Source of the DNA: Halothiobacillaceae bacterium | Lineage (GTDB): Bacteria; Pseudomonadota; Gammaproteobacteria; Halothiobacillales; Halothiobacillaceae | Direction of reading: 5' to 3' | DNA: 43,500 nucleotides | NCBI GenBank assembly: GCA_006212015.1 | Contig: SDAY01000005.1 | Coordinates: 1-43,500 of the forward strand | Shown: positions 1 to 43,500 of the stretch, one piece after another | Numbering within the stretch: the first letter of the stretch is position 1 | Layout of the letters: each line of letters begins with the position of its first letter | Program-made: the position numbers and the translations under genes | The notes under the pieces: model-generated | The model's input: only the letters and a program-made list of their open reading frames with translations | What the model was told of the DNA's origin: nothing | Databases searched by the model: none

Positions 1-63
1 TCAACCGCCTCAACCGCCTCAACCGCTTCGACCGCTTCGACCGCTTCGACCGCCTCGACGGCT
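1..63. repeat. Seven tandem 9-bp units inside chpA
   Basis: Seven head-to-tail 9-base units (consensus tcRaccgcY, the last one diverged) run from the window edge to 63. On the minus strand each encodes Ala-Val-Glu, giving an acidic repeat linker in ChpA. The array may continue past the left edge. Nine-base units keep the frame when copy number changes, so length variation between strains is plausible. Confidence 0.85.
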
Positions 64-1883
64 TCGCCAAAGGCCTCCGGCTCTAACGGAACCTGCTCCC
101 CGACTGCCTCAGGCAAAGCTTGTTCAGCCGCACCCAAACGGACCAGGGCCGACTCCCCGTAATGCAAGACCCGTTCAGGGACATGAAGGTAATCTCGCAG
201 GTTCTCCAGGCCATATTCGAGGCTTGCGAATACATCGGCCACCGCCTCACGATCAGCCACGGATGGCCGCTCGGACTCGGTCATGCCAGCGGCATACCCG
301 ATGATGCCTTGCACCAACCGGGCCCAGTCCCGCATGCCCAGTATGTCGAAACTTCCGCGCACGCGCGCCAACAGCTGGGCGACTTCACCCATCCGCTGCT
401 GCGTCCCGCCGTCCTTCCACAGGGTCAGCAACCATTCCTTGCCAAGCAGAAGATCCTCCAGCCCCTGGCGGGCGAAGGTCTCCGTGGCGTCGGCAAGAAG
501 CGGGGCGGCCACGCCTTCATCCTCGCCAGCATGAGCCATGCCCATCCGCAAGCGATCCAGTTCGACATCCACCCGCATGAGGGTGGTGGCGATACGCTCC
601 CGCGCCGGCGCGTCAAGCGGCTGCCCACTCGCCTCAGCCTGGCGCAGGCGTCCAGCTTCCTCGGAGAGCATCTTGGCGGCGGCATCAAGTTCCAGCATGC
701 CCAGCGTGGCGGAGAGCTGCTCGAACTCGGACGACATGGCGATCATGGCCATCGTGTCATTCGCCCGCAAGGCAAGGTCGAATCGATCCTGCAGCGGTGC
801 CAGGGCGTCCTTGAGCTGATCCGCAGCCTGGGCCATCACCTCGGGCTGGGCGACCAGCAGGGCGGATTCCGCCGCCTCGAGTTCCAGTGGACCGGGCACG
901 CTCGCGGGCCAGGACAATGCATGCAAGGCCTGCTCAATGAGCGGCAGTTGTGACGCATACGGCGCGGCCAGCGCGATGACATCGTGAGCGAGCTCCAGGG
1001 CATCGAGACCAGCCAGCGGCGAATCGACCGCCGCTTCAGCGCGCATCTTGAGGTGGCGGTTAAGGCGACCGAGCAAAGGCTTGATGCCTGCCGCCTCGGC
1101 CAGACGCGGAAAATGCAGGCCTTGGGCAAGCTGCGTCGCACACCACCAGAGCAAGGCCTCTTCACGCAAGGCCGATGACGCCATCATCTCGCGGAACACG
1201 TCGGCGATGGCCCGATGAGCGCCTGGCTTGGCACGCAGCCAGTCCAGCAACGCACGCTCGAGCATGGGGCGTTGAGCCTGGGCAAGGTCACGCGCCTCCC
1301 CTGCGGAGACGGTTCGCACGCCCGAGGGCCCTGCCTGCACCAGCGCCAGCCGTTCGAGAAAACCCAGCGGTGAAAGCGAGGGCGCGGCTGTGGCGGCATC
1401 CGTGTGCGCGGCGCGGGCAAGCCCGTTGAAGGCTGCACGCAGCGCAAGGCTTGAAACCGCCTCGCCGCGGCGTTGCAGGTCCACAAAAAGCCGCGCGCGG
1501 GACAGCGCGACCATCAATGCCTCGACATGAGGTGCATCCGCACTGATGCGCCGATGTTCAAGGGCTTCGAGCACGCGCACGGACTGCAGCAGCAGCAGGC
1601 GTATCGCGGGCATGCCCAGCAGTCCCAGCACCCCGGCCAGGATAAGCGCCTGCTCCCGAACAGGTCCCAGTTCGGAAACCTGACCCGGATTCTGGGCAAA
1701 GGACTCAAGTCCGTCCTGCATGCGACCCCAGGCCTCCTTGAGCGCGGGACCGATCCAGGTCAGCGTGAGCGGATCGATGGCTGCAGCAGTTTCAGTACCC
1801 TGCGGCAACCTGGCTGCGCGCAGAGCACCGTGCCCCAGACCGGCCGAGGTCGACATCTCGTCATGCATGACGGCGGGCTCCAT
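1..1883 (-). CDS. chpA: ChpA/PilL-type hybrid chemotaxis histidine kinase, N-terminal part (runs off left edge)
   Basis: The reading frame is open on the minus strand from an ATG at 1883 (second in-frame ATG at 1868) to the window edge with no stop, about 627 codons. It follows pilJ by 38 bases, the place of chpA/pilL in type IV pilus chemosensory operons. The visible part is Ala/Leu-rich and helical, as expected for the N-terminal FimL-like and HPt-bearing region; the kinase, CheW and receiver domains would lie beyond the edge. In this family the protein autophosphorylates and passes phosphate to PilG and PilH to control pilus extension, retraction and cAMP. The last visible residues form a run of Ala-Val-Glu repeats (see the repeat entry), probably a flexible acidic linker. 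No clear Shine-Dalgarno sequence precedes either ATG, so the start is uncertain. Identity rests on position and general composition, because no catalytic motif is in view. Confidence 0.8.
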   Translation of the reverse strand, partial: MEPAVMHDEMSTSAGLGHGALRAARLPQGTETAAAIDPLTLTWIGPALKEAWGRMQDGLESFAQNPGQVSELGPVREQALILAGVLGLLGMPAIRLLLLQSVRVLEALEHRRISADAPHVEALMVALSRARLFVDLQRRGEAVSSLALRAAFNGLARAAHTDAATAAPSLSPLGFLERLALVQAGPSGVRTVSAGEARDLAQAQRPMLERALLDWLRAKPGAHRAIADVFREMMASSALREEALLWWCATQLAQGLHFPRLAEAAGIKPLLGRLNRHLKMRAEAAVDSPLAGLDALELAHDVIALAAPYASQLPLIEQALHALSWPASVPGPLELEAAESALLVAQPEVMAQAADQLKDALAPLQDRFDLALRANDTMAMIAMSSEFEQLSATLGMLELDAAAKMLSEEAGRLRQAEASGQPLDAPARERIATTLMRVDVELDRLRMGMAHAGEDEGVAAPLLADATETFARQGLEDLLLGKEWLLTLWKDGGTQQRMGEVAQLLARVRGSFDILGMRDWARLVQGIIGYAAGMTESERPSVADREAVADVFASLEYGLENLRDYLHVPERVLHYGESALVRLGAAEQALPEAVGEQVPLEPEAFGEAVEAVEAVEAVEAVEAVEAV

Positions 1884-1921
1884 TCATGGAATGCAGTGCG
1901 GAATTGGGCAAAGTCACCGTT

Positions 1922-3958
1922 TTACTCGGCTCCGGGCAGCTTGAAGCCCGATACGGAGGTGCGCAGTTCGTTCGCAAGGTCGGTGAGCTGACCGATCTTC
2001 TGCGAGGCGCTTTCGGTGTCCTTGACGGTGTGCGCGGTCTGCTCGGAGATGGCGTGCATCGTTTCCCGAATGCGCGCGGCCTGATCCAGCTGACCCTGCG
2101 CCGCCTGGGCGATCGCCTGGATTCGCTGGGCAAGCGCCGCGGATACGGATTCAATCTCTTCCAGCGAACGGCCGGCGTTTTCAGCCACCTTGGCGCCGCC
2201 CACCACGTTGGTCGTGGTCTGTTCCATCGACAACATCGCTTCGTGGGTGTCGGACTGAATGGTCTTCACCAGCGTTTCGATCTGCTTGGTCGCGTTGGCC
2301 ACGCGTTCCGCGAGGCGCTGGACCTCGTCCGCGACCACCGCGAATCCGCGACCCGCCTCGCCCGCCATCGCCGCCTGGATGGCCGCGTTCAGCGCGAGGA
2401 TGTTGGTCTGGTCGGCAATGTCGGTAATCAGGCCAACGATGTCACCAATCTCCTGGGATGATTCGCCCAGACGCTTGAGTCGCTTGGAGGTGTCCTGAAT
2501 CTGCTCGCGGATGCCTTCCATGCCCTGGATGGTATGGCGCACTGCCTCGCCGCCCTTGTGGGCCACCTCCATGGAGGACTGGGCTACCGCCACGGATTCA
2601 CGCGCCCCGTCCGCCACTTCACCCACCTTCGCCGCGATCATGCTGACCGCATCGCTCGCCTCTTCAATGCGAATGGCCTGTTCCTGGCTGGCCTCGGACA
2701 GGCGCATGGAGGTGGCCTGGGAGTCGTCCACCGAGCTACCCACCTGGGCCGCAGTACGCTGAATGGTGGCGACCAGGTCACGCAGCGCATCGATGGAGTA
2801 GTTCACGGAGTCGGCGATCGCGCCGGTGATGTCCTCGGTCACGGTCGCGTGACGGCTCAGGTCGCCTTCCGCGAGGTTCATCATTTCATCGAGCAGGCGC
2901 AGGATCGCCTGCTGGTTCCGCTCGTTCTGGGCCAGAGAGGCAGCCTCGCGACGACGCGCATCGCGCACCAGCACCACACCGAGCAGGATAACCAGGGCAA
3001 GCGTGCCTGCTGCGGCAACATAACCGACGATGTTGACCAGGAAGAGCTGGTCGTGGGTGATCGTCGATTCACGCTGCAGGTCACCGGCGGCCGCCACCAG
3101 CCCGGTCGATGTCATATCCACCTGCTCGAAGACCCTGGTTGCCTCGAGGATCTGCGGACCGCCCTGCATGATGGCGTCGATCGATTCACGCATGGCGCCG
3201 TACTTGACCGCGACCTGGCGCAGCTTCTCGCGGGCGGCGGGATCATCGACCCGCTGCATCTCGGCATCGCCTCGACCGGAGAGCATGGCCTCCAGAACGC
3301 GCTCGAACAGGGCGGCATCCCGGCCGAATTTCTCCAGCGCAACCGAGGCATTTTCCTCGCCGCGCAGCAGTTCACTGGCCGCCGTTTTCATGCGCAGGAC
3401 CAGGAACTGCTGACGCTGGGCCAGATAGGTCTGCGAAGGACTGACACCCGCGCGTACAATGGACTGCACCACCTCGTCGGAGAGCGCGATGATCTCGGGA
3501 ACCTCGCGAACGATGACATCGCTGGCCCCCTTGACCGTGGCGTAGACATCGCCCGTGGCCACGATCTTCTCCAGGCCTGGCTTGATCTGGTTCCAGTTGA
3601 ATGTCACCGCATCCAGTTTGGTCCGCATCGCGCCCTTGACCGGGGGCATCCGCACGGCCGGGTCACCCTTGTCCAGCTTTGCCAGGAGCGAGTCGAACAC
3701 CATCACCTTGACCTGAAGCTGGCTGGCCGCATCGGCCTGCCCCGTGACAGCCCGAAGGCCGTCACCAATGATGTCCGGGGTAAAACGTTCGACCTGAGAG
3801 GCTGTCAGACGCCACTGCAGGCGGTTGTGGTCCACATAGCCCACGTAGGTGAAAATCCCCACTGTTGTCACCAGCAGCAATGCCGAGAGGGCGATCAGCG
3901 GGACGATGAATCGCCCCATCCCGCGATTGCCTGCATCACCACGTTTCGTCTGAGCCAT
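1922..3958 (-). CDS. pilJ: PilJ, type IV pilus methyl-accepting chemoreceptor
   Basis: A 678-residue transmembrane chemoreceptor for twitching motility. It has an N-terminal membrane helix (about residues 17-41), a periplasmic helical sensor region (to about 300), a second membrane helix (about 305-328), a HAMP-like segment and a long cytoplasmic signalling coiled coil. The conserved hairpin tip is clear: [20 protein letters not shown] followed by [17 protein letters not shown]. The C-terminus ends in GFKLPGAE, as is typical of PilJ. It is thought to relay pilus or surface signals through the CheW-like PilI to the ChpA kinase. The ATG at 3958 follows a good ribosome site (aagggga on the minus strand). 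It lies 99 bases downstream of pilI in the same operon. Confidence 0.95.
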
Positions 3959-4057
3959 GCGTATTTCCCCTTCGATGATTCAACGCATCAAGTTGCAGGT
4001 TGGAGCCATTCCAACCGGATGAATGATTTCGGGCGGCCGCCAAGGACCGCCCTTCAG

Positions 4058-4588
4058 TCAGAGCGCGGCGTGCCGAACAGCCTCGCCCCGCAATAGATCG
4101 TGCAGGTCGAGAATCATCCATGAGCGCCATGGCTCGACCACTTCTTCCCTGACACAGCCCGCCAGGCCCTCGGGAACCTGTCCCATCGGGCGGCGCGCAT
4201 CGACCTGAAAATGCCGCAGCCCCTGGGATTCGCTGACCACGAGCCCCAGCGGCCAGGACTCACCGCGAACCACAAGCACGCGGGTACGCGGGTCCGATTT
4301 CACCTGACCGCGCCCGAGCACACCCATCAGGTCGAACACCGGCGTCAGTTCGCCACGCAGATTGGCCACCCCCATGACCCAGGGCTTTGCCAAGGGCAAC
4401 CTGGCCATCACTGGCAGAGGAAGGATCTCGGTGACCTGCTCCAGCGGGCTGACAAAGCTCTCCTCGCCCGCCCGGAACGCAAGGGCTGTCCAGTGCCGGG
4501 CAACCTCCTCGCGACGAGGAAGGCCCGGGGCGCGTTCCGCCGCCAGGCTTTCCAGGGCACGCAGGCGCTCGAAGGCCGGGTTGCTCAC
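4058..4588 (-). CDS. pilI: PilI, CheW-like adaptor
   Basis: A 176-residue CheW-domain protein (domain about residues 30-165) that couples the receptor PilJ to the ChpA kinase in the twitching pathway. Typical CheW features are visible: a strand-rich start (WTALAFRAGEESFVSPLEQV), the segment VMGVANLRGELTPVFDL with its conserved N-x-R-G, and a LVVSESQGLRHF region. The start is GTG at 4588, one base after the pilH stop codon, with AGGATC in the end of pilH as a possible ribosome site. This suggests translational coupling with pilH. Confidence 0.93.
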   Translation of the reverse strand: MSNPAFERLRALESLAAERAPGLPRREEVARHWTALAFRAGEESFVSPLEQVTEILPLPVMARLPLAKPWVMGVANLRGELTPVFDLMGVLGRGQVKSDPRTRVLVVRGESWPLGLVVSESQGLRHFQVDARRPMGQVPEGLAGCVREEVVEPWRSWMILDLHDLLRGEAVRHAAL

Positions 4589-4589
4589 G

Positions 4590-4955
4590 TCAGATCCTGA
4601 TCAGATGGCGAATGGCCGCCAGCAACTGGGCTTCCTGCACGGGTTTGGTGAGGTATTCCTTGGCCCCCTGACGCATCCCCCAGATGCGGTCCGTTTCCTG
4701 ATCCTTGGTGGTGACCATGATGACCGGGATGGCTGCCGTCTCGGGCGTCTTGGTCAACTCGCGGGTCGCCTGGAAGCCATTCAGACCGGGCATGACCACG
4801 TCCATCAGCACCAGGTCGGGGATCAGGGCCTTGGCCTGGGCCACGCCTTCCTCGCCACTGGTCGCCAGGCTCACTTTCATGCCGTTGCGTTCCAGCATGC
4901 CCTGCAGGACATGACGCTCGGTGGGGGAATCATCAACGATCAGGACATGGGCCAT
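4590..4955 (-). CDS. pilH: PilH, single-domain response regulator
   Basis: A 121-residue stand-alone receiver (CheY-like) with the acidic pocket D8-D9, phospho-acceptor D52 in LVLMDVVMPG, and the conserved Lys in YLTKPV. In type IV pilus systems PilH is the receiver linked to pilus retraction and to acting as a phosphate sink opposite PilG. It lies between pilG and pilI, in the family's order. No output domain is present. Confidence 0.94.
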   Translation of the reverse strand: MAHVLIVDDSPTERHVLQGMLERNGMKVSLATSGEEGVAQAKALIPDLVLMDVVMPGLNGFQATRELTKTPETAAIPVIMVTTKDQETDRIWGMRQGAKEYLTKPVQEAQLLAAIRHLIRI

Positions 4956-4991
4956 GAAAATCAGCTCCGGGTGACAATGTTTTCAGGGTAT

Positions 4992-5438
4992 TCAAGCAAG
5001 GCTGCTGACCAGGGTGAGGCTCTCCGCCCCCGATCCCTTGCGCGCGTGCTGACGCAGGGCAGCCAGCAACTCATCGCTGGTGAACGGCTTGGTCAGATAG
5101 TCATCCGCGCCGACGATGCGCCCACGCGCCTTGTCGAAGATACTGTCCTTGCTTGACAGCAGGATGACCGGGGTGCGGCGGAAGCGGCGGTTGTTCTTGA
5201 TCAGGGCACAGGCCTGATAGCCGTCCAGGCGGGGCATCAGGATGTCGATGAAAATCAGATCGGGCTCGAAGACGGGAATGCGCCCCAGCGCATCAAAGCC
5301 GTCCACGGCCGAATCGACCGCGCAACCGGCCTTGGCCAGCAAGGTTTCAGCGGTACGGCGGATGGTCTTGCTGTCATCGACCACCATGACCTTGAGGCCG
5401 GCGAACTCGGCGCCTTGAACAGCTTCAGTCGTATCCAT
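4992..5438 (-). CDS. pilG: PilG, single-domain response regulator
   Basis: A 148-residue receiver protein and the first gene of the minus-strand pilGHIJ-chpA operon. D21-D22, phospho-acceptor D65 (FIDILMPRLDGYQ) and K117 (YLTKPF) are present, and KTIRRTAETLL is a hallmark of PilG. The open frame extends upstream to 5756, but that extension overlaps gshA and has no family similarity. I therefore start at the ATG at 5438 (MDTTEAVQG), which gives a family-like length. PilG promotes pilus extension and, in Pseudomonas, cAMP production. The 263-base gap to gshA must carry the divergent promoters. Confidence 0.93.
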   Translation of the reverse strand: MDTTEAVQGAEFAGLKVMVVDDSKTIRRTAETLLAKAGCAVDSAVDGFDALGRIPVFEPDLIFIDILMPRLDGYQACALIKNNRRFRRTPVILLSSKDSIFDKARGRIVGADDYLTKPFTSDELLAALRQHARKGSGAESLTLVSSLA

Positions 5439-5566
5439 CTTGGCGTGCCCTTGACGAGTGCGTGATGCTTGTAACGATTCGGTAGCCGAATTTAGCCCAC
5501 CCACCGAGCAAATCCAAGGCATTCCGCCGAAAAACCGATGCCCAGCCCCCTGGCTCATTGCGATCC

Positions 5567-5581
5567 ATGGATTCAATCCAT
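5567..5581. promoter_or_regulatory. 7-bp inverted repeat in the pilG-gshA intergenic region
   Basis: ATGGATT and AATCCAT form a perfect 7-bp inverted repeat around a single base, midway between the divergent pilG and gshA starts. The shape fits a dimeric repressor or activator site, but I recognise no specific regulator. A second dyad lies at 5642-5665. Confidence 0.3.
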
Positions 5582-5641
5582 CCATGATGACCAGCAACTT
5601 CAATGAGTTACACGACAACCCATGATGAAACAGGTTTTTTT

Positions 5642-5678
5642 GAGCCGATATCGGGCACTCGGCTCGGCCTGCTAAACT
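5642..5678 (+). promoter_or_regulatory. Inverted repeat and possible extended -10 promoter of gshA
   Basis: GAGCCGA (5642-5648) and TCGGCTC (5659-5665) form a 7-bp inverted repeat with a 10-base spacer, directly after a run of seven T (5635-5641). Just downstream TGCTAAACT (5670-5678) resembles an extended -10 element. No good -35 is visible. The first codon of gshA is at 5702 behind a strong ribosome site (aaggga), so transcription would start around 5685. Regulation through the dyad is a guess. Confidence 0.3.
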
Positions 5679-5701
5679 AACCGCAGTCGACAAGGGAAAC
5701 C

Positions 5702-7006
5702 ATGATGCCGCTGCTAGACGCCGTTCCATTCCTGACCACCGCGCAGCAAGGCCCACTGCAGGAGATCGAGTCCCACCTGCTGGACCGCCAGACCGTGATC
5801 GAGACCTGGTTCCGCCAGGCCTTCCTGGACACGCCCGCGCCCTTCTACTGCTCGGTTGACCTGCGCAACGCGGGCTTCAAGCTCGCCCCGGTGGACACCA
5901 ACCTGTTTCCGGCCGGCTTCAACAACCTGAACCCCGCCTTCGCGCCGCTCTGCATCCACGCCCTGCAATCCGCCATGGAGCACCTCTGCCCCAAGGCGCG
6001 CGGCCTGCTGCTGCTGCCCGAGCGCCACACGCGCAATCTCTACTACCTGGAGAACGTCGCCACCCTGCGCGACCTGGCCGAGCAGGCCGGCTTCGAGGTC
6101 AGGGTCGGCTCCCTGATCGAGGCGCAGACGGACGCCCTGACCGTGGCCCTGCCCTCCGGCCGCACGCTGACCCTGCTGCCGCTCGAACGCAAGGGCTCCC
6201 GCATCGAGGCGGGGGGCTTCTCGCCCTGCGCGGTGGTGCTGAACAACGACCTGTCCGCCGGCGTGCCCGCCATCCTCGAGGGCCTGGAGCAGACTGTCAT
6301 CCCGCCGCTGGGCCTTGGCTGGTGGAAGCGCAGGAAATCCGACCACTTCCGCCATTACGATGCCGTGGCGCATGAGTTCGCCGCCATGGCCGGCATCGAT
6401 CCCTGGCTGGTCAACCCCTTGTTCGACAACTGCGGCGACATCGACTTCATGCAGCGCGAGGGCGAGGACTGCCTGGCCGAGCGGGTGGAGAAGCTACTTG
6501 CGCGCATCAAGGCGAAATATGCCGAATACGGCATCGATCGCGAGCCGTTCGTCGTCGTCAAGGCCGATTCGGGCACCTACGGCATGGGCGTGATGATGGC
6601 CCGCTCGGTCGAGGAGGTGCGCAACCTCAACCGCAAGGAGCGCACCCGCATGGCCGCCAGCAAGGAAGGCCTCGGCATCTCGCGGGTGATCGTGCAGGAA
6701 GGGGTGTACACCTTCGAGGACATCGCCGGCGCGGTCGCCGAACCGGTGGTCTACATGATCGATCGCTTCGTGGTCGGCGGCTTCTACCGCGTGCACACCC
6801 AGCGCGGCATCGACGAGAACCTGAACGCCCCCGGCGCGCACTTCATGCCGCTGGCCTTCGCCGACGCCTGCACCACGCCGGACTGCCAGCTCTCCCCCGA
6901 CGCCCCGCCCAACCGCTTCTACGCCTACGGCGTGATCGCCCGCCTGGCCCTGCTGGCGGCGGCGCGGGAGCAGGCCGAGGCCCGCCAGCAGGAAGGCAGC
7001 GCATGA
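5702..7006 (+). CDS. gshA: Glutamate-cysteine ligase (Acidithiobacillus/Nitrosomonas-type GshA)
   Basis: A 434-residue enzyme for the first step of glutathione synthesis, ATP-dependent joining of glutamate and cysteine. It does not resemble the E. coli GshA fold family. It matches the separate proteobacterial family recognised by its N-terminal segment (YCSVDLRNAGFKLAPVDTN, then LFPAGFNNL) and by FVVVKADSGTYGMGVMM, a glycine-rich ATP-grasp-like loop. Start ATG at 5702 (MMPLLD), with aaggga seven bases upstream. The end overlaps gshB by ATGA, so both glutathione enzymes are translationally coupled. A frame on the opposite strand is a shadow. Confidence 0.92.
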   Translation: MMPLLDAVPFLTTAQQGPLQEIESHLLDRQTVIETWFRQAFLDTPAPFYCSVDLRNAGFKLAPVDTNLFPAGFNNLNPAFAPLCIHALQSAMEHLCPKARGLLLLPERHTRNLYYLENVATLRDLAEQAGFEVRVGSLIEAQTDALTVALPSGRTLTLLPLERKGSRIEAGGFSPCAVVLNNDLSAGVPAILEGLEQTVIPPLGLGWWKRRKSDHFRHYDAVAHEFAAMAGIDPWLVNPLFDNCGDIDFMQREGEDCLAERVEKLLARIKAKYAEYGIDREPFVVVKADSGTYGMGVMMARSVEEVRNLNRKERTRMAASKEGLGISRVIVQEGVYTFEDIAGAVAEPVVYMIDRFVVGGFYRVHTQRGIDENLNAPGAHFMPLAFADACTTPDCQLSPDAPPNRFYAYGVIARLALLAAAREQAEARQQEGSA

Positions 7007-7959
7007 AGCTTGGGATGGTGATGGACCCCATCGACTCCATCAAACCCTACAAGGACTCCAGCTTCGCCATGCTGCTCGCCGCCCAGCGGCGCGGCTGGAG
7101 CTGCGGGTACTTCGAACTGGGCGACCTGTTCGTGCGCGACGGCCGTGCCTTCGGCCATGCCCGTCCGGTCGAGGTGCGTGACGACACGACCGACTGGTTC
7201 ACCCTGGGCGAGCCGCGCCTCATGCCGCTCGGCGAGCTGGACATCCTGCTGATGCGCAAGGATCCCCCGTTCGACGCCCGCTACCTGCACGCCACCCAGA
7301 TCCTCGCCCTGGCCGAACGTGACGGCGCCCTGGTCGCCAACCGCCCGGCCGCGCTGCAGGCGGTCAACGAGAAGCTGTTCGCCACCCACTTCCCGGACTG
7401 CATCCCGCCCACCCTGGTCAGCAGCCGCGAGCAGGACATCCGTGCCTTCCTCGATACGCACGGCGAGATCGTGCTCAAGCCGCTGGACGTGATGGGCGGC
7501 CAGGGCGTGTTCCGCATCGCGCGCGGCGACATGAACCTGGGCACCGCCGTCGAGCTGCTGACCCGGAACGGCCAGCAGTGGATCATGGCGCAGAAGTTCC
7601 TGCCCGCCGTCAGCCAAGGCGACAAGCGCATCCTGCTGATCGACGGCGAGCCCGTGCCCTACGCGCTGGCGCGCATCCCGCCCTCGGGCGAGTTCCGCGC
7701 CAACCTCGCGGCCGGCGGGCGCGGCGTCGGCGTCCCGCTTTCCGAGCGCGACCGCTGGCTGTGCGCCCGGATCGGCCCGACCCTGCGCGCCATGGGTCTC
7801 TATTTCGTCGGCCTCGACGTGATCGGCGACTTCGTCACCGAGATCAACGTCACCAGTCCGACCTGCATCCGCGAACTCGATGCCTGCTACGGCCTCGACA
7901 TCGCGGGCGACCTGCTCGATGCGCTCGCCCGCCACCGGAGCGCCGCCTCCGCGCCATGA
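7003..7959 (+). CDS. gshB: Glutathione synthetase
   Basis: A 318-residue ATP-grasp enzyme that adds glycine to gamma-glutamylcysteine. The N-terminal MKLGMVMDPIDSIKPYKDSS is diagnostic of bacterial GshB. The ATP-grasp part shows IVLKPLDVMGGQGVFRI, and the substrate and metal region shows DVIGDFVTEINVTSPT. Length is normal for the family (about 315). It overlaps gshA upstream and apbE downstream by four bases each. In Pseudomonas gshB is also the gene divergent from pilG's neighbourhood; here gshA lies between them. Confidence 0.96.
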   Translation: MKLGMVMDPIDSIKPYKDSSFAMLLAAQRRGWSCGYFELGDLFVRDGRAFGHARPVEVRDDTTDWFTLGEPRLMPLGELDILLMRKDPPFDARYLHATQILALAERDGALVANRPAALQAVNEKLFATHFPDCIPPTLVSSREQDIRAFLDTHGEIVLKPLDVMGGQGVFRIARGDMNLGTAVELLTRNGQQWIMAQKFLPAVSQGDKRILLIDGEPVPYALARIPPSGEFRANLAAGGRGVGVPLSERDRWLCARIGPTLRAMGLYFVGLDVIGDFVTEINVTSPTCIRELDACYGLDIAGDLLDALARHRSAASAP

Positions 7960-8987
7960 CCCGACCTGCGCTCTTGGCCCTGCTCACGGCCGCCCTGCTC
8001 GGCTGCACGCGGGATGCGCCCGTGCAGACCCAGGGCTTCCTGCTCTACGGCATGATGATCCAGCTCAGCCTGCCCGGCACGGATGCGGCACGCATGGAAG
8101 CGGCTCTGGCGACGGTCGAGCTGACCGTGAAGCAGGAGTACGGCACACTGCATCCCTGGCAGGAATCGCCGCTGACCCGCCTCAACAGCGCGCTCCCCAC
8201 AGGCGAGTGGGCGCCGCTGGAGCCCGGGCTGCGCGACATCATCGAACGCACCACACAGCTCGAGCGTGACAGCGACGCCGCCTTCTCCCCCGCCATCGGC
8301 GCCCTGGTCAAGCTGTGGGGCTTCCACTCCAGCGACCCCGACCGCCCGCGCACGCCGCCCGCGCAGGCTGACATCAAACGCCTGATGACCCCGCCGCCGC
8401 GCATGAGCGACCTGGAGATCGACGGCGAGCAGATTCGCTGCCGCAACCCCCTGCTCCAGCTCGACTTCAATGCGGTGGCCGAGGGCTGGGCCGCCGAAAA
8501 GGCCGCGCAACGCCTGCATCAACAGGGCATCCACGATGCACTGATCGACGCGGGCGGCGACCTGCGCATTCTCGGCAGGGCCGGTGACCGGCCGTGGCGC
8601 GTGGCGCTGCAGGACCCGTTCGAGGACGGCCCGATGGCCGGGCTGGAGGTCGAGGGCGATACCGCCGTATTCACCTCCGGCCGCTATCGCAAGCGCTTCG
8701 AGCACGAGGGCACAAGCTACGCCCACGTCATCGACCCGCGTGATGGCTGGCCCTCGGACGGGGTGATCGCCGCGACCGTGGTCACCCACGATGCCGTGCT
8801 GGCCGATGCCGCCGCCACCGCGCTGGTCGCGGCAGGCCTTGACGAGGCCCCCGCCGTCGCGCGACGCATGGGTGTGGACCGCTTCCTGCTGGTCGACGAA
8901 ACACGCCAGCTGCGGGTGAGCCCGGCACTGGCGCCCCTGATCGAGGTCTTGCGCAAGGATCGCCCACTGGTCATCCTGCCGCCATGA
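7956..8987 (+). CDS. apbE: ApbE-family FMN transferase, predicted lipoprotein
   Basis: A 343-residue protein of the ApbE family, which takes FMN from FAD and attaches it to Thr/Ser of periplasmic-facing flavoproteins such as Nqr and Rnf subunits. Visible motifs are LIDAGGDLRILG (about residues 195-206) and HVIDPRDGWPSDGV followed by DAVLADAAATALVAAG, the Mg2+ and FAD-binding end. The N-terminus (LLALLTAALLGC) is a lipoprotein signal with a lipobox Cys around residue 15. The frame extends upstream inside gshB, but the ATG at 7956 overlaps the gshB stop and gives a proper signal peptide. No Nqr or Rnf gene is in the window. This gene interrupts the gshB-tonB adjacency known from Pseudomonas. 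Confidence 0.92.
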   Translation: MTRPALLALLTAALLGCTRDAPVQTQGFLLYGMMIQLSLPGTDAARMEAALATVELTVKQEYGTLHPWQESPLTRLNSALPTGEWAPLEPGLRDIIERTTQLERDSDAAFSPAIGALVKLWGFHSSDPDRPRTPPAQADIKRLMTPPPRMSDLEIDGEQIRCRNPLLQLDFNAVAEGWAAEKAAQRLHQQGIHDALIDAGGDLRILGRAGDRPWRVALQDPFEDGPMAGLEVEGDTAVFTSGRYRKRFEHEGTSYAHVIDPRDGWPSDGVIAATVVTHDAVLADAAATALVAAGLDEAPAVARRMGVDRFLLVDETRQLRVSPALAPLIEVLRKDRPLVILPP

Positions 8988-9898
8988 CCGCCCTCACCGT
9001 CTGGACGCCCCCGCCCGCGCGCCGTCTGCCCATGGCGGCAAGCCTGGGCATGGCCATTCTCCTGCACCTGTTCCTGCTGGCCCTGTTCCTGAGCCGCCCC
9101 ATCAGCGTGCCGCCCGCGCCGAAGCCGCCCCCCGTCCTGCAGATCGACCTGACCCCGCGCGAGGAAACAACGCCCCCCGTGCGGCCCGACATGATCGCGG
9201 AGAGCAACCAGCGCACGGAGACCGCCAGCGCAGCGCGGGCGCAGGATGTCGAGCCCCTGATCATGCCTCAGGTGCTGAAAGCCACCCCGTCCATCACCCC
9301 CGCGTCGCCACAGAAAAAGACGGCCGCACAAGACACCCCGGCCACCCAACCCATCGAGACCAAGAAAAGCCATCCACCCGCCCCGGATGGCACGCGTACG
9401 GCGGTCAAGCCGGCAGACCATCAAAACCAGGAACCTCCCCCCGCCCCCCCCAGGCAAGCCCTCAGCATGACGGAACTGGGCCTACAGACCGCCCGGCTGC
9501 AGGCCGAGATCCTCGAGCAGGGCCTGTTGAACGAGGTCAACGCCCGTCACAAGATACTGACTGCGAACACCATCGCCGGGCCGGAGGCTGCCTACAACAG
9601 GGCCTGGAGCGAAAAAGTCGAACGCATCGGCAACATCAGCTATCCGGACGAGGCGCGCCGCCGCAATCTCAGCGGCCGCCTGGTGCTTGAAGTGGTGGTC
9701 GATGCCTGGGGCGAGGTGCAAAGCCTGCGGGTGCGCACATCATCGGGCGAGGCCGTGCTCGACCGCGCGGCCCAGGACACCGTCCATCTGGCCGCCCCTT
9801 TCGCCCCCTTCCCGCCCGAAATGCGCGAAAAATACGACCAAGTCACCATCGTGCGCACCTGGGTCTTCGTTCCCGGCAGCGGCCTGAACACACGCTGA
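8984..9898 (+). CDS. tonB: TonB-family protein (tonB3-like)
   Basis: A 304-residue protein with the TonB plan: a short cytoplasmic N-terminus, one membrane helix (about residues 17-39), a long Pro/Lys/Glu-rich periplasmic spacer (about 40-160), and a C-terminal TonB domain (about 210-300) with YPDEARRRNLSGRLVLEV and later APFAPFPPEM. It overlaps apbE by four bases. A tonB homologue at this position between gshB and yqgE is known in Pseudomonas aeruginosa as tonB3, reported to be needed for twitching motility and pilus assembly. That role here is inferred from synteny only; no exbB or exbD is nearby. Confidence 0.88.
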   Translation: MTALTVWTPPPARRLPMAASLGMAILLHLFLLALFLSRPISVPPAPKPPPVLQIDLTPREETTPPVRPDMIAESNQRTETASAARAQDVEPLIMPQVLKATPSITPASPQKKTAAQDTPATQPIETKKSHPPAPDGTRTAVKPADHQNQEPPPAPPRQALSMTELGLQTARLQAEILEQGLLNEVNARHKILTANTIAGPEAAYNRAWSEKVERIGNISYPDEARRRNLSGRLVLEVVVDAWGEVQSLRVRTSSGEAVLDRAAQDTVHLAAPFAPFPPEMREKYDQVTIVRTWVFVPGSGLNTR

Positions 9899-9960
9899 GT
9901 TTGGGACGGCAAGGAAATCCGCCCTTGCCCGTCCGCCCCTCCGCGCCGGATACTATGCCC

Positions 9961-10524
9961 ATGCAAGGCACCACCTCACTCAAGCACCACTTCCTCATCG
10001 CCATGCCGCGGATGGGCGACCCGAACTTTGCCCAGACGGTCACCTATATCTGCGAGCACAACGACGAGGGGGCGATGGGCATCGTCATCAACCGGCCGAT
10101 GGAGATCACCCTCGGCGACGTGCTCGCGCACCTGGGCATTGCCCCCGAGCGCCCGGAGCTGAAGAGCGAACCCGTCCACTTCGGCGGCCCGGTGTCGCTG
10201 GAGCGCGGCTTCGTCCTGCACAGCCCGCAGGGCCCGTGGGACAGCACCATGAACCTGCCGGACGACATCGGCCTGACCACCTCGCGCGACATCCTGCAGG
10301 CCATCGGTCACGGCGCCGGGCCGAGCAAGCGCTTCATCGCGCTCGGCTTCGCCGGCTGGGGCGCGGGCCAGCTCGAACAGGAAATGCTCGACAACACCTG
10401 GCTGAGCACGCCGGCCGCCGCCGGGATCCTGTTCGACGTGCCGATCGAGCAGCGCTGGCAGGCCGCCGCCACCTCGCTTGGCGTGGACCTCACCCTGCTG
10501 TCATCCCAGGCGGGGCACGCGTGA
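9961..10524 (+). CDS. yqgE: YqgE/AlgH family protein (DUF179)
   Basis: A 187-residue UPF0301 protein, the same length as E. coli YqgE. The typical start LKHHFLIAMPRMGDPNF is followed by VTYICEHNDEGAMGIVINRP, the core of the family. The function is not firmly known; in Pseudomonas the homologue AlgH has been linked to alginate and virulence regulation. I use the ATG at 9961; an ATG two codons earlier (9955) and a TTG at 9901 are possible but extend beyond family similarity. The stop overlaps the GTG start of ruvX. Confidence 0.93.
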   Translation: MQGTTSLKHHFLIAMPRMGDPNFAQTVTYICEHNDEGAMGIVINRPMEITLGDVLAHLGIAPERPELKSEPVHFGGPVSLERGFVLHSPQGPWDSTMNLPDDIGLTTSRDILQAIGHGAGPSKRFIALGFAGWGAGQLEQEMLDNTWLSTPAAAGILFDVPIEQRWQAAATSLGVDLTLLSSQAGHA

Positions 10525-10964
10525 GAAAAACGGTTCAGGGCCGCTGGCTGGGCTTCGACTTTGGCGAGCGCCGCATCGGCGTCGCCATCGGCCAGCAACA
10601 GGGCGGCAGCGCCAGCCCCCTGAGCGTCCTGCCGACCAGGAACCCCGGTCAACCGGACTGGCCCGCCATTGAACGCCTATTGGGCGAATGGCAGCCCGAG
10701 GGCGCGGTGGTCGGCGTGCCGCGCCGCGACGACGGCAGCGCCTACCCCGTCACCCCGCTGGCCGAGCGCTTCGCCCGCCAGCTGCATGGCCGCTTCCAGC
10801 TGCGGGTGGAAACCGCCGACGAACGCCTGTCGAGCTTCGAGGCCAGCGACCGCCTCGGCTTCGACAAATGCAAGGGCGCGGTCGATGCCGGCGCCGCCGC
10901 CATCATTCTTGAAACCTGGTTTTCCGAACATCCACCCCAAGGAAGCGATCATGCAGCACCATGA
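10521..10964 (+). CDS. ruvX: RuvX/YqgF, RNase H-fold pre-16S rRNA nuclease
   Basis: A 147-residue RNase H-like protein with the nucleotide- and metal-binding start [15 protein letters not shown], the middle Glu region ([13 protein letters not shown]) and the C-terminal [13 protein letters not shown]. Homologues mature the 5' end of 16S rRNA or act as Holliday junction resolvase-like enzymes. The start is GTG at 10521, overlapping the yqgE stop; the frame runs further upstream, but that part is a shadow of yqgE. The 3' end overlaps pyrR by 14 bases. yqgE-ruvX-pyrR is a widely conserved order. Confidence 0.93.
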
Positions 10965-11463
10965 CGTCGAAGCCCTGATCCAGCGCATGGCGGCGGACCT
11001 GCGCAAGCATATCGAGACCGACGCCCTGCGCGACCCGCTGATGGTCGGCATCCACACCGGCGGCGTCTGGGTGGCCGAGCGCCTGCACGCGGCGCTCAAG
11101 CTGTCCGAGCCGCTCGGCAAGCTGAACATCGCCTTCTACCGGGACGACTTCACCCACATCGGCCTGCACCCGCAGGTCTCGCCGTCCAGCCTGCCCTTTG
11201 ACGTGGAAGGCCGCGACGTGATCCTGGTGGACGACGTGCTGCAGACCGGTCGCACCATCCGCGCCGCGCTCAACGAGCTGTTCGACTTCGGTCGCCCGGC
11301 CCATGTCGTGCTCGCCGTGCTGTGCGACCGCCCCGGCCGCGAGCTGCCGATCCAGGCCGACGTGGTGGGCGAGACCTTCATGCTCGATCGCCACGAGCAG
11401 ATCGTGCTGAACGGCCCCGCGCCGCTGAACCTGACCATCGAACAGAAAGCCAGCGAGGAATAA
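10951..11463 (+). CDS. pyrR: PyrR bifunctional pyr regulator / uracil phosphoribosyltransferase
   Basis: A 170-residue phosphoribosyltransferase-fold protein with the PRPP loop [14 protein letters not shown]. It is a PyrR homologue: in Gram-positive bacteria PyrR binds pyr leader RNA, while in proteobacteria its regulatory role before pyrB is less clear. ATG at 10951, with an aaggaa ribosome site located inside the end of ruvX. It is followed after three bases by pyrB. I saw no obvious PyrR-type RNA leader or attenuator in the tight junctions here. Confidence 0.94.
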
Positions 11464-11466
11464 GCC

Positions 11467-12471
11467 GTGGCCGTCGTCTTCGTCCGCCCCAGGATCCCCA
11501 AGCTCGCCCGCGACCCCTGGGCCATCCAGTTCGACGGCGAGGGCCGGCTCAAGCACCTGCTGACCATCGAGGGCCTGGGCCCCGAATGGGTCACCCGCAT
11601 CATGGACACCGCCGAGTCCTTCCTCTCGGTGACCGGACGCGACGTGAAGAAGGTGCCGCTGCTGCGCGGCCGCACCGTGGTCAACCTGTTCTTCGAATCC
11701 TCCACCCGCACCCGCACCACCTTCGAGCTGGCGGCCAAGCGCCTGTCCGCCGACGTGCTGAACCTGAACATCAGCACCTCCGCCGCGTCCAAGGGCGAGT
11801 CCCTGCTCGACACCCTGCGCAACATCGAGGCGATGCAGGCCGACATGTTCGTGGTCCGCCACGACCAGTCCGGCGCGGCGCACTTCATCGCCCGCCATGT
11901 CGAGCCGCATGTCTCGGTGCTGAACGCCGGGGACGGCTGGCACGCCCATCCGACCCAGGCCCTGCTGGACGTGTTCACCATCCGCAAGATGAAGGGCGAC
12001 TTCACCGGGCTTCGCGTGGCCATCGTCGGCGACATCCTGCATTCGCGCGTGGCCCGCTCACAGATCCACGCGCTGAACACCCTGAACACCGGCGAGGTGC
12101 GCGTGATCGCCCCGCGCACCCTGCTGCCCGCGCAGGTGGAGAGGCTCGGCGTGCGCGTGTTCCACGACATGCGCGAAGGCCTGAAGGATGTGGACGTCAT
12201 CATCATGCTGCGCCTGCAACGCGAGCGCATGGAGGGCGCCCTGCTGCCTTCCGAGGACGAATTCTTCCGCCTCTACGGCCTCACCCCGGAAAAGCTCGCC
12301 TGGGCCAAGCCGGATGCCATCGTCATGCACCCCGGCCCCGCCAACCGCGGCGTGGAGATCGACTCCGAGGTCGCCGACGGCCCGCAATCCGTGATCCTGC
12401 AGCAGGTCTCCAACGGCATCGCCGTGCGCATGGCGGTCATGAGCCTGTGCATGGGCGGGCGCGAGGAATGA
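11467..12471 (+). CDS. pyrB: Aspartate carbamoyltransferase catalytic subunit
   Basis: A 334-residue enzyme that condenses carbamoyl phosphate with aspartate in pyrimidine synthesis. Signature motifs are [19 protein letters not shown] (carbamoyl phosphate loop), [12 protein letters not shown] and the C-terminal [13 protein letters not shown]. The start is GTG at 11467, three bases after pyrR. It overlaps the next gene (pyrC-like), matching the Pseudomonas-type pyrB-pyrC' pair in which the dihydroorotase homologue is structural. No pyrI is present. Confidence 0.97.
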
Positions 12472-13844
12472 GCATGAACCAGACACCCTATTTCGCCCAA
12501 GGCATGGATATCGACCACCTCAAGCCGCCCGAAGGCTGCCGGCCCGGCGTCGATTGCCAGCGCTGGACCGTCCGCGGCGCGCGCGTCATCGACCCGGCCA
12601 GCGGGCTGGATGCCGTCACCGACGTGTTCATCGACAAGGCCGGCATCGTCGGCGTCGGCCAGGCGCCGGAAGGCTTCCAGGCCGACAACGTGCTGGACGC
12701 CGCCGGCCTGTGGCTGATCCCCGGCGTCATCGACAGCTGGGCGCGTCTGCGCGAGCCCGGCCTGGAGCACAAGGCCACGGTGGAGAGCGAGGCGCGCGCC
12801 GCCACCGCCTCCGGCGTCACCACCGTGTGCATGCCGCCGGACACCGACCCGGTCATCGACACTCCCGCCGTGGTCCGCCTGATCAAGCGCCGCGCCCAGC
12901 TGGCGGGCGGCGCGCGGGTCATGTCCATCGGCGCCCTCACCCAGGGCCTGGCCGGCAAGCTGCTGGCCGAGATGGAAGACCTGAAGGAAGCCGGCTGTGT
13001 CGCCATGACCAACACCCTCAAGCCGGTCGAGACCCTCGCCGTCATGCGTCGGGCGCTGGAATACGCGGCCACCTTCGGCATCCTGGTCATCGTCCAGGCG
13101 CAGGACCGGTCGCTGGCCCACAAGGGCTGCGCGCACGAGGGCGCCGTCGCCAGCCGGCTGGGCCTGCCCGGCATCCCGGTCGCGGCCGAGACCGCCGCCA
13201 TGGCGCAGATCCTCGCCCTGGTGGAGGAGACCGGCGCGCGCGTGCACTTCGTCAACCTCTCCTCCGCCTCCGGCGTGCGCATGCTCGAACGCGCCATCCA
13301 GGACGGCCTGCCGGTCAGCGGCGGCGTCAGCGCGCACCAGCTGTTCCTCACCGAGATGGACACCGACGCCTTCGACCCGAACACCCACGTCATCCCGCCG
13401 CTGCGCACCCTGCGCGACCGCGACGCGCTGCGCGAGGCGGTCGCCAGCGGCGTGATTTCGGTCATCCACTCCGACCACCAGCCGCATGAGGGCGACGCCA
13501 AGGCCGCCCCCTTTCCGGAGGCCGCGCCGGGCATTTCCGCACTGGAAACCCTGCTGCCGCTGGTCCTGCGACTGGTGGACGAGGATGTGCTTCCGCTGCA
13601 TCAGGCGCTCGATCGCCTGACCCGAAGCCCTGCCGCGCTGCTTGGCCTCAAGGCAGGCGGCATCGCCCCCGGACTGCGCGCCGACCTCTGCCTGTTCGCC
13701 CCGGAGGCGAGCTGGACGCTGGACATCGCGACCATGCGCAGCCGCGGCCGGAACACCCCGTTCCACGGCTGGGACTTCAACGGCCAGATCACCCACACCT
13801 GGGTGGCCGGCCGACTGGTCTACCGGCGTGATGGACAGCCCTGA
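12468..13844 (+). CDS. pyrC: Dihydroorotase homologue PyrC', probably inactive partner of PyrB
   Basis: A 458-residue amidohydrolase-fold protein related to dihydroorotase. The metal ligands look lost. The usual D-x-H-x-H-x-R is D-S-W-A-R-L-R (positions of the two His are W91 and R93). The His of the V-H-A-E-D motif is Q210, and the later zinc His is N263, while D336 (SDHQPHE) is kept. In Pseudomonas such a PyrC' is non-catalytic and stabilises the ATCase dodecamer; I infer the same here. The start at 12468 overlaps the pyrB stop; an ATG at 12474 is equally possible. A catalytic dihydroorotase should exist elsewhere in the genome. Confidence 0.9.
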
Positions 13845-13886
13845 ATCCTGCCGCGCCAAGCGACCTGGGGGACTGGCATCAAACCG

Positions 13887-13926
13887 TCACATGCCCTGTT
13901 TAGGGTGTGATGCGACCCGTCACACC
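13887..13926. promoter_or_regulatory. Three TCACA/TGTGA half-sites forming two overlapping dyads
   Basis: TCACA at 13887-13891, TGTGA at 13906-13910 and TCACA at 13920-13924 alternate orientation. The outer pair on the left forms a hairpin with CCCT/AGGG inside it, and GGTGTGA (13904-13910) and TCACACC (13920-13926) form a perfect 7-bp inverted repeat with a 9-base spacer. This could be an operator for the following small gene, or a hairpin ending the pyr transcript; there is no T run. It is not a standard CRP site (spacer 9, not 6). Confidence 0.35.
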
Positions 13927-13939
13927 GCGAGGATTCAGC

Positions 13940-14260
13940 ATGAACGATATCGATGTCATGACCACCCCCAAGATCATCCAGATGATGCCGGCCGATGGCT
14001 GGTATGCCTTTTTCAAGGAAGAGGACGAATCGCTCAACTTCGAGCCGCTGGTCTGCTTTGCCCTGACCGAGAACACCGATGGCGAGACCGAAATCCGCCC
14101 GATGTTCTGGCAGGACAGCTATGTCGACTTCGCCGATGACTACGACAATTTCGAAGGCATCGAGCAGGTCGACATGTCAGAGCAGGACTGGGACTTCGAC
14201 CTTGACGCCCTCGATGAAGCCGAGCTTCTGGACGAAGCAGACGTGGCCGAAAAGGCCTGA
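13940..14260 (+). CDS. Small acidic protein of unknown function
   Basis: A 106-residue protein that I do not recognise. It has a folded-looking first half (around ADGWYAFFKEEDESLNFEPL) and a very acidic tail rich in Asp/Glu/Leu from about residue 70 on. No signal peptide or membrane helix is visible, so it should be cytoplasmic. The frame is open back to 13907, but the ATG at 13940 has GAGGA about seven bases upstream. It stands alone between the pyr operon and the convergent tcdA, behind a conspicuous set of inverted repeats. Confidence 0.7.
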   Translation: MNDIDVMTTPKIIQMMPADGWYAFFKEEDESLNFEPLVCFALTENTDGETEIRPMFWQDSYVDFADDYDNFEGIEQVDMSEQDWDFDLDALDEAELLDEADVAEKA

Positions 14261-14269
14261 CATCCCTCC

Positions 14270-14290
14270 GGGGCGGCATCAGTCCGCCCC
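14270..14290. terminator. GC-rich hairpin between convergent genes
   Basis: GGGGCGG (14270-14276) and CCGCCCC (14284-14290) form a 7-bp stem with a 7-base loop at the meeting point of the 13940-14260 gene and tcdA, overlapping the tcdA stop codon. No T run follows on either strand, so it is at best a weak or factor-assisted bidirectional terminator. Confidence 0.35.
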
Positions 14291-15043
14291 GCCACCCGCT
14301 TCCGGCCCCAGCAGCCGCTGGATCGCCACCCCCGCCAGCATCATGCCGAACAGATTGGGCATGTAGCTGATCGTCCCGTTCACCGCCCTCGACCGTCCCG
14401 CCACATCGCCGCCGACCGGCGCATGCGGCAGCGCCTTGATCGGCGTTTCCCACGAATACACCACCGGACTGTTGAGCGCACCACCGCGTTCACGCAGTGC
14501 CTTGCGCAGCTCGCGCGCCAGCGGGCAGGTGTGGGTCTGGTTGAGGCTGCTGACGCCGACCTTGCCGACATCCAGCCGCCCGCCCGCGCCCAGGCTGGAA
14601 TAGACCGGCACGTGATGACGCTGGCAGGCATGAATCAGTGCCGCCTTGCAGGCGATGCTGTCGATGCAGTCGATGACGAGGTCGAAGCCGCCCTCGCGGA
14701 TCAGGCCTTCCGCCTGTTCCTGGCGCAGGAACTCGATCCGCACGTCGACAGCCAGGTCCGGGCGAATATCGTGCAGGCGCTCGGCCATCGCTTCGGCCTT
14801 CTTGCGCTCCAGCGTGGAGTGCAGCGCCACGAGTTGGCGATTGAGGTTGGTGAGGCTCACCTCATCGTGGTCCAGCAGGGTGATGCGTCCGACGCCGGCC
14901 CGCGCGACCGCCTCGGCCACCGCGCCGCCCACCCCGCCCACGCCGGCGATCAGCACATGCTTACCCGCAAGCCGAGCAAGCCCCTCATCGCCAAGCAGGA
15001 TGCGGGTGCGCTGATGCATGTCGGGGGGCGTTGCGGCGGTCAT
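14279..15043 (-). CDS. tcdA: TcdA, tRNA threonylcarbamoyladenosine dehydratase
   Basis: A 254-residue E1/ThiF-like enzyme that cyclises t6A37 to ct6A in tRNA using ATP. The nucleotide-binding loop VLIAGVGGVGGAVAEAVARA (about residues 29-48), TLLDHDEVSLTNLNRQL and DLVIDCIDSIACKAALI are typical, and a later CPLARELRKAL segment follows the family pattern. The C-terminal part (IQRLLGPEAGG) is short. It lies three bases downstream of the tatD-family gene on the minus strand and ends convergently with the 13940-14260 gene. The partner sulfurtransferase (CsdE/CsdA) is not adjacent. Confidence 0.93.
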   Translation of the reverse strand: MTAATPPDMHQRTRILLGDEGLARLAGKHVLIAGVGGVGGAVAEAVARAGVGRITLLDHDEVSLTNLNRQLVALHSTLERKKAEAMAERLHDIRPDLAVDVRIEFLRQEQAEGLIREGGFDLVIDCIDSIACKAALIHACQRHHVPVYSSLGAGGRLDVGKVGVSSLNQTHTCPLARELRKALRERGGALNSPVVYSWETPIKALPHAPVGGDVAGRSRAVNGTISYMPNLFGMMLAGVAIQRLLGPEAGGGAD

Positions 15044-15046
15044 CGG

Positions 15047-15820
15047 TCAGTCTCTCGGAAAGTGGAATAGCGAGGCGGCATTCTGCCATGTGATGGCGGC
15101 CATCGCCTCGACGGACACACCCTGTAACTCCGCCAGTAAGGCCAGGGTGTCGACCACGAAGGCCGGCTCATTCGGGGCGGCGCGGCCATGCGGCGCCTGA
15201 TCGGGCGCATCGCTCTCCAGCAGGATGCGCCCGGGCGGCAGCGCGGCCACCAGCGCACGCAGGCGGGTGGCGCGCGGAGGGGTGATCGCCCCGCCGATGC
15301 CGAGATGAAAACCCAGCGCGAGGAAGCGCTGGGCCTGCTGGGCGCTGCCATGAAAACCATGCACCACCCCGCGCAGACCGGGCAGGCGGCCAAGATGCAT
15401 GGCCAGCACGTCCTCGCTCTTGTGCGCATGCAGGATGACTGGCAGATTCTGCTCCCGCGCCAGCCTGAGCTGGGGCAACAGCAGGGCTTCCTGGGCTTCG
15501 CGCGCGGCCCCGCCCGGGCCGAAATCCAGCCCGCACTCGCCGACCGCCACCGCCCCGCCCCGTTCGATCCAGACCGGCAAGCGCTCAAGCGCGCCCGCAG
15601 GATGGTCGAACCATGGATGAAGGCCATAGGCCACCGCCAGCGACGGGATGCGACGGGACTGATGACGGGACTGGCGCAACAGCACCGGCCAGTCGCGCGC
15701 CTGCGCCGCCACGCCGATGATGGCACCCACGCCAGCCCTGCGCGCCCGCAGGAGCATGTCCGTTCGCACGCTGGCAAGGCGCCTGTCGGCCAGGTGGCCA
15801 TGGCTGTCGTAGAGCCGCAT
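15047..15820 (-). CDS. TatD-family metal-dependent hydrolase
   Basis: A 257-residue TIM-barrel hydrolase of the TatD DNase family. Metal-ligand motifs in order: YDSHGHL (about residues 4-10), AVGECGLDFG, ILHAHKSEDV, VHGFHGSA and LLESDAPDQAPHG. Family members are Mg2+-dependent 3'-5' DNases or related hydrolases; the substrate is not determined here. It starts at the ATG at 15820, divergent from motA, and is followed by tcdA in the same direction, so the pair probably forms an operon. Confidence 0.9.
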   Translation of the reverse strand: MRLYDSHGHLADRRLASVRTDMLLRARRAGVGAIIGVAAQARDWPVLLRQSRHQSRRIPSLAVAYGLHPWFDHPAGALERLPVWIERGGAVAVGECGLDFGPGGAAREAQEALLLPQLRLAREQNLPVILHAHKSEDVLAMHLGRLPGLRGVVHGFHGSAQQAQRFLALGFHLGIGGAITPPRATRLRALVAALPPGRILLESDAPDQAPHGRAAPNEPAFVVDTLALLAELQGVSVEAMAAITWQNAASLFHFPRD

Positions 15821-15848
15821 TCGGAACCCTCATGAGGCGGGGACGTTA

Positions 15849-15857
15849 TGCTATGTT
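15849..15857 (+). promoter_or_regulatory. Possible extended -10 promoter for motA-motB
   Basis: TGCTATGTT fits an extended -10 (TGn plus TATGTT) in the 63-base gap between divergent tatD and motA. No -35 match is seen at the right distance. A strong purine tract (ggaaagga, 15863-15870) lies between it and the motA ATG. Confidence 0.3.
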
Positions 15858-15883
15858 GGCACGGAAAGGAATTGAGTCCATCC

Positions 15884-16705
15884 ATGAACATCTCCACCTT
15901 CCTCGGCATTCTCATCGGTCTGGGCCTGATCGGCGGCACCATCGTGCTGACCGCCGACAATGTGCTGATGTTCCTCAACCTGCCCAGCCTGATCATGGTG
16001 CTGGGCGGGACCATGGCCGCTACCTTGATCAGCTACCCGTTCCGCGAGCTGCGCAACGTGTTCAAGGTGTTCGGCATCGTGCTGCGCAACGAGCGGCTCT
16101 ATGCAAAGCAGGATCTGGACGAGCTGATCGATGTCAGCAAGCTGATGTTCCAGGGCCAGATCCACAAGGCCGACGAGCGCCTGAACATGATCAGGAACCC
16201 GTTCCTGCGCACCGGCATCCAGCTGGTGCTGGACGGCTCGGGCAGTGACGACATCTCCAGCCTGCTGCAATGGCGCATCGCCCGCATGCGTGCCCGCGAG
16301 CGTGCCGAGGCGCAGATCTTCCGCACCATGGCCGCGTTCGCGCCCGCCTTCGGCATGCTCGGCACCCTGCTCGGCCTGATCAACATGCTCTCCGGCATGG
16401 ACGCGGCGGGCTTCGAGCATATCGGCAAGAACATGGCGCTGGCGATGATCACCACCCTCTACGGCATCACCCTCGCCAATCTCCTGTTCAAGCCGGTCGC
16501 GCTCAAGCTGGAGCGGCGCACCGAACAGCGCGTCATGCTGATGAACATGGTGGTCGAGGGCGTGATGATGATGCACGAGAAGCGCAGCCCGGCCTTCATC
16601 CGCGAGGCCGTGCACTCCTTCATGGCGCAGTACGAGGACGAACTGCACGACGATGGCCGCCCGACCGCCATGCCCAGCCGTACCCGTGGCGCACGACGTG
16701 GCTGA
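15884..16705 (+). CDS. motA: MotA/PomA-type flagellar stator subunit
   Basis: A 273-residue inner-membrane protein with four hydrophobic segments (about residues 5-25, 30-50, 145-170, 178-200). With MotB it forms the ion-driven stator of the flagellar motor. The pattern LPSLIMVLGGTMAATLISYP and the third and fourth helices with their conserved prolines (FAPAFGMLGTLLG, ITLANLLFKPVALKLE) are typical of the MotA/PomA family. I choose the ATG at 15884; the purine-rich ribosome site is 12 bases upstream, rather long, so the in-frame TTG at 15872 cannot be excluded. No other flagellar genes are in the window. Confidence 0.92.
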   Translation: MNISTFLGILIGLGLIGGTIVLTADNVLMFLNLPSLIMVLGGTMAATLISYPFRELRNVFKVFGIVLRNERLYAKQDLDELIDVSKLMFQGQIHKADERLNMIRNPFLRTGIQLVLDGSGSDDISSLLQWRIARMRARERAEAQIFRTMAAFAPAFGMLGTLLGLINMLSGMDAAGFEHIGKNMALAMITTLYGITLANLLFKPVALKLERRTEQRVMLMNMVVEGVMMMHEKRSPAFIREAVHSFMAQYEDELHDDGRPTAMPSRTRGARRG

Positions 16706-17558
16706 ACCGACCCCGCCTGCCACGCCAGAGCCGCCCCAGCCCATCGCGGGCAAGGGCGAAATGGCGCAGGCCGCACGTCAAACGCAAGCGGCCATCGAGC
16801 AGGAAGGGCTGCCGGCACGACACGCCGCCAAGGCGGTCCGCAACCGCCCCTGGCAGCAGGCCTGGGACTCCTCGGCACGGGACGAGATCGAGGATGAAGG
16901 CGGCTGGCTGATGACCTTTGGCGACCTGATGTCGCTGTTGCTGGTCATGTTCGTCTTCATCGTCGCCTTTTCCAGCTTCGAACCCGAGCGCTACGCCCTC
17001 AACGCGGCACCGCAACCCGCGGAAGACACGGGGCAACCGGCCGCGCCGGTCACGCCCGTCCCAGTCGAAACCCCGCCAGAACAACCTCCCGAACCTCAGC
17101 CCCTGCCCGAACTCGACCCCGCCTTCCAGGCGCTCGGGAATGACGTCCAGGTCAAGGTGCAGCAGGGCCAGATCAACCTCCAGATTCCGGACAGCATCCT
17201 GTTCGCCGCCGGCACAGCCAACCTGACCGAAGCCGGCCTGCCGCTGCTGGACCGCATCGCCGAAGCGCTCAAGGGCAACCGCTACGGCATTTCCATCGAA
17301 GGCCATACCGACAGCGTCCCGATCCGCAACCTGCGCTTCCCGTCCAACTGGGAACTGTCGGGCGCGCGCGCGGCCATCGTCCTGCGCTACTTCATCGCCC
17401 GCGGGGTCGTTCCCGAGCGCATGCGCGCCATCGGCTACGCCGACACCCGTCCCGTCGTGCCGAATGACACCACGGAGTCACGCGCCAGGAACCGCCGCGT
17501 CGCGCTGGTACTGCATGTAAACCCGGACCAGGAAAGCACCCGGCCGAACACTCCATGA
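16653..17558 (+). CDS. motB: MotB/PomB-type flagellar stator subunit with OmpA domain
   Basis: A 301-residue partner of MotA. It has a long cytoplasmic N-terminus, one membrane helix (about residues 86-108, [19 protein letters not shown]) carrying the ion-carrying Asp (D91), a proline-rich linker (about 115-150) and a C-terminal OmpA-like peptidoglycan-binding domain ([12 protein letters not shown] ... LSGARA, about 213-290). The context around the Asp resembles PomB more than E. coli MotB, so the coupling ion could be Na+, but this is not proven. The start is uncertain: ATG at 16653 overlaps motA by 53 bases, while GTGs at 16686 or 16698 would shorten the N-terminus. Confidence 0.9.
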
Positions 17559-18007
17559 AAGACTTTGAACTGCACCCCCGCCTTGCCGCCGACACCGTCG
17601 AGATCACCCGCCTGCCGCTCTGCCGGGTGCTGCTGATGAACGATGCCCACTACCCCTGGGTGATCCTGGTGCCGCAGCGCGCGGACATCCGCGAGATCCA
17701 CGAGCTGAGTGATGCCGAACAGGTACGGCTGATCCGCGAATCCAGCCTCGTCTCCCGCGTCATGGCTGAACTGTTCAAGGCCGACAAGATGAACATCGCC
17801 GCGCTGGGCAATGTTGTCCCCCAGCTACATATTCATCACATCGCCCGCTTCGAAAGCGACCCCGCCTGGCCCCGTCCGATCTGGGGGCAGCTGCCCCCCC
17901 AACCCTACCCGCAAACCGCGCTGGAACAACGTCTTGACGAACTGAGCAGGGCGCTTAGAAGCCGGACGCACGGGCGCGAATCCAGGACTGACGCAACGGA
18001 GCACTGA
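17555..18007 (+). CDS. HIT-domain protein
   Basis: A 150-residue protein of the histidine triad superfamily, nucleotide-binding hydrolases or transferases. The triad region reads [14 protein letters not shown] (about residues 87-100), followed by [10 protein letters not shown], as in small proteobacterial HIT proteins. It starts at 17555, overlapping the motB stop by ATGA, so it is translated with motAB, although no functional link is known. The substrate cannot be told from sequence. Confidence 0.9.
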
Positions 18008-18157
18008 GACCCGCCCTGTCATACCTGAGGGCTATGATCAGCCAAGGTAAACGGATAAACTCGCGATGGAACCCGGGCATGCACCACCAAGGTTGTGACC
18101 GCTGCGACCGGGACAATAGCAACCGCTAGATAAAACCCAACTTCAAGGAGAAAGAAC

Positions 18158-18802
18158 ATGCCGGCATCCGCACTGATGGGTCTGACCCTCCTGGTCATCG
18201 GCGACAGCCACCTCGCCACCCCCTCCTACCTGATCGGCACCCTGCCCGATCGCCTCGTGGAAGAAGGGGCCAAGGTTCATACGATCGGCGTATGCGGAAC
18301 CAACCCCGCCGACTGGGTCAAACCCAGTCCCGGGGATTGCGGCATGTCCGAGCGTACGGGCGCGGAGACGCCGGTACGCCAGGAGAGCGGAGCCAAGACC
18401 ACGGCCATCAGCGAGCTCATCGCCAAGGACAAGCCGAACGCGGTCATCGTCGTGATGGGAGACACCATCGGCGCCTACAAGAACCCCGAGTTCCCGAAAT
18501 CCTGGGCCTACCAGCAGACGAGCGCGCTGACCAAGGCCATCGCCGCCACCGGCACCGCCTGCTACTGGGTCGGTCCGGGCTGGGGCTCCGAAGGCAGCCG
18601 CTATGGCAAGACCTTCGCGCGTGTCGATGAGCTCAACAAGTTCCTGTCCGAGAACGTCGCGCCCTGCACCTACATCGATTCCACCAAGATGGCCCAGCCG
18701 AACGAATGGAAGACCCTCGACGGCCAGCACTACCTTGGCGGCGGTTACAAGAAATGGGCGAACGCCATCGCCGATGCCATCATCAGCAACCCGCCCAAGT
18801 GA
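18158..18802 (+). CDS. SGNH/GDSL hydrolase-like protein at the head of the acetyl-cellulose locus
   Basis: A 214-residue SGNH-hydrolase-like protein. Block I is VIGDSHLA with the predicted nucleophile S17, the block III-like segment is VMGDTIGAY, and block V is DGQHY with D188 and H191. It may be an acetyl transferase or esterase acting on the polysaccharide; it sits where P. fluorescens has WssF-like proteins near the AlgF/I/J homologues. The ATG at 18158 has a strong ribosome site (aaggag). The catalytic Ser lies only 17 residues in, leaving no room for a cleavable signal peptide, so an unprocessed or cytoplasmic protein is implied. The next gene begins two bases after its stop. Confidence 0.8.
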   Translation: MPASALMGLTLLVIGDSHLATPSYLIGTLPDRLVEEGAKVHTIGVCGTNPADWVKPSPGDCGMSERTGAETPVRQESGAKTTAISELIAKDKPNAVIVVMGDTIGAYKNPEFPKSWAYQQTSALTKAIAATGTACYWVGPGWGSEGSRYGKTFARVDELNKFLSENVAPCTYIDSTKMAQPNEWKTLDGQHYLGGGYKKWANAIADAIISNPPK

Positions 18803-18804
18803 GC

Positions 18805-19470
18805 ATGATGCGCAAACCCCTCTTTGGCGCACTGGTACTGGGCCTCACGGCCCAGTTCTCCGTCCACGCGGCGGAACCCAAGCTGTATCCCACGGGGCCG
18901 TCCGAGGATTCCGCGTTCATCCGCTTTGTCGGAGCGCTTGACGCTCCGATCGAGGTCCGTGCGGGAAAGGATGGGCGCATCGAACTGGCCGCGCATGACA
19001 GCACGACCTGGCAAGCCGTCAAGGCCCACAGCCCGCTCGGCGCGACCCTCGTCCACGGCGGGCAGAACCAGGCCGTGGACGTCTCGGTCCAGCCCGGCGA
19101 GTTCGTCACCGTCGCCGCCCTACCCGATGACAAGGGCGGCTGGACAGCCGGGATCGGCCGCGAATCCCCGACCGACTTCAGCGCCTTCAAGGTCTCGCTC
19201 GGGTTGATGAACATGGCCGAGCATTGCTCGAATGCCGCCATCAAGATCGCGGGCAAGGATGTCGCCATCGTCGAGGACGTGGCGCCCAAGGGCATGAAGC
19301 GCCGGCAGGTCAACCCGCTATCCCTGAGCGTCGACCTGTATTGCGGCGGCCAGCGCAGCGGCGATCCCGTCAATCTGGGCGGGCTGCGCGCGGGTGAACG
19401 CTGGACCCTGCTCGTGCATCCCGCCAGGGATGGCGCGCGCCTGATACCCATCCTCGACCGGATGCCCTGA
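18805..19470 (+). CDS. wssG: AlgF-like periplasmic protein of polysaccharide O-acetylation (WssG-like)
   Basis: A 221-residue exported protein: a signal peptide (about residues 1-22, ending VHA-A) followed by a beta-rich domain with IRFVGALDAPIEVRAG and VDVSVQPGEFVTVA, similar in plan to AlgF and WssG. In alginate and acetylated-cellulose systems AlgF works with the MBOAT AlgI and the SGNH protein AlgJ/X to move acetyl groups to the polymer; it has no known catalytic residues. I start at the ATG pair 18805/18808 just after the preceding stop; the open frame upstream is a shadow of that gene. Assignment rests on moderate similarity plus position directly before the AlgI homologue. Confidence 0.78.
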   Translation: MMRKPLFGALVLGLTAQFSVHAAEPKLYPTGPSEDSAFIRFVGALDAPIEVRAGKDGRIELAAHDSTTWQAVKAHSPLGATLVHGGQNQAVDVSVQPGEFVTVAALPDDKGGWTAGIGRESPTDFSAFKVSLGLMNMAEHCSNAAIKIAGKDVAIVEDVAPKGMKRRQVNPLSLSVDLYCGGQRSGDPVNLGGLRAGERWTLLVHPARDGARLIPILDRMP

Positions 19471-19511
19471 CCCATGCGCCTGGCTCCCCCTCCACACCTG
19501 AGCAGAAGCGC

Positions 19512-20918
19512 ATGGTCTTTGCATCCCTTGAGTTCCTGACGCTGTTCTTTCCGCTTTTCCTGCTGGCCTACAGCCTCAGCCCAAAGGCGCTCAAGAACCT
19601 CACCCTGCTGGCCTTCAGCTGGGTGTTCTATGCCTGGTGGAGCCCCTCGTTCCTGTGGGTGCTGATCGGCGTCACCCTGGTAGCCTGGGGCACCGGCCTC
19701 GGGCTGGCCCGCATGGAGGACGCCCGGCGACGCAAGCTCCTCCTCACCCTGTCGGTCGTGGCCCTGGCAGGACTGCTGGCGTTCTACAAGTACACCAACC
19801 TGATCGTGCTGGAGATCATCCAGCCCTACCTGATCCCGCAGGATCGCGGCTTCACCTGGGAGCGGCTGATCCTTCCGATCGGCATCTCCTTCATCGTGCT
19901 GCAAGCGATCTCGTACGTCGTCGACGTCTATCGGGGCACGGTGAAGGCCGAGCGCGGCTTCGTCGCCTACGCGGCCTACAAGGCGATGTTCTCGCAGCTG
20001 ATCGCCGGCCCCATCGTGCGTTATTCGCATGTCGAACATGAGCTGCACGAGCGCCCATTCGATGTGCGCCACGTCGGCGCCGGCCTGCGCTACTTCATGA
20101 TCGGCCTGTCGATGAAGGTCATCATCGCGGACACCCTGGCGCCGCTGGCCGACGCCTGCTTCGCCCTGCCCCAGCCCACCATGGCCGACGCCTGGCTGGG
20201 CGCCTTCGCCTATGGCATGCAGCTGCTCTTCGACTTCGCCGGCTACAGCGCCATGGCCATCGGCATCGGCCAGATGCTCGGCTTCCGCTTCCCGGAGAAC
20301 TTCGACGCGCCCTACATCTCGCGCTCCATCCAGGAATTCTGGCGTCGCTGGCACATGACCCTGGGCAGCTGGCTGCGCGATTACGTGTACATCCCGCTCG
20401 GCGGCAGCCGCGTCGCCCCGTGGCGCATCTATGTCAACCTGATGCTGGTGATGGCCATCTCCGGCCTCTGGCATGGCGCGGACAGCATCAACTTCCTGCT
20501 CTGGGGCGTCCTGCATGGCCTGGCCATGGTGACCCAGCGCCTGTGGGAGCAGAATGGCGGACCGAAGCTGCCCGCCCTGATCGCCTGGGGCATCACCATG
20601 CTGTTCGTTTTCACCGCCTGGGTGCTGTTCCGCGCCCCGGATCTCGCCACCGCCTGGGCCATGTATCAGGGGCAGCTCGGCCTGCACGGCTTCGGCCTGA
20701 GCGAGGAGGTCGCGCTCATCCTGCGCCCGATGCATGCGCTGACCATGCTGCTTGCCCTTGTCGCTGCCAGCTGGCCGCTGTGGCGGGAACGACGGGCCAT
20801 GCCGCTGCCGCGCATGGCGCAGGACACCCTGGCACTCTGGCCGCTGCTCGGCATGCTCATTGCGACGGCGCTGATGTCCAGCCGCGGCGCGTCGCCCTTC
20901 CTGTACTTTCAGTTCTGA
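19512..20918 (+). CDS. wssH: AlgI-type MBOAT acetyltransferase (WssH-like)
   Basis: A 468-residue multi-pass membrane O-acyltransferase of the AlgI/DltB group, with about ten hydrophobic segments. The family start (VFASLEFLTLFFPLFLLAYS), QEFWRRWHMTLGSWLRDYVYIP and SGLWHGADSINFLLWG are all present; the catalytic His is H321, close to the AlgI position. It takes acetyl groups from a cytoplasmic donor and passes them across the inner membrane to the periplasmic AlgJ/X-like protein. It follows the AlgF-like gene by 41 bases and precedes the AlgJ-like gene by four. Next to bcsA-bcsB this indicates acetylated cellulose rather than alginate. Confidence 0.93.
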   Translation: MVFASLEFLTLFFPLFLLAYSLSPKALKNLTLLAFSWVFYAWWSPSFLWVLIGVTLVAWGTGLGLARMEDARRRKLLLTLSVVALAGLLAFYKYTNLIVLEIIQPYLIPQDRGFTWERLILPIGISFIVLQAISYVVDVYRGTVKAERGFVAYAAYKAMFSQLIAGPIVRYSHVEHELHERPFDVRHVGAGLRYFMIGLSMKVIIADTLAPLADACFALPQPTMADAWLGAFAYGMQLLFDFAGYSAMAIGIGQMLGFRFPENFDAPYISRSIQEFWRRWHMTLGSWLRDYVYIPLGGSRVAPWRIYVNLMLVMAISGLWHGADSINFLLWGVLHGLAMVTQRLWEQNGGPKLPALIAWGITMLFVFTAWVLFRAPDLATAWAMYQGQLGLHGFGLSEEVALILRPMHALTMLLALVAASWPLWRERRAMPLPRMAQDTLALWPLLGMLIATALMSSRGASPFLYFQF

Positions 20919-20922
20919 AGCC

Positions 20923-22062
20923 ATGTCCCAGGAAATCCACAACGAACTCATTCGCAAGCCCTGGCAGGCCTGGGCCTTCATCGGGGCCTTCGGCACCCTG
21001 CTGCTGGGTTTCGGCGCAAGCAACCTGCTGGCCTGGCGCGACGGCGGGCTGGAAAAGACGACCGAAACCGGCTGGAGCGGCTTCTCCGAGGGCAAGCCCA
21101 TGCAGGCCCTCGCCGAAGACCTCCGCACCACCCCGCTCGCCGACTGGATCGGCCAGCGCCAGCGTGAATTCGGCTGGCTGGCCCTGCACGATACCGGCCC
21201 GCGGGTGCACCAGGGCTGCACGGGCTGGCTGTTCCTGCATGACGAACTGAAGGTTCAGCCGCGCGCCGAGAGCAACGCCGCGATCCGGGCGGACATCGCC
21301 ATCCGGTTGCAGCGCCAGCTTGCCGAGCGTGGCACGCGCCTCCTGATCGCCCTGGTGCCCGACAAGAGCCGCATCGAACAGGATCAACTCTGTGAGCTGC
21401 GGCGCCCGTCGCGCCTCGAACCCCGCTACGACGCCTGGCTGGAGACGCTCCGCGGCGCGGGCGTGCCTGTGGTCGACCTGCGCCCGGCCCTGCTCGAGGT
21501 CAGGCAGCGCGCAGGCGCCGCGTACGACCGCAGCGATACCCACTGGAGCATCGAAGGGGCCAAGGCGGCGGCGGCCGCCATGGCCGCCAGTGCGCGCGAT
21601 CTCGGATACGCCCCGGGCACCCCCGTGCGGATCGAATACGAGGCGAGCGAGCCCCGCCCCCGCTGGGGCGACCTGGTCCGCCTCGCCGGCCTCGACGGGC
21701 TGCCGGAGCACCTGAGGCCCGCGCCCGACCAGGTCCCCGCGCTCAGTTTCTCGGCCCAAGCCTCCGAGTCCGGCAGCATCAGCGCCGACGCCCTGTTCGG
21801 CGACGCACCGAACGAGCGGGTGGCCCTGGTCGGAACCTCCTTCTCGCGCAATGCGCACTTTGCGGACTTCCTGTCCCAGGCGCTGGCGACCGAGGCAGGC
21901 AATCTGGCCAAGGACGGGGGCGGCTTCGCCCTGTCGATGGCCGAGCTTCTGGAGCAGGACATCAAGCAAGGATCGCCCACGCCCTGGGTGATATGGGAGA
22001 TCACCGAACGCGCCCTGCAGGAACCCTTGCAGGCCATAGACCACGACTTGACGAAACAATGA
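20923..22062 (+). CDS. wssI: AlgJ/AlgX-like SGNH acetyltransferase (WssI-like)
   Basis: A 379-residue protein with one N-terminal membrane helix (about residues 15-36, signal anchor) and a periplasmic SGNH-like domain. The AlgX/AlgJ catalytic set is visible in its usual order: D205 and H207 in SDTHWS, then S306 in VGTSFSRNAHF. Such proteins transfer acetyl from the MBOAT partner to polysaccharide in the periplasm. It is translated directly behind the AlgI homologue and is the last gene of the acetylation module. An AlgJ-type inner-membrane enzyme fits better than AlgX because no carbohydrate-binding C-terminal domain is apparent. Confidence 0.87.
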   Translation: MSQEIHNELIRKPWQAWAFIGAFGTLLLGFGASNLLAWRDGGLEKTTETGWSGFSEGKPMQALAEDLRTTPLADWIGQRQREFGWLALHDTGPRVHQGCTGWLFLHDELKVQPRAESNAAIRADIAIRLQRQLAERGTRLLIALVPDKSRIEQDQLCELRRPSRLEPRYDAWLETLRGAGVPVVDLRPALLEVRQRAGAAYDRSDTHWSIEGAKAAAAAMAASARDLGYAPGTPVRIEYEASEPRPRWGDLVRLAGLDGLPEHLRPAPDQVPALSFSAQASESGSISADALFGDAPNERVALVGTSFSRNAHFADFLSQALATEAGNLAKDGGGFALSMAELLEQDIKQGSPTPWVIWEITERALQEPLQAIDHDLTKQ

Positions 22063-22090
22063 GCAAAGGACGTGCTCGCGGGCTCATGAG

Positions 22091-22106
22091 CGCGGCGCAT
22101 GCCGCG
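22091..22106 (+). other. Short hairpin between acetylation and synthase modules
   Basis: CGCGGC (22091-22096) and GCCGCG (22101-22106) form a 6-bp stem with a GCAT loop in the 82-base gap before the 22145 gene. No T run follows, so it is not a classical terminator. It could be an mRNA processing or stability element that separates expression of the two halves of the locus. Confidence 0.3.
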
Positions 22107-22144
22107 TTCCCCGCATCGCAAGACCGATAACCGGTAGAACACAG

Positions 22145-22918
22145 ATGAACCCCATCCTGATCTTTGCATCCATCTTCCTGGGCTTGGCCCTGACGCTCCT
22201 GTTCGGGCCGCAGTCGGGCATCATGATCGGGATCCTGGCCTATCTTGCGGGCAGCAGCACCCTGCACTCGCGCGAACTGGTCAAGCTCCAGATGGAATTC
22301 CAGCAACGCATGAGCGAGATCCCGGACATCGTCAACGAACTGGTCGAGCAGAAGCTCAGGGCGTTCATTCCGAAAGAGGCCACATCCATGGCGCCCGCCG
22401 GGGATGTGCCGACGACGGCAGCCCAGGCCTTGCCCCCCCCGACCGAGAACCCCGCCATCGACGAGCGTTTCCTGGCGCTGGATCACAAGCTGTCGGCCCT
22501 GGTGGACCTGCTGGTCGCGCGCGAAGCGCGTACGCCCGAGGCCGCTCCAGTGCCCGTCAAGACCCAAGCCCCCCCTTCCGCCGGGACCATGCCGCCCGCA
22601 GCTGCGCCCGCCCCCCTCGCGCCCGTGACGCCCTCCGGTGCAGCCCGGCGCGAGGCCGTCGAGGCGGACGAGGCCCGCGGCAAGGAGCATGAGGCCGAAC
22701 TCGCCGCCATGCGCGAATTGGTTGAAAAGATGGCGGCCATGCTGACCCTGCAAGAGGCGGCGGCCCACGACCCCAGGGCCCTCATGCCCGAGCCGGCCGA
22801 AACGGCCCGTCCGGCCGCCACGGGCAACCAGCGTCCATCGTTCGATCACCTGCGCGCGGAGCTCGACAAGATCACCCACGAACTGCAAAGCGAGCTGGAT
22901 CGCCCCAAGAAGCGATGA
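22145..22918 (+). CDS. Unknown membrane-anchored coiled-coil protein upstream of bcsA
   Basis: A 257-residue protein that I do not recognise. Residues 4-38 are strongly hydrophobic and could make one long helix or a tight hairpin in the inner membrane. They are followed by an amphipathic, probably coiled-coil helix (about 41-78), a Pro/Ala-rich linker, a short helix (about 105-122), a second Pro/Ala-rich stretch (about 125-165), an acidic helix (about 168-200) and a basic C-terminal helix ending DRPKKR. Its stop overlaps the bcsA start by ATGA, so it is probably made in step with the synthase. It is not recognisably BcsQ, BcsR, BcsD, BcsE, BcsF or BcsG. A scaffold or assembly factor for the synthase is my inference. 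Confidence 0.8.
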   Translation: MNPILIFASIFLGLALTLLFGPQSGIMIGILAYLAGSSTLHSRELVKLQMEFQQRMSEIPDIVNELVEQKLRAFIPKEATSMAPAGDVPTTAAQALPPPTENPAIDERFLALDHKLSALVDLLVAREARTPEAAPVPVKTQAPPSAGTMPPAAAPAPLAPVTPSGAARREAVEADEARGKEHEAELAAMRELVEKMAAMLTLQEAAAHDPRALMPEPAETARPAATGNQRPSFDHLRAELDKITHELQSELDRPKKR

Positions 22919-25197
22919 AACCCTGGCGAGATCTCCACGCGCTCGCGCCCATCCTGCAACGGCACAGTCTTGTCCTGTGGCTGGTCGGACTGTTCTTCCT
23001 GCTCTGGTTGGCAAACCTTCCGTTGACGCGGGAAACCCAGTCCATCACGGTCTTCGCCCTGCTGGGCGTGCTGTTCCTGATCATGTCCAGCATGAACCGG
23101 CTGGAGATCCACCAGGCGCGCGAAATCAAGTTCCTGCGCCTGCTGGCCATCTTCCTCGCCGTGTACGTGAGCTTTCGCTACTTCTCATGGCGCATCAACT
23201 ACACCATCAGCTACCACGACCCGGTGAGCCTGATCTTTGCGTTCATGCTGCTCGGCGCCGAGGTCTACGGACTGGCCATCTATGTCTTGGGGGCCTTCGT
23301 CAATGCCTACCCCATCCACAGGAAAGCCCCGAAACTACCGGACGACCCCGATCTTTACCCGACGCTCGATATCCTGGTTCCGAGCTACAACGAAGACGAG
23401 ACCATGCTCGAACTGACGCTGCTGGCCGCCACGCAGCTCCACTATCCGAAACACCGCTTCAAGGTCTATCTCTGCGATGACGGCGGTTCCATCCAGCGCC
23501 GCAATCGTCCCGACATCTCCGCGGACTCCTGGGAGCGATACCACTCGCTCAACGCCTTGTGCGAGAAAGTGGGCGCCACCTACGTCACCCGCGAAAGAAA
23601 CGTTCACGCCAAGGCCGGCAACATGAACACCGCGCTGGAGAATTACTGCACCGGCGAGCTGGTGCTCATTCTCGACGCCGATCACATCCCCACCGTCGAC
23701 CTTCTCGAGAACACCGTCGGTTTCTTCCTGCAGGATCCGGACCTGTTCCTGGTGCAGACACCGCACTACTTCATCAATCCCGATCCGCTGGAGCGCAACC
23801 TGCGCACCTACGAGCAGATGCCCAGCGAGAACGAGATGTTCTACACGGTGATCCAGCACGGCCTGGATTTCTGGAACGCCTCGTTCTTCTGCGGCTCGGC
23901 CGCGGTCCTGCGCCGCAGCCATCTGGACCCGATCGGCGGCATCGCCGGTGAGACCATCACCGAGGACGCCGAGACCGCCATGACCCTGCACGGCCAGTAC
24001 GGCCTGAACAGCGCCTATTTCGGCAAGCCGATGGTCGCCGGCCTGCAGCCGGAAACCTTCGCCGGCTTCATCGTGCAGCGCACCCGCTGGGCGCAGGGCA
24101 TGGTGCAGATCTTCCTGCTCAAGAACCCCTGGAAGCAGCCGCGCATGGAACTGGTTCAGCGCCTCGCCTACACGGCCTCCGTGTTCTTCTGGTTTTTTCC
24201 CTTCGCGCGCATGATGTTCTTCATCGCGCCCGCGCTGTACCTGCTGTTCTCCTTGCGCATCATGGACGCCTTCCTTCCGACCGACCTGTTCGCCTACGCG
24301 CTGCCGCATGTGATGGCGGCGATGATGCTCAGCAACATCCTCTTCGGGCGCACGCGCTGGCCGCTCATCTCCGAGCTGTATGAAACCATCCAGACCGTCC
24401 ACGCGCTGCCCGCCATCATCAACGTGATCCGCAGCCCCCGCTCGCCCGCCTTCGCGGTGACGCCCAAGGGCGAACGCCTGGAAGAGAGCTTCCTCTCCCA
24501 GCTCGCCCTGCCTTTCTACCTGATGCTGGTCCTGGATGTGATCTGCCTGATCGCGGGCCTCATCCGTCTGCAGGTGGCGCCCGAGGACGCCGCCGTCATC
24601 TACCTCACCATGTCCCTGACCGTCCTGAACATGCTGTTCTCCATGGCCGCCATCGGCGTGATGCTGGAGAAATCACAGAAGCGGGGGGCCTTCCGCATTC
24701 CCACGCAGATCAGCGACATTCCCGCGACGCTGAGCCTCCCTTCAGGCGATGTCCCAATCCGCCTGACCGACATCAGCCACTCGGGCGCCGGACTGTTGAG
24801 CAGCATAAGCCTGCCCAAGGATGAGCGCGTTCGACTCCAGGTGCGCGTCAACGCGCTGGACGGGAAATCCATGGAGATCCCAGGCAAGCTCGTTCGGCAC
24901 AAGTACATCCATAGCCATGAATGGGAGCTTGGCATCATCTTCGAGCCGGAATCCATGGAGCAAAAACGCACCATCGTCGCCCTGGTCTATGGCGACAGCG
25001 ACCTGCACCAGCGCAACCAGCAGCACCGCCAGCGGCGCATCAGCATCAGCGAAGGGTTGTACTTTCTGATCAAGACCGGCACCAGCCATGCCGCCGAGAA
25101 CCTCCTCTTCCTGACCCGCCTTCTCATTCGACAGATTTTCGGTTCAGCAAAACGTTCCATCATGTTCACGATCAAGGCATTGAGAATCCTCCCATGA
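22915..25197 (+). CDS. bcsA: Cellulose synthase catalytic subunit BcsA with PilZ domain
   Basis: A 760-residue inner-membrane GT2 synthase that polymerises UDP-glucose into beta-1,4-glucan and exports it. The N-terminal membrane helices precede a GT2 domain with LCDDGGS (first Asp pair near 187), LILDADHIP (D-x-D near 254-256), ITEDAET (T-E-D near 348) and QRTRWAQGM (Q-x-x-R-W near 387). More membrane helices follow (about 420-570). The C-terminal PilZ domain has R-x-x-x-R (QKRGAFR, near 588) and D-x-S-x-x-G (DISHSGAG, near 619), so c-di-GMP activation is expected. It overlaps its neighbours on both sides by four bases. The C-terminal tail of about 60 residues after PilZ contains basic helices. 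Confidence 0.96.
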   Translation: MKPWRDLHALAPILQRHSLVLWLVGLFFLLWLANLPLTRETQSITVFALLGVLFLIMSSMNRLEIHQAREIKFLRLLAIFLAVYVSFRYFSWRINYTISYHDPVSLIFAFMLLGAEVYGLAIYVLGAFVNAYPIHRKAPKLPDDPDLYPTLDILVPSYNEDETMLELTLLAATQLHYPKHRFKVYLCDDGGSIQRRNRPDISADSWERYHSLNALCEKVGATYVTRERNVHAKAGNMNTALENYCTGELVLILDADHIPTVDLLENTVGFFLQDPDLFLVQTPHYFINPDPLERNLRTYEQMPSENEMFYTVIQHGLDFWNASFFCGSAAVLRRSHLDPIGGIAGETITEDAETAMTLHGQYGLNSAYFGKPMVAGLQPETFAGFIVQRTRWAQGMVQIFLLKNPWKQPRMELVQRLAYTASVFFWFFPFARMMFFIAPALYLLFSLRIMDAFLPTDLFAYALPHVMAAMMLSNILFGRTRWPLISELYETIQTVHALPAIINVIRSPRSPAFAVTPKGERLEESFLSQLALPFYLMLVLDVICLIAGLIRLQVAPEDAAVIYLTMSLTVLNMLFSMAAIGVMLEKSQKRGAFRIPTQISDIPATLSLPSGDVPIRLTDISHSGAGLLSSISLPKDERVRLQVRVNALDGKSMEIPGKLVRHKYIHSHEWELGIIFEPESMEQKRTIVALVYGDSDLHQRNQQHRQRRISISEGLYFLIKTGTSHAAENLLFLTRLLIRQIFGSAKRSIMFTIKALRILP

Positions 25198-27485
25198 GCT
25201 TCAAACCATCCATGCGCTGCCTGGCATTCGGAATCCTCCTGGCCAGCCTGGACGCATCCGCCGCCGCGACAACCCTCGCCGACGAAAAGCTGCGCGTGAC
25301 TCAGTCCGATGGGGAATACAGCATGCAGCTTGGCTGGCTGAACAACGGCCGGCGCATGCCGCTCGACCTTCGCGGCGCAAGCGCGGCCTATGGACTCAAG
25401 CTGCCCGTGCCCCACCGCCTGAACATCGAGGAGAGCAAGCTGGAGGTGGTCTACACCAACTCCATCTCCCTCCAGCCCCGCTCCCAGCTGGCGGTCACGC
25501 TCAATGGCCGGGTGCTGGCCCAGCTCCCCATCAAGGCCGAACAGCCCGATAACGCCGCGCGCATCACCCTGCCGAGCGACGCCCTCAGGGGTGGCTACAA
25601 CGAGCTGGGTTTCCGCGCGGCCCAGCACTACACCTTCGAGTGCGAGGATCCCGCCGCCCCCGAACTGTACTCGCAGGTCGATGCGCTTCAGTCGAAACTT
25701 CGGCTCAAGACCAGCCGCAAGCCGATCGAGACCTCGCTGGCCAAGCTCTCGCGCGTGTTCGACAGCAAGCTGTGGCTCGACCATTACGAGCTCGAGTTGC
25801 TGGTCCCCGCCGGCAGCCTCGAGCGCCATGAGGAACTTCGCCAGGCCGCGGCCCAGGTCAGCCAGTCGATCGCCAGTGCCTTCGAGTACCTGCCGGTTTC
25901 GGTCAATCTGCGCGAACTGAGCGGCGGCGCGGCGGCGGAAGGCCGATTCCCGGGGGTGAAGCTTTCGGAGAAGACCTGGGATGCGGTGCTGCTCGGCACC
26001 CGCGACGAGCTTGCGCCCATGCTGAGTCCGGCCATCCATTCGCGCATCAAGGAGGGTTACATCGGCCTGTTCCGCAGTGACCAGGATCCCACGCGCGCCA
26101 TCCTGGTGGTCAGCGGAGTGACGCCGGCCCAGGTTAGGCAGGCCGCCACGGTGCTGAACCTTCCGGACATCGCCCTGCCCGATCGCGAGGATGTCTCGGT
26201 CTCCGAGCTGAAGATGGACGAAGGTTACGCGCGAACCCAGCCCATGCAGGTCGAGAAGGGCTGGACCCACTTCAGCAATCTGGGCTTCAAGAACACCACC
26301 ATGCATGGCATGTACCCGCAGCCCGCTCAACTGGAGTTCTGGGCGTTCAGGGAGATGTTCGATCCTGCCAAACCCTACGTCGAGATCGAACTCAACGTCG
26401 CCTATGGCGCGGGCTTCGACAAGAAGTCCGCCCTCAACGTCATGCTCAACGACAACTTCATGCAGGCCCTGCACATGCAGGACAGGCATGGAGAACAGCT
26501 CTGGCATGCCAAGATCAAGCTCCCGACCGTCGCGCTGCGCCCTGGCAACAACACGATCAGCTTCGTGCCGACGCTGATCGGCGAGGACGTGGGCGGCGCC
26601 TGCGAACCCATCTTCACCGACCATCTATATGTCTCCATTTTTGAAGACTCGCGCATCGAACTGCCGCCTCTGTCCGACTACATGAGCTTCCCGGATCTTG
26701 CCCTGATGACCAAGACCGGATTGCCCTACACGCGGCTCGCCGACGGCAAGGACATAGGCGTCATGATCACGGACATGCGCCCCGCCACCATGGGCAGCGC
26801 ACTGTCGCTGGTCGCCAAGCTGCGCCAGGTCCACAAGTCACCCCTGACCGCGCTGAGCTTCATCACCGCCAAAAGCGACCTCCACGATCTCGACGGCCTG
26901 ATCGTGGTCGGCGACATCAACACCCTGCCGGACAACCTGGTCAATGAGATGACCCACTTCCTGCCCGGCCAGAGCTGGCAGACCCTCCAGGTCGGCACGC
27001 TGAAAGACACCGATCTTGGCGAAGGCGCCAAGCGCTGGATCAAGCAACCGCTGAAACCGTTCACCGAACTGACCAGCGTCGACACCCCCGCCACGGCAAG
27101 GGTGGTGCTCAGCGAAGGGCTGGGCTCAAGCACCGCCATGGTGCAGTTCATGTCAGCCTCGCTGGGCATCCCCGTCACGGTGCTGACCGCATCCACCCGG
27201 GATCACCTCAAGGATGGCGCCACCCAGATGACCGAGCACTCCACCTGGAGCGCCCTGACAGGAAGCGCCACCCTGTGGACGCCAGATGGCGAAGCCATCG
27301 CCCAGGCCTTTCCGGTCACACACGATTTCATCGGTGACAAGCCGACTGTCAGCCCGGCAAGCTATATCCTCTCCGATCGTCCCTGGTTGAGCGTCATCGC
27401 CGCGCTGACTCTGATATCTTTCATCGCCGGCCTGACCTGGTGGCTGCTGCGCATGCGCGCCCGCCGCATGAATCTCGAATCGTAA
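25194..27485 (+). CDS. bcsB: Cellulose synthase periplasmic subunit BcsB
   Basis: A 763-residue periplasmic partner of BcsA. It has a signal peptide (about residues 1-24), alternating carbohydrate-binding-like and flavodoxin-like domains, and a C-terminal membrane helix (about 731-753) ending in a basic tail, which docks on BcsA. Family-like stretches include NELGFRAAQHYTFECEDP, ELEFWAFRE-like QLEFWAFREMFDP, and GACEPIFTDHLYVSIFEDS. ATG at 25194 overlaps the bcsA stop; a longer frame upstream lies inside bcsA and is not used. It guides the nascent glucan through the periplasm towards the outer membrane porin. Confidence 0.95.
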   Translation: MSFKPSMRCLAFGILLASLDASAAATTLADEKLRVTQSDGEYSMQLGWLNNGRRMPLDLRGASAAYGLKLPVPHRLNIEESKLEVVYTNSISLQPRSQLAVTLNGRVLAQLPIKAEQPDNAARITLPSDALRGGYNELGFRAAQHYTFECEDPAAPELYSQVDALQSKLRLKTSRKPIETSLAKLSRVFDSKLWLDHYELELLVPAGSLERHEELRQAAAQVSQSIASAFEYLPVSVNLRELSGGAAAEGRFPGVKLSEKTWDAVLLGTRDELAPMLSPAIHSRIKEGYIGLFRSDQDPTRAILVVSGVTPAQVRQAATVLNLPDIALPDREDVSVSELKMDEGYARTQPMQVEKGWTHFSNLGFKNTTMHGMYPQPAQLEFWAFREMFDPAKPYVEIELNVAYGAGFDKKSALNVMLNDNFMQALHMQDRHGEQLWHAKIKLPTVALRPGNNTISFVPTLIGEDVGGACEPIFTDHLYVSIFEDSRIELPPLSDYMSFPDLALMTKTGLPYTRLADGKDIGVMITDMRPATMGSALSLVAKLRQVHKSPLTALSFITAKSDLHDLDGLIVVGDINTLPDNLVNEMTHFLPGQSWQTLQVGTLKDTDLGEGAKRWIKQPLKPFTELTSVDTPATARVVLSEGLGSSTAMVQFMSASLGIPVTVLTASTRDHLKDGATQMTEHSTWSALTGSATLWTPDGEAIAQAFPVTHDFIGDKPTVSPASYILSDRPWLSVIAALTLISFIAGLTWWLLRMRARRMNLES

Positions 27486-27503
27486 TCCACGGCTGGACCC
27501 ATC

Positions 27504-28535
27504 ATGATCAAAGGGATGCTTGCATTTCTGGCTGGATGCCTGGGCTGGGCCGCTTGCGCGGTCCAGGCCGCCGCGCTGCCCGCGACCGAATGGGCCAGCT
27601 ACAAGCAGGCCTTCGTGCAGGAAGGGCGCATCGTCGACACGGGCAACCAGAGCATCAGCCACTCGGAGGGTCAGGGCTATGGCATGCTGCTGGCCATCGC
27701 CGCGGATGACCGCGCGAGCTTCGAACAGATCTGGGACTGGACCCGCAAGAACCTGCAGCGCGAGGACACGCTGTTCGGCTGGCGCTGGACCCCGAACAGC
27801 GCCCCCCATGTCCAGGATTGGAACAACGCCACCGATGGCGACCTGCTGATCGCCTGGGCCCTGGCACGCGGTGGCGAGCGCTGGAGCCGAACCGACTGGA
27901 TCGATGAGGCGCGGATGATCGCTCAAGGCATACGAGGATCCCTCATACGGCCGACCCCCTTCGGCCCGGTCATCATCCCGGGGCAGCAAGGGTTCCAGAG
28001 CGAAAAGAAACTGCTTATCAATCCCTCCTACTGGGTCTTCCCGGCATTCAAGCTGCTCAAACGCATCGATCCTGATCCGATCTGGGAGGATCTATTGGAC
28101 TCCGGCCTCGCTCTCATAAGCAAAAGCCGTTTCGGGCCGCATCAATTGCCCCCGGACTGGGTCGTGCTGTACAGCGACCAACGCCTGGGGCTCCCGGAGG
28201 CGCCCAACCAACGAAGAATGGGCTACGAAGCCATCCGTCTGCCGCTGTACTTGTGTTGGGCCGATTTGCCAGACCCCATTATGATGGAAGGCTTCCGGAA
28301 GATTTGGCCCAGCGACCAGGCGCCGGACTGGTTTGATCTTGCCAATGGCGACCGCTCGGCCTTGCCGCTCAGTCTTTCCCAACGCGCCATCCGCCACCTC
28401 GTGGCCCAATGTTCCAGCAAAAACAGGCCCAGCGCCCCCCTCTCCGATCTGGACATCCAGACAAATGATTACTACGGCAGCACACTGACCCTGCTCGTCC
28501 GATTCATACTGGCCCACCCCAAAAACTTGCCATGA
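27504..28535 (+). CDS. bcsZ: BcsZ, GH8 endo-beta-1,4-glucanase
   Basis: A 343-residue periplasmic glycoside hydrolase family 8 cellulase with a signal peptide (about residues 1-23). The general acid region reads SHSEGQGYGMLLAI (E55), and WNNATDGDLLIAWAL carries the conserved D111. At the place of the catalytic base Asp of E. coli BcsZ, in the Y-D-A-I-R motif, this protein has GYEAIRLPLYL, so Glu (E242) replaces Asp; this may be a subgroup variant. BcsZ trims or edits cellulose during export. It starts 18 bases after bcsB and overlaps the bcsC-like gene. Confidence 0.93.
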   Translation: MIKGMLAFLAGCLGWAACAVQAAALPATEWASYKQAFVQEGRIVDTGNQSISHSEGQGYGMLLAIAADDRASFEQIWDWTRKNLQREDTLFGWRWTPNSAPHVQDWNNATDGDLLIAWALARGGERWSRTDWIDEARMIAQGIRGSLIRPTPFGPVIIPGQQGFQSEKKLLINPSYWVFPAFKLLKRIDPDPIWEDLLDSGLALISKSRFGPHQLPPDWVVLYSDQRLGLPEAPNQRRMGYEAIRLPLYLCWADLPDPIMMEGFRKIWPSDQAPDWFDLANGDRSALPLSLSQRAIRHLVAQCSSKNRPSAPLSDLDIQTNDYYGSTLTLLVRFILAHPKNLP

Positions 28536-31012
28536 AACCTCCATTCCTTCTCGTACCGATTCCGTTTGTCCTTCTTCAAGCCGGCCCTGCCCTTGCTGAA
28601 GTCGAATTCATGCCCACATCGCCCCGTGTTGAGCAGATCGCACCGGTGGAGCAGGGCGCGCAGCCGCGAGGCCTGCAAACCCAGCTCAAGGATCGGACGA
28701 GCCTTGCGACCGAGCTTGAGCAACAGGAAAAAGACTCGTCGCTCGTGAAGGGCGCCCCGTTGGGCAACCGCGTTGAGAATCTTCAATCCTTCGATCGTGT
28801 CAACGCCCCCACCCCCGCGAAGGCCGTCGAACCCAAATTCGTTGCCCCGGACGCGCCGGCCGGCGCGACGATTCCAGCCGCCCGCCCCGCGCCCAGGCCG
28901 GTGCGCAAGGCCGCCGACACCGCGCCGAGAACGGCCGCGCCTCCTGCGGCAAGCCAGCCCCAGACGAGCGACCTGAACACATATGACCAGCTCGTGCGGC
29001 AAATCACGGCCGCGGAAGGGGACAACGAGGCGCTCCATCGCCTGATCAAGGGCTCATGGGACGAGGTCGTGCGCGTGCAGGACTTCGGCACCATGGCGCG
29101 CATGGCCTATGTCGCCGCGGAGCTTGGGCATGAGGACGACGCCCTCCTCGCGGCGCGCACGGCGGCGGAGATGACCGAGGACGACCAGTTCTATACCACC
29201 CTCATCGACATCCTCATGCGTTTCAATCGCATGGACGAGGTGGATGGCGTGCTCAAGAAGATGGATCCCAAGGACAAGAATCGCAAGGCCCTTGAGGCGC
29301 GCATCGAGCAGGCCAAGTACGACAAGGTCATCGCGGACATCACCAAGGCGGCGGCCGAGGATCGCAAGGAAGACGTCTACAACCTGATCAAGGGCGCCTG
29401 GGACAGCGTGGTCAAGATGCAGGATTTCGGCGTCATGGCGCGCATGGCCTACACATCTGCGGCGCTGGAGAAGGAAGAGGACGCCATCATGGCGGCGCGC
29501 ACGGCGGCGGAGATGACCGAGGACGACGAGTTCTATGTCCTTGAGGCCAACATGTACATGCGTTTCAAGCGCATGAACGATGTGGAGGCCGTCCTCAAGA
29601 AGATGAACCCCAAGGGTGCGGACTACAAAAAGGTCCTGCTGGGCATGACGCTCACCAAGGCCAACGATGTATTCAAGCAAGGCAACTATGCCGAGGCCGA
29701 AAAGATCCTGCTGGAGAAGCGCGACACGCTGGATGCCGGCGGTCTGGAGTTGCTCGGCTGGGTTCAATACCGCATGGGCAAGATCGAGGAGGCGGCAAGC
29801 CAGTTCGCCGAGGCTTATGCAAAGAGCCCGCGCCGCTCCAACGCCCAAGGCCTGGTCTTCAGCCTGCATCGTATCAAGCGCTACGACGAACTGCTGCAAA
29901 AGGCGGGCGACAAGCCCGGGCCGCTGGATGAATTCCTCTCCCCGGAGATCAAGGAAGCCGTCAAGGCCGGGCAAACACGTTTTGCCGTGGATTCGGCGGG
30001 CACGCTTGTCGTCGCCTCGGGCAGCGGCGGTGGCGGACTGGCCCCGGGGTACACGGTCCGGATCGAGCCGACCTATCGCAACAAGAAGGGCACGCCAGGC
30101 GAGGGCCAACTCAAGCACATGGGTGCGCAAACGACTGTCACATGGAAAGGTGAGCGTGACATGCTCAGCATGGAGTTGACCGGTCAACGCCAGGATGACG
30201 GGGTCGACCCATCGACCAGAAAGAGCGTTTATGGTCTTTGGGAGCGCTCGACGGAGGCAGGCATCAGCTATCGCCTTGGGCTGGGGCAATCCAGCAGCGG
30301 CGACCTGTTGCCCGCAGCCTTGCTCGGCGAGATGGGCCTCAGCTACTACACGCCGGAATGGGGCGGAAGCGCGCGCGTCTTCCGTCGCACCTCCGATGAC
30401 AGCGTGCTGGCCATCAGCGGCAAGCGCGACCCCGCCACGGGGATAGCCTGGGGGCGAGTCCTGCAGACCGGCCTATCGCTTAGCGGCTACGTCAAACTGG
30501 ACGAATGGCACACGATCTACTCATTGACCGCGGCCGAACTGACCGGCGTGAATGTCGCCAGCAACCGCATGATCGGTCTTTATAGCCGCGCCCTGCACCC
30601 CATCCACGACGTCCCCGGGCTGTCGCTCGGCGCGGCCCTCATCGCCAGCAAGTATTCCCGCAACCTGAGCGGCTACGAGCTTGGACACGGAGGCTATTAC
30701 AGCCCCAAGCAAAGCGTTCAGTTGAGCGGCGTCGCAAGCTACGACTTCAAGGTCAGCACGGTTGAAATGAACCTCCTGTCCAGCGCTGGCTACAGCATGA
30801 ACAGCCAGTCCGCCGAAGCGGGCAATCCCCTGACGGGCGAGAACCCGGATGCCTACAAGGCCAGCAGCGGCGGCGGATTCATCTATAGCGCGGTTTTGAG
30901 CGGAAGCGTGCCCATCACGTCGAACTGGGAACTGGGCTTCTCCCTGGGCGCCCAGCAAAGCGACACCTACGAAGACCGGAAAATGGGCCTCTACGCCGAA
31001 GGTCACTACTGA
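28532..31012 (+). CDS. bcsC: Compact BcsC-like outer membrane export protein
   Basis: An 826-residue exported protein (signal peptide to about A22) in the bcsC position after bcsZ. After a Pro/Ala-rich region (about 85-148) come helical TPR-like units, including a tandem pair of about 114 residues (151-262 and 263-376), then a more typical TPR (ANDVFKQGNYAEAEKILL, LELLGWVQYRMGKIEEAA). From about residue 480 alternating strands suggest a beta barrel that ends in an aromatic residue (LYAEGHY), as outer membrane barrels do. Classical BcsC proteins are near 1,150 residues with many more TPRs, so this one is short. The start overlaps the bcsZ stop. Role: carry glucan across the periplasm and outer membrane. 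Confidence 0.82.
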   Translation: MKPPFLLVPIPFVLLQAGPALAEVEFMPTSPRVEQIAPVEQGAQPRGLQTQLKDRTSLATELEQQEKDSSLVKGAPLGNRVENLQSFDRVNAPTPAKAVEPKFVAPDAPAGATIPAARPAPRPVRKAADTAPRTAAPPAASQPQTSDLNTYDQLVRQITAAEGDNEALHRLIKGSWDEVVRVQDFGTMARMAYVAAELGHEDDALLAARTAAEMTEDDQFYTTLIDILMRFNRMDEVDGVLKKMDPKDKNRKALEARIEQAKYDKVIADITKAAAEDRKEDVYNLIKGAWDSVVKMQDFGVMARMAYTSAALEKEEDAIMAARTAAEMTEDDEFYVLEANMYMRFKRMNDVEAVLKKMNPKGADYKKVLLGMTLTKANDVFKQGNYAEAEKILLEKRDTLDAGGLELLGWVQYRMGKIEEAASQFAEAYAKSPRRSNAQGLVFSLHRIKRYDELLQKAGDKPGPLDEFLSPEIKEAVKAGQTRFAVDSAGTLVVASGSGGGGLAPGYTVRIEPTYRNKKGTPGEGQLKHMGAQTTVTWKGERDMLSMELTGQRQDDGVDPSTRKSVYGLWERSTEAGISYRLGLGQSSSGDLLPAALLGEMGLSYYTPEWGGSARVFRRTSDDSVLAISGKRDPATGIAWGRVLQTGLSLSGYVKLDEWHTIYSLTAAELTGVNVASNRMIGLYSRALHPIHDVPGLSLGAALIASKYSRNLSGYELGHGGYYSPKQSVQLSGVASYDFKVSTVEMNLLSSAGYSMNSQSAEAGNPLTGENPDAYKASSGGGFIYSAVLSGSVPITSNWELGFSLGAQQSDTYEDRKMGLYAEGHY
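28982..29659 (+). repeat. Tandem 112-114-codon duplication inside the bcsC-like gene
   Basis: Two consecutive units share LIKGxWDxVVxxQDFG, then MARMAY and AARTAAEMTEDDxFY, with the copies 342 bases apart at their most conserved point (29151 and 29493). There the DNA is identical for more than 30 bases. Unit 2 has a two-residue insertion near its start. The high DNA identity suggests a fairly recent duplication or ongoing gene conversion. Confidence 0.85.
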
Positions 31013-31133
31013 ATGACGGCGCGCCGCACCCCGTCCATGGATTCGACCACCATGACACGCCCGCCGCACCTCGTCGACGGCTGGCGCCGACCCTCCTGGA
31101 ATAGATCGAAAAACCCGGCCCAGACTTGAAGCC

Positions 31134-32270
31134 ATGAAACACATCCTTCCTTATCTACTGATCTTCGTGGGCATGAGCGTCACCGGGTGTTCCAGCGTCA
31201 CAAGCTTACCCTTCATCCAGAAGGGCGAGACGGCCGCTCCCGGCCGGCCAGACCGCCTCCCCGATGCAACTGGCCCCGAGAAGGGTGCGTCCGTCCAGCC
31301 GCCCAGGCTTTACCCGAGGCAGGAGCCCGACGTAAGCGACTTTGAACTCAGGCCGTACCAAGCCCCCGCGCCTGGGAAGCCGTCCGCCGAACCCTCGACC
31401 TCGCAACCCGAGATCCGTCCCGGCGAGTGCTGGGTCCAGGCGGTCATTCACCCCAAGCCGGTGCGCAAGCCCGTCGACATCGTCGTGCGCGACGCGGTCA
31501 ACGACATTGATGTCACCCCCGCCGAGATCGAGCCCGCGTGGCAGAAAGTGGTCGTCCGCGAGGGCGGCATCACCTATCGCATCGAGCCGCCCGTCTACAA
31601 GCGGGTCATCGAGAAGGTCGTGGTGCGCCCCGAGATCCGCCGCACGATCGTCGTGCCTGCCGTGTACGAGGAGCAGGAGTCCGTGATCGAGATCGAGGCC
31701 GCACGCACCGTGCTCGAGCGCTGCAAGGTGTCCACCGCTGTCCGCTCGTCCGACATCCCCGTGCAGGCACTCTGCGCCCGTCTGATCCCTGCCAGGAGCA
31801 AGACCGTCAAGCGCAAGCTCCTGGTGCAGCCCGAAACCACCCGCGAGGAGGTCGAGCCGGCGGTCTACAAGGAGATCACCCGCTGGGTCATCGAGACCCC
31901 CGCGCGCGCCGTGCCCGTGGAGACTCCACCGGAGATGGGCAGCATGCGCGTGCGCAAGATCGCCGCGCCGGAACAGGTCGAGGAAGAGCAGCTCCCCCCG
32001 CAGGTCCGCCACTTCGTCACCACGCAGTACGAAGGCTCGCCGTCCATCATCTTCCGCCGCGTCCTGTGCGACCAGGAGGTCACACCGGAACGGATCCAGG
32101 CACTCCAGGGGGCGCTCAAGCAGGCCGGATTCGACCCCGGGACGAGCGACGGCAAGCTGGGCAAGCGCACCTTCGCCGCCCTGCTCGAGTACCAGCGCCA
32201 GAACGGCCTCGCCCATGGCGCGCTGACCCATGAGAGCCTGGAGCAGCTCGGAATCAAGGCGGCGCATTGA
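31134..32270 (+). CDS. Lipoprotein with repeat region and C-terminal peptidoglycan-binding domain
   Basis: A 378-residue predicted outer-membrane lipoprotein: lipobox VTGC with C19 followed by Ser (no Asp retention signal). A low-complexity Pro-rich part (about 30-95) leads to a beta-rich repeat region (about 100-310) in which units like EPPVYKRVIEKVVVRPE, VPAVYEEQESVIEIEAA and EPAVYKEITRWVIETPA recur. A PG_binding_1-like domain closes the protein (about 318-378: ERIQALQGALKQAGFDPG, GKLGKRTFAALLEYQRQNG). It sits 121 bases after the bcsC-like gene and overlaps the region just before the GGDEF-EAL gene, so it belongs to the same locus. It could anchor the export porin to the wall; this is inference. 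Confidence 0.83.
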   Translation: MKHILPYLLIFVGMSVTGCSSVTSLPFIQKGETAAPGRPDRLPDATGPEKGASVQPPRLYPRQEPDVSDFELRPYQAPAPGKPSAEPSTSQPEIRPGECWVQAVIHPKPVRKPVDIVVRDAVNDIDVTPAEIEPAWQKVVVREGGITYRIEPPVYKRVIEKVVVRPEIRRTIVVPAVYEEQESVIEIEAARTVLERCKVSTAVRSSDIPVQALCARLIPARSKTVKRKLLVQPETTREEVEPAVYKEITRWVIETPARAVPVETPPEMGSMRVRKIAAPEQVEEEQLPPQVRHFVTTQYEGSPSIIFRRVLCDQEVTPERIQALQGALKQAGFDPGTSDGKLGKRTFAALLEYQRQNGLAHGALTHESLEQLGIKAAH

Positions 32271-32272
32271 CC

Positions 32273-34435
32273 ATGACACGCGCCCCCCGCCTGGCCCCGG
32301 ACATGCCCGACAGGCAGGCCATCATGAGCATGCGCGCATCGATCCTGCCCACCCTCGTCCTGCCGCATCTCGTGCTCGGCGGGGTGCTGGCCACCCTCGC
32401 CATGCAAGGCCAGTGGGCGACGGCCCTGGCCGGACGGCCGCTGGGCATGGAGGATCTCCTGCTGCCGGGGTTGTTCGCCGAGCTTGCGCTGCTTCTTGCC
32501 CAGCTCGTGCTCTGGAGACTGCGCTTTGGCCTCCTCTCCCGCACCATCGAGCAGATGGTCACGCAGGACGCGGCCGAGATCCCCTGGCAAAACCGGCGGG
32601 GCGCGCTGGGCCAACTGGCCGAGGCACTGCTCAAGCTCCGCCAGGCCAGGCGCGGCACCAAGGTCGCCCTGGAGCGCAGCCGCGAAACCCACGCCCAACT
32701 GCAACAGGAGAGCTCCGCCAGGCGCGAAGCCGAGGTCAAGAATCTTTTGGCCCTCTCGGTCTATGCCCATCTCGACGAGGCGGTCTTCTTCAGCTCTCCA
32801 CAGGGCGTCATCCTGCAGGTCAACCCGGCCTTCGAGCGCCTGCTCGGCTACCCGGCCCACAGGGTGGAGGGCAGGACCAGCGCCGAACTGCTGATGCCGG
32901 ACAATCCCGCCCTGCACCAGGCCATCATGGGCGTGCTGAGGCGCGACGGCCTCTGGCAGGGCGAGGCCGCGCTGCGGCGGGCCGACAACAGGCACCTGCC
33001 GACCGACCTCACCTGCCGTGCCATCAAGGACGCGGACGGGACCATCCGGCATGTCATGGGGGTGTTCCAGGACCTGAGCGAGAGACGCTCCGCGCGCGCG
33101 CGGCTGCATGAGCTGACCCACCACGACCCCCTGACCGGCCGACTCAATCGCGCCAGCTTCATGAGCACCCTGCGCGAGGTGCTGGCCGCCAGGCAGGCGC
33201 CCATCCAGGCCCTGCTGCTCGTCGGCATCGACCGGCTCAAGGCCATCAATGACACGCTCGGGCACCGAACCGGCGACCATGTGTTGCGCGAGGTGGCGCA
33301 CCGTCTGGGCCAGACGTTGCGCAAGAACGATATCCTCGCCCGCATTGGCGGCGATGAGTTCGCCATCCTCATGCCTGCCTTCGAGAACACCGAGCAGGCG
33401 AAGGCGTTCGCCATGTCCCATGCCGAATCCCTCCTGACGCGGCTGCGCGACCCGATCCAGCTCGACCGCGACCACTACTCGCTCAAGATCACCGCGAGCC
33501 TCGGCATCGCCTTCAGCCCGCATGATGGCAATCAGGCGGAGGCCCTGTTGCAGGCCGCCGATCTGGCCCTGCTGGCCGTCAAGCGCGCCGGGCGCGACCA
33601 GGCCAGCCTCTACCTCCCATCCCTGGGCGAACGCATCAACCAGCGTTTTCGCATCGAGCAGGGCTTGCGCCGCGCGCTTGAGAACAGGGAGTTCGAGATC
33701 TTCATGCAACCCCTGATCGAGGCCGGAAGCGCTGAACTGAAGGGATTCGAATGCCTCATTCGCTGGACCCAAGGCGGCACCACGCCGATCTCCCCCGCGG
33801 ATTTCATCCCGGTCGCCGAGGAGATCGGCATGATCGAACCCATCACCGAGTGGATCGTGCGGGAGGGCTGCCGCCATCTCGCCAGTTGGCGCCGGTCCAC
33901 CCGGCGCGAGTTGTTCATCTCCATCAACCTCAGCCCCCGCCACCTGCTGCGAGACGACCTGGCGCAGATGCTGCTGGAGGCCCTGCGCCCCCATGGCCTG
34001 AGCGCCTCCGCCCTGCTGATCGAACTGACCGAAGGCGGGCTGGTCGGCGGCCTGGAACTCGTACACGAACGCATTCACCACCTGGCCATGCATGGCTTCC
34101 AGATCGCCATCGATGACTTCGGCACCGGACATTCCAGTCTTGGCATGCTGACCGAGCTGCCCATCGACAAACTCAAGATCGACCAGAGCTTCGTGCGTGA
34201 CCGCGTCCCGCATGACCCGGAGGCGGTCAAGGTGCTGGACGCCATGCTGGCCCTGGCGCGCGAGCTGCAGTTGCCCGTGGTGGTGGAGGGCGTGGAGACC
34301 CTCGAGCAGGCCCAGCTCATCCGCTCGCGCAACAGCCAGGCCCTGCTGCAGGGCTTCTACTTCGACCGGCCACAATCCGCCTTCAGCTGGGACGGCCGCC
34401 TGCTGGATGGCACCCTGCCGAATTACAAGTTCTGA
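32273..34435 (+). CDS. Membrane PAS-GGDEF-EAL protein (c-di-GMP turnover)
   Basis: A 720-residue protein with two N-terminal membrane helices (about 28-48, 60-82), a coiled segment, a PAS domain (about 157-275), GGDEF (about 280-450) and EAL (about 460-715). The cyclase site IGGDEFAI (359-363) is intact, with an RKND inhibitory site five residues before it. The EAL signature reads GFECLIRW, so E493 is kept while Ala is Cys; the other catalytic motifs (INLSPRHL, ELTEGG, IDDFGTGHSS, KIDQSF, VEGVET) are present, so phosphodiesterase activity is plausible. It begins three bases after the lipoprotein stop (in-frame TTG at 32267 possible). It likely sets local c-di-GMP for the BcsA PilZ domain. Confidence 0.9.
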   Translation: MTRAPRLAPDMPDRQAIMSMRASILPTLVLPHLVLGGVLATLAMQGQWATALAGRPLGMEDLLLPGLFAELALLLAQLVLWRLRFGLLSRTIEQMVTQDAAEIPWQNRRGALGQLAEALLKLRQARRGTKVALERSRETHAQLQQESSARREAEVKNLLALSVYAHLDEAVFFSSPQGVILQVNPAFERLLGYPAHRVEGRTSAELLMPDNPALHQAIMGVLRRDGLWQGEAALRRADNRHLPTDLTCRAIKDADGTIRHVMGVFQDLSERRSARARLHELTHHDPLTGRLNRASFMSTLREVLAARQAPIQALLLVGIDRLKAINDTLGHRTGDHVLREVAHRLGQTLRKNDILARIGGDEFAILMPAFENTEQAKAFAMSHAESLLTRLRDPIQLDRDHYSLKITASLGIAFSPHDGNQAEALLQAADLALLAVKRAGRDQASLYLPSLGERINQRFRIEQGLRRALENREFEIFMQPLIEAGSAELKGFECLIRWTQGGTTPISPADFIPVAEEIGMIEPITEWIVREGCRHLASWRRSTRRELFISINLSPRHLLRDDLAQMLLEALRPHGLSASALLIELTEGGLVGGLELVHERIHHLAMHGFQIAIDDFGTGHSSLGMLTELPIDKLKIDQSFVRDRVPHDPEAVKVLDAMLALARELQLPVVVEGVETLEQAQLIRSRNSQALLQGFYFDRPQSAFSWDGRLLDGTLPNYKF

Positions 34436-34445
34436 GGGATTGGCC

Positions 34446-34470
34446 ATAAAAAGGGCGCCTTGCGGCGCCC
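34446..34470 (-). terminator. Rho-independent terminator of polA
   Basis: GGGCGCC (34453-34459) and GGCGCCC (34464-34470) form a perfect 7-bp stem with a 4-base loop. Read on the minus strand the hairpin is followed by TTTTTAT, the classic form. It lies about 135 bases past the polA stop and ten bases beyond the end of the GGDEF-EAL gene. On the plus strand there is no T run, so it would be a weak stop for the cellulose operon. Confidence 0.75.
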
Positions 34471-34603
34471 ATCAAGGCATCGAGACGGGCCCGGCGTTCC
34501 TGCGGGGTGACGTCATGACCCGCCGTTGCAGCGGGCTTGCACACTGAGAGCCCTCCCCGGCCAATAAGTTCCTGACCCCTGACCCCCGCCCCCCTGAAAA
34601 GGA

Positions 34604-37399
34604 TCAGTGCGCCTCGTCCCAGTTCGCGCCCCAGCCCACGTCCACCACCAGCGGCACCGCCAGTTCGGCGGCGGCGGCCATGCGGGCCTTGATCTCCTCG
34701 GCCAGCGCCCCGGCCTGGTCGGCCGGAACCTCGAACACCAGTTCGTCGTGCACCTGCATGATCATGCGGGCGGGGAAGGCGCTTTCCGTCAGCCAATGGT
34801 CGATGTCGATCATGGCGCGCTTGATGATGTCCGCCGCCGTGCCCTGCATGGGCGCGTTGATCGCCACGCGCTCGGCCTGCTGGCGGCGGCGGACGTCGCG
34901 GGTGCGGATGTCCGGCAGTTGCAGGCGGCGGCCGAACAGGGTCTCGGCATAGCCCAGCTCGCGGGCCCTGTCGCGCGCCTCGTCCATGTAGCGGCGCACG
35001 CCGGGATAGCGGGCGAAGTAGAGGTCAACATAGGCCTGCGCCTCGGCGCGCGGGATGGACAGCTGGCGGGCGAGGCCGAAGGCGGACATGCCGTAGATCA
35101 GGCCGAAGTTGATCGCCTTGGCCGCGCGGCGCTGCAGGTCGCTCACCCCGTCCAGCGGCACGCCGAACACCTCGGCGGCAGTCGCGCGGTGGATGTCCCG
35201 CCCCTCCGCGAAGGCCTTGAGCAGCCCGGCATCGCCGGAGAGGTGCGCCATGATGCGCAGCTCGATCTGCGAGTAGTCGGCGGAGAGGATCACCTGCCCC
35301 TCGGGGGCGATGAAGGCCTGGCGGATGCGCCGCCCCTCCTCGCTGCGCGCCGGAATGTTCTGCAGGTTGGGATCGGTGGATGACAGTCTCCCGGTGGAGG
35401 CGACCGCCTGCTGGTAGGCAGTGTGCACGCGGCCGGTGCGCGGGTCGATGGCCTCCGGCAGCTTGTCGGCGTAGGTGCTCTTGAGCTTGGCGAGCATGCG
35501 GTGTTCGAGGATCACGCGCGGCAGGTCGTGCTGGTCGGCCAACTGCTCCAGCACCTCCTCGTTGGTGGAGGGCTGGCCCTTGGGCGTCTTGTTCACCACC
35601 GGCAGGCCCAGCCGGTCGAACAGGATCTCCTGCAGCTGCTTGGGCGAGGCGAGGTTGAACGGTCCGCCCGCCAGTTCATGCGCCTGCCGCTCCAGCGCGT
35701 GCATGCGGGTCGCAAGCTCGTGGCTCACGCGCCTGAGCAGGGGCACGTCGATCCGCACGCCATGGCGCTCGATGCGCATCAGCACCGGCAGCAGGGGCAT
35801 CTCGATGGCCTCGTACACCCGCCTCAGCCCAGGCTCTGCGGACAGTCGCGGCCACAGCACCTGATGCAGGCGCAGGGTGATGTCGGCATCCTCGGCGGCG
35901 TAGTCGGTCGCCATTTCGATGCTCACGGCCGCGAACGGGATCTGCTTGGCGCCCTTGCCCGCCACGTCCTCGTATTTGATGTTCTCGTGATCGAGGTGAC
36001 GGCGGGCCAGGGTATCGAGGTCATGGCGATTCTGCCCGGCATCCAGAATGTAGGATTCGAGCAGGGTGTCATGGGCGATGCCCGCGAGCGTGATGCCGTG
36101 ATTGGCCAGCACATGGGCGTCGTATTTCAGGTTCTGGCCGACCTTGGCGTGCTTGGCACTTTCCAGCAGCGGCTTGAGGCGGGCCAGCACGGCGGTGCGG
36201 TCGAGCTGGTCCGACACGCCGGGGTAGCTGTGCGCGAGCGGGATGTAGACCGCCTCGCCGGGCTGGATGGCGAAGGAGACGCCGACGATCTCCGCCTGCA
36301 TGGGGTCGAGGCTGGTGGTCTCGGTATCGAAGGCGATCAGCTCGGCCTGTTCGAGGCGCTTGAGCCAGTCGCTCAGGGCCCCCTCGTCCAAAATGGCGCC
36401 ATAAGCCCCTCGCCCTTGAGGGGCGAGGGGTTGGGGAGAGGGTGATGCAGCGTCCGAATGTGCTGTGTCGCCATCTTCAAGCGCCTCCCCCCTCTCCCCT
36501 CTCCCGCCGGGGGAGAGGGGTAAATCCGCCTTCTCCTCCATTCGGGCTTGCCACGCCTTGAGATGCCGCTGCAACTCATAGCGCTCCGCCAGCGCGATCA
36601 ATGCGGGCAGGTCGGGTTCAGCGGGCTTCAGGTCTTCCATGTTCAGCGGAAGCTCAACATCGGCCTTCACCGTGACCAGCTCGCGCGAAAGCGGCAGGTG
36701 CACCAGCGCCGCGCGCAGGTTCTCGCCCGCCTTGCCCTTCATGGCCGGCGCGGCGGCCATCACGCCATCCAGCGAACCGTATTCAGCCAGCCACTTCACT
36801 GCCGTCTTCGGCCCGCAACCCTTCACGCCCGGCACGTTGTCGCTGGTGTCGCCGACCAGGGCGAGGTAGTCGATGATGCGCCCGGGCGGCACGCCGAACT
36901 TCGCCTCCACGCCCGCCGGGGCCATGCGGGTGTTCTTCATGGTGTCGATCAGGGTCACGCCGGGGCTGGATAGCTGCGCCATGTCCTTGTCACCGGTCGA
37001 GATCAGCACCGGCAGGCCGTGTTCGTGCGCCTGCCGGGTCAGGGTGGCGATGACGTCGTCCGCCTCCACACCCTCGACGATCAGGAGCGGCAGACCCATC
37101 GCGCGGATGGCCTGGTGCAGCGGCGCGATCTGCACCCGCAGCTCGTCCGGCATGGGCGGTCGATGGGCCTTGTACTCGGGATAGAGCTCGTCGCGGAAGG
37201 TCCGGCCCGGCGCGTCGAACACCACCGCGACATGGCTCGGCCGCTCCTCCAGCACCAGCTTCTGGATCATCGCCAGCACGCCATGCAGGGCGCCAGTCGG
37301 TGTGCCGTCGCGCGTGGTCAGCGGCGGCAGGGCATGAAAGGCGCGGAACAGGTAGGAGGAACCGTCGACGAGGACGAGTTCAGCATGGGACTGGGGCAT
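34604..37399 (-). CDS. polA: DNA polymerase I
   Basis: A 931-residue polymerase with all three activities. The 5' nuclease starts LVLVDGSSYLFRAFHALP. The 3'-5' exonuclease shows FDTETTSLDP and YAAEDADITLRLH, so it keeps its metal ligands. The polymerase domain shows SADYSQIELRIMAHLS, AKAINFGLIYGMSAFGLA and QVHDELVFEV. The frame extends upstream to 38242, but the ATG at 37399 (MPQSHAEL) gives the normal length. Residues about 290-332, at the junction of 5' nuclease and Klenow-like parts, are encoded by a palindromic repeat element and form an extra low-complexity linker. Divergent from the LOG-family gene; a terminator lies downstream. Confidence 0.97.
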   Translation of the reverse strand: MPQSHAELVLVDGSSYLFRAFHALPPLTTRDGTPTGALHGVLAMIQKLVLEERPSHVAVVFDAPGRTFRDELYPEYKAHRPPMPDELRVQIAPLHQAIRAMGLPLLIVEGVEADDVIATLTRQAHEHGLPVLISTGDKDMAQLSSPGVTLIDTMKNTRMAPAGVEAKFGVPPGRIIDYLALVGDTSDNVPGVKGCGPKTAVKWLAEYGSLDGVMAAAPAMKGKAGENLRAALVHLPLSRELVTVKADVELPLNMEDLKPAEPDLPALIALAERYELQRHLKAWQARMEEKADLPLSPGGRGERGEALEDGDTAHSDAASPSPQPLAPQGRGAYGAILDEGALSDWLKRLEQAELIAFDTETTSLDPMQAEIVGVSFAIQPGEAVYIPLAHSYPGVSDQLDRTAVLARLKPLLESAKHAKVGQNLKYDAHVLANHGITLAGIAHDTLLESYILDAGQNRHDLDTLARRHLDHENIKYEDVAGKGAKQIPFAAVSIEMATDYAAEDADITLRLHQVLWPRLSAEPGLRRVYEAIEMPLLPVLMRIERHGVRIDVPLLRRVSHELATRMHALERQAHELAGGPFNLASPKQLQEILFDRLGLPVVNKTPKGQPSTNEEVLEQLADQHDLPRVILEHRMLAKLKSTYADKLPEAIDPRTGRVHTAYQQAVASTGRLSSTDPNLQNIPARSEEGRRIRQAFIAPEGQVILSADYSQIELRIMAHLSGDAGLLKAFAEGRDIHRATAAEVFGVPLDGVSDLQRRAAKAINFGLIYGMSAFGLARQLSIPRAEAQAYVDLYFARYPGVRRYMDEARDRARELGYAETLFGRRLQLPDIRTRDVRRRQQAERVAINAPMQGTAADIIKRAMIDIDHWLTESAFPARMIMQVHDELVFEVPADQAGALAEEIKARMAAAAELAVPLVVDVGWGANWDEAH
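36406..36520. repeat. Palindromic repeat element inside polA
   Basis: Two perfect 10-bp hairpins bound the element: CCCCTCGCCC/GGGCGAGGGG (36406-36415 with 36421-36430) and CCCCTCTCCC/GGGAGAGGGG (36496-36505 with 36511-36520), each with a 5-base loop. This purine/pyrimidine-rich type of dispersed palindrome is known from several high-GC proteobacteria. It is in frame with polA and codes a Pro/Gly/Arg/Ser-rich linker. Confidence 0.85.
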
Positions 37400-37492
37400 G
37401 GGGCGAAACACCTGACTAACTTCCGGCAAACCGGCCGCCATGGTACCTTTTTCCGACTTCTTCCGAGCCTCATTGATAGAGTAGCCCCGCGC

Positions 37493-38296
37493 ATGAGCGA
37501 CAGCGCCCCACCCCCCCACCGCCCCGCGCATCACCGATTCACCGGGAGTGAATCGGGACAGCCCGAAGGGCTGCCCCCTAGGGCGGCGCACAGGGATGTG
37601 CACCGTCCGCCCAAGGATTCCAGCTTCCTCGCGCGCGAATCGTGGAAGGTCTTCCAGATCATGGCGGAGTTCGTCACCGGCTTCGAGACGCTCTCCAGCA
37701 TCGAGCCCTCGGTGAGCATCTTCGGCTCGGCCCGCTTCGCGCCGGATCACCCGCACTATGCCCTCGCGGTCGAGATCGCCCACAAGCTCGCGGACGCGGG
37801 CTTCGCGGTGATCAGCGGCGGCGGCCCCGGCATCATGGAGGCGGCCAACAAGGGCGCCAAGGCCGGCGCGGCGCCCAGCATCGGGTTGAACATCCAGCTT
37901 CCGCATGAGCAGACCACCAACCCGTACCAGGACATCTCCCTGCACTTCCAGCACTTCTTCGCCCGCAAGGTGATGTTCGTGAAGTACGCCTCGGCCTACG
38001 TGGTCCTGCCGGGCGGCTTCGGCACGCTGGATGAGCTGGCCGAGATCCTCACCCTGGTGCAGACCGGCAAGTCGCGCCGCATCCCCATCATCCTGGTGGG
38101 CAGCGCGTTCTGGGCCGGACTGCTGGACTGGTTCCGCGACACGCTCATCACCGAAGGCACGATCAGCCCGGCGGACATGGACCTGTTCCACATCCTCGAC
38201 GAACCGCAGGCCGTGCTGGATACCATCTTCGACTTTTACCAAAGCCGCAGCGTCACCCCCTCGCCCGAGGAGCAGCGGATGTTGCTGGAGCTATGA
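37493..38296 (+). CDS. LOG-family protein (Rossmann-fold nucleotide hydrolase, TIGR00730-like)
   Basis: A 267-residue protein of the LOG/lysine decarboxylase-like family. Hallmarks GGGPGIMEAANKGA and LPGGFGTLDELAEI are present. Family members release nucleobase or cytokinin from nucleoside monophosphates; the physiological substrate in bacteria is usually unknown. Residues 15-37 are encoded by a multi-hairpin repeat, so the natural folded domain starts around residue 42 (FLARESWKVFQ). ATG at 37493 is chosen over the longer open frame, which runs antisense through polA. It overlaps the DUF2782 gene by ATGA. Confidence 0.9.
   Translation: MSDSAPPPHRPAHHRFTGSESGQPEGLPPRAAHRDVHRPPKDSSFLARESWKVFQIMAEFVTGFETLSSIEPSVSIFGSARFAPDHPHYALAVEIAHKLADAGFAVISGGGPGIMEAANKGAKAGAAPSIGLNIQLPHEQTTNPYQDISLHFQHFFARKVMFVKYASAYVVLPGGFGTLDELAEILTLVQTGKSRRIPIILVGSAFWAGLLDWFRDTLITEGTISPADMDLFHILDEPQAVLDTIFDFYQSRSVTPSPEEQRMLLEL
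37536..37601. repeat. Four-hairpin repeat element in the LOG gene
   Basis: Four consecutive inverted repeats: GATTCAC/GTGAATC (37536-37554), CAGCCC/GGGCTG (37559-37573), GCCC/GGGC (37573-37584) and GCACA/TGTGC (37588-37601). They lie inside the first codons of the LOG gene, in frame. The serial-hairpin layout resembles the element in thrB. Confidence 0.75.
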
Positions 38297-38631
38297 CCAT
38301 GAGCAAACACCACGCCCTGACCGCCACCCTCCTGCTGGCCCTGGCCGCTGGCCCCGCCATGGCGGCCGACGCGCCGCCGCCGCCCGAGCCCACCGCGCCC
38401 CGGACCGACGACGAGGCCATGCCGGAACCGGAGATCACCATCCGCAAGTCGGAGGGCCAGGACATCGAGGAGTACCGCATCAAGGGTCGCCTCTACATGA
38501 TCAAGATCACCCCGCAGGCCGGCCCGGCCTACTACCTGATCGACACCGACGGCGACGGCGAGCTGGAAACCCGCCACAACGGCCCGATGGACGCCTACCT
38601 GATCCCGCAATGGATCCTGTTCCGCTGGTAA
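38293..38631 (+). CDS. DUF2782 family periplasmic protein
   Basis: A 112-residue protein with a signal peptide (about residues 1-24, ending AMAA) and a compact DUF2782 domain: EITIRKSEGQDIEEYRIKG, MIKITPQAGPAYYLIDTDGD and the C-terminal IPQWILFRW. The function is unknown. It is commonly found next to thrB and polA in gammaproteobacteria, as here. ATG at 38293 overlaps the LOG stop; a second ATG at 38299 is possible. thrB follows after nine bases. Confidence 0.9.
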   Translation: MTMSKHHALTATLLLALAAGPAMAADAPPPPEPTAPRTDDEAMPEPEITIRKSEGQDIEEYRIKGRLYMIKITPQAGPAYYLIDTDGDGELETRHNGPMDAYLIPQWILFRW

Positions 38632-38640
38632 TCATTCCTC

Positions 38641-39657
38641 ATGTCGGTCTACACACGGGTCGAGCGCCCCGAACTCGAAGCCTTTCTCGCATCTTTCGAT
38701 GCCGGTGTGCTGGTTGAATACACCGGCATCAGCGCAGGCATCGAGAACACCAACTACTTCGTCACCACGGATCAGGGACGCTATGTCCTGACCCTGTTCG
38801 AGCAGCTGGGCAGGGACGAGCTGCCCTTCTTCCTCGAACTGATGGCCCACCTCGCCGAGCACGGCGTACCGACCGCCCATCCGCTGGCGGATCGTGATGA
38901 CCGCTACCTGAGCGCGCTGTGCGGCAAGCCGGCGGCCCTGGTGCAGCGCCTGAGCGGCGGCACGGTGGATCACCCCGATGCCGCCCAGTGCGCCGCCATT
39001 GGCACGGCGCTGGCGCGGATGCACCTGGCCGGTCAGTCCTACCCGGCGGAGCGCGCCAACCCGCGTGGCCCGCACTGGTGGCGCGAGGCCGTCGCCCGCG
39101 TGCATGACCGCCTGAGCGCGGACGAGGCCCGCCGCCTGGACGAGGAGATCGGCTTCCAGTTCAGCCACCGCCACGACGCGCTGCCGCGCGGGGTGATCCA
39201 TGCCGACCTGTTCCGCGACAACGCCCTGTTCGAGGACGCGAAAAACGCCGTAGGGAACGGCGTTGGGTCGCCGGAAGGCGACACCCGGAGGGCTGGACCC
39301 ATGGAGGGATCCAGCCGCCTGACCGGCATCATCGACCTCTATTACGCCTGCACCGACGCCCTGCTCTACGACGTGGCGGTCACGGTCAACGACTGGTGCG
39401 CGACCGAGGCGCGCGAGCTGGACCCGGAGCGCACCCGCGCCCTGCTCGCGGCCTATGCCGCGGTGCGCCCCTTCACCCCCGCCGAGCATGCCTCCTGGCC
39501 CGCCATGCTGCGCGCCGCCGCGCTGCGTTTCTGGCTCTCCCGCCTGGTGGACCTGCACTTCCCGCGCGCGGGCGAGCTGACCCACACCAAGGATCCGGAC
39601 GCCTTCGGACGGCTGCTCGCCGCGCATGTCCGCGCCACACCCGCCCTGCCCGCATGA
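38641..39657 (+). CDS. thrB: Homoserine kinase (ThrB2 type) with inserted linker
   Basis: A 338-residue aminoglycoside-phosphotransferase-fold homoserine kinase, which phosphorylates homoserine in threonine synthesis. The N-terminus SVYTRVERPELEAFL and GISAGIENTNYFVTT are family hallmarks. The catalytic loop is GVIHADLFRDNALF (H187, D189, N194), and the Mg2+ motif LTGIIDLYYACTDALLYD follows. Between these two, residues about 200-226 are foreign and encoded by a palindromic repeat; without them the length would be the usual 310-315. The extra loop sits near the active site but at a surface turn, so activity may be kept. The stop overlaps dctQ. Confidence 0.94.
   Translation: MSVYTRVERPELEAFLASFDAGVLVEYTGISAGIENTNYFVTTDQGRYVLTLFEQLGRDELPFFLELMAHLAEHGVPTAHPLADRDDRYLSALCGKPAALVQRLSGGTVDHPDAAQCAAIGTALARMHLAGQSYPAERANPRGPHWWREAVARVHDRLSADEARRLDEEIGFQFSHRHDALPRGVIHADLFRDNALFEDAKNAVGNGVGSPEGDTRRAGPMEGSSRLTGIIDLYYACTDALLYDVAVTVNDWCATEARELDPERTRALLAAYAAVRPFTPAEHASWPAMLRAAALRFWLSRLVDLHFPRAGELTHTKDPDAFGRLLAAHVRATPALPA
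39244..39316. repeat. Three-hairpin repeat element inside thrB
   Basis: AACGCCG/CGGCGTT (39244-39264), GTCGCC/GGCGAC (39267-39282) and GGCTGGA/TCCAGCC (39291-39316) follow each other. The block is in frame and codes about 25 residues (AVGNGVGSPEGDTRRAG and flanks) that have no counterpart in usual ThrB proteins. Confidence 0.82.
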
Positions 39658-40187
39658 ACCGCCTGACCGCCCTGCTGGATGGCCTGTCCGAATGGACGGG
39701 CCGGACCGTCGCCTGGCTGACCTACGGCATGGTCCTGCTGACGATGCTGGTCGTGATCCTGCGTTACGGCTTCAGCCTCGGCTACACCGCGCTGGGCGAG
39801 GGCGTGACCTACCTGTTCGCGATGATCTTCATGTTCGGCGCGGCCTACACCCTCAGGCACGATGACCATGTGCGCGTGGACGTGCTCTACCGGCGCATGA
39901 GCCCGCGCGGCCAGGCCTGGGTCAACCTGCTCGGCACCCTGCTTTTCCTGTGGCCGGTCATGGGGCTGATCCTCTGGCTCAGCACGGACTATGTATTGGC
40001 CTCCTGGTCGCTGCTGGAAGGCTCGCGCGAACCGGGCGGCCTGCCCTTCGTCTACCTGCTCAAGTCGCTGCTGTGGCTGATGCCCGCGCTGCTGATGCTG
40101 CAGGGACTGGCGGACGCGCTGCGCGCCATCGCCGTGCTGCGCGGCGGCGCGGCCGTTCCGCCCGATCACCTGCGCACCGAGGTCTGA
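39654..40187 (+). CDS. dctQ: TRAP transporter small permease DctQ
   Basis: A 177-residue inner-membrane protein with four hydrophobic helices (about 18-38, 50-70, 92-115, 135-158). It fits the DctQ family: FSLGYTALGEGVTYLFAMIF and YTLRHDDHVRVDVLYRRMSP are characteristic. It pairs with DctM to import small organic acids or similar solutes using ion gradients. It overlaps the thrB stop and is three bases from dctM. The periplasmic binding protein DctP, which sets the substrate, is not in the window. Confidence 0.9.
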   Translation: MNRLTALLDGLSEWTGRTVAWLTYGMVLLTMLVVILRYGFSLGYTALGEGVTYLFAMIFMFGAAYTLRHDDHVRVDVLYRRMSPRGQAWVNLLGTLLFLWPVMGLILWLSTDYVLASWSLLEGSREPGGLPFVYLLKSLLWLMPALLMLQGLADALRAIAVLRGGAAVPPDHLRTEV

Positions 40188-40190
40188 GCC

Positions 40191-41615
40191 ATGGATGCCC
40201 TCTGGCCCCTGCTGCTGTTCGCCGCCGTGTTCGCCGGCCTGATGATCGGCTATCCGGTTGCCTTCACCCTCGCCGGGGTCTCGCTGATCGTCGCCCTGCT
40301 CGGCAGCGCGTTCGGCGCCTTCGACCTGAGCCTGCTGGAAGCCCTGCCCAATCGCCTGTTCGGCGCCATGGGCAACGACACCCTGATCGCGGTGCCGCTG
40401 TTCATCCTGATGGGCGTGGTGCTGGAGAAGGCCCGCATCGCCGAGGACCTGCTCGGCAACCTCGCGGGCCTCGCCGGCCAGCGTCCGGGCTCGCTCGCCT
40501 TCGCCGTGCTGCTGGTGGGCGCGCTGCTGGCCGCCAGCACCGGCATCGTCGGCGCGACCGTGGTCACCATGGGCCTGATGGCCCTGCCCGCCATGCTGCA
40601 GCGCGGCTACGACACCCGCATCGCCTGCGGCACCATCTGCGCGGCGGGCACGCTCGGGCAGATCATCCCGCCGTCGATCGTGCTGGTCCTGCTCGGCGAC
40701 CAGCTCGCCTCCGCCTACAGCCAGGCGCAGCTCGCGCAGGGCATCTACGCCCCCAGGACCGTGTCGGTCGGCGACCTGTTCGCCGGCGCGCTGATCCCGG
40801 GCCTGATGCTGGTCGGACTGTATGCCCTCTACCTCGGCTGGCTGGCCTGGCGCAGCCCGGACCGCATGCCCCATCAAGGCCCCCTCCCGACCTCCCCCAC
40901 ACATGGGGGAGGGGTAAAAACCTGCCAGGCCCAAAACGTGCGCCCGGCGAGCACGAGCCAGCTGCTGAAAGCCCTGGCGCCGCCCCTGCTGCTGATCCTT
41001 GCGGTGCTCGGCTCCATCCTCGGCGGCATCGCCACGCCCGGCGAGGCCGCCGCCGTGGGCGCGGCGGGTGCCCTGCTGCTGGCCGGACTGCGTGGCCGGT
41101 TGCGGCGCGCCATGCTGGCCGATGCCGCCCGCGCCAGCACGCGCATGACCAGCATGGTCTTCCTGATCCTGATCGGCGCCTCGGTGTTCTCGCTGGTCTT
41201 CCGCGGCTTCGGCGGCGACGACGTGGTGCATGCATGGATGTCCAGCCTGCCCGGCGGCGCCCTCGGCGCCATGCTGATCGTGATGCTGGTGATGTTCCTG
41301 CTCGGCTTCATGCTCGATTTCATCGAGATCATCTTCGTGGTCGTGCCCATCGTCGCCCCCATCCTGCTGATGATGGGCATCGACCCGGTCTGGCTCGGAG
41401 TCATGATCGCCATCAACCTGCAGACCTCCTTCCTCACCCCGCCCTTCGGCTTCGCCCTGTTCTACCTGCGCGGCGCGGCCCCGGCCCATGTCGCCACGGC
41501 GGACATCTATCGCGGCGCCGTGCCATTCATTGGCCTGCAACTGCTGATGCTCATCATCCTCTCCTTCTGGCCGGGCATCGCCACCTGGCTGCCGAGGGTG
41601 ATCTACGGCGCATGA
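40191..41615 (+). CDS. dctM: TRAP transporter large permease DctM, with inserted linker
   Basis: A 474-residue multi-helix membrane protein of the DctM family; usual members have about 425-430 residues. Typical stretches are PLFILMGVVLEKARIAEDLL, CAAGTLGQIIPPSIVLVLLG, and near the end FIEIIFVVVPIVAPILL and NLQTSFLTPPFGFALFYLRG. The surplus lies around residues 226-255 between membrane helices, partly encoded by a palindromic element (40881-40914) that adds PLPTSPTHGGG. A hydrophilic loop there is probably tolerated. The substrate is unknown without DctP. The stop overlaps dusB. Confidence 0.92.
   Translation: MDALWPLLLFAAVFAGLMIGYPVAFTLAGVSLIVALLGSAFGAFDLSLLEALPNRLFGAMGNDTLIAVPLFILMGVVLEKARIAEDLLGNLAGLAGQRPGSLAFAVLLVGALLAASTGIVGATVVTMGLMALPAMLQRGYDTRIACGTICAAGTLGQIIPPSIVLVLLGDQLASAYSQAQLAQGIYAPRTVSVGDLFAGALIPGLMLVGLYALYLGWLAWRSPDRMPHQGPLPTSPTHGGGVKTCQAQNVRPASTSQLLKALAPPLLLILAVLGSILGGIATPGEAAAVGAAGALLLAGLRGRLRRAMLADAARASTRMTSMVFLILIGASVFSLVFRGFGGDDVVHAWMSSLPGGALGAMLIVMLVMFLLGFMLDFIEIIFVVVPIVAPILLMMGIDPVWLGVMIAINLQTSFLTPPFGFALFYLRGAAPAHVATADIYRGAVPFIGLQLLMLIILSFWPGIATWLPRVIYGA
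40881..40915. repeat. Palindromic element inside dctM
   Basis: CCTCCCCCA (40891-40899) and TGGGGGAGG (40904-40912) form a perfect 9-bp stem with a CACA loop, preceded by a second C/T block (40881-40888). The G-run end followed by GGTAAA matches the end of the polA element, so both probably belong to the same repeat family. Confidence 0.75.
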
Positions 41616-42598
41616 AGATCGGCCCGTTCCAGCTTGACGCAGCGCTCGCCCTCGCGCCCATGGCCGGGGTGACCGACCGGCCGTTCCGCCAGCTCTGCAA
41701 GGACTTCGGCGCGGGCCTGGCGGTCGGCGAGATGTCGGCCAGCAACCCGCGCCTGCGGGACACCCGCAAGAGCCTGCTGCGCCGCCCGCATGAGGACGAA
41801 CCGGAACCGCGCGCCATCCAGATCGTTGGCAACGACCCGGCCTTGATGGCTGATGCCGCCCGACATGGCGTCGAGCAGGGCGCGCAGATCGTCGACATCA
41901 ACATGGGCTGCCCGGCCAGGAAGGTCTGCCAGAAAGCGGCGGGCTCGGCCCTGCTGGGCGACGAGGCTCTGGTGGGACGCATCCTTGACGCGGTCGTGCG
42001 CGCGGTCGATGCGCCGGTCACGCTGAAGATCCGCACCGGACTGGACCCCGACCAGCGCAACGCCGTGTCCATCGCCCGCATCGCCCAGTCGGCTGGCATC
42101 CAGGCGCTGGCCATCCACGGCCGCACCCGCGCCGACCTGTTCCGTGGCGAGGCCGAGTACGACACCCTTCGCGCGGTCCGCGAGGCCGTCGACCTGCCGC
42201 TGTGGGCCAATGGCGACATCGACAGCCCGGCCAAGGCCATGCAGGTCCTTCGGGACAGCGGCGCCGACGGCTTGATGATCGGTCGCCCGGCGCTCGGACG
42301 CCCCTGGCTGTTCGCCCAGCTGCGCGCTGCTCTTGAAGGCCAGAACATCCCCGCCGATCCCGGCCTGAGCGAAAAATACCGCCTCATCCTGCACCATCTC
42401 GAAGGCTTGCACGCCCTCTACGGTGCGGCTCAGGGCGCACGTGTTGCGCGCAAGCACATCGGCTGGTATTGCGCGCACCTGCCGGGTGGGGATACTCTTC
42501 GCGCCCGATTCATGACCATCGATGATGCCGATGCACAACGCACCGCGCTCACCCAGCATTTTGAAGCACACAGGGATAGTGCGCAGGAGGCCGCATGA
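41612..42598 (+). CDS. dusB: tRNA-dihydrouridine synthase DusB
   Basis: A 328-residue FMN enzyme that reduces uridine to dihydrouridine in tRNA. Motifs: LALAPMAGVTDRPFRQLC at the start, VDINMGCPARKVCQKAAGSA (Cys of the active site), LAIHGRTRADLFRGEA and WANGDIDSP. The C-terminal helical tRNA-binding part includes ARKHIGWYCAHLPGG. Length is normal. It overlaps dctM and fis by four bases; the dusB-fis pair is a conserved gammaproteobacterial operon, and fis expression depends on it elsewhere. Confidence 0.95.
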   Translation: MKIGPFQLDAALALAPMAGVTDRPFRQLCKDFGAGLAVGEMSASNPRLRDTRKSLLRRPHEDEPEPRAIQIVGNDPALMADAARHGVEQGAQIVDINMGCPARKVCQKAAGSALLGDEALVGRILDAVVRAVDAPVTLKIRTGLDPDQRNAVSIARIAQSAGIQALAIHGRTRADLFRGEAEYDTLRAVREAVDLPLWANGDIDSPAKAMQVLRDSGADGLMIGRPALGRPWLFAQLRAALEGQNIPADPGLSEKYRLILHHLEGLHALYGAAQGARVARKHIGWYCAHLPGGDTLRARFMTIDDADAQRTALTQHFEAHRDSAQEAA

Positions 42599-42840
42599 CC
42601 CCGCCAGCCACACCTTTGCATGAGGCCGTCAGCGCTGCGCTGAAGCACTACATACAGACGCTGGAAGGCGATGATCCGCGTGACCTGTACGCACTGGTCC
42701 TGCGCGAGGTCGAGCGCCCCTTGCTGGAGTGCGCGATGAGCCACTGCGACGGCAACCAGACCCGCGCCGCGGCCTGCCTGGGCATCAACCGCGGCACCCT
42801 GCGCAAGAAACTGCGCGAGCATGGACTTGATGGCGAGTGA
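42595..42840 (+). CDS. fis: Fis family DNA-binding protein
   Basis: An 81-residue nucleoid-associated regulator, shorter than E. coli Fis (98) at the N-terminus but with the full helix-turn-helix: CDGNQTRAAACLGINRGTLR and KKLREHGL. Fis dimers bend DNA and tune rRNA and other promoters. It overlaps the dusB stop by ATGA, the usual arrangement. Confidence 0.94.
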   Translation: MTPPATPLHEAVSAALKHYIQTLEGDDPRDLYALVLREVERPLLECAMSHCDGNQTRAAACLGINRGTLRKKLREHGLDGE

Positions 42841-42905
42841 GATTTCTTGAATGATTCCGCTGCATACCCATCCATGGTTCGCTTGCCTAACCGCGTGAGA
42901 CTGAC

Positions 42906-43091
42906 ATGAGCAACCGTAAATCCATCGAAGACATGGCCGAGGATCTCTGGACCCCGCCCGAAACCGTCGACATCCATGAAGACGCCCTCAAGGCCAAGGC
43001 TGCGACGAACAAGGACGCGCGCCGCCGCCTGGACGAGCTCATGGAAGAGCGCCGCCTGAAGAAGGCCATCGAGGACGACTACCTCGACTGA
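42906..43091 (+). CDS. Small charged hypothetical protein (PA3496-like)
   Basis: A 61-residue highly charged, helical protein. The C-terminal stretch RRRLDELMEERRLKKAIEDD resembles a group of small gammaproteobacterial proteins represented by PA3496; I am only moderately sure of that link. No signal peptide or membrane segment is seen. ATG at 42906, 65 bases after fis; the stop shares TGATG with the DUF423 gene, so the two are co-translated. Confidence 0.75.
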   Translation: MSNRKSIEDMAEDLWTPPETVDIHEDALKAKAATNKDARRRLDELMEERRLKKAIEDDYLD

Positions 43092-43495
43092 TGGCTGGCC
43101 CACTGCCCGATCGCTCCCGCCTTTTCCTGCTGGCCGCCTGCCTGCTGGGCGGCCTGGGCGTGGCCTTGGGCGCGTTCGGCGCGCACGGCTTGAAAAAGAT
43201 GCTCGATCCGCGCCTGCTGGAGGTCTATGAAACGGCGGTGCTGTACCAGTTCCTGCACGCCTTCGCCCTGCTCGCCGTTGGACTGTGGATCAGGCAGACC
43301 GGGGCATCGCGACCGCTGAACCTCGCCGGCCTGCTGTGGATCGGCGGCATCGTCCTGTTCAGCGGCAGCCTTTATCTCTATGTCCTGAGCGGCATCCACA
43401 TGCTCGCCTTCGTCACCCCCTTCGGCGGCATGCTGCTGATCCTCGGCTGGATCGCGGCGGGCTGGGCGGCCTGGCAGCGACCCGCCACTCGATAA
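43091..43495 (+). CDS. DUF423 family membrane protein
   Basis: A 134-residue inner-membrane protein with four hydrophobic helices (about 10-30, 50-66, 76-97, 102-127). The first helix region LGVALGAFGAHGLKK and YQFLHAFALLAVGL are hallmarks of DUF423 (E. coli YgdD). The function is not established. It starts on the overlapping TGATG and ends five bases before the window edge. Confidence 0.92.
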   Translation: MAGPLPDRSRLFLLAACLLGGLGVALGAFGAHGLKKMLDPRLLEVYETAVLYQFLHAFALLAVGLWIRQTGASRPLNLAGLLWIGGIVLFSGSLYLYVLSGIHMLAFVTPFGGMLLILGWIAAGWAAWQRPATR

Positions 43496-43500
43496 ACCCC

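Follow-up and report, generated by a model that had tools for sequence, protein, structure and literature searches.

Acetylation genes 5' of the cellulose synthase genes in a rearranged relative of the wss locus

A whole contig of 43.5 kb from a 2.39 Mb genome, referred to here as the window, carries a complete wssFGHI-like acetylation set linked to a cellulose synthase, with the acetylation genes placed 5' of the synthase core. The locus is a rearranged relative of the known wss system and no new kind of system, and it very probably produces and exports acetylated cellulose in the manner of wss. The arrangement is not a matter of chance, because the first ten genes recur in the same order in a genome of another genus (G022), where they are followed by a GH5 endoglucanase gene and where the GGDEF-EAL gene is missing.

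Results

Layout of the locus

Eleven genes, all on the plus strand, extend from 18158 to 34435 (Table 1) in the order SGNH, AlgF, MBOAT, AlgJ-like, small membrane gene, bcsA, bcsB, bcsZ, short bcsC, lipoprotein and PAS-GGDEF-EAL. This is the run and the order given in the original prediction, and both are borne out by family matches, motifs, the fold of gene 1 and the common strand. Two starts were corrected, that of the algF homologue to about 18805 instead of 18706 and that of bcsB to about 25194.

Table 1. Genes of the acetylation and cellulose synthase run (coordinates in the window)
Gene	Product	Coordinates	Strand	Basis of assignment
gene 1	WssF/BcsX-type SGNH protein, 214 aa	18158..18802	+	fold, triad, length
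gene 2	AlgF/WssG-like protein, N-terminal signal-like stretch	18805..19470	+	PF11182 2e-10
gene 3	AlgI/WssH-type MBOAT	19512..20918	+	PF03062 5e-25
gene 4	AlgJ/WssI-type membrane-anchored SGNH acetyltransferase	20923..22062	+	PF16822 (ALGX) 3e-73
gene 5	membrane hairpin and Pro/Ala-rich coiled-coil tail, 257 aa	22145..22918	+	no family match
bcsA	UDP-forming cellulose synthase with PilZ	22915..25197	+	CelA TIGR03030 8e-240, above cut-off
bcsB		25194..27485	+	PF03170 1e-73
bcsZ	GH8 endoglucanase	27504..28535	+	PF01270 3e-58
bcsC	short TPR and outer-membrane barrel protein, 826 aa	28532..31012	+	BCSC_C PF05420 1.5e-35
pgb	lipoprotein, C-terminal PG_binding_1, lipobox VTGC	31134..32270	+	PF01471 2e-8
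pge	PAS-GGDEF-EAL protein	32267..34435	+	Pfam PAS, GGDEF, EAL

A strong ribosome site precedes the ATG of gene 1 at 18158. Neighbouring genes overlap by 4 bp at gene 5/bcsA, bcsZ/bcsC and pgb/pge, and 4 bp separate the MBOAT gene from gene 4. The run may be read from a single transcript; the largest gap inside it, 121 bp between bcsC and the lipoprotein gene, could accommodate a further promoter. No sigma-70-type promoter was found in 17400-35000, a search that is a weak guide for this organism.

The synthase core is readily recognized. BcsA has the TED and QRTRW motifs as well as the PilZ motifs RGAFR (RxxxR) and DISHSG (DxSxxG), and the window BcsC is short compared with the 1157 positions of the E. 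coli NCBIfam model. A peptidoglycan-binding lipoprotein gene stands 3' of bcsC in G022 as well. Several bcs genes had been reported as absent from the window. For bcsQ, bcsD, bcsE and bcsG this holds, as none of the window ORFs scanned matches these families, while the ~60-aa bcsF and bcsR lay outside the gene-by-gene scan. Genome-wide, BcsQ matches are weak and uninformative, as the family also matches in 14 of 14 control genomes.

The acetylation cassette

Gene 3 contains the conserved MBOAT histidine in a WHG motif and ends in FLYFQF, an instance of the FxYxxF acyl-shuttle motif; endings of this type are common to all 14 cassette-type MBOATs checked. The motif has been defined in work in which its tyrosine was found acetylated in PatA, and whose authors extended the MBOAT-SGNH pair mechanism to cellulose (PMC12148441). 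Gene 4 has the DTHW and GTSF motifs (Asp-x-His and Ser), which are kept in G022 and align to AlgJ/AlgX. Because it is nearer to AlgJ (4o8v, 2e-35) than to AlgX (1e-18), gene 4 corresponds to WssI, a protein that acetylates cello-oligomers (PMC10302187).

Gene 1 gave a sub-threshold DUF459 match only in the family search, and a sequence search of the PDB returned chance matches only, so that a fold search was required. Its AlphaFold model (pLDDT 95) has the SGNH hydrolase fold. The triad Ser17, Asp188 and His191 is invariant in 17 of 17 homologues and is one residue off the numbering of BcsX, a SGNH domain of ~220 aa with S16, D187, H190 and a threonine near the oxyanion hole (PMC9318390); in gene 1 T103 lies near the oxyanion hole. 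The BcsX/WssF assignment is based on fold, length and triad numbering.

Distribution of the gene order

The claimed departure from the wss order is confirmed for both the window and G022. In the order-level set (n = 27 genomes) BcsB is found in 10 genomes and a strong AlgX-family match in two, the window and G022, and in the class-level set (n = 369) such a match occurs in the window alone. A WssF-type gene is present in five of the 398 genomes of the phylum-level set, the window's included. Three of these, from one genus, read bcsA-B-Z-C-SGNH(-SGNH)-algF-MBOAT-algX, i.e. the published wss order, and in the remaining one no bcs gene was detected alongside the cassette inside the 20 kb read. 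In a Burkholderiaceae MAG the cassette comes after bcsA-B-C, a Methylobacterium plasmid has bcsA-B-C-D-MBOAT-algX-SGNH, and in an alphaproteobacterial MAG the cassette is divergent from the adjoining bcsA. Linked loci elsewhere therefore have the cassette 3' of the core or divergent from it, and the cassette-first order is found in the window's family only, among the genomes compared. As a separate observation on gene content, alpha-carboxysome genes are plentiful in this family and absent from the window's own genus; as a guess, this may point to a family of sulfur-oxidising autotrophs such as Halothiobacillaceae.

Histories of cassette and synthase

Outside the family the nearest relatives of the cassette are found in Comamonadaceae/Burkholderiaceae. 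The SGNH, AlgF, MBOAT and AlgX-family proteins of the window are 67%, 54%, 66% and 54% identical to those of a Burkholderiaceae relative (L057), and 69%, 55%, 74% and 57% identical to those of G022. BcsA, in contrast, is 37% identical to that of L057 and 72% to that of G022. This is further supported by the trees, in which the window and G022 group with L056/L057 for the MBOAT (100/100), and with each other for BcsA (100/100), separate from the same-genus genomes G023-G025. With the L057 cassette near and the L057 BcsA far, these comparisons indicate that cassette and backbone have different histories. The closest outside relatives of the cassette follow a distant Burkholderiaceae bcs core, which argues that the cassette has moved between backbones.

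Judging from sequence identities, the synthase operon was not inherited vertically in the window's genus. BcsA is 57-61% identical to that of same-genus genomes and 72% to that of G022, and the identities are reversed for the housekeeping gshA product (GshA) taken as a control, 84-90% and 67%, respectively; the argument rests on this control together with the trees. The locus occupies the site between a HIT gene and polA where the sister species also have bcs, and the resident GGDEF-EAL gene has been kept at its 3' end.

On a second contig of the same genome (C98, 4605 bp) lie bcsZ', bcsC', pgb' and an additional WssF-type gene. The two termini of C98 are identical to window positions 27525-27650 (126 bp) and 31416-31536 (121 bp). 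Because the window runs through both end points, C98 appears to be an alternative route through the assembly graph, i.e. a further allele present in the population sampled. Strain variation may lie behind it, and a second copy in one genome could also account for it. Tandem duplication was set aside, as both ends match the window exactly and the window is continuous through both points.

The small membrane gene before bcsA

Gene 5 had been listed as an unknown gene. It has no Pfam match, BcsR included, and scanning genome contigs for relatives gave none. The N-terminus is a hydrophobic hairpin, with helices 3-20 and 22-37 in a single-sequence model of low confidence (pLDDT 52). Three sister species in which no acetylation genes were detected have a possible counterpart, an ORF of 65-68 aa that overlaps or abuts bcsA at the same position. 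These ORFs share with gene 5 a common plan of a hydrophobic Gly-rich hairpin followed by a charged helix, and the tail is lengthened and Pro/Ala-rich in the window and G022. Profile comparison (hhalign) of gene 5 with the sister ORFs gives a probability of 54.5%. This suggests, but does not prove, that gene 5 is possibly an enlarged homologue of the sister gene. A small gene before bcsA as a widespread feature was rejected, as no like ORF was found when 22 further bcsA loci from the class were compared.

Discussion

The proposed mechanism follows that of wss. BcsA-BcsB would build the chain from UDP-glucose and translocate it to the periplasm upon binding of c-di-GMP to PilZ. The MBOAT of gene 3 would pass acetyl from acetyl-CoA to the tyrosine of its C-terminal FLYFQF, from where gene 4 would take it onto its own serine and then to glucose hydroxyls, presumably assisted by AlgF and the SGNH protein of gene 1. 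BcsZ would trim the chain and the short BcsC export it, and the exported chain or BcsC would perhaps be tied to the wall via the peptidoglycan-binding lipoprotein. The PAS-GGDEF-EAL protein would tune local c-di-GMP, and a sink or a two-way enzyme is likelier than an activator.

The wss locus of Pseudomonas fluorescens SBW25 has the same bcsA-B-Z-C core (WssB-C-D-E), and its acetylation genes run F-G-H-I as their homologues do in the window, but there they lie 3' of the core, whereas genes 1-4 and their G022 equivalents lie 5' of it. The window has no counterpart, beside the run, of the MinD/BcsQ-like wssA and wssJ that bound the wss operon, adds gene 5, the lipoprotein and the PAS-GGDEF-EAL gene, and has a short BcsC. 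Komagataeibacter bcsII (bcsAB-bcsX-bcsY-bcsC) likewise combines a BcsX-type SGNH protein and an acyltransferase with a cellulose operon; its description names no AlgF or AlgJ homologue (PMC9318390), and, unlike the window, it has a fused bcsAB and places the accessory genes between synthase and bcsC. The alginate machinery of P. aeruginosa (AlgI-J-F-X) has AlgI/J/F homologues and the MBOAT-SGNH relay in common with the window, which differs in having cellulose genes and in that gene 1 lacks the AlgX carbohydrate-binding module. E. coli bcsABZC-pdeK also has a GGDEF/EAL gene right after bcsC on the same strand, but no acetylation genes, and uses phosphoethanolamine modification by BcsG instead. 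Finally, gene 5 resembles the proline-rich or small cytosolic partners BcsP/BcsR, also bcs-encoded, in being Pro/Ala-rich and next to bcsA. While BcsR plugs BcsA from the cytosol with an N-terminal hairpin, the gene 5 hairpin is of the membrane type and has no BcsR match. It is conceivable, though quite unlikely in our view, that gene 5 and its counterparts form a so far undescribed membrane component of the synthase complex, whose tail in the acetylating lineages tethers cassette proteins to the synthase; if true, this would explain why the cassette lies directly 5' of gene 5.

We also considered that cassette and core are two independent units, the cassette being read from its own transcript and modifying another polymer or serving another synthase. 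A cassette with its own history would fit, as would several alphaproteobacterial contigs on which the cassette occurs and no neighbouring bcsA was detected. However, gene 5 sits between both blocks and overlaps bcsA, a second genus has the same cassette-core junction, and the genome has a single BcsB match, and we consider such independence very improbable. For gene 1, a deacetylase or quality-control esterase, perhaps cytosolic, in place of a transferase is a less likely but still serious alternative. Acetylesterases and plain esterases are among its best structural matches, beside PatB and OatA, and BcsX, negative by SignalP and positive by Phobius, was termed a putative deacylase (PMC9318390). 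Each of the 17 homologues begins at strand 1 of the SGNH domain, with no leader ahead of it; because no leader is recognisable, gene 1 may not reach the periplasm. The same homologues contain exactly four cysteines, none of which varies across the 17 sequences, a pattern that would fit disulfide bonds in a protein located outside the cytosol. Thus the missing leader suggests the cytosol whereas paired cysteines suggest the periplasm. An esterase role is also at odds with the common phenotype of wssF and wssI mutants in P. fluorescens (PMC10302187). Both SGNH proteins, genes 1 and 4, could act as deacetylases instead of acetylating enzymes.

The original prediction took the linked PAS-GGDEF-EAL protein as the locus's own c-di-GMP enzyme, which would make the unit self-contained; on this reading it would be a diguanylate cyclase that switches synthesis on. 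The intact GGDEF motif and RxxD I-site are in line with this, as is the overlap with the lipoprotein gene; every EAL catalytic residue is present too, in an ECL variant. In comparison with the sister G024, however, the EAL half is best conserved (71% identity, compared with 53% in GGDEF and 44% in PAS), and the sister protein has SGDEF in place of GGDEF. The nearest NCBIfam models, although below cut-off, are phosphodiesterases. The gene already adjoins bcsC in G024, which is without acetylation genes, it is missing from the acetylated locus of G022, and the genome has 22 GGDEF matches in all, this gene among them. The E. coli K-12 gene pdeK lies directly 3' of bcsC in the same orientation, and its product reportedly serves BcsA as a local c-di-GMP sink (PMC8669469). 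A dedicated activating cyclase is therefore unlikely. Because its EAL half is best conserved, the protein may remove c-di-GMP instead of supplying it; local tuning is supported, self-contained activation is not. What stands of the self-contained unit is the linkage of the synthase to the complete acetylation set.

Acetylated-cellulose operons are seldom reported. A survey in 2020 found them in 4 of 1733 genomes and proposed that the cassette derived from alginate genes in Pseudomonas (PMC7112194). Across the window, G022 and the Burkholderiaceae loci, the cassette keeps its internal order and moves between distant cellulose cores, where it sits on one side or the other. The locus further draws attention to a membrane gene directly 5' of bcsA, and the WssF/BcsX family with its four invariant cysteines and no visible leader.

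A second version of the bcsZ-bcsC-pgb region

Contig C98 of the same genome carries a second version of the stretch from bcsZ to the peptidoglycan-binding lipoprotein gene pgb (L181:1-4605), which we compared with window positions 27525-31536. Between bcsC and pgb, C98 has one more SGNH gene than the window, and both ends of the contig are identical to the window, across 126 and 121 bp. Within bcsZ the two versions share 98-100% identity over about 300 bp, dropping thereafter to about 70%. The C98 stretch is apparently an alternative allele of the window bcsZ-bcsC-pgb.

The gene preceding bcsA and the locus flanks

In sister species a conserved gene for a Gly-rich membrane hairpin of 65-68 aa precedes bcsA; none was seen at other bcsA loci of the class.

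Gly-rich membrane hairpin genes of sister species
Location	Strand	Position
L021:15063-15260		directly 5' of bcsA
L018:12970-13176		directly 5' of bcsA
L017:7292-7492	(-)	directly 5' of bcsA

Immediately upstream of the window's cellulose gene run, on the same strand, lie motA, motB and a HIT-domain gene (15848-18007); a HIT gene upstream of bcs also occurs in sister species. In G022, from another genus of the order, a secreted GH5 endoglucanase-like gene follows the acetylated-cellulose locus (L016:208-2052).

WssF-type proteins and acetylation sets

Four cysteines are invariant in the WssF/BcsX family (window 18158-18802 and 16 homologues), in which no leader was recognisable. A third WssF-type paralogue in the genome (C185:6315-6956, L180; 57%) has an MBOAT of its own downstream; the C-terminus of this MBOAT reads FAVYSQR, without the FxYxxF motif. 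In alphaproteobacterial MAGs, three to four SGNH genes of the WssF type stand in tandem ahead of AlgF-MBOAT-AlgX and a GH8 gene (L059:3-3229, L060:6228-9157); bcsA was not found on the stretch read around them. The AlgF-MBOAT-AlgJ sets on Deinococcus and Paraburkholderia plasmids (L138:8304-11545, L139:878-9834), neighboured by a GH5 gene or by cellulose-synthase-like and N4-adsorption-protein-A-like genes, are acetylation sets at other polysaccharide loci.
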